Of a stretch of DNA of 64,000 bases, positions 1 to 64,000 are shown one piece after another; the first letter of the stretch is position 1; each line of letters starts with the position of its first letter. The position numbers and the translations under genes are program-made. Source of the DNA: a virus; IMG/VR virus record IMGVR_UViG_3300017971_002536, positions 62,001 to 126,000 of that record. One strand, 5' to 3'. The notes under the pieces were generated by a model. The model made no database searches. It had not been told where the DNA came from and saw only the letters and a program-made list of their open reading frames with translations.

Positions 1-1875
1 CTTTATATCATTTTCATTTCTATAAAAATATCTTTCATCTTTATTTGGTTTTTTACCATCACGCCAAAATACGCCACCAGCATCATCAGATTCCAAATCT
101 CTACCCCTAACATTTGATTCTTCCTCAGCCGCTTCATCCGTCTTTTCCTCTAAAGCAACATCAGGTTCAAATCTCAAGTTTCTCAACACTCTATCTACAG
201 TATTACCATATACTGATGTAACACCACTATCCGAATCGGCACTATATACCATATTTTGTGATTTTTCTTTATCTTTATTTTTTCCAAAAAAGTAAGTTAA
301 TGCTACTTGATTTGTCATTTTTGATGTAAATCCCACATTTCGTAAAATACTCTCACCACTATAACCACCAAAATTAAAAATCTCATTATTCTTGGCTTCG
401 TCGTCTTTATTACTCATTAACATTCCTACGTCGGCTAATGATTTTCTACTTACATACTTTTGATCTATAATATGAGACTTACTTTCGCCAAGGGCGTTCG
501 TTTGTATCTTTAAATCCCATAAATCAAATAATGAATTCCTAACCTTGTTCATCATTTTCATTACTGCTTCTTCAAGAGTCTCACTCGTGTTAAATGAATC
601 AACTACTAAACTTCTTTTCAAATATACATTCTTTAAAAATCCATCTTTTAACGGATCAATTTCACCAAACAAATCTTTATTATAATCGTCAGGTGGAGTA
701 GGAAATGGTATCATAGTAGCATTATTATTGTTATTAATAAGTACATCCGAACTACGAGAATATAAAAAATCTCCATCATTCGACACTTTTGTTTGTGAAC
801 TATCCATTTCAAAAGCGAAAAACTTTGGATCACCATTAACTATCGGACAACCATGTTTATTTATTATTTTCTTTTCTATAAATTCCCACGACATAAAAAC
901 ATCGCCTTCAGTATCAGGTATATGTGTTATTGTAGGTGAAAGTAAACTACCAAAAAAACTTACACTTGTAGTTCCTTCAACATCTTCTACTTTTACAAGA
1001 TGTCTTTTATCGTCAAGACTATCTATTTGTTTTCCTAAATTTTCTTGACTAAATGCTTTTTCAGTAAATTCTCGTATACCATATACTTTCTTATCATCTT
1101 TTTTCGTCGTTCCTTGATTTTTTACATCCTTGTTTAAATTCAAGGCTAACATAGTCTCACCAAATGTAGTTAACTCGGTCGTACAAGTAAAACTACCATC
1201 TTCATTCATATTCCATGTCCAATTCGTGATAATACCAATAAAGAAATCTTGATTTCCGGCGTAGGCTCTATTGTCACCTTTCAAAACAACTTTTTTCATA
1301 ACTTCAGCAGGATAACGATATAATTCAGCCATTGCTACATCGTCCTCAAAATTTACACCAACCGGAATTTGACCTATATTCGACCAACCCCATTCTACCA
1401 TTACACTTATTCCTGGCGTCAACCAATAAGGCATCAAAATGTCCAAATCCTCTACACTTGGACAAACCCAATTTATTGTGATCTTCCTCAATGATCCATA
1501 TTCACCTTTACTGGCTACTGAAATCGATTCTATACCTGGCATCGGTCTATCTAACAACTCTCGTCCTTTCGCCACTCGTTGATAAACGGGCTCAAAACCA
1601 CCACGCGTGGCGCCTGACGGACGAAGTAAACCACCTACCATTATGTTGATGTCCTTTCGTATTTCCTCAGGAAAATGACCTGTCTCGGTCACTCCACTGT
1701 TGCCAACTTTTCTCGTTTGGGATGTTACTCGTACAGCATTTGACACTGCTCGTACCCAAACGGCACGCGGTTTGTTGTCCTCGCCGAATGTTTGGTTTTT
1801 TCGTCTCAATAACTCTTTCTTGATGTTTGGATGAAAATCACCTAATACCGGCCATGTCCTAAATTCATTCGCCAT
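1..1875 (-). CDS. Large virion structural protein, probably baseplate/hub (3' end outside window)
   Basis: The minus-strand frame is open from an ATG at 1875 to the left edge (625 codons, no stop), so this gene is partial. The start lies just upstream of the stop of nothing else and directly after the gp53-like gene (3-base gap). I do not recognise a named family with certainty. The first third contains a compact segment with a PGIESISVAS motif, then TINWVCPSVEDLDILMPYW and a TPGISVMVEWGWS motif. Such segments occur in hub or tube-type tail proteins of large phages. The remainder is rich in D/E/K/N. Its position after tape measure and gp53-like genes supports a baseplate or tail-hub role. The function is an inference; the reading frame itself is certain. 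Confidence 0.7.
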   Translation of the reverse strand, partial: MANEFRTWPVLGDFHPNIKKELLRRKNQTFGEDNKPRAVWVRAVSNAVRVTSQTRKVGNSGVTETGHFPEEIRKDINIMVGGLLRPSGATRGGFEPVYQRVAKGRELLDRPMPGIESISVASKGEYGSLRKITINWVCPSVEDLDILMPYWLTPGISVMVEWGWSNIGQIPVGVNFEDDVAMAELYRYPAEVMKKVVLKGDNRAYAGNQDFFIGIITNWTWNMNEDGSFTCTTELTTFGETMLALNLNKDVKNQGTTKKDDKKVYGIREFTEKAFSQENLGKQIDSLDDKRHLVKVEDVEGTTSVSFFGSLLSPTITHIPDTEGDVFMSWEFIEKKIINKHGCPIVNGDPKFFAFEMDSSQTKVSNDGDFLYSRSSDVLINNNNNATMIPFPTPPDDYNKDLFGEIDPLKDGFLKNVYLKRSLVVDSFNTSETLEEAVMKMMNKVRNSLFDLWDLKIQTNALGESKSHIIDQKYVSRKSLADVGMLMSNKDDEAKNNEIFNFGGYSGESILRNVGFTSKMTNQVALTYFFGKNKDKEKSQNMVYSADSDSGVTSVYGNTVDRVLRNLRFEPDVALEEKTDEAAEEESNVRGRDLESDDAGGVFWRDGKKPNKDERYFYRNENDIK

Positions 1876-1878
1876 TTA

Positions 1879-2187
1879 TTACCTCGTTTGATTTATTATT
1901 TCTAAATCAGAAAATATTTTTGATAGATTTTGTGGAATTCTAAGCTGTGTGCCAGGAATAACATTTAATGTTCCTTTTCCAACATGATTTGCTTGAGCAA
2001 TAATCCACCATAAATTTACATCATTGTAATATCGGCTCGCCAGTAAATCGAGACGATCTCCAATGTTTGTAATAATATAAATATCACTATCATCAATTTC
2101 AATTTGTGGATATAACGTTGAATCAAATTTCCTAAAGTTTTTATCCTTGTCTCGTGTTACATTTGTCGATTCATATCTATATGGCAT
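1879..2187 (-). CDS. 53: Baseplate wedge protein with LysM-like domain (T4 gp53-like)
   Basis: A 102-residue protein. Residues about 38-90 form a LysM-like module: an IYIITNIGDRLDLLASRYY segment, then WWIIAQANH and an IPGTQLRIP turn. This spacing is typical of the small LysM-fold wedge protein gp53 of T4-like phages, which locks neighbouring baseplate wedges together. The start ATG overlaps the stop of the 743-residue gene upstream (shared base at 2187), suggesting translational coupling. Other LysM tail proteins, such as tail-tube-hub connectors of non-T4 myophages, look similar, so the exact gp53 equivalence is moderately sure. Confidence 0.65.
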   Translation of the reverse strand: MPYRYESTNVTRDKDKNFRKFDSTLYPQIEIDDSDIYIITNIGDRLDLLASRYYNDVNLWWIIAQANHVGKGTLNVIPGTQLRIPQNLSKIFSDLEIINQTR

Positions 2188-4418
2188 TATAATGCTCCTG
2201 TATCATTTTGTGGATTTGAATTTGGATTTGTACCTTCCTCTTGCCATTTCTTCACTGCACTATAAAATGGTGAAGTTGAACTCAATGGTTTCTTTTCAAG
2301 TCCAAATGGTGTAAATCCATTTACACTAACTCGTATCAATCTTGGAAGTTTCGCCACTTGTATCTTGTCTATATCAGTTACTGCTTGTGGTTGTTCTTGT
2401 CTCAACTCCCAAGTCGCTTCGTCGTCAATCGTTACGGTCATACCGCCCATCATTATTCCAGGTACATCAGTAAATAAATCACCGATTGTAAGTTTTATGA
2501 ATGGTGCTTCCATATAATTACCTGATCGTCTTGATAAACCTCTATACTTTGGATAGTTCAATCCAATAAGATAATTCAATTTTTCATATAAAGGTTTCAA
2601 CTCTTTTGGCGAAAATGGAACAATAGAGAAACTAAAATTAATTGACCTTTCAGCACCACTATATGTATAAACATTATCAGCTCTACCAATATACTTTTTA
2701 CCATTCCATGTAGGTGTAATGTTATCAGTTATCCCTGTTAAATTAGCACGAAATACTATCCATTTTTGTTCATTTATATGAAAGAACTTGAAAGGTATCA
2801 TATCACTAAATTCTCTCTCAATACCTTTATCATCTGTTTCAAGATTTTCGCCATATGGAAGTTGATTGACTAAATCACCCTTTCGATCCTCGGCTCTTGG
2901 GGCACCCGATCGAGCCATTCCATATCCCTTCGGACTGTGTATGATCCTCAATCCCTTTTGAACGGGTTTATTCCTATCATCGTCGATGATCGATTGTACA
3001 TACTTCGTGTAAGGTTTTCTATCATCTAATGACGGTGTAAGATTTTCGATGTCCGCCGTTCCCTCTTTGTCGCCAGTCCTCTTTTTCATTACATCGCCGT
3101 AGGCCTGCATGTACTGGTTCACTGTAGGTATATCATCTTGCGGATTGAATAATATACGTTGATCGTCAAAACCATCTTGATAACCCGCAGCAGTTTCTAA
3201 CTTGTCACGGGACGCAAATGTAAATCCCTTTGGTGGCGATTCCGTACCACTTCCTACCTTCGTTACTTTTTCTATCGCCTCAAGTACGGCATTTAGTGGA
3301 GATTCACTCAAATCTACAGCATATGTGTCAAGTAATTCTCCATCTTCATTCAATACTCGTATCTCATTTCCATTATACGCAGCATATGGAAATGTCGCAT
3401 TATATTTATTGTATATTTTTATTTTTTCTGCTTTTGACAAAATACCATATCCAAATAATCTCAAAATCGTATTAGCATAAGGTATCTTCCTCAACAAATC
3501 TTGTAAAAAACTTGTACCACTATTATTTTGATTTATCGTTATTTGAGCATCTAATATAGGATTGAAACCGGACGCTTTTGTAAATCTAAATGCTTGAGCA
3601 GCAAGTCCTATATTCCTATACATTTCTTCGCCAGGTGTAAGACGATTACTCGTTGGCATTCCTGCTCCATCTGGCCCAATAGGATATAAATAACGATTTG
3701 GATTTATACTCTCCCACGTCGAAGCATTCATCATGTAATCACGACCACTAAACGCATAATTTACACCAGGTAAATCATCGTTCGCTATCTTTGAAGAAGC
3801 AAGCGGTGATTGATTTACATTCCTACTTTTCATGTCGGTCGTCCAAATCGCTTCGGTGTAGTTAGCTGGAACTGAACCCATGATAAAGTTTGTTGGTAAT
3901 CCAAATAAAGAATCAACATTCATGTGTCGTCGTTCATGATAATCGACAAGTGGAATAGTATTGCTGAACACAGACAATGGATTATATAACTTCGATTCTA
4001 ATGTCGGATTTACTAACTGCATAGCTACTTGAGTCGCAGCAAAATTCATTCCCTTTGGAGAAACTAAAAAATTCGCCGTGGCTTCTCGTCTCGTGTTCGT
4101 GTAATCCAATTTCGTAGAATACTGATCTCTTGATTCATTTGGTTTTATGAATACTAATGGTTCAGCATGTTGTCCAAGATAATTCGCTTTTAATAAAGGA
4201 GCATTCGTGTAATGTTCCTCAGCCATTTGACGAATAGTTGATTCAGGTAATGGATCAGATGATACCGGAGTCTTTGTAATTTGATTAAGTTTGAAATCCG
4301 TTTCCGATCCTGCAGTTTTATTCAATGTAAATCCTGTCGCATCCCTATTATCCATAAAGTCAACGGTTTTTCCAACTCCACGAAATATACTTCTATTATA
4401 TAAATCTATTAAACTCAC
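2187..4418 (-). CDS. Large baseplate/tail structural protein, possible tube-initiator type
   Basis: A 743-residue protein starting at GTG (4418) behind GGAGAAATTAA, the usual ribosome site of this genome. No signal peptide or membrane segment is visible. The C-terminal third has a recognisable arrangement: an INFSFSIVPFSPKELKPLY strand/helix, a KLNYLIGLNYPKYRG segment, a PFIKLTIGDLF strand, a PGIMMGGMTVTIDDEATWEL stretch and LPRLIRVSVNGFTPFG. These alternating strands resemble tail-tube-like domains in baseplate cap or initiator proteins of large myophages (the role of T4 gp48/gp54). It lies between the tape measure and the LysM wedge gene, as expected for such a part. The family name is my inference. 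Confidence 0.55.
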   Translation of the reverse strand: MSLIDLYNRSIFRGVGKTVDFMDNRDATGFTLNKTAGSETDFKLNQITKTPVSSDPLPESTIRQMAEEHYTNAPLLKANYLGQHAEPLVFIKPNESRDQYSTKLDYTNTRREATANFLVSPKGMNFAATQVAMQLVNPTLESKLYNPLSVFSNTIPLVDYHERRHMNVDSLFGLPTNFIMGSVPANYTEAIWTTDMKSRNVNQSPLASSKIANDDLPGVNYAFSGRDYMMNASTWESINPNRYLYPIGPDGAGMPTSNRLTPGEEMYRNIGLAAQAFRFTKASGFNPILDAQITINQNNSGTSFLQDLLRKIPYANTILRLFGYGILSKAEKIKIYNKYNATFPYAAYNGNEIRVLNEDGELLDTYAVDLSESPLNAVLEAIEKVTKVGSGTESPPKGFTFASRDKLETAAGYQDGFDDQRILFNPQDDIPTVNQYMQAYGDVMKKRTGDKEGTADIENLTPSLDDRKPYTKYVQSIIDDDRNKPVQKGLRIIHSPKGYGMARSGAPRAEDRKGDLVNQLPYGENLETDDKGIEREFSDMIPFKFFHINEQKWIVFRANLTGITDNITPTWNGKKYIGRADNVYTYSGAERSINFSFSIVPFSPKELKPLYEKLNYLIGLNYPKYRGLSRRSGNYMEAPFIKLTIGDLFTDVPGIMMGGMTVTIDDEATWELRQEQPQAVTDIDKIQVAKLPRLIRVSVNGFTPFGLEKKPLSSTSPFYSAVKKWQEEGTNPNSNPQNDTGAL

Positions 4419-4432
4419 TTAATTTCTCCATT

Positions 4433-6625
4433 TTACGCTTTACGAGCTTCTTTGGATAACCATTCACCTATTTTTGCACCATTAAGTTTCAAATCTATTC
4501 CATCTACAAATAATTCCTCTATATCATCAAGTTTCTTTACTACATCGTCTAATGAAACATTTACTTGTGTTCCCTCTACATATGTTCCAAGTGCTCCTGC
4601 AGCTGCAGCAGCGAAAGGAATACCACCACCTACGGTCGCAACATTCAAGGCTTGTACCGCTTCAGCAGCATCACCGATTACTCCAAACTTCGTTGATAAC
4701 TCAATAATTTGTCCTAATCCACTTGCAATAGATTCAAGTCCATTTCCTATACTATTTATTCCTTCGCCCAATACCCAAAAGGCTCCACCTAACGCGGTGA
4801 TCACTCCAACCGCTACTCCCATAAGAATAAGTTGTGGACCTGTGAGTAATGACCCAAGAGCAAACATGGCCGCGGTTAAACCAATAAGAGCTGTACCTGC
4901 AATCGCTAAATCTTCCCATGTCACGTCAGCAAATTGCTGTAACGCTTTTCCAAGTAAGAAAATACTACCTGCTAAAACGACCATCAATACTGCTCCCTTA
5001 GCTATAGCACTCCAAGATAAACCACCAAATACATTTCCCATAATTCCACCTTGACCAAACCCAGGAAGTTTTAACTTACCTAATCCACTCATAGCTGCTC
5101 GTAATCCCCAAATCGCTGCTGCAGCAAGTCCTGCGGTAGCAATAAATTTTACTAACGTCATTGTCCAATGTTCAGTTTGACCTGCAGCATCACCGGCTTG
5201 AGGCAACCAACCACCTAATACATCAAATATAGCATTCATTCCATCCGCTATACCACCTAATACATTTGCTAATACAGTAAATGTAGGAGCAAGGAATGTG
5301 GCTACAAAATTACCAAGTTTCACTAAAGCATTTGTTAATTGTGTTAATCCGGACATTACTTGTTTATTCGTTCCTAATACCTCTTGTAATGACATCCCTT
5401 TCGCCATTGCTTCGGCAGCGGTGATTTGTCCGTTCGTTAACTTCGTTAATAATTCTTGTCGAGAAATCATTTTACCTAACTCACCCGCACTCATTCCAAA
5501 GGCTTCTGCTAACGCTCGACGTTGAATGACGTTCATTTCTTCAAATTCTGCTTGTGATCCAACTTGTTTCAAAATCTCTTGTTGCATTCCAGCTAAATCA
5601 CCTTGAAGTGCTAACGCTCTAGCACGTTCAGTGTTGATTTGTCTACCGGTTAACAACATAGCATTCATTTGATTTTCAATAGAACTTTCAAACTCAAGTA
5701 ACTTGTCAGCAGCTCCTACTACCGTTCCTATACTTACACCTAATTGTCTCGCTTGTACAGCAGCAATAACAATGTTGTTACCACTATCTTTCATATAACC
5801 TGCTAATGCTTCTGCATTATCAGCTATATCCTTCATTACCATGTTTCTCGCCACTCCGGCACTCTCAGATAATGTGGATGTAAACTTTATCATATTTGTC
5901 GCCATTTCCTCAGATCCAGCAGTAATAGTCATTAATGACGACATAAGATTTGTCGCTTCGTCGGCAGAAATTCCCATCGTTACACTTAATATAGCCGTGT
6001 TCTTTACTAAATCCCTTGAAATAAACTCAATCGAACCAAACTCTTGTGTTAATGCTTGTGTGTATTCTAATGTCTCTTGTTGACTTATTCCTAAATGACC
6101 CAACTCAGCAGCCACTCCCATAGCTTGATTATTTAATCTTTGAAACTGATCACCAACTATACCGGTCGTCTTACGAAATTCTTCCCCTCTCTTGTTCCAA
6201 TCAACAAACATTTTCGCTATGAGCGCTACACCAGCAATCATCAATACCAATGGATTTGTCACAATTCCCCACAAACGTCCGGCGAAAGCAGCAACACTCA
6301 TTTGCATTTCCTGCCATCGATTAGCAGATTGTTCTGACGCATCGTTGAATGACTTTTGTAAATCTAATCTATTTTCTGCGGTCTTTAAAATCTCTTTTTG
6401 TGTTTGTTGAAATTTCTTCGCTTCAGATACAGTAAGTTTCTTATCCCTACTTAATTGTGCTTCAATCAACCACATTTGTTTCGCCTTGGAAACGGTACTA
6501 CCCAATATATCATTATTCTCTTTGGAAAGTTTCTTTATCTCAGAATAAATTTTACCGGTGTCGGACATCAACCCGCGTAATTCTTTCGCTGATTTTACTT
6601 GATCGTTTAAGCCTTCATTCGCCAT
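4433..6625 (-). CDS. Tail tape measure protein
   Basis: A 730-residue protein with the usual tape-measure pattern. An N-terminal helical part rich in K/E/Q/A (residues about 1-115) is followed by a hydrophobic segment around residues 118-140 (WGIVTNPLVLMIAGVALIA). A long helical region follows, with many Ala/Gln/Met, and then a hydrophobic, glycine-rich C-terminal third with several membrane-like stretches such as AVLMVVLAGSIFLLG and LILMGVAVGVITALGG. In myophages this protein fixes tail length inside the tube and assists DNA entry. Here it is encoded between baseplate genes and downstream of the hub-like genes, as for T4 gp29. GGAG precedes the ATG. The call is strong for function; the one-to-one match to gp29 is inferred. 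Confidence 0.85.
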   Translation of the reverse strand: MANEGLNDQVKSAKELRGLMSDTGKIYSEIKKLSKENNDILGSTVSKAKQMWLIEAQLSRDKKLTVSEAKKFQQTQKEILKTAENRLDLQKSFNDASEQSANRWQEMQMSVAAFAGRLWGIVTNPLVLMIAGVALIAKMFVDWNKRGEEFRKTTGIVGDQFQRLNNQAMGVAAELGHLGISQQETLEYTQALTQEFGSIEFISRDLVKNTAILSVTMGISADEATNLMSSLMTITAGSEEMATNMIKFTSTLSESAGVARNMVMKDIADNAEALAGYMKDSGNNIVIAAVQARQLGVSIGTVVGAADKLLEFESSIENQMNAMLLTGRQINTERARALALQGDLAGMQQEILKQVGSQAEFEEMNVIQRRALAEAFGMSAGELGKMISRQELLTKLTNGQITAAEAMAKGMSLQEVLGTNKQVMSGLTQLTNALVKLGNFVATFLAPTFTVLANVLGGIADGMNAIFDVLGGWLPQAGDAAGQTEHWTMTLVKFIATAGLAAAAIWGLRAAMSGLGKLKLPGFGQGGIMGNVFGGLSWSAIAKGAVLMVVLAGSIFLLGKALQQFADVTWEDLAIAGTALIGLTAAMFALGSLLTGPQLILMGVAVGVITALGGAFWVLGEGINSIGNGLESIASGLGQIIELSTKFGVIGDAAEAVQALNVATVGGGIPFAAAAAGALGTYVEGTQVNVSLDDVVKKLDDIEELFVDGIDLKLNGAKIGEWLSKEARKA

Positions 6626-6638
6626 CTATTATCTCCAA

Positions 6639-6896
6639 TTATACATTAAAACCTTGTTGTCTTAATGATTTGTCGGCTTTCTCTTTTGCAGCTCTAACCA
6701 TTTCTTTACCATATTTCTTTTCTAAATACTTGATCATATTTTGATATGATTTGTCGGCGTCTTTTATCTTCTTAACTAATTCTTTGTCAGTAGATACCTT
6801 AGAAGTAACCTTTTCCGGTTTTCCACTAAATATAGCTCCAAGAATGAATGAAATTAACTTACTAATTTTTTCTTCCTTTATTACATCTTTCGCCAT
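6639..6896 (-). CDS. Small lysine-rich protein, unknown
   Basis: An 85-residue protein with the sequence character of a helical basic protein: many Lys/Glu, a central FILGAIFSGKPEKV segment and a C-terminal helix with EKKYGKEMVRAAKEKADKS. I do not recognise it. It is the first gene after a late-type promoter at 6926-6935 and directly precedes the tape measure gene (13-base gap). It may be an assembly helper or chaperone for the tape measure, but only the position suggests this. Confidence 0.7.
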   Translation of the reverse strand: MAKDVIKEEKISKLISFILGAIFSGKPEKVTSKVSTDKELVKKIKDADKSYQNMIKYLEKKYGKEMVRAAKEKADKSLRQQGFNV

Positions 6897-6925
6897 GAAT
6901 GCTCTCCAAGTTGGTTTTATCTACC

Positions 6926-6935
6926 TATAAATATA
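6926..6935 (-). promoter_or_regulatory. Late-type promoter upstream of tape-measure operon
   Basis: Read on the minus strand this is TATATTTATA, preceded directly by GTGTTTCAT. The same TTTC-box plus TATATTTATA arrangement occurs before other virion operons in this window. It lies about 30 bases upstream of the ATG at 6896. A terminator for the preceding unit lies just upstream (6966-6991). Confidence 0.6.
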
Positions 6936-6965
6936 ATGAAACACTATTTTTACCTAAATAAAAAA

Positions 6966-6991
6966 TCCCCACAAAATTACTTTGTAGGGAT
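6966..6991 (-). terminator. Rho-independent terminator overlapping a coding end
   Basis: On the minus strand a stem (TCCCTACAAA paired with TTTGTGGGGA, one mismatch) is followed by a run of T (ATTTTTTATTT). The stem begins inside the last codons of the 81-residue gene whose stop is at 6977-6979. Termination and the gene end are therefore superimposed. Confidence 0.7.
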
Positions 6992-7222
6992 TTTATCAAA
7001 TCTTACACCATTATATCTCTTTGGAGTCGGAAATGGTGATTCTCCCTTAACCGTCCCCGGGTTTTGTTGTGCAGTTTCAGCAGCTTCCTTTTCATTCTGT
7101 TTTGCTGAGTCCAATAACCTCAAGAAATACTTACGCTTCTCGACCGGAAGATCATATACATCTTTGAAAGGAAATCCACCACTTGAGTAATAACACAAGT
7201 TGAAAATTTCCTCATGAAACAT
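6977..7222 (-). CDS. Small baseplate hub assembly protein (T4 gp51-like)
   Basis: An 81-residue protein. Its N-terminal half (FHEEIFNLCYYSSGG, FPFKDVYDLPVEKRKYFLR) has the pattern 'open helix, GGF, D-V-Y-x-L-P-V, K/R-Y-F-L'. I associate this with gp51, the hub assembly catalyst of T4-like phages, which is also encoded beside gp26. The C-terminal half is polar and proline-rich and probably disordered. It sits 4 bases downstream of the gp26-like gene, supporting a joint role in building the hub. T4 gp51 itself is much longer (about 249 residues, from memory), so this would be a reduced form; an unrelated small protein is possible. Confidence 0.45.
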   Translation of the reverse strand: MFHEEIFNLCYYSSGGFPFKDVYDLPVEKRKYFLRLLDSAKQNEKEAAETAQQNPGTVKGESPFPTPKRYNGVRFDKIPTK

Positions 7223-7226
7223 CGAT

Positions 7227-8042
7227 CTATAGCCTTCCGGATGGCCAAAAAAAGCTGATCCCTAAAGGAATGTCCATGTTATCACTAAACTCGCATCCAG
7301 CACACTCAAACTCAAAACTTGCGTCTACGTCTGGCGTACATCGGCTAATTTCCCTTCTTAGCGCGAGAGAATCCCGTGATAACATACCCTCAACAAATGA
7401 TGTAACTAATGCTCTACTTGTTTCACCATCAACGGAAACAACAGCATATTTCAAACGAGTTGTAATCTCAGAATCTTCCTTTACAACTTGTTTCTTCTTT
7501 TTTACCTTTAATTCTTCCTCAATCTTCCTTTCATCGTCGTGTGTCAATAACTTGAATACAACTTTCTTTTTACTCGCAGGTAGATCAAATTCAAACTCTT
7601 GTTGACCCTCTACAAAAGCATCAAAATCAAAATCACGAGTTTGTACTTCGTTTAAATCAACTGTAATACTTTTATTTATTTCGCCACATTGTGGACAAGT
7701 CACTTGTACCTCGTAATCTGGCCCATACGCCAGGATACGGGACGCGTACATAATACCATTCTTGTCACCTAACAATAATGTCTTGTAATCAATGTCACTC
7801 AATATAATCGATTCCATGAAACGATCTAAGGCAAGTCCTTTTGATAAAAGGTTTTTTGATGTCAAAATATCTTCCTCTTTCGCCGTGGGATATTTTAATT
7901 CAATAACTCCACTTGATAAAGGATTTTCACTTGGATAAAAGAAACCTTTTGAAGGCAATGTGATTTGTTCACTTGGAAAATCACCTTTCTTTTTCTCCAT
8001 ATGCTCACTTTTTAGCTTCTCAACTAATTGTTTTTCATCCAT
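7227..8042 (-). CDS. 26: Baseplate hub protein (T4 gp26-like) with zinc-ribbon-type Cys pairs
   Basis: A 271-residue protein. Recognisable segments are ITLPSKGFFYP near residue 27, an ELKYPTAKEEDIL block near 48, ILAYGPDYEV near 103, and a first CPQC pair (Cys116, Cys119). A second pair CAGC follows near the C-terminus (about 247 and 250). This layout fits the T4-type baseplate family that includes gp26. The two CxxC pairs could bind one zinc ion. The start ATG overlaps the stop of the DUF2283 gene. In T4, gp26 takes part in assembling the hub, an intermediate of the baseplate. Function is from family knowledge; the zinc site is inferred from the cysteines. Confidence 0.65.
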   Translation of the reverse strand: MDEKQLVEKLKSEHMEKKKGDFPSEQITLPSKGFFYPSENPLSSGVIELKYPTAKEEDILTSKNLLSKGLALDRFMESIILSDIDYKTLLLGDKNGIMYASRILAYGPDYEVQVTCPQCGEINKSITVDLNEVQTRDFDFDAFVEGQQEFEFDLPASKKKVVFKLLTHDDERKIEEELKVKKKKQVVKEDSEITTRLKYAVVSVDGETSRALVTSFVEGMLSRDSLALRREISRCTPDVDASFEFECAGCEFSDNMDIPLGISFFWPSGRL

Positions 8043-8224
8043 TATTTACTCCTATCTACTCTTTTACTATAATCTATTATTGTTATACCATTTAGTTCAT
8101 CTGATAATGTATATCTAACAACTATTCCCGGTTGATCTTCAAACGCGGTACATTGTTGTGGTTCACCAAATGTAATATACATAACATCGGCATCTTCATC
8201 GTAATCAAAAGATGGTTCTTTCAT
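8042..8224 (-). CDS. DUF2283 small protein
   Basis: A 60-residue protein with the DUF2283 signature YDEDADVMYITFG near the N-terminus, followed by a V-V-R-Y strand and an I-T-I-I-D-Y strand. DUF2283 proteins are small beta-strand proteins of unknown function, often found near toxin-antitoxin or regulatory genes in bacteria. Here the gene lies between tail tube and baseplate hub genes, with an overlapping TAATG to the hub gene. Its role in a virion operon is unknown. Confidence 0.75.
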   Translation of the reverse strand: MKEPSFDYDEDADVMYITFGEPQQCTAFEDQPGIVVRYTLSDELNGITIIDYSKRVDRSK

Positions 8225-8268
8225 ATTATACTTTCTTGAGATAAGTTAATAACTTTTTACTTATATAA

Positions 8269-8287
8269 GATTAAACTAATGAAACAC
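8269..8287 (-). promoter_or_regulatory. Weak candidate promoter upstream of DUF2283 gene
   Basis: The minus strand reads GTGTTTCAT followed by TAGTTTAATC. The first nine bases equal those before the clear promoter at 6926, and the second block is a degraded TATATTTATA. It lies between a terminator (8309-8327) and the gene start at 8224, where a promoter is expected. The match is partial. Confidence 0.35.
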
Positions 8288-8308
8288 TTCTTTTGTTCCA
8301 TAAAAATA

Positions 8309-8327
8309 GGCGGGAGAATCTCCCGCC
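8309..8327 (-). terminator. Terminator after tail tube gene
   Basis: A perfect GC-rich hairpin, GGCGGGAGA paired with TCTCCCGCC around one base, is followed on the minus strand by TATTTTTATGG. It lies 22 bases downstream of the tail tube stop. Confidence 0.85.
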
Positions 8328-8349
8328 CTTTCCCATTCCGAACACAAAA

Positions 8350-8844
8350 TTAAAATTCTAATACAGCCCAATCATACGCTAATGTCAAACTAATTGAAAG
8401 AGGATCATCAGCAGCAAAATCGTAAGAATCGAAATTGGCACTGACGATTTGTGTGCCGTATAATCTCCACTTTTCAACCAAGTCACCAACAGGACCAATA
8501 CCATAAAGATCAATCTCTTTCTTGTAGAAATCTACATACCCATCACGACCAGTTAAACTTTCGTGATGAAGTCTTACCCATTCCATTACAGACTGAGCAG
8601 CGGAAGGTACAACAGGATCATACAAGGTAATTTCAATCTCTTGCCATTCAGATTTACCTGCGACATATCGTTTGATATTCATGTAATCCAACGTTACTTT
8701 GTTGATTGTGATTGAAGGTTTTGCAGCAGTTTTGATCAACCATGCAGGAATACCATCAATATACATGATAAAACGATTCTTTTGTTTTGGTTGAAATCGT
8801 TCGACCATTAACTCATTGGCTTCTAAAAGTCGTTCAGTTGCCAT
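8350..8844 (-). CDS. 19: Tail tube protein (T4 gp19-like)
   Basis: A 164-residue protein, the same length class as T4 gp19 (163 residues, from memory). It begins with a helical segment, then NRFIMYIDGIPAWLIKTAAKP, ITLYDPVVPSAAQSVMEW, and ends with SLTLAYDWAVLEF. This is the pattern of the T4-like tail tube family: two orthogonal beta sheets that stack as hexamers and form the inner channel of the tail. AGGAG precedes the ATG by 8 bases. A strong terminator follows. A late promoter lies upstream of the small preceding gene, so tube protein can be made at high level. Sheath (gp18) lies about 3.4 kb upstream in transcription order, separated by accessory genes. Confidence 0.9.
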   Translation of the reverse strand: MATERLLEANELMVERFQPKQKNRFIMYIDGIPAWLIKTAAKPSITINKVTLDYMNIKRYVAGKSEWQEIEITLYDPVVPSAAQSVMEWVRLHHESLTGRDGYVDFYKKEIDLYGIGPVGDLVEKWRLYGTQIVSANFDSYDFAADDPLSISLTLAYDWAVLEF

Positions 8845-8870
8845 TTATTTTCTCCTAAAAATTATGTTGT

Positions 8871-9104
8871 TTATTCTTTATCTTCTTTCTTTTCGTCCAC
8901 TACTTCTACGTCAGTTACAGATCCACCCTCTACTACAGTTGGTTCAACTACTTTTTCTTCTTTTTTCGCCTTTTTGGTTTTCTTCTCTTTCTTTGGTTTT
9001 TCCTCTACCACTTCCTCAACTACTTCCACTTCAGGTTCTACAAATTTCGGATTACCATTTTTGATTTGACGGGCGATCCAACGTTTCTTTACATGATTTG
9101 GCAT
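8871..9104 (-). CDS. Small highly charged protein, unknown
   Basis: A 77-residue protein. The first 25 residues are basic (KKRWIARQIKNGNPKF). The rest is a low-complexity run of Glu, Lys and Val (EVEVVEEVVEEKPKKEKK, then KKAKKEEKVVEP). It ends in an acidic tail and is likely disordered. It is the first gene after a late promoter (9143-9152) and precedes the tail tube gene by 26 bases. Similar short proteins occur in large phages without known function. GGAG ribosome site present. Confidence 0.7.
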   Translation of the reverse strand: MPNHVKKRWIARQIKNGNPKFVEPEVEVVEEVVEEKPKKEKKTKKAKKEEKVVEPTVVEGGSVTDVEVVDEKKEDKE

Positions 9105-9142
9105 TATCTTTCTCCATATAATTACATTACTTTTCTTCTATC

Positions 9143-9152
9143 TATAAATATA
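9143..9152 (-). promoter_or_regulatory. Late-type promoter before tail tube operon
   Basis: The minus strand reads TTTGATTCTA then TATATTTATA. It lies 39 bases upstream of the ATG at 9104 and just after the stop of the upstream gene. It matches the TATATTTATA family found throughout the window. Confidence 0.6.
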
Positions 9153-9166
9153 TAGAATCAAAAAAT

Positions 9167-10009
9167 TTACTCTAAAGTTTCGTATCCTGTCATTTTTTCT
9201 AACTTTTGACGAAAATATTTTAACTTAGCATCCCAGGATTTAGGATAATCATTTACACCATCGGTTTTCATATAGGGCGCATATCCTCTTGGCAATCCCT
9301 CTCTTTTACTTGTAACATTGTTGTTTGATTCTTTTATGATTGATTCCTTTAGTTTATTCTTTAGTTTAGACTTTATTTGACTGTATGTTTTGTCTGCTTT
9401 CATCGGGCCAGCGATCATAACTCCACGTCTACCCAATACCCTTATTATTCCATCGTCCTCTAATAACTTCTTGAATTGTTCACTTGGGCTTCCATATTTA
9501 CCCTTTTTATATGTTCCTATTATTTTATCGATAGCATCTATAACATTCTTGATTTTTACTGCACTCGCTACATCAAATTTTAAATCTAAGGCATATGTTT
9601 TATCATTATATCTTTCAAACTTATATGTCCAATCAGGATCTTTTTCCTCTAATGTTTTTCCACTCATTTCAGCAAAAGCAGTCTTTTGTATCTTATTTAA
9701 TTTGTTTTCGCCACCAATGTCCTTGATGAATGACTTCACTTCGTCGGGTGAAGAATATTGACTTATACCTCGTGAATGAACGTGATCTTTTTCGTCCTTG
9801 TATAAAAATAATATTGGCGAAAAGGTTGACTTCTTTGGTTTATTCCATTTTTGTGTTTTAGGATTTAATGTTTGACGCCATACCCGGTCGCCTTTCTTTG
9901 GAACACTCTCAACCCATACCCTCATTTGTGTCCTCAATCGACCATAAGGATAATCTTCTATTACATACGCATTTTTCATGCTATCGTGTCCATGTAAATA
10001 CTTTTTCAT
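9167..10009 (-). CDS. Unknown protein, possibly virion-associated
   Basis: A 280-residue soluble protein with no membrane segment. Its N-terminus (KNAYVIEDYPYGRLRTQMR, then WVESVPKKGDRVWRQTLNPK) is a distinctive block in many large-phage hypothetical proteins as far as I recall, but I know no function. The middle part (VASAVKIKNVIDAIDKIIGT, then a GVMIAGPM strand) looks like a mixed alpha/beta domain. The C-terminus carries KESIIKESNNN and a short YAPYMKTDG module. The start is supported by GGTGAAATAAT directly before ATG. It follows three small genes with capsid-targeting-like leaders but lacks such a leader itself. Confidence 0.65.
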   Translation of the reverse strand: MKKYLHGHDSMKNAYVIEDYPYGRLRTQMRVWVESVPKKGDRVWRQTLNPKTQKWNKPKKSTFSPILFLYKDEKDHVHSRGISQYSSPDEVKSFIKDIGGENKLNKIQKTAFAEMSGKTLEEKDPDWTYKFERYNDKTYALDLKFDVASAVKIKNVIDAIDKIIGTYKKGKYGSPSEQFKKLLEDDGIIRVLGRRGVMIAGPMKADKTYSQIKSKLKNKLKESIIKESNNNVTSKREGLPRGYAPYMKTDGVNDYPKSWDAKLKYFRQKLEKMTGYETLE

Positions 10010-10024
10010 ATTATTTCACCCAAA

Positions 10025-10282
10025 TTATTTTATTTTCTTTATGAATGTACTTATTGTTTTCTCTAATAAAGCGTTAAGTTCTTTTTCAAGTTGTTTGGTT
10101 TCTCTTTGTGTATATTGTTTTTTAACTTTAACTTCTATATCGCTACGTGTATGTGGCTTAATAGTTATTTTATCATTGCCCTCGTCAAAATCATCTTCAT
10201 AAAATTCAATTTGAGATACAATATTCACGTTTTCATTAAGTTTATTTTCTCTTAACAATTTATACCACAATTCTTTTTTCAT
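10025..10282 (-). CDS. Small protein with class A capsid-targeting-like leader
   Basis: An 85-residue protein. Residues 1-16 (MKKELWYKLLRENKLN) belong to the recurrent leader family 'M-K/D-K-x-x-W-x-K-I/L-L-x-E-N-x-L' seen in several genes of this window. The candidate cleavage point is after Leu-Asn-Glu (residue 17). The mature part would be acidic and then basic (IEFYEDDFDEGNDK, later KKQYTQRETKQLEKELN) with a terminal helix. The ribosome site and first codons (26 bases, 10271-10296) are identical to those of the gene at 55867-56169, which points to DNA-level duplication of the leader. Function unknown; a packaged internal protein is my hypothesis. Confidence 0.65.
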   Translation of the reverse strand: MKKELWYKLLRENKLNENVNIVSQIEFYEDDFDEGNDKITIKPHTRSDIEVKVKKQYTQRETKQLEKELNALLEKTISTFIKKIK

Positions 10283-10283
10283 A

Positions 10284-10508
10284 TTATTTCACCTTGTTTT
10301 TCATTAAAAACTTGTGTAATTGTACTGCTTGGGTCGGATGTAAAAATATCATCTTCCCCTCTTTATCCTTTAATACCAAATATCCATCTTCATCAATATG
10401 AACTGTCACAGGAACACCCTCACCAAGTTCTTTAGGTTTTAATAATACTTTGTTTGTCGCCTCAGGTATCATGGCTTCTATTACTTCCTTTAATTCTTCT
10501 CTTTTCAT
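10284..10508 (-). CDS. Small protein with class B leader-like N-terminus
   Basis: A 74-residue protein. The N-terminus MKREELKEVIEAMIPE resembles the second leader type (M-K-x-x-x-L-K-E-I-I-x-E). The rest contains two beta-strand segments (VPVTVHIDEDGYLVLKD and KMIFLHPTQAVQL), then a basic tail. Its start overlaps the stop of the 153-residue gene by 4 bases. I do not recognise a family. It may be another internal or head-associated protein given its neighbours. Confidence 0.6.
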   Translation of the reverse strand: MKREELKEVIEAMIPEATNKVLLKPKELGEGVPVTVHIDEDGYLVLKDKEGKMIFLHPTQAVQLHKFLMKNKVK

Positions 10509-10966
10509 GGTTTATATGTTCCTTTTTTAATTTGTTGGTTTACAAACTTCTCAATGTCTTTAGAATCGGCACCAGTTCTATGTGACGCAATCATCATTGT
10601 TCCTTTCGCCTTTTCAACGTTCCCCGGTTGATCCCAATCTACATCGCCAGAATATTCCAATGGAATATACTCAATAAGAACAGGATAAGAAGCATATGAA
10701 TTACCACTGATCATATCAAATTTGGGTTTACCGGAAATCTTGAATTTTTTCATAAGAATACCATAACCTTTTCCAGGATTGTTGATTCGTCTCCACCAAC
10801 CATCTGTCTCCAAACGATACCAAGCGGTCATTCCATCTATCTTTCTATCTAATGTAAGTTGTACTTTATTTTGATTCGGTGGATCACTCTCTTTATTAAG
10901 AAAATCAACTGCTTCAACTACTAAAGTTCCCTCAGTTAAAAATTTACGCCATTGTTTGTTGTCCAT
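10505..10966 (-). CDS. Small protein with class A leader; start corrected downstream
   Basis: A 153-residue protein from ATG 10966. A longer frame opens at 10993, but that ATG abuts the -10 element of the promoter at 10995-11004, leaving no room for a leader. In contrast GGGAGAGAATG sits correctly before 10966. From there the protein begins MDNKQWRKFLTEGTLVVEA, a clear member of the class A leader family, with candidate cleavage sites after LTE (residue 11) or VVE (residue 18). The mature part has strands such as KVQLTLDRKIDGMTAWYRLE, PVLIEYIPLEY and a C-terminal helix. No family recognised. Confidence 0.65.
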   Translation of the reverse strand: MDNKQWRKFLTEGTLVVEAVDFLNKESDPPNQNKVQLTLDRKIDGMTAWYRLETDGWWRRINNPGKGYGILMKKFKISGKPKFDMISGNSYASYPVLIEYIPLEYSGDVDWDQPGNVEKAKGTMMIASHRTGADSKDIEKFVNQQIKKGTYKP

Positions 10967-10994
10967 CATTCTCTCCCACAAATAGTTTTCCATA

Positions 10995-11004
10995 TATAAA
11001 TATA
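10995..11004 (-). promoter_or_regulatory. Late-type promoter
   Basis: TATATTTATA on the minus strand, preceded by CTGGAATCTT. It lies between the terminator at 11027-11050 and the ATG at 10966. It argues against the longer 10993 start of the downstream gene. Confidence 0.55.
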
Positions 11005-11026
11005 AAGATTCCAGAAAATAAAAAAA

Positions 11027-11050
11027 CCCGACTCAAATTAATGAGTCGGG
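11027..11050 (-). terminator. Terminator of cassette 1 (duplicate of that at 50976)
   Basis: A hairpin (CCCGACTCA/TGAGTCGGG, small AT loop) is followed on the minus strand by seven T. The 30-base stretch 11021-11050 is identical to the terminator of the other cassette at 50970-50999. Confidence 0.9.
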
Positions 11051-11125
11051 TTAAAACAATACTTTCACCTGCTCTTCAGTGAAGTCCTATTTAGGTGCCC
11101 CCTTACTAAGCCTCCAGCTACTATT
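11051..11125 (-). other. GC-richer non-coding segment, possible structured RNA
   Basis: No reading frame fits here. The segment is clearly richer in G/C than its surroundings. On the minus strand it can form nested pairs: CACCT (near 11096) with AGGTG (near 11068), enclosing a CTTC-ACT-GAAG hairpin. A CTTA-G-TAAG stem lies upstream. It lies between the last gene of cassette 1 and its terminator, so it would be the 3' end of that transcript. It lacks the T-arm and acceptor of a tRNA. Confidence 0.35.
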
Positions 11126-11132
11126 CTCGTTT

Positions 11133-11348
11133 TTATACTAACATATATGATGTCGGGTTTTCATCCACGTTACCGTGATCAGACACAAAGTATAACTCAG
11201 GATACCAATCGTTTGCTTCAGCCCAATCTCTCACAGCTACTAAAACATCGTCATATTCAACAAATGTTCCTAAGTGACCATGATCTTCCGAACTTACATC
11301 GTAATGAAAACCATTCGACACGGCATAAAAATTATCAGGATTCAACAT
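11133..11348 (-). CDS. Small acidic protein, unknown (cassette 1)
   Basis: A 71-residue acidic protein with aromatic strands (FYAVSNGFHYDVSSED, FVEYDDVLVAVRDWAEAND, PELYFVSDHGNV). The composition, rich in D, E, Y and H, is typical of small phage host-interaction or early proteins, but I recognise no family. The ATG overlaps the TAA of the 27-residue gene upstream (TAATG), so it is translationally coupled. Last gene of cassette 1. Confidence 0.65.
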   Translation of the reverse strand: MLNPDNFYAVSNGFHYDVSSEDHGHLGTFVEYDDVLVAVRDWAEANDWYPELYFVSDHGNVDENPTSYMLV

Positions 11349-11431
11349 TACTTATTACCTTTCATTTTTGCAAGCAACATTTCAAGTGTGTTGTCTTTTC
11401 TCAAAGTTGTTTCTTTTTTTGACTTACTCAT
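11348..11431 (-). CDS. 27-residue basic micro-protein (cassette 1)
   Basis: A very short frame starting MSKSKKETTLRKDNTLEM and ending MKGNK. A strong AAAGGAG ribosome site lies 7 bases before its ATG at 11431. Its stop overlaps the start of the next gene as TAATG. The good ribosome site and the tight coupling argue that it is translated. Function unknown; it could also act mainly as a leader for the downstream gene. Confidence 0.6.
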   Translation of the reverse strand: MSKSKKETTLRKDNTLEMLLAKMKGNK

Positions 11432-11446
11432 TTTATTTCTCCTTTA

Positions 11447-11740
11447 TTAGTTAACTTCACTAAAACCAAAATTATCAATTTTAAAACGGCGACCATATAA
11501 ACGAACTATGTCACCTACCATTAATGAACGTTGTCTTGTACTCGGTTGGAAATCGTTTTGACCATAATGCCAGACCGAATTCAACATTATATACATCGTG
11601 TCGTCATTAAATCTTTGTTCAGGAACTACATCTTTGTCAGGAATGTCAACATAACGTAAACCCTCATTAACATAACCTAAACCCTTTTCATCGGCTCTCG
11701 GGTGATCATCCCATGCACGCATTTCAACTTCTACTAACAT
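11447..11740 (-). CDS. Unknown small protein (cassette 1)
   Basis: A 97-residue protein from ATG 11740, chosen because GAGGAAATAAAA precedes it. The longer frame from 11779 lacks a ribosome site and overlaps the upstream gene. The sequence (VEVEMRAWDDHPRAD, then LRYVDIPDKDVVPEQRF, and SLMVGDIVRLYGRRFKIDNFGF) ends in a small barrel-like motif 'VGDIV.. Y..F.ID..GF'. Comparable small proteins occur in phage early regions. No function can be assigned. Confidence 0.65.
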   Translation of the reverse strand: MLVEVEMRAWDDHPRADEKGLGYVNEGLRYVDIPDKDVVPEQRFNDDTMYIMLNSVWHYGQNDFQPSTRQRSLMVGDIVRLYGRRFKIDNFGFSEVN

Positions 11741-11769
11741 TTTTATTTCCTCTTTTTTATAGTTTATTT

Positions 11770-12063
11770 TTATAACCAATCATATTTTTCAGCGAACAAC
11801 TCTTTTGCAACTTCTTTACCTTTGTCGGTCAAGTAAGCAACGTTATCGTCAGGGTTTCCATTTCCCTCATTATCCATTACCACAACCAACTCTTTCTTTA
11901 CCAAACTACCCAAAACACCTTTATATTCTTCCATTCCAAATTCATTACCGGTTTCCAATCCCTCTTGTAAAGCAAAAACCCACGGCACTGCATCCAAACC
12001 AGACTCATACTCGTTGTTTATTAAGTTTTCAATCATTTTCTTTTCGTTGTTGGTTAATGACAT
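11770..12063 (-). CDS. Small winged-helix-like protein (cassette 1, first gene)
   Basis: A 97-residue acidic protein from ATG 12063 (AGGAGAATAAA before it). A start at 12090 would leave no room for a leader after the promoter. The C-terminal half (YKGVLGSLVKKELVVVMDNE, then VAYLTDKGKEVAKELF) has the helix-helix-wing pattern of a winged-helix domain, with the typical 'L-T-x-K-G' ending. It may be a DNA-binding or host-modifying regulator, but at this length the fold call is tentative. First gene of cassette 1, 35 bases downstream of the promoter. Confidence 0.6.
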   Translation of the reverse strand: MSLTNNEKKMIENLINNEYESGLDAVPWVFALQEGLETGNEFGMEEYKGVLGSLVKKELVVVMDNEGNGNPDDNVAYLTDKGKEVAKELFAEKYDWL

Positions 12064-12096
12064 TTTATTCTCCTTTGGTTTCTCTCTCAATTACAA

Positions 12097-12129
12097 TACA
12101 AATATACAACATTTCAGAGTAAAAGTCAA
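12097..12129 (-). promoter_or_regulatory. Cassette-type promoter (TTGAC ... TATATTTGTA)
   Basis: The minus strand has TTGAC (12125-12129) and, 18 bases later, TATATTTGTA (12097-12106). This fits the Bacteroidetes TTG/TAnnTTTG promoter type. The sequence from CAGTTGAC to the -7 element is almost the same as at 52098-52130. It lies directly after the sheath terminator and drives cassette 1. Confidence 0.75.
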
Positions 12130-12156
12130 CTGTTTTCTGGTTTTTTTTCAAAAAAA

Positions 12157-12183
12157 AACCCACTCCAAAAAATGAAGTGGGTT
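12157..12183 (-). terminator. Terminator after tail sheath gene
   Basis: On the minus strand, AACCCACT pairs with AGTGGGTT around an A/T-rich loop and is followed by a run of eight T. It is 24 bases downstream of the sheath stop. Confidence 0.85.
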
Positions 12184-12206
12184 TTAGTAAAAATATCAAC
12201 TAAATA

Positions 12207-14531
12207 TTATTCAGGAAAAGTCGCCCCTGTTGGAAGTACGTTAAAATCAAGAATGATAAATTCAGCAGTTTTAGCAGGTTGTAAATAAATTTGACCATAA
12301 AGTTGATTACGATCAATTACATCCGCAGTATTGTTTGTATCGTCCATCACAACTTTAAAAGCGTACAATCCAGCTCTATTTTGTACAGATTCCAAATATG
12401 GATTAGCAATATTTAAGAATCTATTTCGTGTCGCCGTGACGTTTTGTTCGAATACCAAATAACGTGAAGAACTCGCAATAAATTTCTTCAACGCAATAAG
12501 TAATCTACGTACATTTACACGATCAAGAGCAGAAGCTTTCGCTTGTAATGTCTTTTGACCCCACGCAACCACACCTTGTCCTGGGAATGTAGCAATAGGA
12601 TTAACACGCGCGTTGTATAATGTGTCTCGTTCAGTATGTGTCAATCTTGTGTACGCTGCGGTAGCAGATGTTATTCCACCACGATTCAAACCAGCAGGAG
12701 CAAACCATTCTTCACTTATTTTGTCATTAAAAGCGTAAACACCAGTCATAACAACAGAAGGTGGCGCCCATTCAGGTTTGTTCGTATTTGGATCAACTAT
12801 TTTGACCCACGGATAATAAGTAGCAGCATAGTTGGTATCAAGAGCGGTTACTTCACTAACTTGTTCAGAAATACCATCAGTTAAACCAACCGTATCCATA
12901 ATATAGAAACAGTCTCCACGTTCTTCACAAGTATTGATTACATAGTTAGAAACATAAGAATGATACTTTTTAAGAATACCAGGTACAACAATCATATTAA
13001 TATCAACTTCATCAGGATTAGCTATAGCATCAATAGCTTTTTTGTAAGATAAACTACCCCCAGTACCACTATTAGTACAATCAAATCTTTGAGTGTTATC
13101 AGAAGTTATTGATTCACCTTTAGCTACAGCAATTCTTAAATCAAGACCATCACTACCACCTTGAAAACCAAGAGCAAATTTACGTGTAGCGGTATTTGAA
13201 CTCCAAGTTGAACCGGTAGCACTATAAGTAATAACATCAGAATAATTACTAAGATTAAATCTTCCGTTACTACCAGTAGAAGTTGTATATCCCTGAGCAG
13301 CTCCTTGTTGACCACCAATTTCAGCATGATATGTAAGATTATCACCAACACTAAAATCAACACCACGATATGCTCTTGTATTCGTTTCGCCATTAATTGT
13401 TTGTGTAGTAGCAAAACTCATTGATGGGAAATTAGTAGCACCAGCATTAATAGGTACTTTATATCCTTGAAATCCCATTGGAACGACACCTTTTGGAAAT
13501 GACGTTGTTGAAAGTTCAACACGAATATATGCAGATTTATTTGGCCAGTCACCTTCGTACACAAGTTTAGATTCCCCACCTATTGTACGATAATACGCTT
13601 TCGTATCACCGATCAATCTTGGAAGATAGTTTACACTATCAGGATCTAATGTAGCATTATTAAAGGTTTCTAATACTACTGGACGAGCATCAGTATCACC
13701 CCACTCACGTACAACTACACTAAATTGACCATAATCAGAATTAGCAACTTCATCTGCTGGTTTAACATCAAAAATACCAACCTTAATTTCTTTGTTAGAT
13801 ATAATACCATCACCCAATGTATGAAACTTAAACAATGAATAATATTGAGCATCGCTCGCTGTTGGATGTGTACCTACATTTTGGGATTCAATCCAAGGCG
13901 TAGATGCATTAACATATCCATCCGCGCTCATAGAAACCGCCCCATTAGCTGGCCAGCTTGTTCCTATAACTATTGACATTGTGTTGGTATTGGCAATACT
14001 CGCACTTTGAAATGTTGGAAAGTTATACACAACTTCAGCAGGAACGTCACCAGTTAAAACATTAGTAAGATACTTTTCTTTTCTTGAATCAAGTGATGCT
14101 GAGTATGTAACACTATTGAGATAAAGTGCAAAATCACCAATAGTTCCCGATACAGAAGCCGTTGATAACGCACTCTCGTCAGTACTACCGGATGCTCCAA
14201 TAACAGCAATGATTTTATCACTATATATACCCGTTCCATCAATAGAAAGAGTAAAAAACCTTCTTGCATAACTTTGAGTACCAAGCACTCTAACAATCGT
14301 TACAATACCCGCACTCTTTAAATATTCTTGGACAGTATAAGGTGTATAATAAGTTCCACTTCCAAATTTAGTAGAAAACTCATTTTGGGATGTCACTTGA
14401 ACAGGTATAAATGCTGGGCCTTTTTCAGTTGGCCCAATTACAGCCGCACCAATCGCGGAAACACCTTCCGCAAGAAATGACAAATCCTTTTCTTGAGTAA
14501 ATACACCAGGAGATACGATTTTTTCAGCCAT
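12207..14531 (-). CDS. 18: Tail sheath protein (T4 gp18-like)
   Basis: A 774-residue protein beginning with the sheath hallmark SPGVFTQEKDLSF, then AAVIGPTEKGPAF and VQEYLKSAGIVTIVRVLG. The conserved C-terminal sheath domain is visible near the end: NPIATFPGQGVVAWGQKTLQ, RVNVRRLLIALKKFI and a terminal FIILDFNVLP segment. The length is above T4 gp18 (659 residues), the extra lying in the middle variable domains. Sheath subunits form the contractile outer tube; their C-terminal domains interlock. AGGAG precedes the ATG. A late promoter lies at 14588 and a strong terminator follows, so this gene is an isolated transcription unit (it can also be read with the coiled-coil gene upstream). Confidence 0.95.
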   Translation of the reverse strand: MAEKIVSPGVFTQEKDLSFLAEGVSAIGAAVIGPTEKGPAFIPVQVTSQNEFSTKFGSGTYYTPYTVQEYLKSAGIVTIVRVLGTQSYARRFFTLSIDGTGIYSDKIIAVIGASGSTDESALSTASVSGTIGDFALYLNSVTYSASLDSRKEKYLTNVLTGDVPAEVVYNFPTFQSASIANTNTMSIVIGTSWPANGAVSMSADGYVNASTPWIESQNVGTHPTASDAQYYSLFKFHTLGDGIISNKEIKVGIFDVKPADEVANSDYGQFSVVVREWGDTDARPVVLETFNNATLDPDSVNYLPRLIGDTKAYYRTIGGESKLVYEGDWPNKSAYIRVELSTTSFPKGVVPMGFQGYKVPINAGATNFPSMSFATTQTINGETNTRAYRGVDFSVGDNLTYHAEIGGQQGAAQGYTTSTGSNGRFNLSNYSDVITYSATGSTWSSNTATRKFALGFQGGSDGLDLRIAVAKGESITSDNTQRFDCTNSGTGGSLSYKKAIDAIANPDEVDINMIVVPGILKKYHSYVSNYVINTCEERGDCFYIMDTVGLTDGISEQVSEVTALDTNYAATYYPWVKIVDPNTNKPEWAPPSVVMTGVYAFNDKISEEWFAPAGLNRGGITSATAAYTRLTHTERDTLYNARVNPIATFPGQGVVAWGQKTLQAKASALDRVNVRRLLIALKKFIASSSRYLVFEQNVTATRNRFLNIANPYLESVQNRAGLYAFKVVMDDTNNTADVIDRNQLYGQIYLQPAKTAEFIILDFNVLPTGATFPE

Positions 14532-14587
14532 TTAATTTCTCCTATTTGAATTAAAAATGTATTAGTTTCAGATTAAAATTTTACATA

Positions 14588-14597
14588 TATAAATATA
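14588..14597 (-). promoter_or_regulatory. Late-type promoter of sheath gene
   Basis: TATATTTATA on the minus strand, preceded at 18 bases by ACGTTTCGG and ending in TTTCAT. ACGTTTCGGAAATTTC is the same 16-base upstream block as at 14975-15002. It lies 57 bases before the sheath ATG. Confidence 0.7.
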
Positions 14598-14640
14598 ATG
14601 AAATTTCCGAAACGTTCAGGTCACCTTGTTTATTATAGGT

Positions 14641-14934
14641 TTAACCTTGATTTTGTTCAGAAGGAGTAAATAAACCTGTATCCACATTTAATGAACCTAT
14701 ACCATATTTTTTATTTAATTCGTCTAAATGTGTTCTTTCAGTTTGTTTGATCTCGTCATAACGTTCTAATAATTTGTCTTTCGCCTCAATTAAATTGTCA
14801 AGGGCGTCACGGACATCATTTATTTGAAGTTCAACTTGTCCTACCTGAACTACGATTTCTTGATAATTGTTACGTAAATCTTTGACCTTTGTAACTTCCT
14901 CTTCTGAAACCTTGATAGCTTGTTTTTCTGCCAT
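14641..14934 (-). CDS. Small coiled-coil protein
   Basis: A 97-residue protein. Residues about 10-78 form a continuous heptad-type helix rich in E, K, L, V and Q (VTKVKDLRNNYQEIVVQVGQ, LIEAKDKLLERYDEIKQTER). A short KYGIGSLNVDTGLF tail follows. It has its own late promoter (14975) and lies directly upstream of the sheath. Coiled-coil proteins of this size are frequent beside tail genes of large phages; I know no assigned role. A structural linker or assembly chaperone is possible. Confidence 0.7.
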   Translation of the reverse strand: MAEKQAIKVSEEEVTKVKDLRNNYQEIVVQVGQVELQINDVRDALDNLIEAKDKLLERYDEIKQTERTHLDELNKKYGIGSLNVDTGLFTPSEQNQG

Positions 14935-14974
14935 TTTTCTTTCTCCTTGTTTTTGTTAAATGTTAAAATGTATA

Positions 14975-14984
14975 TATAAATATA
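14975..14984 (-). promoter_or_regulatory. Late-type promoter of coiled-coil gene
   Basis: TATATTTATA on the minus strand, preceded by ACGTTTCGGAAATTTCTA (18 bases). It lies 40 bases upstream of the ATG at 14934 and downstream of the adhesin region. Confidence 0.7.
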
Positions 14985-15007
14985 TAGAAATTTCCGAAAC
15001 GTGCTAA

Positions 15008-16783
15008 TTAACCACCTATCATAGGCATTATTTTCGGCCCTACAAATTTCACACGATCATCTTTGTAATATAATGAATATGTACTAACTCCGTCATGTTC
15101 TAAATTAAAATTATGAAATTCACTTATAGATTCATCATTATTATTTGATACATAATTATGTGTTTGGTTAGAATTGTTACCACTTTCAGCATCAAGATAA
15201 TCAGTATATGATGAAGAATGAAAAAAATGTCCAGCCGAATAATATGTTCCCTTTCCAGCAGCTGAAGCACCAGGAGTAACAAACTTGTGAAATGTACCAT
15301 CACGGCTTGTTTGTATACTTCCATAAAGTTGACTTCCCGCACCATCACCAACCGTTATCAGGGATGCTGTAGCAGTTGATAAAGCCGAACCACTTATCCA
15401 CTTGTGTTCATATAATCTATATAATGAATCTGATGAATGTCTAACTCTGATGTGATATATAACATTCCCTCTATTATCACACGCTAATCCGCCCATAATC
15501 GCTCTATCATGTGATGGATAGTTAGTTGTCGGTGATGCTTGTTGTACAAAATCAAATGTACTACTTGCTATATCCCATTGAGTAAACCATACAACCGTAC
15601 CAGTTGCTTGATCACAACCATAATATAGTATTTTATTATCTTTTCTATTGAAACAAATAGCTCCATACCATTTACGAGTTTTATTCGTTGTACCAGATAA
15701 AAATGACCACGAATCACCGTTGTCTTGTGATCTCCAAAATCCTATTTCATATGTAGATGTTCCAGATTCTGCTTGTACAAACAATTCTCCATTATCTGCT
15801 TTGACTAAACCTACTCCATTTCCGCCCCATGTACCTATACCACTTGATAAGTTTATTTCAGCTCCCCACGTATAACCATGATCCGTAGATTTGTGACATA
15901 TTATTTTATTACTAACATTTCTTGTTCTACTTACCATAACTAAATCACCATTGTCCGCAGTAACTATATTTTGATAATCGAGATATGTTGTTCCGGTCAC
16001 AATAGTTGCGAATGAAGATGTAGCAAAACTATCTCCTTGTCCTATTATTACTCTCAATCTCCATGTAGTTCTTTCGCCATGGATGGCGACCAAATTACCA
16101 TTCGCTGCTCTCGTTATCATTGGTTGAAGCGGATAATACATAGCCACAACATTTGTAGTCGTGTATAATAATATTGACGGGTCAATTACAACAGGATATA
16201 CTGCATTATCTAACCAAGTCGGATCAACAGAATACCTGAATATGTCTTTATCTTTTCCTTGTATCTTCTTTGTTGTTATTTCTAAATTAGCATCAGTTCT
16301 ACTTCCACTAGCATCAACTAAAAACGGTACTTGGATTTTACAATATTCCTCTTGTATTATTCCATTTTTATCATCGTCGCCCAAAACTATTATATCACCA
16401 TTGCTTTGGGTGGCGAACGCTATACTGCCAGATACATCGTATGAAGATGATACAATGTAATCTATCTCGTTCCACGGTGGGCGAAATGGTAAAATGTATG
16501 ATTCTTTGAACTTACTTCCACTCGTTTCATATTCCAACGGCCCATAATTCAACCTATAATCATCTAACTTATTGATTACATTATGTGGTAAATCAGGTAA
16601 CAATGTAAGTGAACAACTATTTGGAAATTCAATCGTATGTTCAGGTGTCTCGTCTACTTTATCATGTATCTTTATTTTCGCCCGACCATAGTTTATCTTG
16701 TGTTGATACTTACTTGTTACTTCATCGTCCTCAATCATGGATTGAAATGTATTTTCTGGTGTGTATATCCCTTTTCTACTCAT
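15008..16783 (-). CDS. Sialidase-like (Asp-box) beta-propeller adhesin
   Basis: A 591-residue protein. The first about 200 residues form a separate domain ending in YPVVIDPS, a strand motif common in surface proteins. From there repeated blade-like segments follow, with two clear Asp boxes, STDHGYTWG and SQDNGDSW. These mark sialidase/BNR-type beta-propellers. I do not see an arrangement of the sialidase Arg triad that I could assign with confidence, so binding rather than cleavage of sugars is just as likely. It lies at the end of the fibre cluster. GAGGTAG ribosome site. Likely a distal receptor-binding component of the virion; the substrate is unknown. Confidence 0.7.
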   Translation of the reverse strand: MSRKGIYTPENTFQSMIEDDEVTSKYQHKINYGRAKIKIHDKVDETPEHTIEFPNSCSLTLLPDLPHNVINKLDDYRLNYGPLEYETSGSKFKESYILPFRPPWNEIDYIVSSSYDVSGSIAFATQSNGDIIVLGDDDKNGIIQEEYCKIQVPFLVDASGSRTDANLEITTKKIQGKDKDIFRYSVDPTWLDNAVYPVVIDPSILLYTTTNVVAMYYPLQPMITRAANGNLVAIHGERTTWRLRVIIGQGDSFATSSFATIVTGTTYLDYQNIVTADNGDLVMVSRTRNVSNKIICHKSTDHGYTWGAEINLSSGIGTWGGNGVGLVKADNGELFVQAESGTSTYEIGFWRSQDNGDSWSFLSGTTNKTRKWYGAICFNRKDNKILYYGCDQATGTVVWFTQWDIASSTFDFVQQASPTTNYPSHDRAIMGGLACDNRGNVIYHIRVRHSSDSLYRLYEHKWISGSALSTATASLITVGDGAGSQLYGSIQTSRDGTFHKFVTPGASAAGKGTYYSAGHFFHSSSYTDYLDAESGNNSNQTHNYVSNNNDESISEFHNFNLEHDGVSTYSLYYKDDRVKFVGPKIMPMIGG

Positions 16784-16793
16784 TTACTACCTC

Positions 16794-18308
16794 TTAAAAT
16801 GTCATTTTTAAATTAACTGATAATCCCATACATTGTTTCGATTCCGATATATGTACTCTAATATAATCATCTTCAATAAAAGTTATCGTTCCACCCGGAG
16901 TACCTGTTGTCCATCCTGCATTACTAGCACTTATAATACTTTCATTAAGCTCTGTTGTATCATTCTTTTCTGCTCGTATCATACAACTTCCGGATACAGT
17001 CGTAACTCTAATTTCATCAAATGTAAATCCATCAGGAACTACTATTGGTGGCGTAATACCATCGTAAGCACTTCCTTGATATACAACAGGAATATTTACT
17101 CGTCTACTATATGTTGACGCACTAAAAGCACCATGTACTCTCAATAAACTTCCACTACTATCAGTTAAATTCGGCCCCATGACTATTCCACCATCATGTT
17201 CTATCGTCATTCGTGTTTGTCGTGAATTGTCTTCAGTATAAAAAACCATAGCTTGTTCATTAGAACCAACTCGTTTTCCATAAATACCACAATTAGCAGA
17301 AGTGGAAATAAAATGTATTCCAGCAGAAGAACCTACAACTGAATTATTATTAATAACTCGTATTCCATGTATATTTCCTACATCAGTATGATAACCAGGA
17401 TTATTAAAAACAAGATCGAGCATAGATGAACCACTATTACGTATATACACAGCATTTGTAGTAATCGCTGATCTAAACGCTGCTAAAATAGTGTTATCTG
17501 CGGAACCAGAATAAACATGAAGTGAATAAGTTGGATTTGTAATTCCTATTCCTACGTGTTGTTTTTTATTAATCGTCATAGCGTGTGATAAACTACCCGC
17601 ATTGGCGGTAAAAAATTCTAATTTAGCATCACCATGAGCTTCTCCCAATGTTTTTGCGTTAATTTTTGCGTAAACTCCTTGAGTAGCACCTTCATTATCA
17701 GCATTCCAAAATCGTATGTCACCATATACAGATTCTCCTGCTTGATTGTCTTGAGCTCCCATTAAAAATAGTGACGCGGATTCTCCAACAGTCGCACCAG
17801 TTTGAACTCTAATACCGGTATCAGTTATACCATTATATAGATGTAATTTATCTTTAGGGCTGGTTATTCCTATACCCACATTATAAGTAGTATCATCTAA
17901 CCAAACCATTGATGATTCATCAGTTTTCCAAATAGATGCTGATGTTTGTAAATTACCGGTTATATTATCTCCATTTCCATAAAAATTAGAAGCAGATATA
18001 TCTCCCCAAACATGAAAAAGTTTAGCCGGCTCAGTTGTTCCTATACCAACAAATCCGGTTGGTTCATCCCATGTTTGTAAAACACCATTATCAACCAATA
18101 TATTTATTGTTCTATTAGTCAAATCCCACTTGATACCATCATTAAGACCGGTTTCGATAGTATATTCGCCTCCCGCTGCAGCATCATCTCCTATTTGAAT
18201 ACTTCCACTTATTGTTAATTCATCTGATGGATCTGTTGTTCCTATTCCTACTTTTCCAGGTACTCTAAAATCTTGTTTTCTTAATGAGGCACTTCCACTT
18301 ACTGCCAT
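16794..18308 (-). CDS. Tail fibre protein with VGIGTT repeats
   Basis: A 504-residue protein with the fibre motif KVGIGTTDPSDELTISGS near residue 20. The same motif recurs (GFVGIGTTEPAKLFHVWGDI, VGIGITSPKDKLHLY, VGIGITNPTYSLHVY). These 'VGIGTxxPxxxLHVxxxxxASxFYGDG' units occur in four fibre genes here and are typical of trimeric fibre shafts in environmental phages. The last about 100 residues form a distinct tip (PVVYQGSAYDGITPPIVV, FIEDDYIRVHISES), probably a beta-sandwich receptor-binding head. AGGAG site. The receptor is unknown. Confidence 0.8.
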   Translation of the reverse strand: MAVSGSASLRKQDFRVPGKVGIGTTDPSDELTISGSIQIGDDAAAGGEYTIETGLNDGIKWDLTNRTINILVDNGVLQTWDEPTGFVGIGTTEPAKLFHVWGDISASNFYGNGDNITGNLQTSASIWKTDESSMVWLDDTTYNVGIGITSPKDKLHLYNGITDTGIRVQTGATVGESASLFLMGAQDNQAGESVYGDIRFWNADNEGATQGVYAKINAKTLGEAHGDAKLEFFTANAGSLSHAMTINKKQHVGIGITNPTYSLHVYSGSADNTILAAFRSAITTNAVYIRNSGSSMLDLVFNNPGYHTDVGNIHGIRVINNNSVVGSSAGIHFISTSANCGIYGKRVGSNEQAMVFYTEDNSRQTRMTIEHDGGIVMGPNLTDSSGSLLRVHGAFSASTYSRRVNIPVVYQGSAYDGITPPIVVPDGFTFDEIRVTTVSGSCMIRAEKNDTTELNESIISASNAGWTTGTPGGTITFIEDDYIRVHISESKQCMGLSVNLKMTF

Positions 18309-18310
18309 TG

Positions 18311-20065
18311 TTATACTCCTGTTATATTAAATCGTGAATATCCTACTATACTTTCTCTATTTGTTGTATCTTGTTCCATTAGTGATACATATAAATAACT
18401 TCCACCCGTATAATGAGCTGATTGACTTATTGATCCCGTAAACTCTAATTTTATTCTCGCCGTTGATCCTACACTTGAAAATGTGTGATCTACATCGGCT
18501 AAATAATCATAATTCTCATATGTAGTTCCACCATCATTACTTACTTTTATATATAAATCGGCTCCGGATGCAGTATATAAATCTGCCGTTGCATTCCCTA
18601 CATAAATAGAGCCAATATTTACATTTTGTGGTAATGTGAAATCTCCAAATGTTATACTCCCTGTCTCACATAAACCCATTCCATCTGGCCATTTGTCTCT
18701 TGAATATGACCTAAAACCATCATCATTATATGTAGAAAACAACCAATATTCTTCTCCATCTTCATCAGTAGTCAAAGTGAGATTCGCACCATATGAAGCA
18801 AAAAATTCATTGCCATCCGATTCATATGACACAACTTGACCACCACCACCAGTACGTATGTCGCCAGTTCCATACCCATTTGTATAATATATTGGATCAC
18901 CAACCATTACCATATTTATTTGATCTATCCAACCCATGTACGCTAAATGATTTCTATCAGGCATTACAAAAATGAATTTGTCTTTCAATGTTGGATGTTC
19001 TTGATAACTACCATAATATACTTCTTTTGCTTGTGGAACATATCTTACTTCGGCTTTATTTAATGAATTAATATGTGATCGTATTACTTTACCCTCTTGA
19101 CCCCAAACAAACGGCCCTCCAGGTACAGCTCCTGTCACAAAACTATTATCAACATATAAAAATCTTCCTATAAACCCCGGACACAACATTTCAAATGAAT
19201 TTCCGGTTCTACTATTATCACTTCCAGTTTTCATAAGAATTGTACCCATATTATAATGATCATTTGATATTCCTAAATCCGTTGTCCTAAAACAAATCGT
19301 TTGAGCACCAACTACAGATGAAGATGGTTGTGAAGCACTTTGAACTAAAATTGTATCTCCATCACGCAACCATGAACCTATTACCCAATCCTCTTTTGGA
19401 TAATATCTCATATGACCATATCTCATGTCTGTTACTCTGTTTGTCGCCAATAAATCGTCGCTCGATGAATCTTGTGTGTTCCACTTCGTTGTATAATTAT
19501 AATCACCTGTGTCATAATGACCCAAATACAACCAATCTCCGGCGACGGCGAGCCCGTTGTAATACGGGTAACCGGGTGAATCATGACTTATCCCATGTCC
19601 TGTTGTCGTTATCGTATCTACTTTCGTTATACTACTCGTATCACTAAAATCATATTTGGCTATACCTGCAGACCCATATCGTCCTACATACGCTTGATAC
19701 CTCTCCCTATCAACCGCAATAGAGTTTTGTGTGTTAGCTCCTATTGGAACAGAATCCCAATATAAAATACTCATACTTCCTGCAGTTTTCATTTTACGAA
19801 CACAAAATCCATCGCCCCAACCCGCACTTACTACTAAATCGCCAGTCGAATTTGGAGTTGGATCAGGAATAGTATGAACTAAATCAGGATTTATCGTTCT
19901 CGTACCTTTTAATGTAGACGCACCTTCATAAAAATCAAAATTATCAGTTCTAAAATTAAATCCAACTTGTATATGATTTCCACGATGAAAATTCCATATA
20001 GTATTTTCACCTGCTATTGCTTGTGCTTTCTCGTTTATATAATATGTCGTTGATTTTAATCCCAT
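18311..20065 (-). CDS. Putative beta-propeller fibre protein (paralogue 2)
   Basis: A 584-residue protein. Repeated segments with YDFSDTSS, a following Y-x-G-L-x-V-x-x-D-W-L-Y-L strand, RYGHMRYYPKEDW and FSTYNDDGFRSYSRDKWP suggest a six- to eight-bladed propeller. A C-terminal jelly-roll-like domain follows (GSITFGDFTLPQNVNIGSIY, then YIKVSNDGGTTYENYDYLA). The adjacent gene (20066-21757) shares this order of motifs, so the two arose by tandem duplication. The two genes abut with one base between them. Probably surface-binding components of the adhesin complex; not matched to a named family. Confidence 0.7.
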   Translation of the reverse strand: MGLKSTTYYINEKAQAIAGENTIWNFHRGNHIQVGFNFRTDNFDFYEGASTLKGTRTINPDLVHTIPDPTPNSTGDLVVSAGWGDGFCVRKMKTAGSMSILYWDSVPIGANTQNSIAVDRERYQAYVGRYGSAGIAKYDFSDTSSITKVDTITTTGHGISHDSPGYPYYNGLAVAGDWLYLGHYDTGDYNYTTKWNTQDSSSDDLLATNRVTDMRYGHMRYYPKEDWVIGSWLRDGDTILVQSASQPSSSVVGAQTICFRTTDLGISNDHYNMGTILMKTGSDNSRTGNSFEMLCPGFIGRFLYVDNSFVTGAVPGGPFVWGQEGKVIRSHINSLNKAEVRYVPQAKEVYYGSYQEHPTLKDKFIFVMPDRNHLAYMGWIDQINMVMVGDPIYYTNGYGTGDIRTGGGGQVVSYESDGNEFFASYGANLTLTTDEDGEEYWLFSTYNDDGFRSYSRDKWPDGMGLCETGSITFGDFTLPQNVNIGSIYVGNATADLYTASGADLYIKVSNDGGTTYENYDYLADVDHTFSSVGSTARIKLEFTGSISQSAHYTGGSYLYVSLMEQDTTNRESIVGYSRFNITGV

Positions 20066-21757
20066 TTATACACCTACTATCTTTTTCACCACTACATTCT
20101 TTTGTGTTTCTTTTTCTTCCTTGTCAAATCCACGTATAACTACAACTATTCTCTTGAGTGATAATAAATACGGCCCACGTTTGCCCGACCCTTGTAATAC
20201 AAACTTTACACGAACCGTGTTTCCCCTCGTGTTGAATCTTCTTATTCCCTCTTTACGCCAATCATATGCTTGATAATGATTTCCACCATCATTACTTACA
20301 AATACCTTGAAATATGTGTCGTCACCGGGTTCAAATACCATATTTGCTATTTTATTTATTTGTATTGATGAAATATTCGTTTCATCTTCAAGTTGAAAAT
20401 CACCAAAAACAATATTTCCTTGTGATACAAGTTCCAAAAAATTAGGAAAATTATTTATATCATACGATATAAACGCACTACCATCACCATCATAACCACC
20501 TAATACCCAATATTCAGTTCCCTCAGATGCTTGAACTTTATGATATGGATGTGGACACCAAGTATATGTAAAATTAAGAGCATTTGGCCCCGTTGTCGGT
20601 TGTGTCGTCGTTGTTCCTTTTTTTCTATATCCATACGCATTTATAGGCCCAACTCCTACCCAATTTTGATTCTCTACATCTATCCAACCAAAATTTCTAC
20701 CTGTCCAAGTTGCGTAATTTCTAACTATAGGCATATCACTTCCATATACCGGATGTTTTTTAGCATGTATACCCTCAATAAACAATAATACTGTTCTCCA
20801 TCTAGCATCAGTATTGTACCTTGTACCAGCTTCTAACAAAGTTGGAACATTCGTTGTTCCTTCAATACAAGCACTTATATCTACTTTACAAAATCTTCCA
20901 TAATTGGTTGATATTATCATAATATTTGGATCGTCGTTATCAGGCACCCATAAATGTGTATATGTATCATTTCCGCCCATTATACTATCAGTTCTTACTT
21001 GAAATGCGGACGCGGTTACTTCAGATGGATCGGCTTCCGCATAAGAAGCTGTAGCACTTGGATTTACTACCACTCTCAACATAGCATCCGCCCTTGACAC
21101 ATAATAAAGTCGATCATGTTCTGCATCATACCAACAATGACCATATCTATGACTATTTATTTGATTTTTTACCGTTAAATTTTCAGCAGTTTCACTTGGA
21201 ATGTGCCAACGAAATACCGTTGTAGTTCCTTTATCATCAGGACATATATAAAGATAGTCGCCAACTACCTCTAATCCACTATGATATGTATATCCAACTT
21301 CATCACTCGGCAAACCATTTCCTGCTTCCGTTAAAACCTCAACCGATAAACTCGATGTATCACTATAATCTATTCGTCCTATATTATCATATACCCAATT
21401 TCCAAAATAAAAATGTTTCCTTACAGGATCTACAGCACAACTTGGATAATACGCATAACCGTTCATCGGTGTACTATTATTGTAAACAACAGTAAAAGTA
21501 CCATCGTCATTCAATCGTCTTATCCCTACTCCATCAGAATATCCAGCACAAAATATAAGATTTCCATCAACTTTTACACTATCTTGTGACAATCCACGAT
21601 CACCACTCCCTGCTCCACCGCGGCTTGTCCAATTATTATCCTTTATATTCCACTCTAAACCTATATGTGTTCGCCAAACAAACTCAAAATATACATCTTG
21701 TTTACTTACAACTTGTTCATTTTGTCCTAACTCAAAACTTTTTATCTTTACTGCCAT
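20066..21757 (-). CDS. Putative beta-propeller fibre protein (paralogue 1)
   Basis: A 563-residue protein, paralogous to the next gene. Shared blocks are AVDPVRKHFYFGNWVYDNIG and DYSDTSS, then YHSGLEVVGDYLYICPDDKG, RYGHCWYDAEHDRLYY, and near the end GNIVFGDFQLEDETNISSI and FKVFVSNDGGNHYQAYDW. A basic C-terminal tail (KEEKETQKNVVVKKIVGV) may mediate attachment. It reads as a propeller followed by a beta-sandwich, an architecture used for carbohydrate or protein binding. No catalytic signature seen. Confidence 0.7.
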   Translation of the reverse strand: MAVKIKSFELGQNEQVVSKQDVYFEFVWRTHIGLEWNIKDNNWTSRGGAGSGDRGLSQDSVKVDGNLIFCAGYSDGVGIRRLNDDGTFTVVYNNSTPMNGYAYYPSCAVDPVRKHFYFGNWVYDNIGRIDYSDTSSLSVEVLTEAGNGLPSDEVGYTYHSGLEVVGDYLYICPDDKGTTTVFRWHIPSETAENLTVKNQINSHRYGHCWYDAEHDRLYYVSRADAMLRVVVNPSATASYAEADPSEVTASAFQVRTDSIMGGNDTYTHLWVPDNDDPNIMIISTNYGRFCKVDISACIEGTTNVPTLLEAGTRYNTDARWRTVLLFIEGIHAKKHPVYGSDMPIVRNYATWTGRNFGWIDVENQNWVGVGPINAYGYRKKGTTTTQPTTGPNALNFTYTWCPHPYHKVQASEGTEYWVLGGYDGDGSAFISYDINNFPNFLELVSQGNIVFGDFQLEDETNISSIQINKIANMVFEPGDDTYFKVFVSNDGGNHYQAYDWRKEGIRRFNTRGNTVRVKFVLQGSGKRGPYLLSLKRIVVVIRGFDKEEKETQKNVVVKKIVGV

Positions 21758-21760
21758 AAC

Positions 21761-22051
21761 TTACTCTCCAAGAACCGGTCTACTTCCAGATATTCCTTCT
21801 ATCGCATCTTCTAACGCATTTATTGTATTTTGATGTACAAATTCAAATTCATTGAAATTATTTTCAATCGCGTCAGCTATATCAATTTCATATCCCTTTC
21901 CATCCATCCAATCTTGTAAATTTTGAATCCTTACCTGAAGAGCAACATCAAGTCCTCTGTCGCCACGAAAACGTTCCCTCTCACTTCGTTGAATCTTCAC
22001 TTCATCATTTATTCTATTCCATTCTTCCATAAGTAAATCTAAATCACTCAT
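21761..22051 (-). CDS. Small helical protein between fibre genes
   Basis: A 96-residue acidic helical protein (DLLMEEWNRINDEVKIQRSE, later IENNFNEFEFVHQNTINALE). AGGAG lies before its ATG. Its place between two long fibre genes is where tail-fibre assembly chaperones are often encoded, but no sequence feature proves this. It is not similar to T4 gp57A or gp38 as far as I can see. Confidence 0.65.
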   Translation of the reverse strand: MSDLDLLMEEWNRINDEVKIQRSERERFRGDRGLDVALQVRIQNLQDWMDGKGYEIDIADAIENNFNEFEFVHQNTINALEDAIEGISGSRPVLGE

Positions 22052-22063
22052 ATAAAACTCCTA

Positions 22064-24928
22064 TTATGTATTTGTTACAACATATACCCAAAATTGATGA
22101 TATTTCTCTAAATCGGCCTCCGGGATCGCATACATATATGAATTTGCACGACCACTATAAATTTCTGTAGCAGCAGCTTCATCTAAATCTCCCTCAACAA
22201 GTTCAGCATCTTTCTTTATCGTTACACTCGCAAATCGTCTATCATTTGGTACATCGTATTGTATATAATAATGTTCAGTCATATTCACAACCTCAAGATT
22301 TGTTACATCGGCTACTTGACCGGATGAAGATGCTGCGGCAGTAGCAGCGGTTGATCTTTTACCTGCTTTCAACGCATATACTCTATAATCTAAACTTCCA
22401 CTTATTGTAAATGAGTTGTCTATTATAGTCATTGGATCAGTTATACTATCTTCTTTTACTAAACCAACTAAACTATACGCATTATGAGCTCCACCTTCCG
22501 CTCTCCAAACTTCGTATTCATTTATTCCAAGTGTCGCTGAAGCAGAAAAGGACACACTAAATGTATCAGTATTATCAGTTAATGTTACACTTGTTGGAGC
22601 ATTTGGAACACTTTGAGATATGTCGCCATAAATAGCTGATCCAGAAAGAAATCCATTTGTGATAAGATTACCTGTACTTGCATTCAATGACATACAAGGT
22701 ACAGTACCATACGACCAAATAAAACCTCTATCAGTTCCACTGGACATTATATTAGCTATATAATAACTTGATACTTCACCATGCATATATGTAGCACCAG
22801 TTTGCATATGAATTCCATATACGGTCGGTGGATTACTCCACAAACCTAAACCATATGTTGTATTAGCACCAATTTGAATTATTCCGGCAACCGAAAGTGC
22901 ACGATTAGGAACAGTATTTATACCTACATTTCCACCAAATGTCGCACCATTACTTGCTGAGAAAACGGACGCACTTACCATATTCCATACGTGTAATGAA
23001 TGACTATTTGCTAATTGTAAGTTTGGATCACTCGTTCCTATTCCTACATAACTTCCGGTAACTCTAAGTGTGTAGTCGCCAAATGTTCCCATTGTTACGG
23101 TGTCCTCGGCTTCAACGGATAAAATAGGAATACCACTTATATCATTTACCTCAAATAATGTACCAACAAATGAATCTCTTACTTGGAATAATGAACCTTG
23201 ACTACCCTCTATATTCAATACGGTCGAACCACTTGAATAAACATGAAGTGGATATGAAGGCACAGTTCCTATTCCAACTCCATAACTATGTGACGCATAT
23301 AACATACTTGATGAAATAAATCCGGTTGCTCCATCAATACGTAATGTTTCGCCTTGTGTCGTATATACTCTCGTGTCAACGTCACCACTCGTAGAATCAC
23401 CAAGAATAACTGAGTCGCCATTGTTTATCTGCATTAGATTTGATCCTGCAGAATAAAAATGATGTTGTGTAGATGTCATTCTATGATATGTGTTTGTCGG
23501 CCCATCCCAAGCACGAAGATATTCATTTACAAGTATGTCGCCATTTACACTTAAATGATATGTTCCTCGTGTAGTATTGATCCCAACTTTACCTTCAACC
23601 TCTAACGATGAAGCTGATACAACAGAACCAGACAACCATATTTGTGATTTTCTAAATCGAGCTATTTCAGTATTATCGGAATAAATATTAACTTCATGAC
23701 CATTTCCAGTATCACCGGCTCTTATTTGTAACTCACCATTTTGTGCTATTGATTGAATAGAATGAAATACAGAATTATTTGATTCAAAATAAATAGCATT
23801 TGTATCGGTGGTATCTTGACTTTCTATTCTTAGTGCAGTTGAACCCGTCGAATACACATGAAGTTGTGAAACGGGCGTTGCTGTTCCTATTCCTAATCTT
23901 CCTGCTCTATCTAATATCATTCGATACGCAGCACCTGCAACGGCCCATGAAATTTTATTCCATGTTCCACTACCCATTTGTAATTCATCTGTAGCAAGAC
24001 CGGTCGCTACCCACAATGTTGTTCCACTTGCATTCCTTATCCTATATCCTTGTGTATTGTCAACAACTATATATCCATCACGCACTTCTAATTTATCAAT
24101 AGGATTGTCCGTTCCAATACCTACATTACCATTCGCATCTATTCTCATTCGTTCATTTGTATGTCCTGCAGTATAAAATCGTATCACTCCACTGGCATGG
24201 CGGGCTAATATAGATAATCCACCAGAAAGATTTTCCTCAGTCGCTAAAATTCCACCATCTTGTACATACGCACCAGCCGTAGTATATCCAGTTCCAAGAG
24301 TTATTATTCTACATGATGAATCAATAGAACCAGCATTTGATGTAATAAGTTGTGAACTTACAGTTGTTCCAGCATTAGGATTGTTCACCATCAGTTGTGT
24401 ATTACCATCTTGACTTTTTTCTACGTGAACAAACATAGACGGATTCGTTGTACCAATACCTACATTACCATTTCCACTAACAAACATATATTCGTCACCA
24501 ATTTGTAATAAATCGTCAGCTCCACTTCCACTTATATTGAGTTTTACCGTTCCTGGCGAAGAATTTCCTATTCCTACATAACTACCGGTTACAAATAATG
24601 TATATTTATTATATGTTCCTGCTATAACAGTGTCTGTGGCTTGAACTTCTAATATTGGAAGTCCAGATTGATCGTTGACCTCAAATAAAGTTCCTACAAA
24701 TGAATCTTGTACAGAAAATAATGTTCCTTGACTTCCCTCTACATTGAATATAGTTGATCCGCTTGAATATATGTGTAAAGGATATGACGGATTTGTACCA
24801 ATACCAACGTCACCACTTCCACTTATTATCAGGTCGCCACTACTCGCGGAAATGATTGAATCTATTTCACCATCAGTCCTAAACCTTATCGATCCCGATC
24901 TCGGGACTATAAATACGTCTGTCGCCAC
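22064..24928 (-). CDS. Tail fibre protein with VGIGT repeats and FN3-like end
   Basis: A 954-residue protein starting at GTG behind GGAGAAATTAA. It carries two long near-copies of one module: PSYPLHIYSSGSTIFNVEG with SFVGTLFEVNDQSGLPILEV (about residues 45-115), and again PSYPLHVYSSGSTVLNIEG with SFVGTLFEVNDISGIPIL (about 560-630). Several VGIGTxxP units lie between. The last about 190 residues differ: VPNAPTSVTLTDNTDTFSVS followed by EYEVWRAEGG and YRVYALKAGKR. This is the pattern of a fibronectin type III domain, plus a second small domain. Fibre shaft with a C-terminal binding head is the likely role. Confidence 0.8.
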   Translation of the reverse strand: MATDVFIVPRSGSIRFRTDGEIDSIISASSGDLIISGSGDVGIGTNPSYPLHIYSSGSTIFNVEGSQGTLFSVQDSFVGTLFEVNDQSGLPILEVQATDTVIAGTYNKYTLFVTGSYVGIGNSSPGTVKLNISGSGADDLLQIGDEYMFVSGNGNVGIGTTNPSMFVHVEKSQDGNTQLMVNNPNAGTTVSSQLITSNAGSIDSSCRIITLGTGYTTAGAYVQDGGILATEENLSGGLSILARHASGVIRFYTAGHTNERMRIDANGNVGIGTDNPIDKLEVRDGYIVVDNTQGYRIRNASGTTLWVATGLATDELQMGSGTWNKISWAVAGAAYRMILDRAGRLGIGTATPVSQLHVYSTGSTALRIESQDTTDTNAIYFESNNSVFHSIQSIAQNGELQIRAGDTGNGHEVNIYSDNTEIARFRKSQIWLSGSVVSASSLEVEGKVGINTTRGTYHLSVNGDILVNEYLRAWDGPTNTYHRMTSTQHHFYSAGSNLMQINNGDSVILGDSTSGDVDTRVYTTQGETLRIDGATGFISSSMLYASHSYGVGIGTVPSYPLHVYSSGSTVLNIEGSQGSLFQVRDSFVGTLFEVNDISGIPILSVEAEDTVTMGTFGDYTLRVTGSYVGIGTSDPNLQLANSHSLHVWNMVSASVFSASNGATFGGNVGINTVPNRALSVAGIIQIGANTTYGLGLWSNPPTVYGIHMQTGATYMHGEVSSYYIANIMSSGTDRGFIWSYGTVPCMSLNASTGNLITNGFLSGSAIYGDISQSVPNAPTSVTLTDNTDTFSVSFSASATLGINEYEVWRAEGGAHNAYSLVGLVKEDSITDPMTIIDNSFTISGSLDYRVYALKAGKRSTAATAAASSSGQVADVTNLEVVNMTEHYYIQYDVPNDRRFASVTIKKDAELVEGDLDEAAATEIYSGRANSYMYAIPEADLEKYHQFWVYVVTNT

Positions 24929-24955
24929 TTAATTTCTCCAATTATACCTTGTAAG

Positions 24956-24965
24956 TATAAATATT
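24956..24965 (-). promoter_or_regulatory. Possible late-type promoter of fibre gene
   Basis: The minus strand reads AATATTTATA (one base off the common TATATTTATA). It lies 28 bases upstream of the GTG start at 24928 and against the stop of the LamG gene. No clear TTTC box. Confidence 0.35.
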
Positions 24966-24966
24966 A

Positions 24967-25698
24967 TTATTTACCAAATCTACCCCTTGTTGATAAATAA
25001 TTCTCATATATTTCTTCATCACTCAATACTCTATCATAAAATAAAACTTGTCCAATAGCACCATTTGGAACATATGCATTATCCCTACCAAAATATGTTA
25101 CTCCAGAACCATTATCCACTTGTTTTACGTGCGCACAAGTGTCAGGATTTTCAACTCTTATATTTCCATCTACATACATCTTTATACCTTCAGTAGATGA
25201 AAGTGTAATCGTATGATGTCTCCAAGTACCATTAGGATGTGATACCGGAAATGGATCAAGAGCTGTTGGATAATAACTTCCGGTTCCGGTTACATCCATA
25301 CGCATCGTTATTCTATTTATTGAACCTCCACTATTTACAACACTAACCCAAAAAAGATTTCCATTTACTCCAGTTATCATTTGATGATACGCATCAGTTG
25401 GAATTGTACCACCACCTGCCGACCCATCGCGGCGCCACCAATATTGTAAAGTAAAATCAGTTGTAGCTTGAGTAATAGGCCCATTAGTAGAATTTCTAAT
25501 TTGAGTTGGATGTGTACCATCAAATATAATACGATCTTCCGTATCAAATTGACTATGACTTACTTGTGCATCAAACTTAGCATTATTGACTTTATCATAC
25601 CAATAATCACTTCCACTTACCCAACTTTGGCGATCTTCCCAATCCATACACCAAACTAAACCACTTTGTATTATTCTTCCGCCACCAAATCCGCTCAT
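24967..25698 (-). CDS. LamG/concanavalin-like lectin-domain protein
   Basis: A 243-residue single-domain protein. Typical LamG-3-like features are LVWCMDWEDRQSWVSGSD near the start, FTLQYWWRRDG, then TWRHHTITLSSTEGIKMYVD and GNIRVENP. The end is GAIGQVLFYDRVLSDEEIYE followed by a short NYLSTRGRFGK tail. The same tail closes the neighbouring 496-residue protein. Such domains bind carbohydrates and occur in phage adhesins. The start overlaps the preceding stop by 4 bases. Probably a receptor-binding component. Confidence 0.8.
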   Translation of the reverse strand: MSGFGGGRIIQSGLVWCMDWEDRQSWVSGSDYWYDKVNNAKFDAQVSHSQFDTEDRIIFDGTHPTQIRNSTNGPITQATTDFTLQYWWRRDGSAGGGTIPTDAYHQMITGVNGNLFWVSVVNSGGSINRITMRMDVTGTGSYYPTALDPFPVSHPNGTWRHHTITLSSTEGIKMYVDGNIRVENPDTCAHVKQVDNGSGVTYFGRDNAYVPNGAIGQVLFYDRVLSDEEIYENYLSTRGRFGK

Positions 25699-27185
25699 TT
25701 TCCAAACCTCGATCTTTCACTACTAAAATTATTCCTTATTTCATCAGAATTTAAAGCTCGTTGATATATCCTTACTATAGCAATACTTCCGCTAAATACA
25801 GCCGCTGCTGCAGCATCAGGTACAGTAGCACTATATCTAAAAGCACCTATATACAATGGATTTGTTGTATCGGCACTTCCACTCAATGCTGGATCTGATA
25901 TTTCCGGTCCAGCTTCTTGACCATCAACATAAAATGACATTGTTGTATCACTCCTAACACCAACCGTATGATACCAAGTATCTAATGACGCGGACGCAAT
26001 AGAATATACTTGTTGTGTCGTGTTTTCCGCATCAGCAATAGCGAATCGTAATGCTTCAGAACTATGATGTCCTATAAACCATTCATTTGTTCCGGCTAAC
26101 GCACCAGTATTCCACAAACCTAATATAACAAAATGATAGTTTGACAAATCTTTACCTATTGACCATACTTCGGCAGTAAAATCCCCTTCATCAAAATGTA
26201 AATCAGGTATATCATCCCTCAAAACTACCGCATAACTATTAGCACCATCTATTTGAAACGCATTGTTATTCCAAATCGCAGCTCCATCCCTAAATGATGC
26301 TGATATTGTTGTGTCTACTAAATTATATACATCATTACCACTTTCAGGATAACTTTCAGAATTAGCAGCATCAATATGGAATACTAAACTTTCTGTAACA
26401 TAAACAACTTCACTCACATCATTTATACTCATATATCTTCCTTTTGTCGCCAGATAGTTTGTCGTCCTTTCTTCCTCACTCAAAATCCTATTGTATACCT
26501 TCAATCCACTCGTCTTTCCCTCAAACCATTTATTTGGGGCAGCAAGACCGGTATTCGTTCCTTTCTCCTTTCCAAGTTGTATATCATTTGTCGCCCGTCC
26601 TACGCCAGACCACGAGGCAAACGTGGCGACATCAAACGCTATTGTTCCTTGTAACTCATTGTCAATGTATAATGACATCGTTCCATTTACCATGTCACGA
26701 GATAATACGCCTTGATGCCATTCACCTTTAGAAACAATCGTCTCAATAGAACGATATGTCGCTCCATATAAACCACCTGCATCCTGAATTAATGACGCAA
26801 CTACCCCCGCATTATCAGTTAAAGGAACTGGAAGCGTCCCAGTTACATAACATGCCCCAACCGTTGGACGTGACCACGTTCCTGCAGTTCCTAAATATCC
26901 AAACATACCTGCTGATTCAGATTGAAATGTGTCAATGTTGAACCAACACTCTATCGTCGAATCTGAGCGATGCCAGAGCGCGTTATCCCACTCTATTTTG
27001 TCGTCCACACCATCAAATTGAAAATAACTTCCGGTTAATTGTGGATTTCCACTTATATCACCATTGTAATTTCCTGCTAAGTCAACCATCGTTGAACTAC
27101 CACTTACATAACTCTTACGATTATAAGTGTCGGCATATAATACTAATCCATTTGTCACGGTTCTTGGATTATGATAAAAACTCAT
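25695..27185 (-). CDS. Tandem LamG lectin-domain protein
   Basis: A 496-residue protein with two LamG-type domains. The first (about 8-248) has GLVLYADTYNRKSYVSG, YFQFDGVDDKIEW, STIECWFNI and GLKVYNRILSEEERTTNYLA. The second (about 262-496) has LVFHIDAANSESYPESGND, DFTAEVWSIG, LDTWYHTVGVRSDTTMSFYV and IVRIYQRALNSDEIRNNF. The 'YNRxLSxEE' end motif in each is typical. It begins with an ATG overlapping the stop of the 831-residue gene. Likely a sugar-binding virion protein; the pair plus the single-domain neighbour form a small lectin family. Confidence 0.8.
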   Translation of the reverse strand: MSFYHNPRTVTNGLVLYADTYNRKSYVSGSSTMVDLAGNYNGDISGNPQLTGSYFQFDGVDDKIEWDNALWHRSDSTIECWFNIDTFQSESAGMFGYLGTAGTWSRPTVGACYVTGTLPVPLTDNAGVVASLIQDAGGLYGATYRSIETIVSKGEWHQGVLSRDMVNGTMSLYIDNELQGTIAFDVATFASWSGVGRATNDIQLGKEKGTNTGLAAPNKWFEGKTSGLKVYNRILSEEERTTNYLATKGRYMSINDVSEVVYVTESLVFHIDAANSESYPESGNDVYNLVDTTISASFRDGAAIWNNNAFQIDGANSYAVVLRDDIPDLHFDEGDFTAEVWSIGKDLSNYHFVILGLWNTGALAGTNEWFIGHHSSEALRFAIADAENTTQQVYSIASASLDTWYHTVGVRSDTTMSFYVDGQEAGPEISDPALSGSADTTNPLYIGAFRYSATVPDAAAAAVFSGSIAIVRIYQRALNSDEIRNNFSSERSRFGK

Positions 27186-29680
27186 TAGTCAGTAAACTCC
27201 CATTTTAACGCATCGTAATTTTTTCTTATTTCGCCATCATCCAATGTCTTACCATATACTAATACGGCTCCAACTCTCGTTTTCACAAATTGTTCGGCAT
27301 ATGAATACCATTGCCATCTACCAAATCTCATTGGTTCAGTATTTTGTATGTCTGGCGATGGTATTGTGTTCCAAGCAAAATTCACCGTACTTTGTGATGT
27401 TTGATACTCTCCATCTAAATATAATTTCATATCGTCACCATCCCATGTATATGTCATACTGTGCCAGGAACCTGTATCTATAGCTTTACTTCTCATTGTT
27501 ATCTTGTATGCATCTATCTCGTTTTCCCAACACAATTCTTCTTTATCAAGTATAATAGCATTTTTCCACAAATCACAATTATAAATAAATTTATCATCTA
27601 TATACACACCATAAGGAAAATTACTTATCATTTGTTTAGGCTCTTGACCAGCGGCATATGTATAAGTAGCTAATTGATTCCATTCGTGATCAAATCGTCT
27701 TATGTGTCGCCCATCATCAAATATATAAAATGTATTTGTATCTTTATCAAACTTTATATGATATGGATCATTGTTTGTCGTTTCATCCACATATTCTAAA
27801 TCCTTTGTGAATCGTTGTATTCTATGTGTTGTGTAATCACACGTATAAACATAACTTTCGCTTATAGCAACACCCGCAATATTCGTAAATTCATGTAATC
27901 CCGTTCCGGCAGCAGGCGCTTCAGATTGTGAAATACCTTTGTAAACACCAGATCCAGTTAATCCTAATGTAACCATACTATCTACGTGTACTTTTTTGAT
28001 CCTATAATTGTTTTGATCGGCGACAAACGCCCATCGATTCTCCCAATCGATGTCGAAGTCCCGGGGATCGTGCCAACCATTCGTCGTTTTACTAGCAGCT
28101 CCATCCCAACTCTCAGTTACACCTACTGTTGCCCAACCATTCCAACGACCCTTCAAAAATCCATCGCCATCTTTGTTACTCCACCAAATAAATCCAGTTG
28201 GTTCAGTCGCTCCCTCAGGCATAAAAAATCTCGGCTCTTGATAACATCCATTCCACGGATCATCTAATGCTGGTGTACCAGTATGTGTTCCATTTCCAAC
28301 CTCATGAAAATTACCATGTTCCGTTTGACGAAACACTCTCCATTGATCACTACGATTGCTTATCATAACATGACTTCCACTCGCATAAATAGATTTCGGA
28401 GCATACGAATACCAACCATTACCCTTTGTAGGCATTAATTGTATCGTCCCAGATATTTGTAATGTCGTTTTATCAAGTTTTACTACTTTATATACACCAT
28501 CGGCCGTTGTATAAAAAATATGTTTATCAGTTACAGATATACCTATCGGCCTACTTGATACTGCTGTTGCATTTAATGATTGTGTATGATTTACATATCT
28601 TAGTTGTTTATCATATATTGAAATCCTCTCATTATTATAATCAGCTACATAAATATATTCTTGATCACAAGCTATTCCCCACGGGTCACTAAATTGATGT
28701 TGTCCACTTCCAAGAGAACCCGTTGACATAAGTAAAGAACAAGAATCTTGTGATAACTTGTGAATAGAATCCCATCCTGCACTTGTAGCATAAACAAATG
28801 ATCCAGTCGATAAAGGTAATTTATCTATACAAACACCAGTTGTCGTGTTGATATGAGAAGCTGATACTCCAGCTGCTCCATAATTTCCGCCCCATTTTCT
28901 GTCTTGACATATCCAACCAGTCAATCCATTATACGCATTTGATCTATTTGCACGATATACAAATTCATCGTTAAAATCAACATCATATCCATACACATTA
29001 TTCGCCAATGGATCGCCACTTGGATAGTTCCACCGATACATTCTTGATCCAACACTTGATTTATATTGATCAGCATCATACCAACCCATCCAAGCATCAT
29101 ATAATCCAATAACAAGAAATGAAGCACTATCCATCGCCATTCCACGTGCATAAGTACATGGATCAGTATGTTGAATTGAATATGACCATTTTGTATATGT
29201 TGGTTGCATTGTGTCAGCATCAAAAAATATAATCCCATTGTGATTATTACTTACATTACAATGAGCTATTCCATAACTTCCAGATACGGCTATACCGTAT
29301 GGAGCATGGATTGCTTGCGGCATTACATACAATACTAAATGATTTGTACCCGTTAAAAAAAGATTGAATTGATTTCCTTTTTCAAATATATATCCATCAT
29401 TACTATCGGCTTTAAACCATACCGTCATTGAATATGAACCAGTTCTTGGATTTAAGGCATATGAATCTATTGATCCTATTTCAGCAGTTCCTAATGTATC
29501 AAATGTTCGTCGGCGACCCTTTACCTCAACTTGTGAACTACTTACTACATATGTTATTTGTCCACTTCCAAGAGAATCTTCCCATGTGTCGCCACCATTA
29601 TACCCTTGTATGTTAAACCCATGTACAAAATATTTTAATTGATCGCCAACTATTGGCTTTAATCCATAATATGTACTCAT
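27185..29680 (-). CDS. LamG domain with inserted NHL-type beta-propeller
   Basis: An 831-residue protein. The N-terminal about 120 residues (ALNPRTGSYSMTVWFKADSN, YIFEKGNQFNLFLTGTNHLV) are the first half of a LamG fold. The second half appears only at the C-terminus (IDTGSWHSMTYTWDGDDMKL, YLDGEYQTSQS, GAVLVYGKTLDDGEIRKNY). Between them lie about 600 residues of NHL-like propeller repeats, for example HQFSDPWGIACDQEYIYVAD followed by YNNERISIYDKQL, and HEFTNIAGVAISESYVYTCD. This is a domain inserted into a LamG loop. Probable adhesin with two binding surfaces. The domain calls are from motif recognition only. Confidence 0.75.
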   Translation of the reverse strand: MSTYYGLKPIVGDQLKYFVHGFNIQGYNGGDTWEDSLGSGQITYVVSSSQVEVKGRRRTFDTLGTAEIGSIDSYALNPRTGSYSMTVWFKADSNDGYIFEKGNQFNLFLTGTNHLVLYVMPQAIHAPYGIAVSGSYGIAHCNVSNNHNGIIFFDADTMQPTYTKWSYSIQHTDPCTYARGMAMDSASFLVIGLYDAWMGWYDADQYKSSVGSRMYRWNYPSGDPLANNVYGYDVDFNDEFVYRANRSNAYNGLTGWICQDRKWGGNYGAAGVSASHINTTTGVCIDKLPLSTGSFVYATSAGWDSIHKLSQDSCSLLMSTGSLGSGQHQFSDPWGIACDQEYIYVADYNNERISIYDKQLRYVNHTQSLNATAVSSRPIGISVTDKHIFYTTADGVYKVVKLDKTTLQISGTIQLMPTKGNGWYSYAPKSIYASGSHVMISNRSDQWRVFRQTEHGNFHEVGNGTHTGTPALDDPWNGCYQEPRFFMPEGATEPTGFIWWSNKDGDGFLKGRWNGWATVGVTESWDGAASKTTNGWHDPRDFDIDWENRWAFVADQNNYRIKKVHVDSMVTLGLTGSGVYKGISQSEAPAAGTGLHEFTNIAGVAISESYVYTCDYTTHRIQRFTKDLEYVDETTNNDPYHIKFDKDTNTFYIFDDGRHIRRFDHEWNQLATYTYAAGQEPKQMISNFPYGVYIDDKFIYNCDLWKNAIILDKEELCWENEIDAYKITMRSKAIDTGSWHSMTYTWDGDDMKLYLDGEYQTSQSTVNFAWNTIPSPDIQNTEPMRFGRWQWYSYAEQFVKTRVGAVLVYGKTLDDGEIRKNYDALKWEFTD

Positions 29681-32600
29681 TTATCTCTTGTACTCCACAT
29701 TTAATTTCTTTATATCCTTTCTTTCGCCATATACTACATAATAATACTCTGGCTTTCTCCTATCAAACCAACTCTTGTTCTTTATCTCTATTCTCCTACT
29801 TGTCGCCGAAACTACATAAAGATTTTGTGGACGACCAATCGGTGTTAGAGTCACTGTTATAGAATCTTCGTCAACTAAGTTATACCAATAGTTAGGTAAC
29901 TCAATAATGTTCCCTCTCGTCTTGCCTCGATAATATATACCATACTCAGGACCTTCAAGTGATCCATAACGTAATCTATGTCCAGGTTTTGTTGGATGTC
30001 CAATGTCAAATGATTTAGCTTCAGCAAAAAATGTTCCACTAACATGAACATCACCGAATCGAGAAATATATCCATCACTGGCAGTCCAATACGCATTATC
30101 AGCCGTTACATTTGTAAGATTTGAACCATTACCATAATACGTTGAGGCAGAAACATCACCGGTGACGTTCAAACTTCCACTTATATTTACACTCGATGTA
30201 AATTGAGAACTCAAACCGGCATTCTCAATAAATAAACCATGTCTATCAGCTTGAGCGTCTTGAAATCCTAACCATATACTATTATCATTGTTATTAGTTA
30301 GTCTGTTTGCCGTTGAAGTTCCAGCACCAATTACAAATGTGTTTTCACTTGAACCTATTTCAATAAATTTACCAGCAATCAAAAATGTATCAGGATAAGC
30401 ATTAGTTACAAGATTATCTTGTCCACCAAGAACAACACCATCAATACCACCTTGTATTGTATTACGTATACCACCAATTATCGTGACGGCATACGGATCG
30501 CCTATCATATTAGCACCATACGCACCAAGAACAGCACAATTAAATGCTCCATCACCAAATCTATTTTGTTCTCCACCAAGAATGATAGAATAGTCAGATG
30601 AACCAGATAATTCTTGTGCGTCTCCACCAATAATCACAGAATAATTAGAATCATTTAAAATACCACTTTCAACACCTAACATTACAGCAAGATAAGAACC
30701 AGAAATTGTAGCACCAAGTGCGTTAGCAAAAGTATAAGCTGAATTATTTATAAGTAACGTATCACCAAATGCGAATACTTCAGAATTATTACTCGTTATA
30801 TTATTATCAAATCCTGCAATCAAACCATTCGAAAAATCACTAACATAATGATTTGAACCAACAATCAAACTTCCAAAAACATCGTCCACTATTCCGGTTG
30901 TATTGTCAGCAAAATCACATACAATAGAGCCCCATATCCTACTTGCTGTTTTAGCAGCTGTAAATGGATTTAATACCACAATAGAACCGGTAATGTCTTG
31001 AACAGTTAATGGAATGTCAGTTGATGGATTGCGTCTTCCAATAATAACAAGAGATTCTTCAAGTCCGGTTACATTACTTTGATATTTACCGGCGATAAGT
31101 ACAGAATTATTAACATCGAGACTTCCTGTTATTGTAACATCACTCACACGTTCAATGTGACCATCAGCAAATGAACCGGTCCACAATCCACCTTCACCCG
31201 GTGATATGTTTGTAAGTCCAGATCCATCACCAATAAAAGATGAAGCACTAACTTGTCCAGTAAACCAAGAATTATCATAACTTATTAACGCAGCAACTAC
31301 ATCATTTTCAGCAAATCTATGTTCACCACCATTAGGCACATTATACCAAAAATCATTTGTTGTAAATCCATTTCCAATGTATCTTAGTGACGCACCCGGT
31401 GATCCAGCAGCAACATTCGTCATAATAAATCGTGATGCTCTAACACTTCCACTAACCTCTAACTTTTGTGTTGGATTAGTCATTCCAATACCAACGTTAC
31501 CGGTTAAACCAGATCCCCAGCGACCAGGTTGTAAGATTAGATCAGCACTTTGAGTTGCTTCCATATAACCATATGTACCATTGTAACCAATAGCCATAAA
31601 TTCAGTATCAGTTGGATCACCTATTCTAAAATACGCATCAGATGTAACACCATATGAACGAAGTTTCATATATTGTGTTCCAGCTTTTGTCGCATCAAAA
31701 ATAAATCCACGAGTAGTTGTGTCGCCAGAACCACTAAACATCCAATAATCATCGTCAGCATTTTCAACGAATTTTATAGTCATTTGTTGTGGCGATGCAT
31801 TAAGAGTCAAATCACCACTACTATTTAATAATAATCTCGCCGTTCCAGATCCAGCTCCAGTTGTCGCACCACTCCTAATACCAAATATACCATTATCATT
31901 CATTATGTTATATGTATGAACACTCGATTCTAAGAAAAATCGAGCACTATCAGTATTATCATTTGTGTCGGGACTAAGAACTAATCCGTTTGCTCCGGCA
32001 GCAGTTATATCTAATGTAGTTGATGGAGTAGCTGTATTTATTCCTACATTACTAAATCTATGTATGTCGCCACCCGAAGCAGTCCAATATCCTTGTGATA
32101 AACCACTAAGTTGTGAACCATCACCATAAAAACGGGACGCAGATACGTCACTCCAAACATGAAGTGAAGCGGTTCCGACAGCAGGTTGAGCCGTTCCTAT
32201 TCCAACATTACTACCGGTAACCACAAGAGCATTAGTGTTGAATTTTCCGGCGACAACTCGATCATCGTCAAATACCTCTAATATAGGTAATCCACTTATA
32301 TCACTTACAGCAAATAAACTTCCACTCAATTCATCTAATACTTGGAATAGAGCACCATTTTGACCCTCAACTAAAAAGGCTCTACTTCCGGTATCTTGTG
32401 AATAAACATGAAGTTTAGCATCAACACTACTTCCACTTACACCAATACCAACAGAATTTGATCCACTATTCAACCATACTACTGACGCACTCTCTTGCCA
32501 GATTGACGCAGATAAGGCGACATTTGGATCGGTTGAAGTTCCTGCATTCTCAGCATATGACGCTGTTACAGCAAATAAAGATGTGCTCGATGAAATAGCA

Positions 32601-35600
32601 ACACTCGCACTATCAGCGTTATCCGCATAAAGAGCATGACTTGATGAAACAACACCAGTCACATTAGCTCCATCGCCATAGAAAGCTGATGCTGAAACAT
32701 TTTCCCAAACGTGTAGTGATTCTTGTGGCGAAGTTGTATTTATACCAACACTTCCGGAAAATGTCGAAATACCACTTTCTTGTACACGAAATCTATCAAT
32801 TAAATCACTATCCTCAACAACCAATAAGGCTGCGGTAGTAGCACCAGCTCTAATCAAAACCGCCGTTGTTTCAGACGTATTTTGAGTGAAATATGCTCCA
32901 TACGAATCTTGACCACCAAAATAACTTTGATCAGCAAATATAGTTTGTGTCGCACGAATATCACCGGTTACGTCTAATTCATACGAAGGTGTAGTATCTC
33001 CTATACCAACTTTATTTTTGAAATAATTTACTGTTTCACCAAATTCAACCCAACGATTAGCAGCAGTTGAAAATGGAAATAAACCAAGTTGAATTGAATA
33101 TGAAGCGTTGGCAGCCCAGTGTTCTGCGTCTCGACCTTCCCAACGAATTACTCCGGTTTCACCCTCAGAAGCAGAAAATTCGAAATCAACTAAATTCAAA
33201 TCAGGATTTTCAATCATCATTCCAGTAATACCGGTTCTACTTTGTAATCTTATTCGTGTCGTACCAAGTGTGTCGCCAGTTTGTTCAATCACAAATTCAT
33301 TATCAGCAGTTGTAAGATGGGTAGAATCTTGTATCTTCAATGTTCCAGAAATATGGACATCACTGACTCGTTTGATGTATCCGTCAGAACCAGTCCAATA
33401 TGAACCACTACCAATAGGTGTATCTATTCCAGTAAGATTACTTCCATCACCAAAATAAGTTGAAGCAGAAACAATAGATGCGGAAACCGGACCATCAACA
33501 ATAAGACTTCCACTTATATTTACACTCGATGTAAATTGAGAAATTAATCCGGCACTCTCAATGAATAGTCCATGTCTATCAGCTTGAGCGTCTTGAAATC
33601 CTAACCATATACTATTATTGTTATTATTTGTTAATCTGTTGCTCGTTGATGTACCGGAACCTATTACAAATGTATTTCCACCTGATCCAATTTCAACAAA
33701 CTTACCTGCAATCAAAAATGTATCAGGATACGCATCAGTTACAAAGTTGTCTTGACCACCAAGTATAACCCCATCTATACCACCTGCCATAGCATTACGT
33801 ATACCACCAATTATTACATTACTATACGCACCACCATCCATTTGTCCTGCATATGCACCAATTATGGCATTATTTTGAGTACCGTCGCCAATTTGATTTT
33901 GTTCTCCACCAAGAATAACAGAATAATCAGACGAACCACTTATTGTATTCGCATCCCCAGCATAAATACCAGCATAATTTGTATCATTTATTGTATGATT
34001 TATTCCTATCGCTACAGAATCCGCCGATCCAGACATAATAATTGTATCACCAAGTGCGAAAACAACATCCGATTGATAAATTTCATTATATTGTCCAGCA
34101 ACAAATAATCCACCATTATCACTTGCGGGACTTACGGCTTTATTATATAATCCAACAATAAAACTATCAGTAGTGCTATCTATTGTATGAGCTAAACCTG
34201 CAATAAACGAGTTTCCAATATTTTTGACTTCGGACGCACCATATAATTGAATAATACTTGAATTAATATTACTTGCTGATATATCACCAGCTGCAGGAGC
34301 GGAATTTTTATAATCTCCACCCGCATCAAACATTACTAAACTTGATGTTATTTGTGTCGCGTAAAATGGACTGAATTGTGGAATATAATTTCTATCTCGG
34401 CCAAACAATAACATATTTTTGTTTAAGTTAGAATCTATTGAACCTGTTATTCCATTATTCCCAAGAATAAAATTAGTTTGAGTGTAGGAATTGTTACTCG
34501 CATCAAAACTACCAGTTACTTGTACTCTACTACTTCTTTCAATATATCCGGCTTGACTTCCCGTCCAATATGAACCACTACCAACAGGAATAGGTAAGTT
34601 TGTAAGATTCGCACCATCACCATAAAATGCTGAAGCCGTTACATTACCCCAAACATGAAGTTTATCAACAGGAGCTGTTGTTCCAATTCCTATATTATGT
34701 GAATTATTTATATATAAATCTTCACCATCATTTGCTCCCAAAACAAGTGGATTATTTGTTCGGCCATACAATTTAATTGCTCTATTTCCTAACCCATCAT
34801 CTAGCGCTACTATTTGTGATATTGTTCCGGTATTATCTCCTAAACTTACTAAAACGATTCCACCACCGGCATTTCTTTTTACAATAAGTGGAAGGCCAGT
34901 ATCAGATATTGAAAGAGAACCTGTTATTTCATGAGTATTAGCTACCGCATTTCCAAGTTTTGTTGAACCGGCTACATCAAGTATTGCTTGTGGATCGGTA
35001 GTTCCTATACCTACATTTCCACCACGTTTGAACGCTACACGACCGGTCGTTCCATCATGAAATAATAGTTGTGTTCCATCACTCGTTTCTGCTGGATTTA
35101 ATATAGCCCATGTCAATGAACCAGTTCTATAAAAACGTAGTTGATCTTGTCCACCTGCATCACAATCTACTCCAATCATTGCACTCGTATTTATATTCGC
35201 ATGAACATATAAATCGTTTTGTGGATTTGTCGTTCCTATACCCACATAACCCAATCTATGTATTTCATTCGCAGCACTCATTGTCCAATAAGCATTCTCA
35301 GCCCATGAAGCTGATGTAGCAAATGAAGCATAACTTGATGAAATTACTCCAGTTACATTTGCTCCATCACCGTAAAAGCGGGACGCTGATACATCACTCC
35401 AAACGTGTAATGATGAAGTTCCTACCGCATGACTATCCGTTCCAATACCTACATTTGAAGTTGAACTTGAAACACTAAGTATAGCGTCACCAACCTTCAA
35501 CAATGAATCAAACGGAGCAATACCTTGAATCTCAAGTTGTGATTTTGGAACAGTCGTACCAATACCAACATATCTACTAAAAGGTATTCTCATTACTTCA

Positions 35601-38600
35601 GTACCAGATACAGTAAATGAAAAATATGATCCACCACCACCAGAACTCAACGCCATATAATCATTTGATTGTATGTTAGCACCATTTCCACCGTCGCCAA
35701 GATCGGCAAATGTAAGTGTTGGTGTAGCAGACGCATCAAGTTTTATGAATCCATTTCCACTATTATCTTTAGCAATAATTGTTCCACTCACGTGAGCATT
35801 TCCAAGAACATGAAGTGCTTCAGTTGGATTTTGAACTCCTATTCCAACAAGATCAGATGTATCATTCAAAAATACATCATTTCCATTCTTTTGCCAGATT
35901 GAAGCTGATGTAGCAAGATTACCAGTTATGTTATCTCCATTTCCATAAAAAGCAGAAGCAGTTACATCGTTCCAAACATGAAGTCCACCCGCACCACCGA
36001 CAGGTGATGTCGTTCCAATACCTACTTCATTCAAGAAATATGAACGGCTACCACTTTGTTGTATTGATCCAGTAAATGAATGTATATCACTTGCATCGTC
36101 GCCAAACTTAGTCGATCCACTTGAATATAAAATCGACGATGAAAAATATGTCGTTTGTATCTCGTTGGCGAAAAGAACGCCGTATATAGTTGCGTCACCG
36201 TTTACCACAAGTCCACCATCTATCGACATCGACTGATCAACCTGTATGTTGGACGCTGTTATTCTTGGAGTTATTATGTTGGACGCTGTTATGAATCCCT
36301 TTACCGTAATAGCATCCTCAAATTGAGCATCACTCGATGAAATACTTGTCCACACATGAAACTTAGCTACAGGTTCTGCAGTTCCTATACCTATATTGCT
36401 TCCGGTCGTGAATACAAGAAACGGTTGATTGTCGTCCAGGGACGCTTCACCTACTTGTTCCATATCTCCACCAGTTAAAAAGGCGAACTTGAACTTTCCA
36501 CCATCCGAATCATCTACTCCATGCGCCCAAGATATGTCATTGTTGTTGTAATAACTTATCAACATATTTCCACGAGAATCACCGGATTCAAAATATGAGT
36601 TGTGAATCGATAATCTTGTGTCACCTGCAGAAGCACTATCTATTATCATGTGAGCGTTTCCACCGGAAATATGAAGTCTCGCTTTTGGTGAAGTATTTCC
36701 AACTCCAACATAACGAGCAGTATCTACAAGAAATACCGTATTTAATCCATCACTACCTGTCCAAGTGTTTGAAGCACCATCAATACCACTCGTTCCGGAA
36801 GTTCCTGCGGAACCAGTAGGCCCAGCAGAACCAGTAGGCCCAGTAATTCCACTTGTACCTGAAGTTCCATTTATACCTGAAGTTCCACTTGTACCTGACG
36901 CACCACTCGTTCTACGTTTAAATTGACCACTACCACTATCCCAAACTACAAAGTCGCCAAGACCTTCATTCGATTGTATATTCCTCAAACCTAATGAACC
37001 ACTAACATCTACGCTCGACGTTATAACCATATCTTGACCACTATTATTCAAAAAGAGTCCATATACATTAGCAGCAGATGTTGGACGAAAAGCTAACCAA
37101 ATACTATTATTATTATCATTTACTAATCTATTTGCTGCTGAATTTCCGGATCCAATTACAAATGTATTTCCACCTGATCCAATTTCAACAAACTTACCTG
37201 CAATCAAAAATGTATCAGGATAATCGTCAGTTACAAGATTGTCTTGACCACCAAGTATAACTCCATCTATACCACCAGCTATAACATTACGTATACCACC
37301 AATAATAACTGATCCATATGCGCCACCATCAATTTGACCTTGAAATGCAGAAATAATAGAATTATTTCCCGATCCACCACCAATTTGACCTTGTTCACCA
37401 CCGATAATTGTTGAATAATCACAACCACCACTTATTTGACTTGAATCTCCAACAAAAAGACCTGATCCCCACTCACTGTCCATAAAATGATTATATCCAC
37501 CAATAATAGCTGCATCACCAGATCCAGAAGATATGGATGAATCAGATAACATAAATACTGCATATGCTCCATGAAGTTTATTTCCGTATCCCCCAACCCA
37601 AACAGTTTGATTATAATTGCTAGATAAACTATAAAGTTCATTTGATTGACCAAAAATAAAACTACCATCACCTAAACGATATACATTATTTGTATCTCCA
37701 CCTACAAATGAAGCTCCAATAGAATCAATACTTCCTCTACCGTATTGTTGAACAATACTGGCAACAATATTACTTGCTGAAAGAGCTCCTGCAGCTGGAG
37801 CTGAACCTTTATAATCTCCACCAGCATCAAACATTATTAAACTTGATGTATTTTTTGTAGAATAAAATGGACTGTATTGTGGAACATAATTTACATCTCG
37901 ACCAAACAATAAAATATTTTTTCCAAGATATGTACTTATTGATTCATTTAATAAAGCAGCATTCCCAAGAATAAAATTATTTTGAGCATAAGAATTATCA
38001 CTTACATCAAAACTACCGGTAACTTTTACATTACCTACTCTTTCAATATAACCAGTAAATGAACCCGTCCACAACGAACCACTACCAACAGGAATAGAAA
38101 GATTTGTAAGTCCAGATCCATCACCAGTGAAAGATGAAGCTGATACATCACCGTCAACATTCAAACTTCCACTAATATTTACACTTGATGTAAATTGAGA
38201 ACTCAAACCTGCATTTTCAATAAACAATCCATGTCTATCAATCGCAGTTGATCGGCGAAAACCTAACCATATACTATCAGTATGAGTGTTTATTAATTTA
38301 TTTGACGAGTTAAAACCGCGACCTAATACAATAGCATTATTAACACCATCTATTGTAATATATCTACCCATAATCATACTGGAATTTGCTCCACCGATTA
38401 TCCTATTGTAATCTCCACCAATAATTACATTATACGCTCCAGCATCCAAATGATTATCAAATCCAGCTATTATAGCATTTCCATAAGTACCATTATTTAT
38501 TGATGAAAAATTAGAAGAATATATACCACTACTATATGCGTTGTCGCCAATCGTACTTGAATCACTACCAACAACTGCTACTAAATTTGAACCTGAAATA

Positions 38601-39199
38601 CTAACATTTTCTCCACCAACAATAGCAGAACTATCTACACTATCTATTATTGAATGTGCTCTACCAGTAACAATATTAAAGTCAGCATCATTTCTTAAAA
38701 GATGATCATCCCCTACTACTACATTATAATCAGAACTACTAATAGTTGAATTATATGTCATTAATAAAAGATTAGATATATTATTAATTTTATTTGCGTC
38801 GCCACCAACAATACTAAAACTCAAATATCCTGTTACCGTATTATCAACACCTACTACAATAGAACCTTGTTTAACTCCATTTACATTGTGATCTTGACCA
38901 ATTATTGCAGCATTTTGAATACCATCTCCGGTTATAGTATGACCTGTACCTACTATTAACTCTTTTGATACATCAAAACTTCCGGTAATTGATAAACTTC
39001 CGGATATGTTCACTGATCCACTTGTAAGTGAATTTGTTGTAAGTACCGTAACAATTTCATCCACACTACCACTTTTATGTATGTATACCTTTCCATCATA
39101 CGTATTTATGGCTAATTCACCTAACTCTAATGATGAAGTTGTTGGAAGTTTGCCAGGAATGGCGCTGCGGATGTGCCTGATAAGATGTTGTCTTGGCAT
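29681..39199 (-). CDS. Giant tail fibre/adhesin (3172 residues)
   Basis: The largest gene of the window. Domains from N to C: a short attachment region (RHIRSAIPGKLPTTSSLELG, common at the base of environmental phage fibres); two YadA-like beta-roll blocks with repeated I/V-I/V-G-G steps (about DNA 38190-38950 and 37020-38000); a collagen-like GTSG/GPTG stretch (DNA about 36766-36920); a long series of 'VGIGTTxPxxxLHVWxxVSASxFYGDG' units; a third beta-roll block (about 33520-34480); further VGIGT units; a fourth block (about 30180-31090); and a C-terminal domain starting KSFDIGHPTKPGHRLRYGSL, typical of fibre ends in marine T4-like phages. AGGAG site 9 bases before ATG. It likely forms a very long trimeric fibre. 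Confidence 0.85.
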   Translation of the reverse strand: MPRQHLIRHIRSAIPGKLPTTSSLELGELAINTYDGKVYIHKSGSVDEIVTVLTTNSLTSGSVNISGSLSITGSFDVSKELIVGTGHTITGDGIQNAAIIGQDHNVNGVKQGSIVVGVDNTVTGYLSFSIVGGDANKINNISNLLLMTYNSTISSSDYNVVVGDDHLLRNDADFNIVTGRAHSIIDSVDSSAIVGGENVSISGSNLVAVVGSDSSTIGDNAYSSGIYSSNFSSINNGTYGNAIIAGFDNHLDAGAYNVIIGGDYNRIIGGANSSMIMGRYITIDGVNNAIVLGRGFNSSNKLINTHTDSIWLGFRRSTAIDRHGLFIENAGLSSQFTSSVNISGSLNVDGDVSASSFTGDGSGLTNLSIPVGSGSLWTGSFTGYIERVGNVKVTGSFDVSDNSYAQNNFILGNAALLNESISTYLGKNILLFGRDVNYVPQYSPFYSTKNTSSLIMFDAGGDYKGSAPAAGALSASNIVASIVQQYGRGSIDSIGASFVGGDTNNVYRLGDGSFIFGQSNELYSLSSNYNQTVWVGGYGNKLHGAYAVFMLSDSSISSGSGDAAIIGGYNHFMDSEWGSGLFVGDSSQISGGCDYSTIIGGEQGQIGGGSGNNSIISAFQGQIDGGAYGSVIIGGIRNVIAGGIDGVILGGQDNLVTDDYPDTFLIAGKFVEIGSGGNTFVIGSGNSAANRLVNDNNNSIWLAFRPTSAANVYGLFLNNSGQDMVITSSVDVSGSLGLRNIQSNEGLGDFVVWDSGSGQFKRRTSGASGTSGTSGINGTSGTSGITGPTGSAGPTGSAGTSGTSGIDGASNTWTGSDGLNTVFLVDTARYVGVGNTSPKARLHISGGNAHMIIDSASAGDTRLSIHNSYFESGDSRGNMLISYYNNNDISWAHGVDDSDGGKFKFAFLTGGDMEQVGEASLDDNQPFLVFTTGSNIGIGTAEPVAKFHVWTSISSSDAQFEDAITVKGFITASNIITPRITASNIQVDQSMSIDGGLVVNGDATIYGVLFANEIQTTYFSSSILYSSGSTKFGDDASDIHSFTGSIQQSGSRSYFLNEVGIGTTSPVGGAGGLHVWNDVTASAFYGNGDNITGNLATSASIWQKNGNDVFLNDTSDLVGIGVQNPTEALHVLGNAHVSGTIIAKDNSGNGFIKLDASATPTLTFADLGDGGNGANIQSNDYMALSSGGGGSYFSFTVSGTEVMRIPFSRYVGIGTTVPKSQLEIQGIAPFDSLLKVGDAILSVSSSTSNVGIGTDSHAVGTSSLHVWSDVSASRFYGDGANVTGVISSSYASFATSASWAENAYWTMSAANEIHRLGYVGIGTTNPQNDLYVHANINTSAMIGVDCDAGGQDQLRFYRTGSLTWAILNPAETSDGTQLLFHDGTTGRVAFKRGGNVGIGTTDPQAILDVAGSTKLGNAVANTHEITGSLSISDTGLPLIVKRNAGGGIVLVSLGDNTGTISQIVALDDGLGNRAIKLYGRTNNPLVLGANDGEDLYINNSHNIGIGTTAPVDKLHVWGNVTASAFYGDGANLTNLPIPVGSGSYWTGSQAGYIERSSRVQVTGSFDASNNSYTQTNFILGNNGITGSIDSNLNKNMLLFGRDRNYIPQFSPFYATQITSSLVMFDAGGDYKNSAPAAGDISASNINSSIIQLYGASEVKNIGNSFIAGLAHTIDSTTDSFIVGLYNKAVSPASDNGGLFVAGQYNEIYQSDVVFALGDTIIMSGSADSVAIGINHTINDTNYAGIYAGDANTISGSSDYSVILGGEQNQIGDGTQNNAIIGAYAGQMDGGAYSNVIIGGIRNAMAGGIDGVILGGQDNFVTDAYPDTFLIAGKFVEIGSGGNTFVIGSGTSTSNRLTNNNNNSIWLGFQDAQADRHGLFIESAGLISQFTSSVNISGSLIVDGPVSASIVSASTYFGDGSNLTGIDTPIGSGSYWTGSDGYIKRVSDVHISGTLKIQDSTHLTTADNEFVIEQTGDTLGTTRIRLQSRTGITGMMIENPDLNLVDFEFSASEGETGVIRWEGRDAEHWAANASYSIQLGLFPFSTAANRWVEFGETVNYFKNKVGIGDTTPSYELDVTGDIRATQTIFADQSYFGGQDSYGAYFTQNTSETTAVLIRAGATTAALLVVEDSDLIDRFRVQESGISTFSGSVGINTTSPQESLHVWENVSASAFYGDGANVTGVVSSSHALYADNADSASVAISSSTSLFAVTASYAENAGTSTDPNVALSASIWQESASVVWLNSGSNSVGIGVSGSSVDAKLHVYSQDTGSRAFLVEGQNGALFQVLDELSGSLFAVSDISGLPILEVFDDDRVVAGKFNTNALVVTGSNVGIGTAQPAVGTASLHVWSDVSASRFYGDGSQLSGLSQGYWTASGGDIHRFSNVGINTATPSTTLDITAAGANGLVLSPDTNDNTDSARFFLESSVHTYNIMNDNGIFGIRSGATTGAGSGTARLLLNSSGDLTLNASPQQMTIKFVENADDDYWMFSGSGDTTTRGFIFDATKAGTQYMKLRSYGVTSDAYFRIGDPTDTEFMAIGYNGTYGYMEATQSADLILQPGRWGSGLTGNVGIGMTNPTQKLEVSGSVRASRFIMTNVAAGSPGASLRYIGNGFTTNDFWYNVPNGGEHRFAENDVVAALISYDNSWFTGQVSASSFIGDGSGLTNISPGEGGLWTGSFADGHIERVSDVTITGSLDVNNSVLIAGKYQSNVTGLEESLVIIGRRNPSTDIPLTVQDITGSIVVLNPFTAAKTASRIWGSIVCDFADNTTGIVDDVFGSLIVGSNHYVSDFSNGLIAGFDNNITSNNSEVFAFGDTLLINNSAYTFANALGATISGSYLAVMLGVESGILNDSNYSVIIGGDAQELSGSSDYSIILGGEQNRFGDGAFNCAVLGAYGANMIGDPYAVTIIGGIRNTIQGGIDGVVLGGQDNLVTNAYPDTFLIAGKFIEIGSSENTFVIGAGTSTANRLTNNNDNSIWLGFQDAQADRHGLFIENAGLSSQFTSSVNISGSLNVTGDVSASTYYGNGSNLTNVTADNAYWTASDGYISRFGDVHVSGTFFAEAKSFDIGHPTKPGHRLRYGSLEGPEYGIYYRGKTRGNIIELPNYWYNLVDEDSITVTLTPIGRPQNLYVVSATSRRIEIKNKSWFDRRKPEYYYVVYGERKDIKKLNVEYKR
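36766..36920 (-). repeat. Collagen-like GTSG/GPTG coding repeat
   Basis: The minus strand encodes a run of Gly-x-y triplets (GTSGTSG, GITGPTGSAGPTGSAG, GTSGTSG) within the giant fibre. A similar shorter run lies in the 1387-residue fibre near 40870-40985. Collagen-like triplets trimerise phage fibres. Confidence 0.8.
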
Positions 39200-39216
39200 C
39201 TGCCTTTCTCCTAAAT

Positions 39217-39253
39217 GCTATATAGCTGTTTTCGTTGTTGTGGTATATACCAC
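39217..39253 (-). other. Two palindromes in the leader of the giant fibre gene
   Basis: GCTATATAGC (39217-39226) and GTGGTATATACCAC (39240-39253) are both perfect inverted repeats. They lie between the late promoter -10 at 39260-39269 and the ribosome site of the giant fibre gene. They could be operator sites or short RNA hairpins at the 5' end of the mRNA. Confidence 0.45.
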
Positions 39254-39259
39254 GTCGAA

Positions 39260-39269
39260 TATAAATATA
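39260..39269 (-). promoter_or_regulatory. Late-type promoter of giant fibre operon
   Basis: TATATTTATA on the minus strand, preceded by CATTTCTTA and, further up, GAACGTTC. It lies 61 bases upstream of the fibre ATG and just after the stop of the 1387-residue fibre gene. Confidence 0.6.
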
Positions 39270-39284
39270 TAAGAAATGAAAAAG

Positions 39285-42200
39285 TTAGAACGTTCCACCA
39301 TCTACGGAGAGATACCCAAATGAACCCGTTACAGTAACATCGAAACTACCGGTCACCTTTACATTACTATTACGAGAAATACTTCCATCACCTTCAATAG
39401 TCCAAACAGCAGAACCAGTCTCAATGTTTGTAAGTTTTTGAGCAACAGAAGCACTAAAATCACTAACATCTATATTTTCAACTAAACCTTCATAATTACT
39501 TGCGGATATTTCATTCCAAACGTGTAAGTCGGCTCCAGGTGTAGTTGTACCAATACCTACTCGATCATAATTTATTGTAGTAAAAGTTTTTTGAGAACTA
39601 AATGCGGCATATTCAAAATCATTACCATCGTTACCATATGTAAAAAGAAATCCACTACCAGAATTAAATTCCTCAACTAAAACTTGACCAATGTTATCGC
39701 CACTATCTATGGCTCTAAAATATGATTCACTTGTTACAACATTGAGATTAGTATCAACTATGTTGTATGCTACATCAGTTACTCCAGTCCCATCATTCCA
39801 ATAACTAAAACCGGTAAGGATGTCGCCATTTTCTAATTGTACTACGTCACCATAATCCCAATACCATTCATCATCATCCGTTACTTTTCCAGTTCTTTTT
39901 TGAATTAATATACTTCCAGTTGGATCAATGATAGCGGCGTACCATTCGTCCCGTGTATCATATTCTAATGCGTATGATAATACTACATTTCCATTTGTTA
40001 AGCTTGTCGCCGTTAAGTTGTATAAATACCAACCCTCAGGATCCACACGAGAATCAACGGCTGTTCTTTCTTTTACTACACTTCCTGTTGGATCAATTAT
40101 TTTATAATAATACTCAGGACTATTGTAATAAATAAGTATAACATTACCATTATTAAATGTAACAGGATAATGTTTAGTGGTTGAATTATATGTATCTATT
40201 ATGGATTTTGTTACATAGCATTCACTTGGAGTTGAACCACTTGTATTGATAATAGCATACTCAGTTCGGGCACCCAATCCACCTTCAGTGTTTTGATATA
40301 AAAGTAAAATATTACCATCATTTAATAATGTGCTTCCGAGCGCGTTTGAACGGGAAGGCGACCATTGAACTGTCTTTAAAATCGTTCCATTTGAATCTAT
40401 TTGTACATATTTTGAATCTCGTAATGCTCCACCACCAGAATATTGATTCCAATAAAATATATGCGCTTTACTTCCGGATACAATTATATCTTGATAATCT
40501 GCTTGAGCACTTGCAGTAAAAGTTAATATCGAAGATGATAAACTTCCAGTAGCATCAAATATACAATATTGTCCACTCGCATTATTATGTTCCCATGAAT
40601 GTATTATTTTCCCATCAGAAAATTTTCCAATAGCATGATGTGAATAAAATGTCGATGTTTGTACAAGTGATTGTGTCGTTATATTATTAACATAACTCGT
40701 ATCAAATGGAGTGAATAACATTCTATCAGTATCACCGTAAAACTCACTTACATCTACTCCATCTACGGTGTCACCGTCTCTAAACTTGAGATTACCACTT
40801 ATTTGTACTTCACTATAACGAGAAATGGACATACTGTCATATGAACCAGTCCAAAATGAATCTCCAAGACTTGCACTTGCACTCGTTCCACTTGTACCAC
40901 TCGTACCATCATTTCCAGGTAATCCATCCGTACCACTCGTACCAGATGTTCCATCAGACCCACCACTTCTACGTTTGAACTCACCACTACCAGAATCCCA
41001 AACTAAGAAATCACTTAATCCTTGATCTATACTCGCAGAAGCAAAAAACGCGGACGCTGTTACGTCTCCAACCGCATGAATTCCAAAACTCGCTGAAATT
41101 GAACCAGTTATATTTAATCCATAAAGTTGACCAATTCCATCTGAATTATTTATCCACCATTTTTTACCAGTTCCTAAATTTCTACCACCAATTTGACGAC
41201 CTGTTAAATATGTTGCTTCAGTTTCGCTTGTAAGAATATCTAAATAAGTTATCGCGATTCCACTTGCAGATTTTAAATGAGTACCTGCAACCGCTTGATT
41301 AAAATTAATAATTATATCTTCTCTTTGTGTCGGAATGGTAAATCCCAATGGATCAGATTGAGATATTGCAAGTATATCAATTAAAGCTCCACTCACAATT
41401 AAACTTCCTGATATATTTACTTGACCAAAACGTTCAATATGACCATCACCAAATGAACCAGTCCAAAGTCCACCAATACCTGGCGCAACAGTTTGAGCAA
41501 ATGATGCTGTTATAGAAGTCAATGCATGACTTGATGTAATAGATGTGTCCGCAAACGATGAACTTATTGTCCATTCAGCAAATGAAGATGATAATGTATT
41601 GTCAGCAAATGATGAACTTATTGACCACTCAGCATGTGATGCTGTCGGTGTACTTTCCGCAAACGATGAACTAATTGACCAATTAGCATGTGATGCGGTT
41701 GGTGTACTTTCGGCGAACGATGAACTTATTGACCATAATGTTGAACTCGCAGATACAGCTTGACTTGAACTTTCAACCCAACTTGCAGTTCCATATAATC
41801 TATTATCAGATCCACTGAGATATAAACTACCACTTATCTTTACATTACTATCTCTACTTATCGTTCCATCGTCATTGAGTGTCCATAATGTAGATCCTGT
41901 TTGTAAATTATTTATTTGTGTCGCCACACTTGACGAAAATTCAGAAATATCCACTCCATCAACTGTATCTAAATCTCGTAAAACAATATTTCCCGATACA
42001 ATTAATCCTTGAAATGTACCTATTCCTGTATAATTAGAAATATTAAATTTTGTTGTTGTTACTGACAAACCATAATCATAAAGTGTTCCAACAATACCTG
42101 AATCATCTATCACAATTTGATATTCGGTATCAATAAATTCATCTCTGTAATCTTTATAAATTGTTCCACGCGGATAAATCGTAGTTGAATATGTGTTAAC

Positions 42201-43448
42201 TCCACTTGATGATTGAGCCAAAATATAATCGTTAAATATTATTGGAACATTTATCTGCGAGAATCCATTACCTTCAGCAACATAAAATGATCCAGAAACA
42301 ATTACATCACCTACTCTTTCAATATGACCATCAGCAAATGAACCAGTCCACAATCCACCTTCACCGGCATTTAAAGCATAAGATGCTGTTATGGCCGTTG
42401 ACGCTTGACTTGATGATATAGCGGTATCAGCAAATGATGAACTAATTGACCAATCACTATATGAAGATGATAAAGAATTTTCAGCAAATGAAGCACTTAT
42501 AGAACGATCACTATATGATGAACTTTCAGCCCAACTTGCAGTTCCATACATCCTATTATCAGATCCACTTATATAAAAACTACCACTAACTTTTACGTCA
42601 CCAAATCTCTCAATATGACCGTCAATACTTGATGTCCAATATGTATTAAGAGCATAAGATGCGGTAGTAGCATATGATGAACTTATAGCCCAATCAGCAT
42701 GACTTGCAGAACTTATCGTTCCAAGAACAACACTTGCTGTTTGAGAATAACTTGAACTTTCAGCCCAACTCGCAGTACCATATACTCTATTATCCGATCC
42801 ACTAATATATAAACTTCCACTAATTTTTACGTCACCATAATGAGATATTGAACCATCCGCACTCGATGTCCATTGTGAAATTGTTCCACTAATAGAACTA
42901 CTTGGAATGGCTCCAGGATCAGCAAGAGTTAATCCCGTATATTTATATACCGTTACACTATATGGAGTTGGATAAGAACCACTCGCAGCATCAGCAACGT
43001 GAAGAACACCCGTCTTGTAATCAAATATCCAACTTATCGCATCAGTTTTGAAAATTTGACTTCCTGAAGCATCATAAAGTTTTACTTCATACGATGAACC
43101 ATATTTATCACTTATAAAGTCGCCAATGAAATAACTCTGGGATGCTTCGTTGACCAACCAACCACTATTTATTGAGTCAGTTCCTGGTGTAAATCCACTA
43201 CCAGAAATAAAATAAAAGGCTTGATCGTTGAATGTTGGATCGGCAGTTAACGTGAATTGTTCGTAATATTCAGCATATCCGGATGTGATAGCAGACGCGG
43301 AATCCGTAGGAATAGTATTCATCCACACTTCGCGCATATGTGTGTTGATCGTATCTTTCCCTATCTCTTGAAAGAAATTCCTGTCAGGAGTCGTAAATCT
43401 TTTATTAATTAAAGTCTTAAATGACTTGTCAGTTTTATTTAAAGCCAC
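39285..43448 (-). CDS. Tail fibre protein with SSFA repeats and collagen-like stretch
   Basis: A 1387-residue protein starting at GTG (43448) after GGAGATAAGTAA. The N-terminus (KSFKTLINKRFTTPDRNFFQ, MREVWMNTIPTD) looks like a virion attachment part. The shaft has many 'SISSSFAESTPTASHAxW' type repeats, alternating with 'GHIERFGDVKVSGSFYISGS' units. A collagen-like run DGTSGTSGTDGLPGNDG lies near residue 830. The next about 400 residues resemble beta-propeller blades (YQDIIVSGSKAHIFYWNQYS, SNALGSTLLNDGNILLLYQ). The C-terminus returns to a VGIGTTTPGADLHVW unit. Likely a side or long fibre sharing its shaft type with the giant fibre next to it. Confidence 0.8.
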   Translation of the reverse strand: MALNKTDKSFKTLINKRFTTPDRNFFQEIGKDTINTHMREVWMNTIPTDSASAITSGYAEYYEQFTLTADPTFNDQAFYFISGSGFTPGTDSINSGWLVNEASQSYFIGDFISDKYGSSYEVKLYDASGSQIFKTDAISWIFDYKTGVLHVADAASGSYPTPYSVTVYKYTGLTLADPGAIPSSSISGTISQWTSSADGSISHYGDVKISGSLYISGSDNRVYGTASWAESSSYSQTASVVLGTISSASHADWAISSSYATTASYALNTYWTSSIDGHIERFGDVKVSGSFYISGSDNRMYGTASWAESSSYSDRSISASFAENSLSSSYSDWSISSSFADTAISSSQASTAITASYALNAGEGGLWTGSFADGHIERVGDVIVSGSFYVAEGNGFSQINVPIIFNDYILAQSSSGVNTYSTTIYPRGTIYKDYRDEFIDTEYQIVIDDSGIVGTLYDYGLSVTTTKFNISNYTGIGTFQGLIVSGNIVLRDLDTVDGVDISEFSSSVATQINNLQTGSTLWTLNDDGTISRDSNVKISGSLYLSGSDNRLYGTASWVESSSQAVSASSTLWSISSSFAESTPTASHANWSISSSFAESTPTASHAEWSISSSFADNTLSSSFAEWTISSSFADTSITSSHALTSITASFAQTVAPGIGGLWTGSFGDGHIERFGQVNISGSLIVSGALIDILAISQSDPLGFTIPTQREDIIINFNQAVAGTHLKSASGIAITYLDILTSETEATYLTGRQIGGRNLGTGKKWWINNSDGIGQLYGLNITGSISASFGIHAVGDVTASAFFASASIDQGLSDFLVWDSGSGEFKRRSGGSDGTSGTSGTDGLPGNDGTSGTSGTSASASLGDSFWTGSYDSMSISRYSEVQISGNLKFRDGDTVDGVDVSEFYGDTDRMLFTPFDTSYVNNITTQSLVQTSTFYSHHAIGKFSDGKIIHSWEHNNASGQYCIFDATGSLSSSILTFTASAQADYQDIIVSGSKAHIFYWNQYSGGGALRDSKYVQIDSNGTILKTVQWSPSRSNALGSTLLNDGNILLLYQNTEGGLGARTEYAIINTSGSTPSECYVTKSIIDTYNSTTKHYPVTFNNGNVILIYYNSPEYYYKIIDPTGSVVKERTAVDSRVDPEGWYLYNLTATSLTNGNVVLSYALEYDTRDEWYAAIIDPTGSILIQKRTGKVTDDDEWYWDYGDVVQLENGDILTGFSYWNDGTGVTDVAYNIVDTNLNVVTSESYFRAIDSGDNIGQVLVEEFNSGSGFLFTYGNDGNDFEYAAFSSQKTFTTINYDRVGIGTTTPGADLHVWNEISASNYEGLVENIDVSDFSASVAQKLTNIETGSAVWTIEGDGSISRNSNVKVTGSFDVTVTGSFGYLSVDGGTF
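41545..41763 (-). repeat. Tandem repeats of about 51-66 bases in fibre gene
   Basis: Near-identical copies encode 'SISSSFAxS/N...SHAxW' within the 1387-residue fibre. Consecutive copies differ by few bases. Similar but more diverged copies recur at about 42380-42790. Confidence 0.8.
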
Positions 43449-43461
43449 TTACTTATCTCCA

Positions 43462-45171
43462 TTATCCATTATCAAATGTCACGGTTAATTGTGTCAAATA
43501 ATCCGTATTCGATGTATCATTAAATCTTACCATTAAAACTAATGGATTACTATTCGTTGTTTGTTTACCACTTGGCAATCCCCACGTTATAGTATCTCCA
43601 CTTACCGCACCATTCCTTATTCCATATATACTACCACTGTCGTCGCCAACCTCGCGTCCTAAATCATAAATACTCGACCCACTTTCGTTGGCGAGAACGA
43701 AAGCCATTTGTAAATCATCACTGCCAGACCAAACACCTACTATGTCACTCAATCCACTAAAACCATTCCTCGCAATTACTATCGTTCCATTCTCGTTAGC
43801 ATTTGTCGGTGTAAATGGACGATAATAAAACTGCTCCCCATCAGTAAATAAAACTCCACCATAACTACCCCACTTACCACTTATCAAACGACCATTATTT
43901 ACTTCCAAACGACCATCTATAAGCGTTTGTTGATTGTTCCATGAACCGGAATCAATAGCAAACCAACGTTTATCTTCATCGTCAAAATATTCCAGTAACA
44001 CAGTACTTCTCGTCAAATATGTATTTATTGGACGATAACCAATATTTACATTAGCACTCGTTACATCACTTTTACCATCTTTTCTCAATCTCACATTAAA
44101 TGTTCCTAAATCATTATATGAAGTCTTTACATCATTACTCAATGTTATTGATTGTGTTACCGTCAAATCCCATGAATGTGTAGGAACAGTCAATGATGAA
44201 GTTGACACCGTCGTATTTGAGAAATACGAACTTTGTATTCTCGATTCATCACCATTACTATAAATAGGATTGTACAAATCTTGACCTACATAATTTACAT
44301 CAAATTGTGTTGTCCTACCATAATAATGCATTCCACTCATATATTTCCACGCAGGAGTCAACGAAGATGTATATGGATTTGTGGCAAATGACTGATTTGG
44401 AAAATGATCAGCATTCGTTCCTACAAAATACATCGTTGTTACATCACTCTCTCCTGCACTATTGTCCGCTAACATCTTATATCTATATGATCCCGTACTA
44501 ACAAATGTTCCTGTTATCTCAGCATTTACTTTCAACCAAATGTTACTATATGTCGATATATCTGTTATATTTATTCCACCTGTCGCCCCAACTCCACTCG
44601 ATAAGGCTCTCTCACCAAATGAAATGAAGTTTTGTTGACTTCCACTTGATACTGAAGCAGACACTCCACCAACTATACTGGCGAAACTGGCAGAAGTTCC
44701 ACCAGTAAATGTATCACTTTGATCAGGTGATACTAATACAATAGCATTAGCAGAATCATCGTTTGATAATGTTGTTAAATTATCACCTGGTGACGCAAAT
44801 GAATACCACGATCCACTTGTTAACCCAGCAGAAAGATAACCACTAAATAAACTTGGCGAACTTAAAGTTAAATCTTGTCCCGTTAACGCTTCGGGACTAC
44901 TTGGAGCTATTTGTAATAATAATTCATTTACATCGTCAAACGCATTTGGTATTCTCGTATCAGGTGTCCAATAACTAAAATATCCATCCGTATAAGTTCC
45001 GTCATCTGGATTTCCTATTGTACCACTACCTTGTATCGCAACCACATTCAACGCATCGGCTATCGACATCGAAGGATTTAGGGCGCCAATGTTATACCCG
45101 CCTGCGGTCGGTATACCTGCTTGTAAATCACTTCCACTTACTCTTAATTGTTTTGGATATATTAGTGCCAT
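43462..45171 (-). CDS. Unknown virion structural protein, fibre-associated
   Basis: A 569-residue Ser/Thr/Gly/Asn-rich protein with many short strands and no membrane segment. The N-terminal part (YPKQLRVSGSDLQAGIPTAG, SYWTPDTRIPNAFDDVNELL) resembles base-of-fibre or appendage proteins. A QSITLSNDVKTSYNDLG segment and EYFDDEDKRWFAIDSGSWNN suggest beta-sandwich domains. It directly precedes the 1387-residue fibre. No named family recognised. The ribosome site is weak (GAGAAATA), but the ATG overlaps the upstream stop as TAATG, so it is probably coupled. Confidence 0.65.
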   Translation of the reverse strand: MALIYPKQLRVSGSDLQAGIPTAGGYNIGALNPSMSIADALNVVAIQGSGTIGNPDDGTYTDGYFSYWTPDTRIPNAFDDVNELLLQIAPSSPEALTGQDLTLSSPSLFSGYLSAGLTSGSWYSFASPGDNLTTLSNDDSANAIVLVSPDQSDTFTGGTSASFASIVGGVSASVSSGSQQNFISFGERALSSGVGATGGINITDISTYSNIWLKVNAEITGTFVSTGSYRYKMLADNSAGESDVTTMYFVGTNADHFPNQSFATNPYTSSLTPAWKYMSGMHYYGRTTQFDVNYVGQDLYNPIYSNGDESRIQSSYFSNTTVSTSSLTVPTHSWDLTVTQSITLSNDVKTSYNDLGTFNVRLRKDGKSDVTSANVNIGYRPINTYLTRSTVLLEYFDDEDKRWFAIDSGSWNNQQTLIDGRLEVNNGRLISGKWGSYGGVLFTDGEQFYYRPFTPTNANENGTIVIARNGFSGLSDIVGVWSGSDDLQMAFVLANESGSSIYDLGREVGDDSGSIYGIRNGAVSGDTITWGLPSGKQTTNSNPLVLMVRFNDTSNTDYLTQLTVTFDNG

Positions 45172-45518
45172 TATTTCTCAAATACCCTTTTCTTGTTGTG
45201 TACCCATTTATCCATTTGATAAATAAATCCACCATTTTCTTTTTCAATTATTTCTAATCCATAAATAGGCTCTTTTCCTGGCGTCCCAGCAAAAAATAGT
45301 CCATTATTATCTCTATCTAAATCACTTTCACCAGGTTTTAACAAGTCTGATAGCTTAGTCCAACCAATGAGATTTATTTTATTCATTGATTCAAGTCGCC
45401 ATTGTTCCCACTTTTTATCAATAATATTATTCGGGGCATGCGACCACGCTAATTCGCCCATCGCCATGTCGGTTTCCGCATTGGATACTTCCTTTAATAA
45501 TTTCTTTAAACTAATCAT
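45171..45518 (-). CDS. Small protein with class B leader-like N-terminus
   Basis: A 115-residue protein. It begins MISLKKLLKEVSNAE, similar to the short basic amphipathic leaders (class B) seen in the head region. The remainder contains WEQWRLESMNKINLIGWTKL, an NNGLFFAGTPG motif and a terminal strand pair (PIYGLEIIEKENGGFIYQMD). The start overlaps the stop of the next small gene. Function unknown; it could be an internal protein or a neck accessory. Confidence 0.6.
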   Translation of the reverse strand: MISLKKLLKEVSNAETDMAMGELAWSHAPNNIIDKKWEQWRLESMNKINLIGWTKLSDLLKPGESDLDRDNNGLFFAGTPGKEPIYGLEIIEKENGGFIYQMDKWVHNKKRVFEK

Positions 45519-45877
45519 TAATATTCTATCTTTTTCATTACAAATTTATATTTTGGATTTTTTCTTTCTACTTTCTTTACATATTTCTCAGGTACATCAA
45601 CATTAGATAACCCTAACATAAATGTATCTGTATCTTGATACCGTTCCCAAGCAATATATCCCTTTCTACTATCTAATGGAATATCTAACCATTGAGATAA
45701 ATGTAAATGTAATGTTTTCCACGCATCGTCAACAACATATAAATCTCCGTTAGGCATACTCATTCCTCTCAACCCAGGTTCCATTCTTCTAATAGATTTA
45801 GGGTTTTTATATACGTCAAATTCATCGAAAATTTGACCAATTAAATCTTCTTTTATTAATTTTTTTAACTTAATCAT
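45518..45877 (-). CDS. Small protein with class B leader-like N-terminus
   Basis: A 119-residue protein beginning MIKLKKLIKEDLIGQIFDEF. It shares the 'LKKLIKE' start with the neighbour at 45171-45518 and with the class B leaders. The rest includes NGDLYVVDDAWKTLHLHLSQ, WLDIPLDSRKGYIAWERY and a basic end KNPKYKFVMKKIEY. No family recognised. It starts 4 bases inside the end of the larger gp15-like gene. Confidence 0.6.
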   Translation of the reverse strand: MIKLKKLIKEDLIGQIFDEFDVYKNPKSIRRMEPGLRGMSMPNGDLYVVDDAWKTLHLHLSQWLDIPLDSRKGYIAWERYQDTDTFMLGLSNVDVPEKYVKKVERKNPKYKFVMKKIEY

Positions 45878-47154
45878 TCAAATTTACCCCACGTTACTAT
45901 TTCATCGTCACTCGTTAGCGCGTATCCTAAACTACCGGTGTCGGCGATAACTACAAACGCACTTCCACTTTGTTTTATTGTAAAAGCATCATGTTCCATA
46001 TATTGACCATTTATAAATACCAAAAAATCATCTTCGTCAGTTGGAGTCATTGTAGATGTACTCGGTAAATCAGATGGAATTGACGCTGTGTATACATTTG
46101 GATAAGTTACTATTGATTCTCCTACACTTGAACTCACCACCGTTGATCCCACCGTTGTAAATGATGAATATACTGCTAATTTATTTTGGTAATTCACTTG
46201 ATGTTGTAATTTCAATATTTTAGCATCAACCATATCCGATATTGTTTGATTACCACTTACTGCTGGTTGTTTTCTTGACGAAACAATAATCTTTTCACAA
46301 AATGGATCAGGTTGTGTTACACTCAATACGTCTACTTCCGTTTCCGTATCTAAAATTATTTGTTGTGTTGTATACGTCTTTTGAGTTGTTATTAAGTCAT
46401 TCGCCTCTTCCGGAATCAAAAATCCTTGTATATCTAAAGTAAAATTAGACCTAACCATTCTACCCTTTTCCGTACTCAACTCCGTATTCATGTCAAAATT
46501 GTCGATCTTAGCTTTAAACTTAAACTTTTCATCGTCGCCCCAATAATCGCCCTCGGCGAACTGCATTTGCTCAACAATCTTGTTCATTTGGGTTACAAAC
46601 GATGTCCATATAATACACTCATACGTTATAATAACATAGTCCGGTACAACAATGTTATACATTTCATATGTTGGTTTTATATTATTTTTTAACGAAAATC
46701 TATCATACTTGTTATGTTCGTTTGACCACTTTTTAGGAAAATAATGAACTAAATTCCGGTCAACCTTGTCAATAGGTATATTATCATCACGACCTACATT
46801 TGTACGACGGTACATTACAATAGGTGCTATGATCTTCCCTTTACGATCACGTAAATAACCATCCTTTTGAGATGAAACCCACATCTCAGGATCGCCATAT
46901 TTGATCGGAACATCTATCAATATTCCATTCTCTAATACTCTCGGTTTTATTATATTTTTAAAGTAAAAAATTATCGCTTCATCAATGTCTTGTAAACCAA
47001 TGGAAATATCTTTAAATGTATCATCACTTCGTTTTATTTGTTCTTCGCGTTTTTCACGAGCGGGTTTACCAGAATACCTGAGTGTTCCGTCAAAATTTTC
47101 CCTTCTTGTTCTTGGCAAAGGTTTTTGTCTTTTAGGTGTGTTACTAATAGCCAT
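45874..47154 (-). CDS. 15: Tail terminator/sheath-stabiliser (gp15-like), long copy
   Basis: A 426-residue protein. Residues about 50-275 carry the gp15 pattern: IDEAIIFYFKNIIKPRV, DVPIKYGDPEMWVSSQKDG, then ITYECIIWTSFVTQMNKIVE, EQMQFAEGDYWGD, and FTLDIQGFLIPEEANDLITT. gp15 caps the finished tail and connects it to the neck. Residues about 275-426 are an extension absent from the sister copy, containing SVGESIVTYPNVYTASIPSD and FLVFINGQYMEHDAFTIKQS, a beta-rich module common in fibre/neck proteins. The first about 45 residues are basic (KRQKPLPRTRREN). It overlaps the sister gene by one base (TAATG). Confidence 0.65.
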   Translation of the reverse strand: MAISNTPKRQKPLPRTRRENFDGTLRYSGKPAREKREEQIKRSDDTFKDISIGLQDIDEAIIFYFKNIIKPRVLENGILIDVPIKYGDPEMWVSSQKDGYLRDRKGKIIAPIVMYRRTNVGRDDNIPIDKVDRNLVHYFPKKWSNEHNKYDRFSLKNNIKPTYEMYNIVVPDYVIITYECIIWTSFVTQMNKIVEQMQFAEGDYWGDDEKFKFKAKIDNFDMNTELSTEKGRMVRSNFTLDIQGFLIPEEANDLITTQKTYTTQQIILDTETEVDVLSVTQPDPFCEKIIVSSRKQPAVSGNQTISDMVDAKILKLQHQVNYQNKLAVYSSFTTVGSTVVSSSVGESIVTYPNVYTASIPSDLPSTSTMTPTDEDDFLVFINGQYMEHDAFTIKQSGSAFVVIADTGSLGYALTSDDEIVTWGKFE

Positions 47155-47999
47155 TATTTCATATCCTCAGCACTTACAACAGTTTCTACTCCAAGAACTA
47201 CTTGTTGTTTTGTTCGTGTCTTTTGTGTCGTTACTAAATCGTCATATGTTTCCGGTATCAAGAATCCATTTATCAATAATGTAAAGTTTGACCTTACTAA
47301 TCGACCTTTCTCCGTATTCACATCTACATTTTGATCAAATGAATCTATCTTTGACCTAAATTTATATTTGTTTTTGTCGCCCCAATAGGCGCCTTCACTG
47401 TATACAAGCTGTTCCACTATCGAATTCATTTGGGTTACAAATGATGTCCAAATTATACTCTCATATGTCACAGTTATATAGTCAGGTTGGATCACGGTGA
47501 AAACCTCATATTCCTTTTTCCTGTCTATACCGGTCAATAACGAAAATCGATCATATGAATTTTTCTTAGACCACTTTTTAGGAAATTGGTGTACTATATT
47601 CCTATCCGTTTTGTCCACGGGCATCCCGTCGTCACGAGCAATGTTCGTCCTACGTACCATTATGATTGGCGAAATCATTTTACCCTTCTTGTCTCGTACA
47701 TACCCATCCTTTTGTGTCGCTCGCCATAACTCCGGATCGCCGTACTTCACCGGTACGTCAATGATTTCTTCATTCTCAATGACAGTTGGTTTTATGACAT
47801 TCTTGAAATAAAATAGGATCGCCTCGTCAATGTCTTGAAGTTTTATGGATACATTTTTGAATGTATCATCACTTCTCTTGACTTGTTCTTCTCTTCGGTG
47901 GGGCACAGGTGGATTGTCTATGTCTTTGTGATATTCGTGCTCGCCCAAACGAGTCTTGACTAAAGGATTTTGTCTTTTTGGAGTTTTATCAATCGCCAT
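47154..47999 (-). CDS. 15: Tail terminator/sheath-stabiliser (gp15-like), short copy
   Basis: A 281-residue protein, close to the length of T4 gp15 (272). Recognisable segments are IDEAILFYFKNVIKPTV, DVPVKYGDPELWRATQKDG, a RRTNIARDDGMPVDKTDRN block, ITVTYESIIWTSFVTQMNSI, and RSNFTLLINGFLIPETYDDL. T4 gp15 has matching YE-IxTxxxxxxxxIVEQ and NGW-Y-P segments. It is followed without a gap by a longer paralogue, so the gene was duplicated. gp15 ends the tail and stabilises the sheath. One copy may be specialised. Confidence 0.65.
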   Translation of the reverse strand: MAIDKTPKRQNPLVKTRLGEHEYHKDIDNPPVPHRREEQVKRSDDTFKNVSIKLQDIDEAILFYFKNVIKPTVIENEEIIDVPVKYGDPELWRATQKDGYVRDKKGKMISPIIMVRRTNIARDDGMPVDKTDRNIVHQFPKKWSKKNSYDRFSLLTGIDRKKEYEVFTVIQPDYITVTYESIIWTSFVTQMNSIVEQLVYSEGAYWGDKNKYKFRSKIDSFDQNVDVNTEKGRLVRSNFTLLINGFLIPETYDDLVTTQKTRTKQQVVLGVETVVSAEDMK

Positions 48000-48011
48000 G
48001 TTGTCTCTCCA

Positions 48012-48494
48012 TTATATTCTTTCATTCCTGTCACCTACCCTTACATTCTCAATTTGTAATTTGTCTCGTTGAGTCATTGCAGCGGTAGCAACGATGGAAA
48101 AGTTTTTATATACTTGTCCACCAATGAGTTGATTTTCTACTACGGTGTTAATCTCAAAATACGCTTCATTAAACTCAACAATGTCGCCGGTTTCAGGATA
48201 AAATCCCCTATCAGCTATCATTTCACGATGAAATGCTAATGTTATTGATTGATCGACAACAGGACCAAATCCTTCAGTTGAATCAGTTGTTTGATCTTCA
48301 CGGGAAATTAAACAGCCAATTTGAATACCTTTCGTGTATGTCTTTGTGACTGATTCACCGTATATATTATCTTCACTTTCTGTACTAATCTTATATACTA
48401 TAACGGGAGTTTGGATAATCCTATTCAATAGTTCATTACTATAAGAATTAAATAATTTTATATCCCGCCTACGATTGAATAATGGTTTTACCAT
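48012..48494 (-). CDS. Neck protein (T4 gp14-like)
   Basis: A 160-residue protein with DIKLFNSYSNELLNRIIQTP, VIVYKISTESEDNIYGE, LAFHREMIADRGFYPETGD and IVEFNEAYFEINTVVENQ. In T4-like phages gp14 has the same order: an N-terminal helix with a tyrosine/isoleucine strand, a central domain, then 'P.xGDxIxxxxxxxFEIxxV'. gp14 is needed to finish the DNA-filled head before tail joining. This copy is shorter than T4 gp14 (256), lacking a C-terminal part. It lies directly after the gp13-like gene, the same neighbour order as T4. Confidence 0.55.
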   Translation of the reverse strand: MVKPLFNRRRDIKLFNSYSNELLNRIIQTPVIVYKISTESEDNIYGESVTKTYTKGIQIGCLISREDQTTDSTEGFGPVVDQSITLAFHREMIADRGFYPETGDIVEFNEAYFEINTVVENQLIGGQVYKNFSIVATAAMTQRDKLQIENVRVGDRNERI

Positions 48495-48513
48495 TCTAAT
48501 CTCCCTTTAAAAA

Positions 48514-49716
48514 TTAAGCAACATATATACCATGTTCAAACGGAACATTCTTTAAACTACTTATCATGGCTTCCTCTTGAGCCGTCTTTTTCTCCCACTG
48601 GCTTTGCATACTTGCATCTTCTAATGTCTCGCGAAGTTGTGTAATTAAAGCTTCTTTTTCAGTTTGTGCTTCACTTCTCATTGTTTCACCATCAAGTGTT
48701 ACCTCAGCATTTGGAATAGGAATTTGTTGATACTTTGACCTAATCATACCTAATGTCTCTTTAGCACAAGCAAGTGCGTATGTCCTAATCCATTGTAAAC
48801 CAGGTTGATTCAAACTACTATAAGGCATATCTTGATAACCAATATTTGAAAAGTCGCCTTGTGTTTGTGATCCGGTTGATTGTGAATATTCTTCCTCACT
48901 TGATCCACTTGGCGTTTGAATAACGTTATTATCTCTATCCTCAACAAAAATATATTCAAACCATAAATTGAATGTAGATGTCGGTCTTGGAAATAATCTT
49001 AGTTGATTGTTGACTATCTCAAATGAATACGCTGAACGTCTTATTTGATCATTTAATTCAACACTTTGTACCCTCAATAAATCTTCATAAATAGGAAATA
49101 AAACATATTCAATAGCTGGTTGCCATCCGCCCCAACCGAATTCATCCATCAAATTGTTTCTCGCCAGTCCGGTCTCTACAAATGGATCATAATAACGAGA
49201 TACCGCTGGGCGACCTTCATGAAATACCCTCTTGATTTCTATCGCTTTTCCATCAACATTGTCAGCAGCCCATTGATTCAAATCGTAATTTTGACCTTGT
49301 GCTTGCGATACTTCAACAGATCCTTTTCGCCAGGTTATGTTTCCACCCGCTCCAGCTTCAGCACCATACTCGTGTGCTAATCTGATGATTTGATTTAATC
49401 CGGTAGATGTTATATTCTTTTGAGTTAGATTTACGTTTTTATCCAACCCTTGAGCAGCTAACCTGTTTTCTCGTATGTTGAATTGATTGACCTGGTTCGC
49501 GAAGTCACTTACCGCTTGTTCGTATGCTGCATAAAAATTGTAGTCCGTCATTTCGATTTCTACAACAGGAAATCCTAATCTACGAGCCGACCACTTGGCG
49601 AAATTTGGCGCGTCCTCTTGAAACTTTGGATCATTGTCATACAATCCAAAAGGTGTACTACCTGATACCGCTCCGGGAGTATCTTCCCATACTGGAGCTT
49701 CTTCAAATACTGCCAT
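48514..49716 (-). CDS. 13: Neck protein (T4 gp13-like)
   Basis: A 400-residue protein. Conserved segments are KWSARRLGFPVVEIEMTD, YNFYAAYEQAVSDFANQVNQ, AIEYVLFPIYEDLLRVQSVE and LNDQIRRSAYSFEI. Near the C-terminus QWIRTYALACAKETLGMIRS and IPIPNAEVTLDG are characteristic of the gp13-type head-completion proteins of cyanophage-like T4 relatives. gp13 and gp14 form the neck ring under the portal. It has its own late promoter at 49751 on the minus strand. AGGAG lies before the ATG. Confidence 0.7.
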   Translation of the reverse strand: MAVFEEAPVWEDTPGAVSGSTPFGLYDNDPKFQEDAPNFAKWSARRLGFPVVEIEMTDYNFYAAYEQAVSDFANQVNQFNIRENRLAAQGLDKNVNLTQKNITSTGLNQIIRLAHEYGAEAGAGGNITWRKGSVEVSQAQGQNYDLNQWAADNVDGKAIEIKRVFHEGRPAVSRYYDPFVETGLARNNLMDEFGWGGWQPAIEYVLFPIYEDLLRVQSVELNDQIRRSAYSFEIVNNQLRLFPRPTSTFNLWFEYIFVEDRDNNVIQTPSGSSEEEYSQSTGSQTQGDFSNIGYQDMPYSSLNQPGLQWIRTYALACAKETLGMIRSKYQQIPIPNAEVTLDGETMRSEAQTEKEALITQLRETLEDASMQSQWEKKTAQEEAMISSLKNVPFEHGIYVA

Positions 49717-49750
49717 TTATCCTCTCCTATAATGAATGTTTCTTTACACA

Positions 49751-49760
49751 TATAAATATA
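49751..49760 (-). promoter_or_regulatory. Late-type promoter of neck operon
   Basis: TATATTTATA on the minus strand, preceded by CTAATCTTT. It lies 35 bases upstream of the gp13-like ATG and back to back with the plus-strand promoter at 49867. Confidence 0.6.
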
Positions 49761-49866
49761 AAAGATTAGGAAAATTAGGTAAGTTGTAAGGTGTGTATTT
49801 TTTAAGCTGTTCCCTGACCCCGTTAGTAGTTTTACTATCTTCGGACAATAAAGTTCCCAACTTTTT

Positions 49867-49876
49867 TATATTTATA
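49867..49876 (+). promoter_or_regulatory. Late-type promoter, plus strand
   Basis: TATATTTATA read on the plus strand, 21 bases before the ATG of the only plus-strand gene. It shows that TATATTTATA, not its complement TATAAATATA, is the direction of transcription. A run of T precedes it. Confidence 0.65.
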
Positions 49877-49896
49877 TATACTAACGGAGAAATAAT

Positions 49897-50211
49897 ATGA
49901 GTTATATTTATCTAATAAAATGTGAAGTAGATGAAACTATATTGTATAAAATAGGATATTCTAAAGATGTGAAAAGACGATTGAAAGAGTTAAAAACAAG
50001 TAATCCTAACCCTCTTGAGATTGTCGCCACTTTCGAAACTAAACATAATCGAAAACTTGAAACATCATTCCATAACTATTATAAACATAAAAATGTCAAT
50101 GGTGAATGGTTTTCACTATCATCAAATGAAGTCGAAAGATTTTTGGAAAATTGTCGCCAAATGGAAAGAAATTTTGATATAATGGTGAAAATGGGAAATC
50201 CTTTTGTGTAA
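49897..50211 (+). CDS. GIY-YIG-type protein (T5orf172/MUG113-like), only plus-strand gene
   Basis: A 104-residue protein. It shows the GIY-YIG elements in short form: SYIYLIKCE at the start, YKIGYSKDVKRRLKELKTSN with the conserved Arg, ETSFHNYYK for the late Glu, and NGEWFSLSS typical of T5orf172/MUG113 proteins. Such domains are nucleases or inactivated DNA-binding relatives, often in mobile or homing genes of phages. It has its own promoter (49867) and ribosome site CGGAGA. A two-way terminator follows (50221-50236). It lies opposite to all its neighbours, between gp13 and the capsid region, which fits a transferred or homing gene. Stand-alone, not within an intron. Confidence 0.75.
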   Translation: MSYIYLIKCEVDETILYKIGYSKDVKRRLKELKTSNPNPLEIVATFETKHNRKLETSFHNYYKHKNVNGEWFSLSSNEVERFLENCRQMERNFDIMVKMGNPFV

Positions 50212-50220
50212 AATAAAAAA

Positions 50221-50236
50221 CCCGACCGAAGTCGGG
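50221..50236. terminator. Bidirectional terminator between converging genes
   Basis: CCCGAC-CGAA-GTCGGG, followed by TTCTTTAAAA on plus and by TTTTTTATTTT on minus. It serves the plus-strand GIY-YIG gene and the minus-strand gene ending at 50255. Confidence 0.85.
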
Positions 50237-50254
50237 TTCTTTAAAAATTAAATA

Positions 50255-50863
50255 TTAACCTGCATCATCGAAAAATTCAAATGATATTGATGTGGTTAAA
50301 TAACTAAATGCTCTATCTTGACTTCTATCTCCACTAAAAGTATTATATACTATACATTTATATGTATAGAAATTCATACTTTGTAATCCCCAACTTGAAG
50401 ATACCGTTAATATCGGATTATCCGAATACACAGAATGAATCACCGTTGAACCATTTTTAATTTCATGTTTATATTTAACGGCTTCATTTTTCCAAGAAGA
50501 TGAAATTGCATTAACACTTAAAGTTTGACCAATTTGACGCATAATACCATTAGATTGTTGTATAGAAGATTGATACGTTGCTTTCCCAACCTCAATAGCA
50601 AATTCATTTAAAATCGTTGTACCTGCACTATCAGTTACTCTACAAAAATTTAAACCACCTTGAAAACAATAATCTTTTAATTCGTCCGGTACATTAAGAT
50701 TTGTTGAACTTATTTCACCAATTTGTAAAGAAAATCCAGGATCCCTAAAAATTTTTAGTTTAATACTTCCAAATATTAAATTCCAAATCTCAGGAATATC
50801 AGTATCATTTAAAACTTTATCATGTACTTGAGTAAATGTGTTGGCCCCAGAAAATATTTTCAT
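50255..50863 (-). CDS. Unknown protein near capsid cluster
   Basis: A 202-residue protein from ATG 50863 (TAGGAGAAATTTA before it). The longer frame from 50917 lacks a ribosome site and would begin with a hydrophobic Tyr/Ile stretch across the promoter. The sequence is beta-rich: IWNLIFGSIKLKIFRDPGFS, EFAIEVGKATYQSSIQQSNG, TLSVNAISSSWKNEAV and MNFYTYKCIVYNTFSGDR. No signal peptide remains with the corrected start. It may be a capsid decoration or neck accessory protein by location, but I recognise no family. Confidence 0.6.
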   Translation of the reverse strand: MKIFSGANTFTQVHDKVLNDTDIPEIWNLIFGSIKLKIFRDPGFSLQIGEISSTNLNVPDELKDYCFQGGLNFCRVTDSAGTTILNEFAIEVGKATYQSSIQQSNGIMRQIGQTLSVNAISSSWKNEAVKYKHEIKNGSTVIHSVYSDNPILTVSSSWGLQSMNFYTYKCIVYNTFSGDRSQDRAFSYLTTSISFEFFDDAG

Positions 50864-50893
50864 TAAATTTCTCCTAATTAAAATTATATTATA

Positions 50894-50903
50894 ATAAAAT
50901 ATA
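50894..50903 (-). promoter_or_regulatory. Candidate promoter
   Basis: TATATTTTAT on the minus strand with GGTTCT directly upstream. It is one or two bases off the common element. Position (31 bases before ATG 50863) and the following of a terminator (50976-50999) support it. Confidence 0.45.
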
Positions 50904-50975
50904 AGAACCTTTTCCACCTATAAGTATTGATATATATGTAAATAAAACAACAATATATACATATAAGCCAAAAAA

Positions 50976-50999
50976 CCCGACTCAAATTAATGAGTCGGG
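50976..50999 (-). terminator. Terminator of cassette 2 (duplicate of that at 11027)
   Basis: The hairpin CCCGACTCA/TGAGTCGGG is followed by six T on the minus strand. The 30 bases 50970-50999 equal 11021-11050. Confidence 0.9.
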
Positions 51000-51022
51000 C
51001 TTAGTTTTAAATTCTCCTTGTT

Positions 51023-51355
51023 TTATAAAGATTCTCCATTAAAAGTAATACCAAAATTCAAATCATCACTATGACTTAATTCTTCGGGCATTTCCAATCC
51101 ATCATCCTTGACAGATTTTTCGAATAAAAACCATTCGTGATATAAACCACTACCATAAAGTATTCTACTTACATTGTGTGACCCAAATATGTTCGGTCTA
51201 TCAACCATGTATCGTATGACCGCATATTTCTTCGCACTCAGTATACCCTTTTCACCGGATTCAAAATTCGCTATTGATGCGTAATCTTTAACTAAAACAG
51301 TTCCGTCACCATTTCCGGTATCTACAAGTTCAAAATCTAAAAATTTAATTCTCAT
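51023..51355 (-). CDS. Small unknown protein (cassette 2)
   Basis: A 110-residue acidic protein from ATG 51355, chosen for AAGGAAAAAGTT before it. The frame from 51385 overlaps the upstream gene. It has strands IKFLDFELVDTGNGDGTVLV, IANFESGEKGILSAKKYAVI and RILYGSGLYHEWFLFE. No family recognised. Second gene of cassette 2; composition resembles early, host-directed phage proteins rather than structural ones. Confidence 0.65.
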   Translation of the reverse strand: MRIKFLDFELVDTGNGDGTVLVKDYASIANFESGEKGILSAKKYAVIRYMVDRPNIFGSHNVSRILYGSGLYHEWFLFEKSVKDDGLEMPEELSHSDDLNFGITFNGESL

Positions 51356-51371
51356 AACTTTTTCCTTTATT

Positions 51372-52055
51372 TTAAGAAAGTTCACTTTTTACATAATTCT
51401 CAAACCATTTTTCCCATTCTTCATTTACTTCATAATAACGAGTATCAAGTGAATCCCATTCAGAAGTATTATAAGGATGTCCATAATTTTCATTATAATT
51501 TTCTTCAGTACCAGATCCATCACAATTTGAACAAGTTACATATTCATCATTTTCAGGATCATCATAATCAGCCATTTCACCAGATCCACCACACTCATAA
51601 CAATAATCTTCAGTATATTCTTCGTCGTCTATTTCAACTTTAAAATCTTTCACAACATTATAAACTTTTTCAGTCAGATCATTGACACCTGGCAAAGCAA
51701 ATTCATTCATTAATTCAGCTATTTCTTCGTGAAGAGCAATTTGTTCACCATGACTATGACCAAAACCACCTCTATAACTTCCATCGTCGTCGCGAGAAGC
51801 ATAACCATTATCGTAATACTGCATATGTCCACCATTACAAACTTGTTGGTTGAACTTTCCAAGTAAAATGACCATAACGGCGAAGTCACCATACTTTTCT
51901 CTTGTCCATTCAATCATCGAAGTATAAGAATTTACTTCTTTATTTTTATCATCTTGCCATTCGTTATAGGCTAAATCAAGTATCGTTTGCCAGTAACCAT
52001 CTTCTTTATTAAAGTTTTCTTTTACGTCTTTTGAAAGTTTTTCTAACTTAGTCAT
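51372..52055 (-). CDS. DUF4375/DMP19-like protein with zinc-ribbon insertion (cassette 2)
   Basis: A 227-residue acidic protein from ATG 52055 (AAAGGAGTAAAGTT before it); a frame from 52130 would start within the promoter. The N-terminal half has ILLGKFNQQVCNGGHMQYYD and NGYA, the hallmark of DUF4375 (DMP19-like) proteins, some of which are DNA-mimic proteins. The second half carries two CxxCxGxG motifs, CYECGGSG and CSNCDGSG, as in the DnaJ zinc centre, separated by an acidic loop. The strong negative charge is compatible with DNA mimicry. First gene of cassette 2. The mimic idea is inference. Confidence 0.65.
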   Translation of the reverse strand: MTKLEKLSKDVKENFNKEDGYWQTILDLAYNEWQDDKNKEVNSYTSMIEWTREKYGDFAVMVILLGKFNQQVCNGGHMQYYDNGYASRDDDGSYRGGFGHSHGEQIALHEEIAELMNEFALPGVNDLTEKVYNVVKDFKVEIDDEEYTEDYCYECGGSGEMADYDDPENDEYVTCSNCDGSGTEENYNENYGHPYNTSEWDSLDTRYYEVNEEWEKWFENYVKSELS

Positions 52056-52097
52056 AACTTTACTCCTTTTAAGGTTTTTTCTTTTCTCAATCAACAT

Positions 52098-52130
52098 TAT
52101 AAATATACGAAATTTCAGAGTAAATGTCAA
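52098..52130 (-). promoter_or_regulatory. Cassette-type promoter (TTGACA ... TATATTTATA)
   Basis: The minus strand has TTGACA (52125-52130), then 17 bases, then TATATTTATA (52098-52107). The whole block from CAGTTGAC onward is almost identical to 12097-12132, including CTCTGAAAT in the spacer. It drives cassette 2. Confidence 0.75.
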
Positions 52131-52170
52131 CTGTTTTCTGTTTTTTTTTCACTTTTTTTCAAAAAAAAAA

Positions 52171-52192
52171 CCCGACTACCGAAGTAGTCGGG
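52171..52192 (-). terminator. Terminator after major capsid gene
   Basis: CCCGACTAC-CGAA(G)-GTAGTCGGG hairpin followed by ten T on the minus strand. It lies 66 bases after the capsid stop. Confidence 0.9.
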
Positions 52193-52257
52193 CTTTCATC
52201 AGCGTTTAAATTAAGAATTTAACAGCTTATTGTTAATCTTTATTCTAAGAATTCAGA

Positions 52258-53895
52258 TTAAACTTGATCAATATGACCCACATATATCTTCCCGTAAAAT
52301 TCTGGCCTTACGATTTTCTTCGCGTAACGAGTCATAACGCCTCTGCGAGGAGTAAAATTATCAGGATCATAAATCAATGGAGTCATAATAAGTGGAATGT
52401 AAGGTGAATACACAGCACCAGTTTCCAAGAAATTACTTCCTCTAAATCCGACCAAAGCGATATTTTCAGTAAGGTAAGGATTTTTGTAAACGGTGAAACG
52501 TGAATTCAACATACCAACTTTTTGTACACCCATTGCGAATGATTGTTGGTTTCCATCAGTATCAGCAGCATATCCAGGAATAGATTCAATAACGGTAGCA
52601 ACGTCAGGACTAACAACGATGAAGTTAGCTCCACCGCGAAGTGTTAATTGATGAATTTTGTTACTTACTTTTTGAATCTTATTTCCAAGAGTTTGATACC
52701 ATTCATTCTTTGTACCAGTATGAGAACCAGCATCATAGAAATTGGTTTTACCATTGTTAATTTCATATCCAGGAAGAGCTGACCAGTAATCAGTAGTAAT
52801 AGCGTTAGAAATAAGCATGTCAAGGATTTCTAAGTCAATTTCCATTCCAATATATTCACTCAAGAGAGCAGTTAACTCAGCTTCAGCGTCAATAGAGTGA
52901 TATGCGTTCAAGTCTTGAGCCAATTCAGGAGTCCAAATAGCTTTCAACTTACGAGTTTTGGCGACGATAGGTTCTTGAGCAACCGACAAGTCGATTTCAG
53001 GAATATCAAGTTTAACAAGACTTCCAGACTCAGAAGTATCTTCGAAGTCACCACGAGTATCAGCAGTAGGTTGTTTGTGATAACGAATATCATATTCACT
53101 TGCTGAGAAGTTAGCGAATGCAGCAGCACTACCAGAAACGATCCATCTTACTGTAGCACCAACTTGAGTTGTGTAAGCAGACAAATAAGATTGAATACCA
53201 CTACCACTAACAGAAAAAGCACGAACACCTTCGACATCAAGGTCAGATAAGTTACCAGTGTTATATGAAAGAGCGAAAAGTGTACCGGCAGCCATAGAAG
53301 CACTAATATGACCATCGTCAAAACCAACATCAGCCCATGTGACAGAAGCAGTAGCGAAAGCGTCACCACTTGGAGTAGTATCAAGATCAGCAGTTCCGCC
53401 ATATCCATAATCATTAATTGAGTATCCGAAACGTCCACCACCGTAAAGACCACCAGTAGCTTCATCAGTCGTTCCAGGAGTTTTACCACCACCAGTTCCA
53501 CCAAAAACAGATTGATTTTGGGTAAAACCAGGTTGTGTACCACTACCATACTTAAAGTCAATGTAAAATACAAGACCGGATGGTAAGTTCATAGGTTGAA
53601 TCGATACGAATTCTTTAGCGGCAACTTCACCGAAAATTCTACGTACCAAAGGAAGAGCGACACCAGACCATTGTTCAGCACCACTACCACCAGTTTGAGA
53701 AACTTCGTCCAATAATTGGCGAGCTTGATTCTCTAATAGAATAGCCATTCCATAAATTTCATGTTCTTCGTTCATACCATCAAGAAGACCTGTTGGCTCC
53801 CATTTTTTCACGAGTCCACGAGTTTGCTCTAAAAGAGCATCATATGGATTTTGACCTTCCATTAATTTGTTTAAATTAAATAAGGTTTTACTCAT
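52258..53895 (-). CDS. 23: Major capsid protein (T4 gp23-like)
   Basis: A 545-residue protein. Key segments are KKWEPTGLLDG near residue 31, AILLENQARQLLDE around 51-64, GVALPLVRRIFGEVAAKEFV and SIQPMNLPSGLVFYI, the last being the gp23 hallmark (VQPMNxPTG in T4). Near the C-terminus VGHIDQV. The N-terminal about 64 residues are probably removed by the prohead protease: LLDE64 matches the (L/I)xE cleavage rule, and the site lies shortly before the conserved core, as in T4. GGAG ribosome site. It follows the scaffold gene by 30 bases. A strong terminator follows. Confidence 0.95.
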   Translation of the reverse strand: MSKTLFNLNKLMEGQNPYDALLEQTRGLVKKWEPTGLLDGMNEEHEIYGMAILLENQARQLLDEVSQTGGSGAEQWSGVALPLVRRIFGEVAAKEFVSIQPMNLPSGLVFYIDFKYGSGTQPGFTQNQSVFGGTGGGKTPGTTDEATGGLYGGGRFGYSINDYGYGGTADLDTTPSGDAFATASVTWADVGFDDGHISASMAAGTLFALSYNTGNLSDLDVEGVRAFSVSGSGIQSYLSAYTTQVGATVRWIVSGSAAAFANFSASEYDIRYHKQPTADTRGDFEDTSESGSLVKLDIPEIDLSVAQEPIVAKTRKLKAIWTPELAQDLNAYHSIDAEAELTALLSEYIGMEIDLEILDMLISNAITTDYWSALPGYEINNGKTNFYDAGSHTGTKNEWYQTLGNKIQKVSNKIHQLTLRGGANFIVVSPDVATVIESIPGYAADTDGNQQSFAMGVQKVGMLNSRFTVYKNPYLTENIALVGFRGSNFLETGAVYSPYIPLIMTPLIYDPDNFTPRRGVMTRYAKKIVRPEFYGKIYVGHIDQV

Positions 53896-53925
53896 TTTAT
53901 TTCTCCATAATCATTTTAATTATCA

Positions 53926-55047
53926 TTACTTTTTGTTGTGATTAATAAGTTTGTGAATGCGGCTTTTCACTTCATTATCTTCATTGACGATTTGTTCTTT
54001 ATCAACTTTCTTTTCAGAATCAGTTGATTGAACAACAGAAGAAGCACCTTCAACTAAACGTTGTGTTCTTTTGTTTTCTTTCTTTTCGCCAACCGCAAGG
54101 TTTTCCATAAGTGTAGCAAAAATAAGTTTTACTTCACGTACATTCTTAGCACGATCAAAATTCTCAATGACTTTAACCTTGGCTTTGTTGTCAAGATTAT
54201 AACCACGAAATACTTTATTCGTGAAAAGAAGTTTTGCATTCAAAATGTTCGTTTCGTTAATGACTTTACGTTGTTTTTTGATTGCAGATACAGCTTCACC
54301 AAGTTGAGCTTTAAGTTCAGCTATTTGATTTTCAAGAGCAGCAATTTGTCCAGGATAATCGATTTCATCAGCTTCATCAACAAGACCTTCTAAGTCTAAT
54401 TCTTCATCGTCCTCAACTTCATCTTCAACTTCAGGTTCTACTTCAACTTCAGGTTCTACATCAACTTCAGGTTCCGCTTCAACTTCGGCTTCAGGTTCAA
54501 CTTCAATGTCAAGTTCTTCATCTTCGTCGTCGTCTTCTGTTACTTCCATTTCCATTTCATCTTCCGGTTCCATTTCCATTTCTACCTCGTCGTCAACTTC
54601 AACTTCATCGTCGGCTTCTTCTTCTAATTCACTAATAACGGAATCAAGATCAAAATCCTCGTCCAACTCAACATCTTCAGTCAATCCAGAATCTTCTTGA
54701 GCTTTTTCACCAGCTTTAACTTCAGTTTCACCACCAGGATCTTCAGTAGTTTCTTCAGAAGAGGCTTTTGAAGGCTCTTTGTTATCACCTTGTCCAATAT
54801 CAGACGAATCTGCAACTTCCTCTAAAGATTCATCTTCAGTGAGACCGGAATCTTCTTGAGCCATTTCAAATTCTTCCTCTAATTCGACATCTTCCTCAAC
54901 TTCATCCATCTCGGATTGAATTTTTTTGGTGATGACAGAATGAATTTGCGGTTCAAACGCTTCTTCAAGAGCAGCTTTAGCTTGTGCTACAGCCATTTCT
55001 CTCATAGCTTTTGCGTCTGCAATCGCTTCTTTAATTAAATTACTCAT
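53926..55047 (-). CDS. 22: Prohead scaffold/core protein (T4 gp22-like)
   Basis: A 373-residue protein from ATG 55047, where GGAGAAACGTA fits; the frame from 55083 lacks a site. The start (SNLIKEAIADAKAMREMAVA, then QAKAALEEAF) is the pattern of gp22 in cyanophage-type T4 relatives. The middle is an extreme acidic low-complexity run of E, D and V (residues about 45-235, e.g. EVEAEPEVDVEPEVEVEPEV). The last part is a helix-rich basic region (LKAQLGEAVSAIKKQRKVIN). The acidic part is longer than in T4. gp22 forms the core on which the capsid assembles and is degraded by gp21. A long structured leader precedes it. Confidence 0.85.
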   Translation of the reverse strand: MSNLIKEAIADAKAMREMAVAQAKAALEEAFEPQIHSVITKKIQSEMDEVEEDVELEEEFEMAQEDSGLTEDESLEEVADSSDIGQGDNKEPSKASSEETTEDPGGETEVKAGEKAQEDSGLTEDVELDEDFDLDSVISELEEEADDEVEVDDEVEMEMEPEDEMEMEVTEDDDEDEELDIEVEPEAEVEAEPEVDVEPEVEVEPEVEDEVEDDEELDLEGLVDEADEIDYPGQIAALENQIAELKAQLGEAVSAIKKQRKVINETNILNAKLLFTNKVFRGYNLDNKAKVKVIENFDRAKNVREVKLIFATLMENLAVGEKKENKRTQRLVEGASSVVQSTDSEKKVDKEQIVNEDNEVKSRIHKLINHNKK

Positions 55048-55170
55048 TACGTTTCTCCAATATTTTAATATGGAATTTAACACTATTCGGTGAGTGTCAA
55101 TGACATTATAATAGTTACTACGTGACGTTATATAAGATAACGTATTTAGGTAGGTCTGATTTTTTCAAAT
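55048..55170 (-). promoter_or_regulatory. Structured 5' leader of scaffold-capsid operon
   Basis: Between the promoter at 55175 and the scaffold ATG lie about 125 bases, far longer than other leaders here. The minus strand can form CGTTAT-CTTAT-ATAACG and ACACT-CACCGAAT-AGTGT hairpins and a short GTCATTGAC stem. The leader may stabilise the mRNA or control its translation. No known riboswitch class is recognised. Confidence 0.4.
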
Positions 55171-55174
55171 CATA

Positions 55175-55184
55175 TATAAATATA
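55175..55184 (-). promoter_or_regulatory. Late-type promoter of scaffold-capsid operon
   Basis: TATATTTATA on the minus strand with ACGTTTCGCTTTTTTCTA (18 bases) directly upstream, as at 14588 and 14975. The upstream part is also the right arm and T run of a terminator (55194-55221). Confidence 0.7.
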
Positions 55185-55193
55185 TAGAAAAAA

Positions 55194-55221
55194 GCGAAAC
55201 GTGCCATTTTTCACGTTCCGC
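55194..55221 (-). terminator. Terminator fused to the next promoter
   Basis: On the minus strand GCGGAACGTG pairs with CACGTTTCGC (one G-T wobble), followed by TTTTTTCTATA. It ends the small-gene operon upstream and directly abuts the scaffold promoter. Confidence 0.8.
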
Positions 55222-55242
55222 TAAAGAAAATAAAGAAACTTT

Positions 55243-55566
55243 TTATTTTAAAGAGTCCGTTTTAGAAATATTACCTTTACCAATAGTACCTTTTACTACT
55301 ACAGCGTTTCCTTTAGGAGTTATTTCTAAACCCTTTGGTTTTACGTGATGAATAACTATATCACTTTTCTTTTTCGCCAATCCTTTTTTCATGGCGGCCA
55401 TGATCGCGTCCTCTTTTGATTTCGCTAACCAAATGTTCTTGTCCTTCGTCTTTGAAGAATCTAATGGAAGTTTTACATCACTTGTAGTTCCATGATACAG
55501 CGTCGCTTCGTTTAAAAATTTATTAACTTCCTCTTTAATGATTTCTTTGAGTCTTTCCATTTTCAC
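55243..55566 (-). CDS. Mini ART-like protein with class B leader (possible Alt-like internal protein)
   Basis: A 107-residue protein starting at GTG 55566 (GGAGAAATAAA) or ATG 55560. It begins KMERLKEIIKEEVNKFLNE, the class B leader, with the candidate cut after LNE. The next residues are ATLYHGTTSD. 'L-Y-H-G-T' is the NAD-binding start motif of PARP/Tpt1-type ADP-ribosyltransferases, and NIWLAKSKEDAIMAAMKKG fits the following 'xxLAxxxExAxxxA' element of that fold. The usual catalytic end is not obvious. T4 Alt is an ART packaged with a targeting peptide, so the parallel is striking, but the protein is small and activity is unproven. Confidence 0.55.
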   Translation of the reverse strand: MKMERLKEIIKEEVNKFLNEATLYHGTTSDVKLPLDSSKTKDKNIWLAKSKEDAIMAAMKKGLAKKKSDIVIHHVKPKGLEITPKGNAVVVKGTIGKGNISKTDSLK

Positions 55567-55579
55567 TTTATTTCTCCAA

Positions 55580-55822
55580 TTATAATGATTGTCGCCGTGT
55601 CTCGTGTCTCTGACGAGCCTTAGCTTTAGAAAGTTTGTCTCGTTTGATTGCAGATGGTTTTGTGTATTGTTGTGTCTTTTGTATGTCCAACATTAACTCA
55701 CTATCTTTTATTATTCTCTTTAATTTCTTTAACGCATACTCTAAGGCTCGATCCTTATCAATCTTTTTATTTAATTCAACATAATAACCTCTTAACCGTA
55801 TGTTATCTACATTCTCTGGCAT
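55580..55822 (-). CDS. rpsU: Ribosomal protein bS21 homologue
   Basis: An 80-residue protein from ATG 55822; an in-frame ATG at 55855 would add 11 residues. The core is bS21-like: YYVELNKKIDKDRALEYALK, KLKRIIKDSELMLDIQKTQQ, YTKPSAIKRDKLSKAKARQR and a basic end. bS21 sits near the platform and the 3' end of 16S rRNA and influences initiation. The 55822 start is preceded by a perfect AGGAGGT (55826-55832), the strongest such site seen in the window. It lies in the late head operon among small internal-protein-like genes. Phage-encoded S21 is known in some large phages. Confidence 0.85.
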   Translation of the reverse strand: MPENVDNIRLRGYYVELNKKIDKDRALEYALKKLKRIIKDSELMLDIQKTQQYTKPSAIKRDKLSKAKARQRHETRRQSL

Positions 55823-55825
55823 AAT

Positions 55826-55832
55826 ACCTCCT
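55826..55832 (-). promoter_or_regulatory. Perfect Shine-Dalgarno of bS21 gene
   Basis: AGGAGGT on the minus strand, 3 bases before the bS21 ATG (4 counting from AGGAGG). Other genes here mostly have GGAG or AGGAG. It lies within the codons of the longer alternative start, which argues for the shorter protein. Confidence 0.7.
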
Positions 55833-55866
55833 GTTGTTTTGCTTCTTTGTGACATTTATATTACCT

Positions 55867-56169
55867 TTATTTTTTTAATCCTCGTGCTAATTCACGATAA
55901 AATTTTGCTATTTTTTGAGCAGCCATAATGTCAAGAGACGCAAAAGCATCATGATAATCACTACTTTTAGGCTCCCTACTCGGCAACGCAGCAATTAATT
56001 TTTCTTTCATTTCATCAGTATCATTTTGATCTAATAAATCAGTTACTGATACTATATCGTCAGCTATTCTTAATAAATAACTACTCACCACTCCAGCTAC
56101 TCTATCAACTTTATCTTCCGTTATTAGAGTATTCTCATTTAAAATCTTGTTCCATTGTTCTTTTTTCAT
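55867..56169 (-). CDS. Small protein with class A leader
   Basis: A 100-residue protein beginning MKKEQWNKILNENTLITED, a textbook class A leader with candidate cut after LNE (12) or ITE (18). The mature part is helical: VDRVAGVVSSYLLRIADDIV, KEKLIAALPSREPKSSDYHD, AFASLDIMAAQKIAKFYREL. The ribosome site and first codons (56158-56183) are identical to those of the gene at 10025-10282. No family recognised. Likely packaged in the head if the leader acts as a targeting peptide. Confidence 0.65.
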   Translation of the reverse strand: MKKEQWNKILNENTLITEDKVDRVAGVVSSYLLRIADDIVSVTDLLDQNDTDEMKEKLIAALPSREPKSSDYHDAFASLDIMAAQKIAKFYRELARGLKK

Positions 56170-56170
56170 A

Positions 56171-57040
56171 TTATTTCACCTTGTTATATTCTCTCTCTTG
56201 AACAGAATCACCTAATACATAAGTGTTAAACAATACTTCTAATCCCGTTCCAGTTTTAAACTGAGCATTTAAGAACTTGTCTTTTTTGACAAACTTTTCC
56301 ATTTTTTTCTTATCAAATTTAGCAGCTTCACTCAATCGACCAATGACTTTTGTCAAAGAGTTTGTTGGTACTTCCACTTCAAACAAACCAACATCCCCAC
56401 CACCAACAGTCGCCATATTATCATTGATTTCATAAATCTTTACACTACCATTTCCTCTTGTTATTTCAGTATTAACTTTCTTAACATATCTTGGAGTTGG
56501 ATTGTGTTTTCTAATGACATTCATATTGACTTTCGCCCGATCACCTTGATATAAAGTTGTGTCGGCGTTTGCGGTAACAGGTGGAGCTTCTTCAGCAATC
56601 GAAGCAATCTCAAAATACCTGTTGAGAATATGACCCATATCTTCATATAAGGACGCCATACGATCTTGATGTTCTTGGACGGCAGACGCTACCTTACCAA
56701 ATTCACCGGAAAAGGTTTTCAATTCTTTCATATTTCGTTGAATAGTTACACCGTCAAACCAATCGTTAGCACCTTCGATTGTGTATTGTTCGGCGAACGT
56801 AGCTATTTCACTTAACGATTTCGCTAAATCGACAAGATTTCCTTCACGATAAATCATTTTACCAAGTTTATTATATTCCTTAATAGAATTCATTATACGT
56901 TCTTTTACATCAGCAGGAATTTCTTGTTTTTGTTCGAAATAGTTTTCCTCAATTAATTCTTTTCTCATTTCTTCTCTTGCTTCAAAATCTTTTTGTTCTT
57001 CTTTAGAAAAGAAATGATCTACTAATTTCTTTTTCGCCAT
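56171..57040 (-). CDS. Unknown helical protein in head operon
   Basis: A 289-residue protein. The N-terminal half is helical and charged (DHFFSKEEQKDFEAREEMRK, VKERIMNSIKEYNKLGKMIY). The middle (QEHQDRMASLYEDMGHILNR) is followed by VTANADTTLYQGDRAKVNMN and strands, then EVEVPTNSLTKVIGRLSEAA and a basic end. It lacks the short leader. It may be a scaffold or core partner because of its position between the protease and the scaffold, but I recognise no family. GGGAG ribosome site. Confidence 0.65.
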   Translation of the reverse strand: MAKKKLVDHFFSKEEQKDFEAREEMRKELIEENYFEQKQEIPADVKERIMNSIKEYNKLGKMIYREGNLVDLAKSLSEIATFAEQYTIEGANDWFDGVTIQRNMKELKTFSGEFGKVASAVQEHQDRMASLYEDMGHILNRYFEIASIAEEAPPVTANADTTLYQGDRAKVNMNVIRKHNPTPRYVKKVNTEITRGNGSVKIYEINDNMATVGGGDVGLFEVEVPTNSLTKVIGRLSEAAKFDKKKMEKFVKKDKFLNAQFKTGTGLEVLFNTYVLGDSVQEREYNKVK

Positions 57041-57083
57041 TTTATTACTCCCTTTATTTATTTACATTTTTTTCTTGACTTTT

Positions 57084-58895
57084 TCACTTTTTTTTCGTAA
57101 ATTTCTTGATTTTCCCTTTTAAAATATTAACTAATTTATCTATATCTTCCTCAGTTTTTATCTTTTTCTTTGTTCCATATAATAACTCGGCATCAGATCG
57201 TCCTCTCTTATCAGTACCAACAACCGCTATTTCTACCTCAACAATATTACCATATATTGATACATCCAACACAGTTTTCCAATCATCCGATTGTATAGAT
57301 GTCCCTTTACCAGGAACTAAAGTTAAATTCCAACCTCTTTTTCCATAACGTCTAATTTTATTGTCTAATGTCTTTAGTTTTTTATCTAAAAGAGTACCTA
57401 TTCTTCTTTCACTTAATTCATTTTCTTCTGTTACTAATGTATTCTCTTTTAACTTATTTGGTTTAAACTGTATTCGTTGTCTCATTTTTCCTGGATATGG
57501 TTCTAATTCAAGTGTATAACTACCATCATTGTTTTTATGTAACCACACACCATCATGTCCAGTCCCCAAACCAAAACCAGCTTTATTTAATTTAGCAACC
57601 AACTTACCAGCATTCTTTAATGTCAATTCACCTTTAGATACCACTACTTCACCATCACCATTATCAGCAACATATTTAGACGCTTCATTCATCATTATTT
57701 CTTTCACTACACTACGAATAACTTCTTTTATTTCGCCCATCATCATTTCATCATGGCGAAAATCTATGTACGCTTCCATACTTGGTTGATCATCAATTTC
57801 ACCGGATTGAATGTACATCAATGTATCTTTAGCTAATTCCTTCATTTCCTTAGCGTTATATTTATACTTTTTCTTAGCATACTTGAGTCCATCTTTTACC
57901 ATATCCTTGTCAGATTTGATTTCATTCACTCCCTCTCTGCGGGCTTTCTCTCCAGCAGATGCTTGAGCAAAATGTTTGTATTGTTTTTTAGTCATTCCAC
58001 CTTTTTTACCACCTTTTTCTCCAGCACTGGCTTTAGCAAAATGTTTGTATTGTTTTGGAGTCATTTTTTCGTCAAGTATGTCGCCTTCTTTTAACTCGGA
58101 TAAATCGGGCGCGTATATCATTTGAAACTTTGATCCAGGATTTTTTATCCGGTCTGCTTTCATCCTCGTCAAACAAGTATTCTTGGACGCAATACATTGT
58201 ACCACTCCATCACGAGTATATCCGTATTCAGCGTCAGTTGGTAAATCAGTTACAGTATTTTCCTCAACACTCTCTTTTATAGTTTTCAACATATCAACAG
58301 GAATTACCATTTCACTACCCTTCATATGTCCAGTCAATATTTCAACATCGGCTAATTTGTCAGTCGAATAATTCATAATTCTTCCAGTGTCGCCTTTCAA
58401 ACTTGTAAAGTTCTTAAAAAATTGTTTTGGAATATATTTCGATGTTACTTTATATATTTTTACTTTATCTCCGATACCTTCATTCATTGTACTCTCCTTT
58501 ACAAGTAAATCTGCATTGTTGATATATCCTTTTTCTTTTCCAACTTTTACTATAGCGTACCCGCTCGCTGGAGCTTCGTCACTTACTTTACCCATTTTAC
58601 CTTTATGTTTTCCATACATTACTTTAACTTTCGATCCAACAGGTATTTCACTATCAGGATATTCCTTAGAATAGTTTATCCAACCTTCATTTACACTCTC
58701 AGGAACTTCCTCAGGTAATCCCTTATGTTTTGTCTTAGCAAACTTTTCAGTATCCTTGTCTTTCATTGTTTTAGCAATACCTTTGATTTTATCCTGCAAC
58801 GCCTTAGGAAGTTTACCCATTTCTAACTCACCCTTTTCATAGGCATGTACCATACCCATTAATCGTTGCTGCGATTTACTCACTGCTGGACACAT
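57084..58895 (-). CDS. Apparent internal polyprotein with DUF3008 and KOW-like domains
   Basis: A 603-residue protein made of separate modules joined by candidate protease sites. Residues 1-66 are a DUF3008 domain (SKSQQRLMGMVHAYEKGELE, KTKHKGLPEEV). VNE70 is followed by a KOW-like barrel (VGSKVKVMYGKHKGKMGKV). MNE139 is followed by a second barrel. Residues about 279-320 hold two copies of 'MTxKQYKHFAxASAGEK'. VNE325 and MNE404 flank a helical part with an internal class B motif (EIKEVIRSVVKEIMMNEA). A beta part follows, and after KLKENTLVTE490 the last domain. Each site has the form x-N/T-E followed mostly by G or A. Processing by the gp21-like protease is inferred. Confidence 0.65.
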   Translation of the reverse strand: MCPAVSKSQQRLMGMVHAYEKGELEMGKLPKALQDKIKGIAKTMKDKDTEKFAKTKHKGLPEEVPESVNEGWINYSKEYPDSEIPVGSKVKVMYGKHKGKMGKVSDEAPASGYAIVKVGKEKGYINNADLLVKESTMNEGIGDKVKIYKVTSKYIPKQFFKNFTSLKGDTGRIMNYSTDKLADVEILTGHMKGSEMVIPVDMLKTIKESVEENTVTDLPTDAEYGYTRDGVVQCIASKNTCLTRMKADRIKNPGSKFQMIYAPDLSELKEGDILDEKMTPKQYKHFAKASAGEKGGKKGGMTKKQYKHFAQASAGEKARREGVNEIKSDKDMVKDGLKYAKKKYKYNAKEMKELAKDTLMYIQSGEIDDQPSMEAYIDFRHDEMMMGEIKEVIRSVVKEIMMNEASKYVADNGDGEVVVSKGELTLKNAGKLVAKLNKAGFGLGTGHDGVWLHKNNDGSYTLELEPYPGKMRQRIQFKPNKLKENTLVTEENELSERRIGTLLDKKLKTLDNKIRRYGKRGWNLTLVPGKGTSIQSDDWKTVLDVSIYGNIVEVEIAVVGTDKRGRSDAELLYGTKKKIKTEEDIDKLVNILKGKIKKFTKKK

Positions 58896-58908
58896 ATTTT
58901 ATCTCCTA

Positions 58909-59469
58909 TTATCTTACACTATTTACAAGTTTATACGCTTGTTTCAACGCTTTAGCTGCGTGTTTAGCACTTTGAAATACTTCGTAATCTTCACCAATGT
59001 TTACCAACTCATTCAATCCATCTTCAACATCGGCTAATAGATTTTTGTAGTATTTGTAATCAGGTTTTTCTTTCTCTTGTAATGGCTGTCCTTGTTCATC
59101 AAGAAATTTTTCGCCTTTTTCATTAAATTGTCCAGGAAGTCCTTTAAACTCAAAATTATCTTCCCTTTTTGGCGACAATCCTACAACTTGACCCACTGGT
59201 AATAAACTTGAAATCATTACCATTCCTTCATCTAACTTTTCTTTTTTAGATGTTTTGTTTTCACCTACATTTTCTTTTAAAGGTTGTATTACATCAATAG
59301 GTACAACAATCGTAGCACCTTTCCATTCACCATCTAACATTTTAATGGTTACAGAATCTTCAGGTTGAACTACTCCAGAATCACCTACAAATTTTTTAAA
59401 AGTGCTTCCCGAAATCTTCCCTTTGGCGCGATGAATTTTTACTTTATCACCGGGTTTAAATTTAGCCAT
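58909..59469 (-). CDS. KOW-like protein with shared KLDEG module
   Basis: A 186-residue protein. Residues 1-65 form a KOW/SH3-like barrel (KFKPGDKVKIHRAKGKISGS, VTIKMLDGEWKGATIVVPID), similar to the second barrel of the polyprotein. Residues about 77-130 (KLDEGMVMISSLLPVG, DNFEFKGLPGQFNEKGEKFL) are a module repeated in the next gene. KLDE80 is a candidate cut. The end is a helical hairpin (EDGLNELVNIGEDYEVFQSA). Function unknown; packaged or head-internal by inference. Confidence 0.6.
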   Translation of the reverse strand: MAKFKPGDKVKIHRAKGKISGSTFKKFVGDSGVVQPEDSVTIKMLDGEWKGATIVVPIDVIQPLKENVGENKTSKKEKLDEGMVMISSLLPVGQVVGLSPKREDNFEFKGLPGQFNEKGEKFLDEQGQPLQEKEKPDYKYYKNLLADVEDGLNELVNIGEDYEVFQSAKHAAKALKQAYKLVNSVR

Positions 59470-59482
59470 TTAATTTCTCCAT

Positions 59483-60172
59483 TTATTTAAAAGGTTGTAT
59501 CTTTCCTAATTTTGACATTTCTTTTTCAAATGCTTTAAAAGCATCTTCAACTGTTTTTTCAATTTTCTTCGGATCGGCTTCTTTCATTTTGATAGTCCAC
59601 GTATGATCATTACCAAAACCAAAACTAACTTGATAATAATCCCAAAGTTTTGTTATTCGAACAGGAAAATATGTATTTATTATATTTTTTGGACGAGGGC
59701 TTAAATATTCAGTATCCCTTTTTTCGTTTATAGTTTCTTCCTCAATCTTATTACCCATTTCATCTAATACCTTTACGCCTTCTTCGTTGAATTGACCAGG
59801 TAATCCCTTAAACTCAAAATTGTCTTTTCGTTCTGGCATTAAACCAATGACACCACCAACAGGTAAAAGGCTCGACATCATTACCATACCTTCATCAAGT
59901 TTTTGCTTACTTTCACTTACAACTTTTTTCGCAGCAGCAAGCACATCTTTTTGATTTGTTTCAATCTCCTTTACAGCAGCTACAAAGAATTTTTGAGCGA
60001 CACCCTTTTCACTCTTAGCTTTTTTCTTCGCTTCCTCATACATATCAAGAAACATCTGTGACGCTTCTTTTTTGTCTTTAGCTTTCTCAATACTCTTTGC
60101 ACGAATTGTCCAATCTTTAGTCAATTTTGCTACAGTAGCAATATCTTTAAAGAATCCTTCATCTAATTTCAT
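59483..60172 (-). CDS. Helical protein with shared KLDEG module
   Basis: A 229-residue protein beginning MKLDEGFFKDIATVAKLTKD. Residues 1-90 are a lysine-rich helical part (KAKDKKEASQMFLDMYEEAK). Residues about 91-150 are the shared module (KLDEGMVMMSSLLPVG, DNFEFKGLPGQFNEEGVKVL), and the rest is a small alpha/beta domain (YYQVSFGFGNDHTWTIKMKE). It and the gene before it share this module though the rest differs, so the module was exchanged or duplicated. Candidate cuts lie after KLDE (5 and 94). Confidence 0.6.
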   Translation of the reverse strand: MKLDEGFFKDIATVAKLTKDWTIRAKSIEKAKDKKEASQMFLDMYEEAKKKAKSEKGVAQKFFVAAVKEIETNQKDVLAAAKKVVSESKQKLDEGMVMMSSLLPVGGVIGLMPERKDNFEFKGLPGQFNEEGVKVLDEMGNKIEEETINEKRDTEYLSPRPKNIINTYFPVRITKLWDYYQVSFGFGNDHTWTIKMKEADPKKIEKTVEDAFKAFEKEMSKLGKIQPFK

Positions 60173-60185
60173 TTTATATCTCCTA

Positions 60186-60491
60186 TTATAAATTTTCTAT
60201 TTTTAACGCGGCTTTCCGTAGCGCCATTGTGATTTCTTCTAATAATATTTTATGAGCTTCATCAAAATTCTCTGGGCTAACATATTTACGAATATGATCT
60301 TGACCCTTTGTAATACCACTTAAACCAGCTTTATGATTACCTATAAGAGCAACAACAATCGCGTCAGCCAACCAAGCAAGTGCTCGTTTGTCTATTACTT
60401 CATTTACTTCATCTTTCATTTCTTGAAGGCGATAATCTCTCCATTTGAAACTCATATCGGTATATGTTTTTGCTTTCTTTTTATCTCTCAT
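60186..60491 (-). CDS. Small helical protein, unknown
   Basis: A 101-residue basic/helical protein. An N-terminal stretch (RDKKKAKTYTDMSFKWRDYR) is followed by MKDEVNEVIDKRALAWLADA, a hydrophobic IVVALIGNHKAGLSG segment and a C-terminal helix EEITMALRKAALKIENL. VNE near residue 31 resembles other candidate protease sites. AAGGGG ribosome site. No family recognised. Confidence 0.6.
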   Translation of the reverse strand: MRDKKKAKTYTDMSFKWRDYRLQEMKDEVNEVIDKRALAWLADAIVVALIGNHKAGLSGITKGQDHIRKYVSPENFDEAHKILLEEITMALRKAALKIENL

Positions 60492-60495
60492 TGAA

Positions 60496-60711
60496 TTACC
60501 CCTTATATTTTTTCTTCAATACATAAGCAACAAAAATTAACCATAACGGAACGATCAACGCGAACGGCCATCCAAATACGGCAGCAAGAAGTCCGCCACC
60601 CGCAATCAATCCACACAACATTACAATCGTTTTCCAATGTTTGAATGAATATTCTTGAGCATCCTTGATCCACTCATTCCACTTTACCAAAAATTTTTCC
60701 CAAAAATTCAT
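60496..60711 (-). CDS. Small membrane protein with two transmembrane segments
   Basis: A 71-residue protein. A charged aromatic N-terminus (NFWEKFLVKWNEWIKDAQEY) is followed by hydrophobic segments at about residues 28-48 (TIVMLCGLIAGGGLLAAVFG) and 49-66 (FALIVPLWLIFVAYVL), then a basic tail KKKYKG. This is the build of a small holin- or anchor-type inner-membrane protein with both ends on the same side. It lies beside the protease gene rather than a lysis gene. In T4 prohead assembly starts on the inner membrane, so an assembly anchor is as possible as a holin. Confidence 0.65.
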   Translation of the reverse strand: MNFWEKFLVKWNEWIKDAQEYSFKHWKTIVMLCGLIAGGGLLAAVFGWPFALIVPLWLIFVAYVLKKKYKG

Positions 60712-60713
60712 TT

Positions 60714-61322
60714 TTATTCTCCCATATCTATAAGAATATCAGTTACGATTTCTTGTACTTTACAATATTTGTTTACACATACTTGACCATACTTATCAAC
60801 ACTTTCTTGAATAGGTTTCATAAACGCACCGTGTGTCGATGGATTACTTACCATATCAAAAGCAATCAACTCAAAATCGTCTTGGACGACCGCACCATGT
60901 TCAGCAGATTCTTGAACCGATCCCAACCCACGAGAAGAAATACCTACAAGAATACCACCTTTCAATAATTCTTGAAGAATTTTTCCTGCAGGAGTATTCA
61001 ACACTTCTATTGTACCGATTAAGTCTTTACCTTCCCAATGCATTTCAACTATATTATGACTTACATTAGCTAAGTTTACGACAGAAGAATCGGGATGATC
61101 TAACTCACCCAATGCTCGTTTTTCGCCAATCAACTGTTCATATTTTTTCGCTTCCCTGGCGAGAATAGGTTGTGGATATACACGACCATTTTGATTTTGT
61201 GCTTCTGCTCGTTGTAATATACCCTTGATCAAAATCTTACCATTGTGTACTTTCATTGATTCTCGTATTACACCACCCGCTATTTCTAAAGGCATATACT
61301 CCGCTAATATCTGCTTATTCAT
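60714..61322 (-). CDS. 21: Prohead protease (T4 gp21-like)
   Basis: A 202-residue protein. Recognisable motifs are QNQNGRVYPQPILAREAKKY near residue 43, the active-site His in GELDHPDSS (His75) and the Ser in GISSRGLGS (Ser129 or 130), then DDFELIAFDMVSNPSTHGAF. This is the gp21 serine protease fold. It cuts scaffold, major capsid and internal proteins after (L/I)xE sites during head maturation, and finally itself. It stands amid the genes whose leaders carry such sites. GGAG ribosome site. The T4 gene is about 212 residues, a close match. Confidence 0.9.
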   Translation of the reverse strand: MNKQILAEYMPLEIAGGVIRESMKVHNGKILIKGILQRAEAQNQNGRVYPQPILAREAKKYEQLIGEKRALGELDHPDSSVVNLANVSHNIVEMHWEGKDLIGTIEVLNTPAGKILQELLKGGILVGISSRGLGSVQESAEHGAVVQDDFELIAFDMVSNPSTHGAFMKPIQESVDKYGQVCVNKYCKVQEIVTDILIDMGE

Positions 61323-61338
61323 TCTTTATTCTCCACTA

Positions 61339-61995
61339 TTATTTTATAGGTTTTTTCAAATTTTTCAAGGCTTCTTGTTTCGCTTTAATATCGTTTTCTA
61401 AATCTTTTATTGTAGAATTTAAATCACTTTTATTTGATTCAAGAGCAGTATACCAACTACCTTTTTTACCAATTTTTTCAAGAGATTCATTCCGTGTACG
61501 AGCATATACAGCAAACAAAGGAGTTCCCATACTATTGCCTTCCATATCACTTTGATATATCAAAAATAATTTTTCAGGAACTACTTTTGGATCAATCTCA
61601 ACTAATTCATCATCAGAAAAACTATATCTATAAACATTTCCTTTCTTTCCATTAAATAAATATACATCTCCGTAATCTTTATTCCTTTTCGCTTGAGAAA
61701 ATAAAGATTTGATTTTATTTCCCGCAAATTCTACATACCAATCGGCTAATACACCAACTTCTTTCGGCTTTCTTGTTCTTGGATTACCATAATTTTTCCA
61801 ATTATCCATAGTCCAATCTGATACATCCAAGTTAGGAGTATTCTTTAGAGCATCCAAAAATTTATCTCTATTTTTCAAAGTAAGTTTGACGGCTTTCTTA
61901 CCATATTTCTTAAAAAACGCACCACCAACATTTTCATTCAATAAAAAATTTTGAACTTCCTCTTTAATTATTTCATTCAATCTTGAACGTTTCAT
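61339..61995 (-). CDS. Protein with class B leader, unknown mature domain
   Basis: A 218-residue protein beginning MKRSRLNEIIKEEVQNFLLN, with candidate cut after LNE (about 21). The mature part has a basic helix (FFKKYGKKAVKLTLKNRDKF), a central alpha/beta domain with DYGDVYLFNGKKGNVYRYSF and VVPEKLFLIYQSD, and a coiled-coil end (LNSTIKDLENDIKAKQEALK). It may be a nuclease- or toxin-like fold, but I cannot support any name. Directly upstream of the protease gene. AAGGAG site. Confidence 0.65.
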   Translation of the reverse strand: MKRSRLNEIIKEEVQNFLLNENVGGAFFKKYGKKAVKLTLKNRDKFLDALKNTPNLDVSDWTMDNWKNYGNPRTRKPKEVGVLADWYVEFAGNKIKSLFSQAKRNKDYGDVYLFNGKKGNVYRYSFSDDELVEIDPKVVPEKLFLIYQSDMEGNSMGTPLFAVYARTRNESLEKIGKKGSWYTALESNKSDLNSTIKDLENDIKAKQEALKNLKKPIK

Positions 61996-62004
61996 TTTTT
62001 CTCC

Positions 62005-62382
62005 TTATACCCACATTTGACGTTTCTTAAATAAATCAAAAAAGACGGCAGCAATCTCGGCTCGTATTATATCTTTAATCTCTGCAAAATCTTTTCTACT
62101 CAATGCTTCATCTAATCTTTGTTGTTGTAATTGTCTTTCCTCATAAAGAATAAGTAAATTGTTGTCTAACTCCGCTACCGTCTTATTTTTATCATACCAT
62201 GTAAAACCATGCACCTCTTTTTCTTCGTCAGTATATTTTACTTTCATTCTTTTAAGTTGTTTAAGAGCTTCTGCTTTGTCTTTTACTCTAATAAATACTT
62301 TACCTTGAGAAGGCAATCCCTTAAACTCTTTTATCATTTCTTCACGAATAATTTCTTTTATTCTATCTTTTGAAATTTTCAT
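62005..62382 (-). CDS. Small protein with class B leader
   Basis: A 125-residue protein beginning MKISKDRIKEIIREEMIKEF. The middle (KGLPSQGKVFIRVKDKAEAL) is followed by a strand-helix part. The end LSRKDFAEIKDIIRAEIAAV followed by FFDLFKKR is a motif I have seen at the C-terminus of many small phage proteins of unknown role. AAGGTAA ribosome site. Function unknown. Confidence 0.65.
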   Translation of the reverse strand: MKISKDRIKEIIREEMIKEFKGLPSQGKVFIRVKDKAEALKQLKRMKVKYTDEEKEVHGFTWYDKNKTVAELDNNLLILYEERQLQQQRLDEALSRKDFAEIKDIIRAEIAAVFFDLFKKRQMWV

Positions 62383-62386
62383 ATCT

Positions 62387-62950
62387 TTACCTTATCTTTT
62401 TGGCGGCCGCATTCATTTTACCTGAATCCAACACTTGTTGTATCAAATGATATGTATCTAATGGATTAGCATATCCAAGTTTTTTATGTTCCGTACTTAA
62501 AAAATCTAATATGTCTTTCCTTACTTGATTTAGTGTTTCGCCAGTGAAATGTAATTCATTGACCCTCTCACCACCTAAATTATCCTCACCAGGTTCCTCA
62601 GTCAAATCTATTAAATCCCACGACATAGGCCAGTTGTATTTTATGTTCTTTATCTTTTCACCACTTAATCGGGCTGCTTCATCTCGTTTCATTGTCGTTG
62701 TCGGTGTGTGAATGTTTCCACCTTTGTAATACTCGCCCGTTGTCTTTCGTTGTAATAAATAATATTTATTCTTATCAACATCAATACTATTTGGAGTCAT
62801 TTGTTGCCCAACTGGCTTTATCGCTTCTTGTCTAATTTTAGGATTAAGAAGTTCTTTCATTTTTATAGGATTTTCATTCAATCTATAATATGTTGAACGA
62901 TCATACGCATCCTCTTTTCCTAACATTTTATACCAAAGTTTTTTATCCAT
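62387..62950 (-). CDS. Protein with class A-like leader
   Basis: A 187-residue protein beginning MDKKLWYKMLGKEDAYD, a variant of the class A leader without the ENTL part, then YYRLNENPIK. The rest contains DVDKNKYYLLQRKTTGEYYK, IKYNWPMSWDLIDLTEEPG and LNQVRKDILDFLSTEHKKLG. NE and VNE sites occur at about residues 26 and 131. Unrecognised family. It starts 6 bases after the stop of the next class A gene. Confidence 0.6.
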   Translation of the reverse strand: MDKKLWYKMLGKEDAYDRSTYYRLNENPIKMKELLNPKIRQEAIKPVGQQMTPNSIDVDKNKYYLLQRKTTGEYYKGGNIHTPTTTMKRDEAARLSGEKIKNIKYNWPMSWDLIDLTEEPGEDNLGGERVNELHFTGETLNQVRKDILDFLSTEHKKLGYANPLDTYHLIQQVLDSGKMNAAAKKIR

Positions 62951-62956
62951 TTCGTT

Positions 62957-63211
62957 TTATCCCTTTTGAGCATCCATTATACGAGCCCTTACCCATTCTT
63001 GTAATTCTCTAAGCATTAACAACTTGATCATTTTATGATCATATGGTACATTCACTCTTTTTTTGATAAAATCCATTTGTTTCATTTCAGCTTTAACCGC
63101 AGCATTTATCACTTTATTTAGAACTTCTTTAGCAGCTTTCGCATCATGATTTTTATCTTCACTAACTAAAGTGTTTTCATTTAATATTTTGTTCCAAGTT
63201 TTTTTATCCAT
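62957..63211 (-). CDS. Small protein with class A leader
   Basis: An 84-residue protein beginning MDKKTWNKILNENTLVSED, with candidate cuts after LNE (12) or VSE (18). The mature part is a basic helical bundle (AAKEVLNKVINAAVKAEMKQ, then DFIKKRVNVPYDHKMIKLLM). Its first 15 residues equal those of the neighbour at 63221-63430. Function unknown. AAGGAAG ribosome site. Confidence 0.65.
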   Translation of the reverse strand: MDKKTWNKILNENTLVSEDKNHDAKAAKEVLNKVINAAVKAEMKQMDFIKKRVNVPYDHKMIKLLMLRELQEWVRARIMDAQKG

Positions 63212-63220
63212 GATTCTTCC

Positions 63221-63430
63221 TTAAAAAGTAATTTCAATTTTCTTAGGCTTATTTTTCATTTTTTTTATTAACGCAACTAACTTATCATATAATTTTTGAT
63301 CGTGATCGTGTTTTTTATCAGATGTATTATTAAAAATAATAACTGTACCTTGATAAGACGCAACAAAATCATTCCCACCTTCATTTAAAGTATTTTCATT
63401 TAAAATTTTATTCCAAGTTTTCTTATCCAT
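63221..63430 (-). CDS. Very small protein with class A leader
   Basis: A 69-residue protein beginning MDKKTWNKILNENTLNEGGN; candidate cut after LNE (12) or LNE (17, before GG). The mature part has FVASYQGTVIIFNN and a basic His/Lys-rich end (KKHDHDQKLYDKLVALIKKM). It overlaps the stop of the next gene by one base. Function unknown. Confidence 0.65.
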   Translation of the reverse strand: MDKKTWNKILNENTLNEGGNDFVASYQGTVIIFNNTSDKKHDHDQKLYDKLVALIKKMKNKPKKIEITF

Positions 63431-63999
63431 TAGAATCTCCGTATCTTATTAATGATCCTTGTCATTTTTTCATTTATCTTGTTCAAGGCTCTATGAGTAT
63501 TTTTCCAATATTTTTGTGAATCAATTCCGGTCTCTTGTTTCAAACGAAGATTCAAGTCAATCGTTTTTTCTATCGATTCAAGTTGATTTCTTACGTCTCT
63601 AATGGCGACACCGATTTTTTGTTTGTTGTTCATTGTATCATCGTCACGATAATTTTGATAAGCTCCACGGCGACCCTCTTTGACCACTTTTATTACTTGA
63701 CCAGAAGAATCTTCTACAGATATTTTAGCCCCTTTGTTATCCTTTTTCATCACACTAATAACATCGTCTATCTCTTTGTGATCAGTTGTATGAAATTGAT
63801 CCACTACCTTATTATTCTTTATAGCAACTATTGAATAACTTTTTCTCGCTTCATTTACACTTTCATTCGTTGATCCCATATATGATTTTATTTCATTTAA
63901 AAAATAAGTTAAATCGGACAACTCAGCTAATCCCCAACTCTCATTTCGCCGTCTCGCTAAATTTAACTTTTTAATATAAGAATCTAACTTTTTCATCAT
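63430..63999 (-). CDS. Unknown protein at right edge
   Basis: A 189-residue protein from the ATG at 63999; another ATG follows directly at 63996, and the true start could also lie beyond the window edge because no ribosome site is visible. The N-terminal helix (KKLDSYIKKLNLARRRNESW) ends near NESVNEARKS, a candidate protease site. Then an alpha/beta segment (SIVAIKNNKVVDQFHTTDHK, ISVEDSSGQVIKVVKEG) and a helical end (RNQLESIEKTIDLNLRLKQE). No family recognised. Confidence 0.6.
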   Translation of the reverse strand: MMKKLDSYIKKLNLARRRNESWGLAELSDLTYFLNEIKSYMGSTNESVNEARKSYSIVAIKNNKVVDQFHTTDHKEIDDVISVMKKDNKGAKISVEDSSGQVIKVVKEGRRGAYQNYRDDDTMNNKQKIGVAIRDVRNQLESIEKTIDLNLRLKQETGIDSQKYWKNTHRALNKINEKMTRIINKIRRF

Positions 64000-64000
64000 T

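Follow-up and report, generated by a model that had tools for sequence, protein, structure and literature searches.

A phage ribosomal protein bS21 without the aromatic anti-Shine-Dalgarno contact accompanies Shine-Dalgarno-rich genes in a clade of T4-like phages

The large, uncultured phage described here encodes a ribosomal protein bS21 and is rich in Shine-Dalgarno (SD) sites, and among its relatives the two features occur together. The best reading, in which we place about as much confidence as doubt, is that the protein is a replacement bS21 that permits SD pairing and is fitted to an SD-using host. From promoters, relatives and a genome survey we infer that this host is most likely an SD-using member of Bacteroidota in the wide sense, outside the class Bacteroidia. 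The link between bS21 and SD sites in the clade would then most likely be due to host ribosomes that already read SD. The published idea for phage bS21 is preferential translation of phage messages, and what marks those messages has been left unsaid. To our knowledge, neither the bS21-SD association nor the split into two phage bS21 classes reported below appears in the literature that we searched.

The window, a stretch of 64,000 nucleotides, comprises bases 62001-126000 of a 168,383-base IMG/VR phage record (G000), and the minus strand holds nearly all of its genes (Table 1). The initial annotation had placed a bS21 gene behind an AGGAGGT site, and this was confirmed. PF01165 matches residues 26-72 of the 80-aa frame with 31.2 bits (E 1.7e-7), above the curated cut-off of 27, the core K.KPS...KR motif is retained, and phrog_21469 'ribosomal protein S21' also matches (E 0.006). 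It is the single bS21 in the whole 168-kb record. The gene is located between those for the prohead protease and the major capsid protein, its neighbours lie on the same strand, and Mel-JY01 and other relatives have this order too; the protease counterpart was found by tblastn to Mel-JY01 21029-21673 and immuto 124660-125232. Capsid (51-57%) and terminase (43-52%) identities, the tail sheath and the capsid tree place the phage among T4-like myoviruses of the immuto/Mel-JY01/LR756508 clade. A further record (L009/L015) is the same phage reassembled, with 100% DNA identity over 12 kb, and is not independent. Neither tRNA genes nor, at Rfam gathering scores, known RNA elements were found in the window. 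The window also encodes, at 29681-39199, a tail-fibre-like protein of 3172 aa that contains GTSGTSG repeats and numerous near-repeats. In addition, the motif TATATTTATAT, the reverse complement of the T4 late-promoter core, occurs 22 times in intergenic gaps of the window (for example near 55170 and 14990) against 2.7 expected, and relatives have it too. The same phage encodes homologues of poly(A) polymerase and of the RNA-repair polymerase RlaP (L007:2083-3531, L004:7309-8265), a pair hinting at RNA or tRNA repair.

Table 1. Positions in the window of the bS21 gene, its initiation signals, neighbouring genes and promoters
Feature	Position	Strand	Basis
bS21 (ribosomal protein S21) gene, 80 aa, short start ATG 55822	55580..55822	-	PF01165, phrog_21469, synteny
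AGGAGGT SD site of the short start, 7 bp, -11.7 kcal/mol	55826..55832	-	sequence, energy rank
Optional N-terminal extension MSQRSKTTGGI from in-frame ATG 55855 (91 aa)	55823..55855	-	ORF list
Weaker SD-like AAAGGT of the long start, -4.0 kcal/mol	55863..55868	-	sequence
Codon of Ala69, aligned to Flavobacterium johnsoniae bS21 Tyr54	55616..55618	-	alignments
Major capsid protein, T4-like	52258..53895	-	phrog_138, E 2.8e-70
Prohead protease counterpart	60714..61322	-	50% to the Mel-JY01 gene so annotated
Promoter TTGACA-N17-TATATT, then gene with AAAAGGAG SD	52102..52130	-	
Promoter TTGACT-N17-TATATTTG, then gene with AAAGGAG SD	12101..12129	-	

The SD richness is real, but it extends to about 60-65% of the genes and not to nearly every gene, as had been stated at first. 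An SD core (GGAG, GAGG or AGGA) lies upstream of 62% of the 157-174 genes called across the record, versus 8-11% of internal ATGs. Genes were taken from a simple ORF picker, and the percentages are blurred downwards because the first ATG was taken as the start. Enrichment of G peaks at -12 to -8 upstream of the genes, and the highest SD share in a 10-kb block with several genes is 0.9. The genes for DNA polymerase, helicase, recombinase and exonuclease carry SD sites. A restriction of SD sites to late genes, expected if bS21 unlocks SD late in infection, was rejected for this genome, since replication and promoter-proximal genes have them. The SD-less genes show A at -12/-13 with frequencies of 0.44/0.50, versus 0.63-0.73/0.59-0.66 in SD-poor phages. 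In the related record G003 (L158-L163, the record of L012), all 12 genes within 10 kb around bS21 carry SD sites; its other 10-kb blocks mostly have shares of 0.2-0.4, with 0.6-0.83 in the next two blocks downstream, and modules of one phage differ in SD use.

The AGGAGGT of the bS21 gene occupies -10 to -4, three bases 5' of the ATG, a spacing about 2 nt shorter than the genome consensus. Its energy, computed with a generic 16-nt 16S tail, is below the gene median of about -7 kcal/mol and among the strongest of the genome, and sites as strong precede 2 of 174 genes with a 12-nt tail and 5 of 174 with the 16-nt tail. Use of the long start would place AGGAGGT within the coding frame, as Thr-Gly-Gly. 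Both starts recur in the closest relative, L016, and an in-frame counterpart, MSQKTGGK, occurs in L016 and L116. The short start is favoured because in L018, whose frame contains no ATG further upstream, a strong AGGAGGG precedes the start at a similar spacing; the short start is the likelier one, and both could be used. L016 and L018 have a strong site at the corresponding place, and strong sites occur in three of the four members of the window's own clade. In clade-B and L011/L012-type phages the bS21 SD is average (-5.8 to -7.2 kcal/mol; strong in one of 12 measured), and therefore the special strength is a feature of the window's small clade. The proposal that bS21 regulates its own synthesis through this site was not supported. 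Autoregulation of the F. johnsoniae rpsU type goes with the outstanding SD of the genome and a criterion, published for Bacteroidota, of below -13 kcal/mol (PMC9976891); the present site misses that value and is not unique, and two genes of the record do lie below it. Many clade-B and L011/L012-type phages (L011, L012, L024, L032-L039, L119) have an apparent TTG start after GAGGT in bS21, and TTG or GTG starts are also frequent in rpsU of SD-using Bacteroidota genomes.

In the F. johnsoniae ribosome, A1534 is held by stacking with Tyr54 of bS21, and the protein yield of an SD-bearing message rises about threefold on ribosomes with the Y54A substitution (PMC9976891). The initial annotation had proposed comparing the anti-SD-contacting residues. 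For the one contact compared, using the F. johnsoniae sequence verified against PDB 7JIL, the phage protein has Ala at the Tyr54 position, and the Tyr or other aromatic residue of an anti-SD-occluding Bacteroidia bS21 is absent. At this position relatives carry Leu, Val, Ile, Arg, Lys or Met, and Phe, as counted by eye, in L062 only; those that are SD-rich have Leu, Val, Ile, Lys or Arg. The L062 protein (L062:1-11235) is a very divergent bS21-like frame undetected by PF01165; with Phe at 54 and an SD share of 0.40, it is an exception to the two classes described below. A bS21 type of Bacteroidota beginning MIGVNVKDNES (L217, L225, L227-L229, L231, L234) combines Arg54 with genomes whose sampled parts are SD-less, and therefore SD-lessness does not need Tyr54.

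That bS21 is linked to SD-bearing phage genes, as the initial annotation supposed, is borne out as an association within the clade. Relatives were selected by capsid protein, and the records counted cover the bS21 site and at least six genes. The SD share per contig is bimodal among them. With SD-rich defined as 0.3 or more, a line set after the bimodal values were seen, 31 of 32 records with bS21 are SD-rich, versus none of 16 without it (Fisher p 7.5e-12, which is descriptive only, as the records are related). Exceptions with bS21 and few SD sites are LR756508 (L088) and L010. On the capsid tree, in which some forks are open, the bS21-bearing, SD-rich state is found in the window clade (5 rows) and in a large clade (37 rows), and also in Mel-JY01, L052 and L062, which sit among SD-poor phages that lack bS21. 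A sensitive search found no bS21 in the complete Flavobacterium phage immuto or in two long SD-poor records.

A second class of phage bS21 emerged from records retrieved with F. johnsoniae bS21 as the query (L174-L194). Position 54 is Tyr or His in these phages, and SD cores precede 3.5% of their genes versus 7% of control ATGs. In a bS21 tree with few columns and many weak forks, the aromatic class is nested within Tyr54 proteins of Bacteroidia, and the class of the window forms a distinct phage lineage that has no clear cellular relatives and is also separated from the bS21s of proteobacterial phages. The host was also sought from this tree, and no affiliation resulted, the phage lineage standing apart. 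The contrast between an aromatic, SD-less class and a non-aromatic, SD-rich class supplies a definite mark of phage messages, one that purified ribosomes would allow to be tested simply.

Among cultured phages, the capsid and terminase are closest to those of Mel-JY01 and the Flavobacterium immuto phages, and Rhodothermus phage RM378 is a distant relative. Promoter motifs were counted in gaps upstream of genes. In G000, TTG-N19..21-TAT[AC]TT occurs 5 times against 0.4 expected, with TTG-N20-TAT[AC]TT as the conserved form, and TATAAT 0 times against 0.5 expected. The corresponding counts in immuto are 36 against 0.7 and 2 against 0.5, and G007, G047 and Mel-JY01 behave in the same way; the T4-like phages of Pelagibacter (HTVC008M) and Methylophilales (Melnitz) have TATAAT only. 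Therefore, the promoters of the phage look Bacteroidota-like. A phage sigma factor was considered as the source of this promoter type, and searches for sigma-70 regions 2 and 4 gave no match in G000, G007, Mel-JY01 or immuto (RM378 is an exception with a match), although a divergent late factor could escape such a search. Promoters and closest cultured relatives together point to Bacteroidota in the wide sense. The 'Microcystis phage' Mel-JY01 (PP395634; L125, L126, L173) has 22 TTG-N19..21-TAnnTTTG promoters against 0.6 expected and groups with Flavobacterium-type phages; a member of Bacteroidota living with Microcystis is its probable host.

SD use within Bacteroidota was surveyed in genomes of the phylum to which a Flavobacteriales metagenome-assembled genome (MAG) belongs; the slices sampled are small, at 20 kb, and some genomes were picked for high SD. 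Ten genomes with Arg54 bS21 have SD shares of 0.19-0.46 (control 0.04-0.08), and three SD-less genomes, two of them also with Arg54, have 0-0.06. TTGAC-N17..19-TAnnTT promoters number 5 against 0.8 expected in the SD-using genomes, and 1 against 1.6 expected in the SD-less ones; these are small numbers, and the form fits the TTGACA promoter of G000. The survey suggests that SD use with an Arg54 bS21 exists in parts of Bacteroidota and is overlooked by the usual statement that the phylum is SD-less. Other routes to the host were tried and abandoned. Searches of 396 Bacteroidota genomes gave no CRISPR-type matches to the phage, the DNA matches being low-complexity or repeat-like hits and phage contigs in the MAG itself. 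The metabolic genes (sugar-nucleotide, methyltransferase and glycosyltransferase genes) are too mobile to be used, and MAG binning was distrusted because the bins conflict, one sister contig lying in a Flavobacteriales bin and another in a Euryarchaeota bin.

A host in some other SD-using phylum, with bS21 an ordinary phage copy of a ribosomal protein that does nothing SD-specific, is possible though doubtful. The SD share of 0.62 exceeds that of any Bacteroidota genome sampled, bS21 phages of Pelagibacter and Methylophilales have shares of 0.43-0.49, and the N-terminus of clade-B bS21 resembles, by eye, that of the pelagiphage protein. However, the closest cultured relatives infect Flavobacterium or, in the case of Mel-JY01, have Bacteroidota promoters, the promoter type differs from that of proteobacterial T4-like phages, and the bS21 tree splits the clade from the bS21s of those phages.

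For the preferred reading, a replacement bS21 fitted to an SD-using host, the course of events may be pictured as follows. The bS21 of this phage-specific lineage would be expressed in quantity from the capsid-gene block via its strong SD site, and would replace host bS21 on 30S subunits. The anti-SD would be left free to pair, because the aromatic residue by which the 16S tail is pinned is missing from the phage protein, and ribosomes carrying it may stay or become suited to SD-bearing phage messages. In an SD-using Bacteroidota host, the SD sites and the non-aromatic bS21 would fit the host's own translation and sharpen an existing ability; in a Bacteroidia host, the phage bS21 would create SD reading.

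The initial annotation had favoured the second case, an SD-blind Bacteroidia host in which phage bS21, like Y54A, frees the anti-SD so that ribosomes prefer phage messages. We consider this unlikely. It would agree with Ala at the Tyr54 position, with the roughly 3-fold rise in SD-reporter output caused by Y54A in F. johnsoniae (PMC9976891), with the co-occurrence of bS21 and SD, including in Mel-JY01, which is placed among SD-poor relatives and has textbook Bacteroidota promoters, and with the sister contig binned in a Flavobacteriales MAG, although binning is weak evidence. However, the gene behind each conserved CAG-TTGAC-type promoter copy of G000 has an SD-like site (6/6). These promoters, judged from their host-type form, are presumably early, and therefore the host ribosome would have to read SD before any phage bS21 has been made, unless the protein is brought in by the virion; replication genes bear SD sites as well. 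Moreover, a phage of an SD-blind Bacteroidia host should avoid SD, be A-rich at -12/-13 and use Bacteroidia promoters, and in G000 the promoter type alone is compatible. The SD sites of the promoter genes and the weak A signal in SD-less genes thus favour a host that already reads SD. The premise of an SD-blind host is probably wrong: SD-using Arg54 Bacteroidota exist and are the simpler host, and where phages have a Bacteroidia-type bS21, the aromatic residue is retained and SD is avoided. Re-programming of such a host is less likely than the reading with an SD-using host. It is likewise improbable that the non-aromatic bS21 is a translation switch exposing an anti-SD that the ribosomes of its Bacteroidota host otherwise hide, and that the SD sites of the clade evolved because bS21 is carried; if so, gain or loss of the bS21 gene would decide the SD use of a phage lineage.

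Finally, bS21 might be abundant but act off the ribosome or as a decoy, its strong SD serving high expression only. The very strong though not unique SD, the position in the capsid block and the divergence from cellular bS21 (PF01165 gives only 31 bits) would agree with such a role. We regard it as very unlikely, given that the K.KPS...KR core is retained, that another phage bS21 is incorporated into ribosomes and that phage ribosomal-protein genes are under purifying selection (PMC6375957).

The replacement reading can be set against four known systems. In F. johnsoniae rpsU (McNutt et al. 2023, PMC9976891), a strong SD also precedes the bS21 gene and residue 54 has a role; however, rpsU is there the sole SD gene, below -13 kcal/mol, whereas most genes of the present phage have SD and bS21 reaches -11.7. 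Entry into E. coli ribosomes is known for the bS21 of pelagiphage HTVC008M (Mizuno et al. 2019, PMC6375957), and in the only ribosome test known a viral bS21 of another lineage strongly reduced bulk in vitro translation (PMC6375957), which speaks against the replacement reading. HTVC008M is likewise T4-like and lacks an aromatic residue 54, but its bS21, the one for which ribosome entry has been seen, belongs to another lineage of the tree, its host is proteobacterial and its promoters are TATAAT. The lake phages of Chen et al. 2022 (PMC9723584) are large myoviruses that infect Bacteroidetes and carry bS21 near prohead protease and capsid genes, and ribosome substitution was proposed for them. 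All 61 of their bS21s have an aromatic residue 54 and are Flavobacteriia-like, and the genes run antisense to the capsid genes; the present bS21 has Ala, belongs to a separate lineage, lies on the same strand as the capsid gene and occurs in an SD-rich phage. A phage of that type would also be SD-less, with a bS21 nearest to Flavobacteriia, and the present phage has none of these traits. Mel-JY01 (PP395634) differs in its SD share of only 0.27 genome-wide, its full TAnnTTTG promoters and its named host, a cyanobacterium, but it shares with the present phage the capsid clade, the order prohead protease-bS21-capsid, a non-aromatic residue 54 (Lys) and SD use above background.

What the first reader, a model, noticed from the sequence alone, without database searches (positions are those of the whole stretch)
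55867..63430. Family of short class A leaders resembling T4 capsid-targeting sequences
At least six genes (10025-10282, 10505-10966, 55867-56169, 62387-62950, 62957-63211, 63221-63430) begin with variants of MDKKTWNKILNENTL, while the rest of each protein is unrelated. From memory, T4 internal proteins I-III carry a ten-residue targeting peptide of the type MKTYQEFxxE, cut after the Glu by gp21. K-T-W-N-K-I-L-N-E aligns with K-T-Y-Q-E-F-I-x-E in aromatic, hydrophobic and acidic positions. The gp21-like protease gene lies in the same cluster. The genes may encode a set of proteins packed in the head and injected into the host, a swappable arsenal that seems undescribed.
Basis: partly seen in the sequence, partly recalled or inferred. 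Interest (0 to 1): 0.92.

Follow-up and report, generated by a model that had tools for sequence, protein, structure and literature searches.

The report
Phage leader peptides for capsid cargo
This uncultivated T4-like virus of bacteria puts the same short removable tag on many otherwise unrelated proteins, most likely to load them into its capsid for delivery into the host; this is a trick known from phage T4, found here with different tags and more than a hundred new cargo proteins.

Summary
Six genes in the window start with a class A leader (M-D-K-K-x-W-N-K-I-L...), far above shuffled controls, and their bodies are unrelated. The leader is conserved as protein, not as DNA. It ends at a [LIV]-x-E tripeptide, the T4 gp21 cleavage motif, in 22 of 25 examples. 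The most regular site is E17/E18 (E26 in one window gene), not the first LNE.

The phage encodes a gp21-type protease and the major capsid protein carries the same site. A leader-only scan of viral contigs finds it mostly beside T4-type head genes; the same scan of 85,000 prokaryote genomes finds no true leader. Two more leader classes exist: B (MKKSELRQIIREE...LNE) and C (MIKLKKLIKE, like the T4 gp24 propeptide). Across phages, 126 class A/B proteins fall into 120 unrelated body clusters. In one near relative the leader is joined to a different body, and DNA similarity stops at the predicted cleavage codon.

Best explanation: capsid-targeting leaders that load varied cargo into the prohead and are removed by gp21. 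Loading and cleavage are well supported by inference; injection and effector function are not shown. T4's CTS already established the principle.

The parts
10025..10282 (-). class A leader gene, 85 aa; leader MKKELWYKLLRENKLNE (residues 1-17)
   Evidence: body without convincing database match
10284..10508 (-). class B-like leader gene, 74 aa (MKREELKEVIEAMIPE)
10505..10966 (-). class A leader gene, 153 aa; leader MDNKQWRKFLTEGTLVVE (1-18)
   Evidence: start supported
45171..45518 (-). class C leader gene, 115 aa (MISLKKLLKE)
45518..45877 (-). class C leader gene, 119 aa (MIKLKKLIKE)
52258..53895 (-). major capsid protein gp23; predicted gp21 site QLLDE|VSQTGG
   Evidence: kin in T4-like phages; site aligned as [LIV]xE|[AV] in all 20 aligned rows
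53926..55083 (-). gp22-type scaffold protein, acidic, rich in [LI]xE sites (3.6 per 100 aa); start likely internal
   Evidence: position between gp21 and gp23 as in T4; no family match
55243..55566 (-). class B leader gene, 107 aa (MKMERLKEIIKEEVNKFLNE|ATLYHG...)
55867..56169 (-). class A leader gene, 100 aa; leader MKKEQWNKILNENTLITE (1-18)
57084..58895 (-). 603-aa multi-module protein (DUF3008 N-terminus) with internal class B-like leader EIKEVIRSVVKEIMMNE and LVTE/LSE; modules permuted against a relative
60714..61322 (-). gp21-type prohead protease
   Evidence: PHROG 207 E=3e-55; Pfam Peptidase_S77 E=5e-30; GELxHP and SSRGLGS aligned to T4 gp21
61339..61995 (-). class B leader gene, 218 aa (MKRSRLNEIIKEEVQNFLLNE)
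62005..62382 (-). class B-like N-terminus, 125 aa; conserved C-terminus just upstream of gp21 in many phages; probably a core protein, not variable cargo
   Evidence: 30 loci with relatives
62387..62950 (-). class A leader gene, 187 aa; leader residues 1-26 (62873-62950), swapped body
62957..63211 (-). class A leader gene, 84 aa; leader MDKKTWNKILNENTLVSE (1-18)
63221..63430 (-). class A leader gene, 69 aa; leader MDKKTWNKILNENTLNE (1-17)

Best explanation
The leaders are capsid-targeting propeptides. During late infection each cargo protein is made with a 10-26 residue basic, amphipathic N-terminal leader that docks it onto the forming scaffold core of the prohead. The gp21-type protease then cuts after the Glu of the terminal [LIV]-x-E. 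This removes the leader and leaves a small mature protein inside the head, most likely injected with the DNA as T4 internal proteins are. Leaders recombine with new bodies near the cleavage codon, giving a fast-changing cargo set. Shown here: the leaders, their [LIV]xE ends, protein-level conservation, linkage to T4-type head genes, body diversity and one leader swap. Inferred: docking, cleavage, packaging. Inferred with less confidence: injection and host-directed function.
For: 1. Leader end: class A has [LIV]xE with P1 at 15-27 in 22 of 25 (14% in body windows; p 5e-16). Class B has it within 9 residues of IIREE in 78 of 91 (10%; p 1e-64). Information per column falls from about 1.5-2 bits to 0.1-0.4 right after that Glu. 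2. The protease and its presumed own site: gp21 homologue; MCP site [LIV]xE|[AV] in 20 of 20 rows. T4 gp21 cuts after L/I-x-E (PMC9026906). 3. Leader-only scans: 33 of 42 loci lie beside T4-type head or tail genes. The same class A scan of 257 Gb of prokaryote genomes gave 4 hits, none a leader with an [LIV]xE end. 4. 126 leader proteins fall into 120 body clusters, median 95 aa. 5. Swap: residues 5-26 of the 62387-62950 protein match one L012 gene (82%), residues 28-187 match the next L012 gene (58%), which has its own leader MPIKLKKIIDE. DNA similarity of 87.5% over 80 nt ends at codon 26. 6. Same codon at matching class A residues 56%, 60% expected from codon usage: selection on peptide, not DNA. 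7. Class A/B bodies hold fewer [LI]xE sites than ordinary genes (0.92 against 1.28 per 100 aa, p 7e-4); scaffold/core-like proteins hold 2.6-3.6. 8. The leader genes between gp20 and gp22 lie in a run with almost no gaps that includes gp21.
Against: No virion proteomics; no leader shown to be cut or to target anything. Class A is not demonstrably homologous to the T4 internal-protein CTS. Some leader genes lie far from the head cluster, near tail genes. Window cargo has almost no family matches, so effector function rests on analogy. Three of 25 class A and 13 of 91 class B lack a clear site. The one clean swap rests on two near-identical contigs. Counts in items 1 and 4 treat related contigs as independent. 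Class B rows were aligned on the site itself, so P3 and P1 there are not independent evidence.
Confidence: 0.78

Rival explanations
1. The tagged proteins are prohead core or scaffold parts (like T4 gp67/gp68) that help build the head and are chopped up and lost, not delivered cargo.
For: They lie in the gp20-gp22 interval where T4 keeps gp67 and gp68. The 125-aa class B-like protein upstream of gp21 is conserved in 30 loci and fits this role. The 603-, 384-, 229- and 186-aa neighbours are rich in cleavage sites.
Against: Variable class A/B bodies are poor in [LI]xE sites, almost never related to each other and mostly absent in near relatives, unlike essential assembly parts.
Confidence: 0.15
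2. The leader is a tag for another late structure (tail, baseplate) or for a host site, and the [LIV]xE end is incidental.
For: Some leader genes lie near tail genes (window 10025-10966; class B loci L102, L110, L121, L124, L127).
Against: The terminal site matches the MCP site, and similarity stops right after it. T4 ip and alt genes are also scattered.
Confidence: 0.05
3. The shared start is a nucleotide-level translation or mRNA element, or the trace of recent duplication.
For: Short, always at the start codon; class B codons are more alike than codon usage predicts (0.62 against 0.49).
Against: Class A codon identity is no higher than codon usage predicts while residues are conserved; bodies show no residual similarity; leader-like segments recur inside long proteins.
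Confidence: 0.02

Closest known systems
T4 internal proteins IPI, IPII, IPIII and their capsid targeting sequence (CTS)
   Same: Short N-terminal leader shared by unrelated small proteins; gp21 motif L/I-x-E at its end; gp21 encoded by the phage (PMC9026906, PMC3012670; sequences; X04567 annotates residues -10 to -1 as signal peptide)
   Different: Leader sequences are not homologous by test. T4 has three IPs plus Alt; here there are several leader classes and up to 9 leader genes in a single fetched locus, many in the gp20-gp22 interval
T4 gp24 propeptide (MAKINELLRE)
   Same: Class C leaders resemble it strongly (mean score 25.2 against 13.5 +- 1.0 shuffled)
   Different: gp24 is a vertex capsid protein; class C bodies include CCA/polyA-polymerase-like and nucleotidase-like enzymes
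T4 Alt, an injected ADP-ribosyltransferase
   Same: Enzyme with a very short gp21-cut N-terminal propeptide, carried in the head (PMC9026906)
   Different: No ADP-ribosyltransferase was confirmed here; the YHGT-bearing 107-aa protein gave no fold match
phiKZ / SPN3US head ejection proteins
   Same: Cleaved after Glu by a distant gp21 relative; many ejected proteins (PMC5694885, PMC9026906)
   Different: Mostly long propeptides (over 100 residues in several); phiKZ motif S/A-x-E

Membership tests
T4 CTS-type internal (packaged) proteins | Short N-terminal leader common to proteins with unrelated bodies | tested here: met
T4 CTS-type internal (packaged) proteins | gp21 motif (L/I-x-E) at the leader end | tested here: met
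   (class A 22/25, class B 78/91)
T4 CTS-type internal (packaged) proteins | gp21-type protease encoded by the same phage | tested here: met
T4 CTS-type internal (packaged) proteins | Sequence homology of the leader to MKTYQEFIAE | tested here: not met
   class A 11.8 against 10.7 +- 0.5, too weak for homology
T4 CTS-type internal (packaged) proteins | Leader sufficient for packaging; cleaved in the prohead | not testable with these tools
   needs fusion experiments and virion proteomics
T4 CTS-type internal (packaged) proteins | Mature protein ejected into the host | not testable with these tools
   needs infection experiments
Straboviridae-like (T4-type) head module | Gene order portal - core - gp21 - gp22 - gp23 | tested here: met
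ADP-ribosyltransferase (for window 55243-55566) | ART fold or profile match | tested here: not met
   no Pfam hit; single-sequence model pLDDT 66 with no significant PDB match

The most novel reading that the evidence does not exclude
A broad, uncultivated group of T4-like phages uses several interchangeable capsid-targeting leader classes, including leaders inside polyproteins that the prohead protease would split, as a modular loading system. It carries a very large pool of unknown host-acting proteins, including zeta-type kinases, CCA-type nucleotidyltransferases and HD enzymes, and new cargo is acquired by recombination at the cleavage codon.
Probability: 0.45. Interest if true: 0.85.

Novelty: new variant of a known kind. 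Interest (0 to 1): 0.66.

Why it matters
If right, a leader of about 20 residues can be used to pull candidate capsid-delivered proteins out of metagenomes by sequence alone. Over 100 unrelated candidates came from a few scans here, nearly all without known function and so good places to look for anti-defence and host-takeover proteins. It would also show that the T4 CTS principle extends to phages far from the T-evens with different leader sequences, and would supply natural leaders for loading chosen proteins into phage heads.

Tried and rejected
1. ADP-ribosyltransferase reading of the YHGT motif in 55243-55566: no Pfam hit, weak model (pLDDT 66), no fold match.
2. Search of cultured phages with 20-residue leaders by tblastn: nothing, but such short queries have little power.
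3. Nucleotide-level element: rejected for class A.
4. The T4 late promoter TATAAATA as evidence of late expression: not enriched on the coding strand; a TATTTATA-type motif is found instead.
5. Some class B regex hits (N-termini of the large terminase) are false positives: that sequence runs on into conserved terminase; excluded.
6. Leader hit L134 lacks the [LIV]xE end and has no T4-type genes nearby; treated as chance.
7. Body searches for homologues of two cargo proteins found only the window's own virus and L012/L013 kin.
8. Literature: no held paper contains the class B leader string, and none found describes such leaders outside T-evens or phiKZ-like phages.

Full report
**What is there.** The window is part of a 168,383-base virus record. 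Their N-termini are alike far beyond chance while their bodies are not: over 30 residues, 12 N-terminal pairs of otherwise unrelated genes score 50 or more, against 1 C-terminal pair, 0 internal pairs and 0 in each of three shuffles. Eight of those 12 are class A pairs; three others are the Rossmann start of sugar-epimerase genes.

**More leader classes.** Class A is one of three. Class B (M-K-x-S-E-L-R-Q-I-I-R-E-E-x3-4-[LIV]xE) and class C (M-[I]-K-L-K-K-L-[IL]-x-E) occur on other genes of this genome and of relatives. The closest cultured relatives by capsid protein are Microcystis phage Mel-JY01, Flavobacterium phage immuto and, further off, Rhodothermus phage RM378; T4-like cyanophages share the protease and capsid genes at lower identity. 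Immuto also has pairs of short proteins with a common start (NFNLRSFLTENKL, NFDLKKFLVENKL). On a protease tree class A is found in the window/L013/L015 group and again in L112/L122; class B is scattered over several groups.

**Leaders end at a protease site.** In 22 of 25 class A proteins a [LIV]xE has its Glu at residue 15-27, against 14% in body windows of the same size (p 5e-16). In class B, 78 of 91 have one within 9 residues after IIREE (null 10%, p 1e-64). Information content collapses right after that Glu. Identity is 59% over class A residues 2-10 and 6.8% over 31-60. The second site (E17/E18, or E26) is the regular one; the first LNE at residue 12 is often missing.

**The protease and its other substrate.** 60714-61322 is a gp21-type protease (PHROG 207, Pfam S77) and aligns with T4 gp21 over GELxHP and SSRGLGS. 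The capsid protein's predicted cut site, placed by the position of the T4 site, is [LIV]xE|[AV] in all 20 aligned rows. T4 gp21 is reported to cut after L/I-x-E (PMC9026906). Gene order gp20 - core/leader genes - gp21 - core genes - gp22 - gp23 parallels T4's 20-67-68-21-22-23.

**Linkage and specificity.** Scans with leader DNA patterns alone gave 42 loci, 33 of them beside T4-type head or tail genes. The same class A pattern in 257 Gb of bacterial and archaeal genomes gave four hits, none a leader with an [LIV]xE end.

**Cargo diversity.** 126 class A/B proteins fall into 120 clusters with median length 95 residues. A few have recognisable domains: two zeta-toxin-type kinases in the class A/B set. 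Class B/C-type starts in this genome are found on a Zeta_toxin-type kinase, a CCA/polyA-polymerase-like enzyme, an HD_4 protein and an NT5C-type nucleotidase. Nearly all others are unknown.

**A leader swap caught.** In the close relative L012 (gp21 89% identical) the leader MDKKLWYKMLGKEDAY[DN]RS... sits on an 82-aa protein, and the next gene has its own leader MPIKLKKIIDE. In the window the class A leader (82% identical over residues 5-26) is joined directly to that second body (58% identical, residues 28-187), whose own leader has lost its site (IKMKELLNP). DNA similarity of 87.5% over 80 nt ends at codon 26, the predicted cleavage codon. This suggests that class A and class C leaders can stand in for each other.

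**Leaders inside long proteins.** The 603-aa protein at 57084-58895 contains an internal class B-like leader (EIKEVIRSVVKEIMMNE), and a similar segment in L012 (EIKEVIRGVVREVLNE) precedes a different module; other modules are permuted between the two. The 585-aa protein at G000 149424-151181 repeats a class C-like leader before each of three parts. These could be polyproteins cut into parts by gp21; this is inference.

**Peptide, not DNA; cargo, not core.** At matching class A residues the same codon is used in 56% of pairs against 60% expected. Cargo bodies hold 0.92 [LI]xE per 100 residues against 1.28 in all genes of the genome (p 7e-4) and 2.6-3.6 in scaffold/core-like proteins. This is what survival of the body after leader removal would look like.

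**Relation to known systems.** T4's IPII and IPIII share MKTYQEFIAE; IPI begins MKTFKEF and ends its longer leader at TITE|A (site read from the sequence); gp24 begins MAKINELLRE. The 10-residue CTS is sufficient for packaging in T4, and CTS was proposed as a way for T4-like phages to bring various proteins into the head (PMC9026906); T-even internal proteins are described as diverse defence proteins sharing only a CTS (PMC3012670). Class A is not homologous to that CTS by test; class C does resemble the gp24 propeptide. Hence: works like the T4 CTS, membership by homology not shown for class A, new variant of a known kind.

**What is not shown.** No protein here has been seen in a virion, no cleavage has been measured, and no host-directed function is known.

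Noticed in passing
Whole record G000; in the window near 9143, 10995, 14588, 14975, 24956, 39260, 49751, 55175 (coding strand minus): A promoter-like motif TATATATTTATAT(R)TG (core TATTTATA) lies 2-97 nt upstream of many virion genes; 45 coding-strand core hits against 19 of T4's TATAAATA. It may be this group's late promoter.
   Followed up: partly
window:57084-58895 and G000 149424-151181: Long multi-module proteins with internal leader-like segments and modules permuted between relatives; possible head polyproteins.
   Followed up: partly
window:52258-53895 and relatives: The first residues of the major capsid protein propeptide (NLNKLMEG; in kin SLNNILNES) look like class C leaders, hinting at a shared core-docking signal.
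   Followed up: no
window:62005-62382 and 30 loci: A protein just upstream of gp21 has a conserved C-terminus (IIRAEIAAVFFDLFKKRQMW); perhaps the gp67/gp68 counterpart. Its helix resembles the class B leader.
   Followed up: no
G000 1458-15550, 21339-22334: A cluster of sugar-nucleotide epimerase-, sulfotransferase- and glycosyltransferase-like genes in the first part of the phage genome, judged from their N-termini only.
   Followed up: no
L095, L099, L101, L118: Runs of six to eight class B leader genes, often adjacent, each with a different short body.
   Followed up: partly
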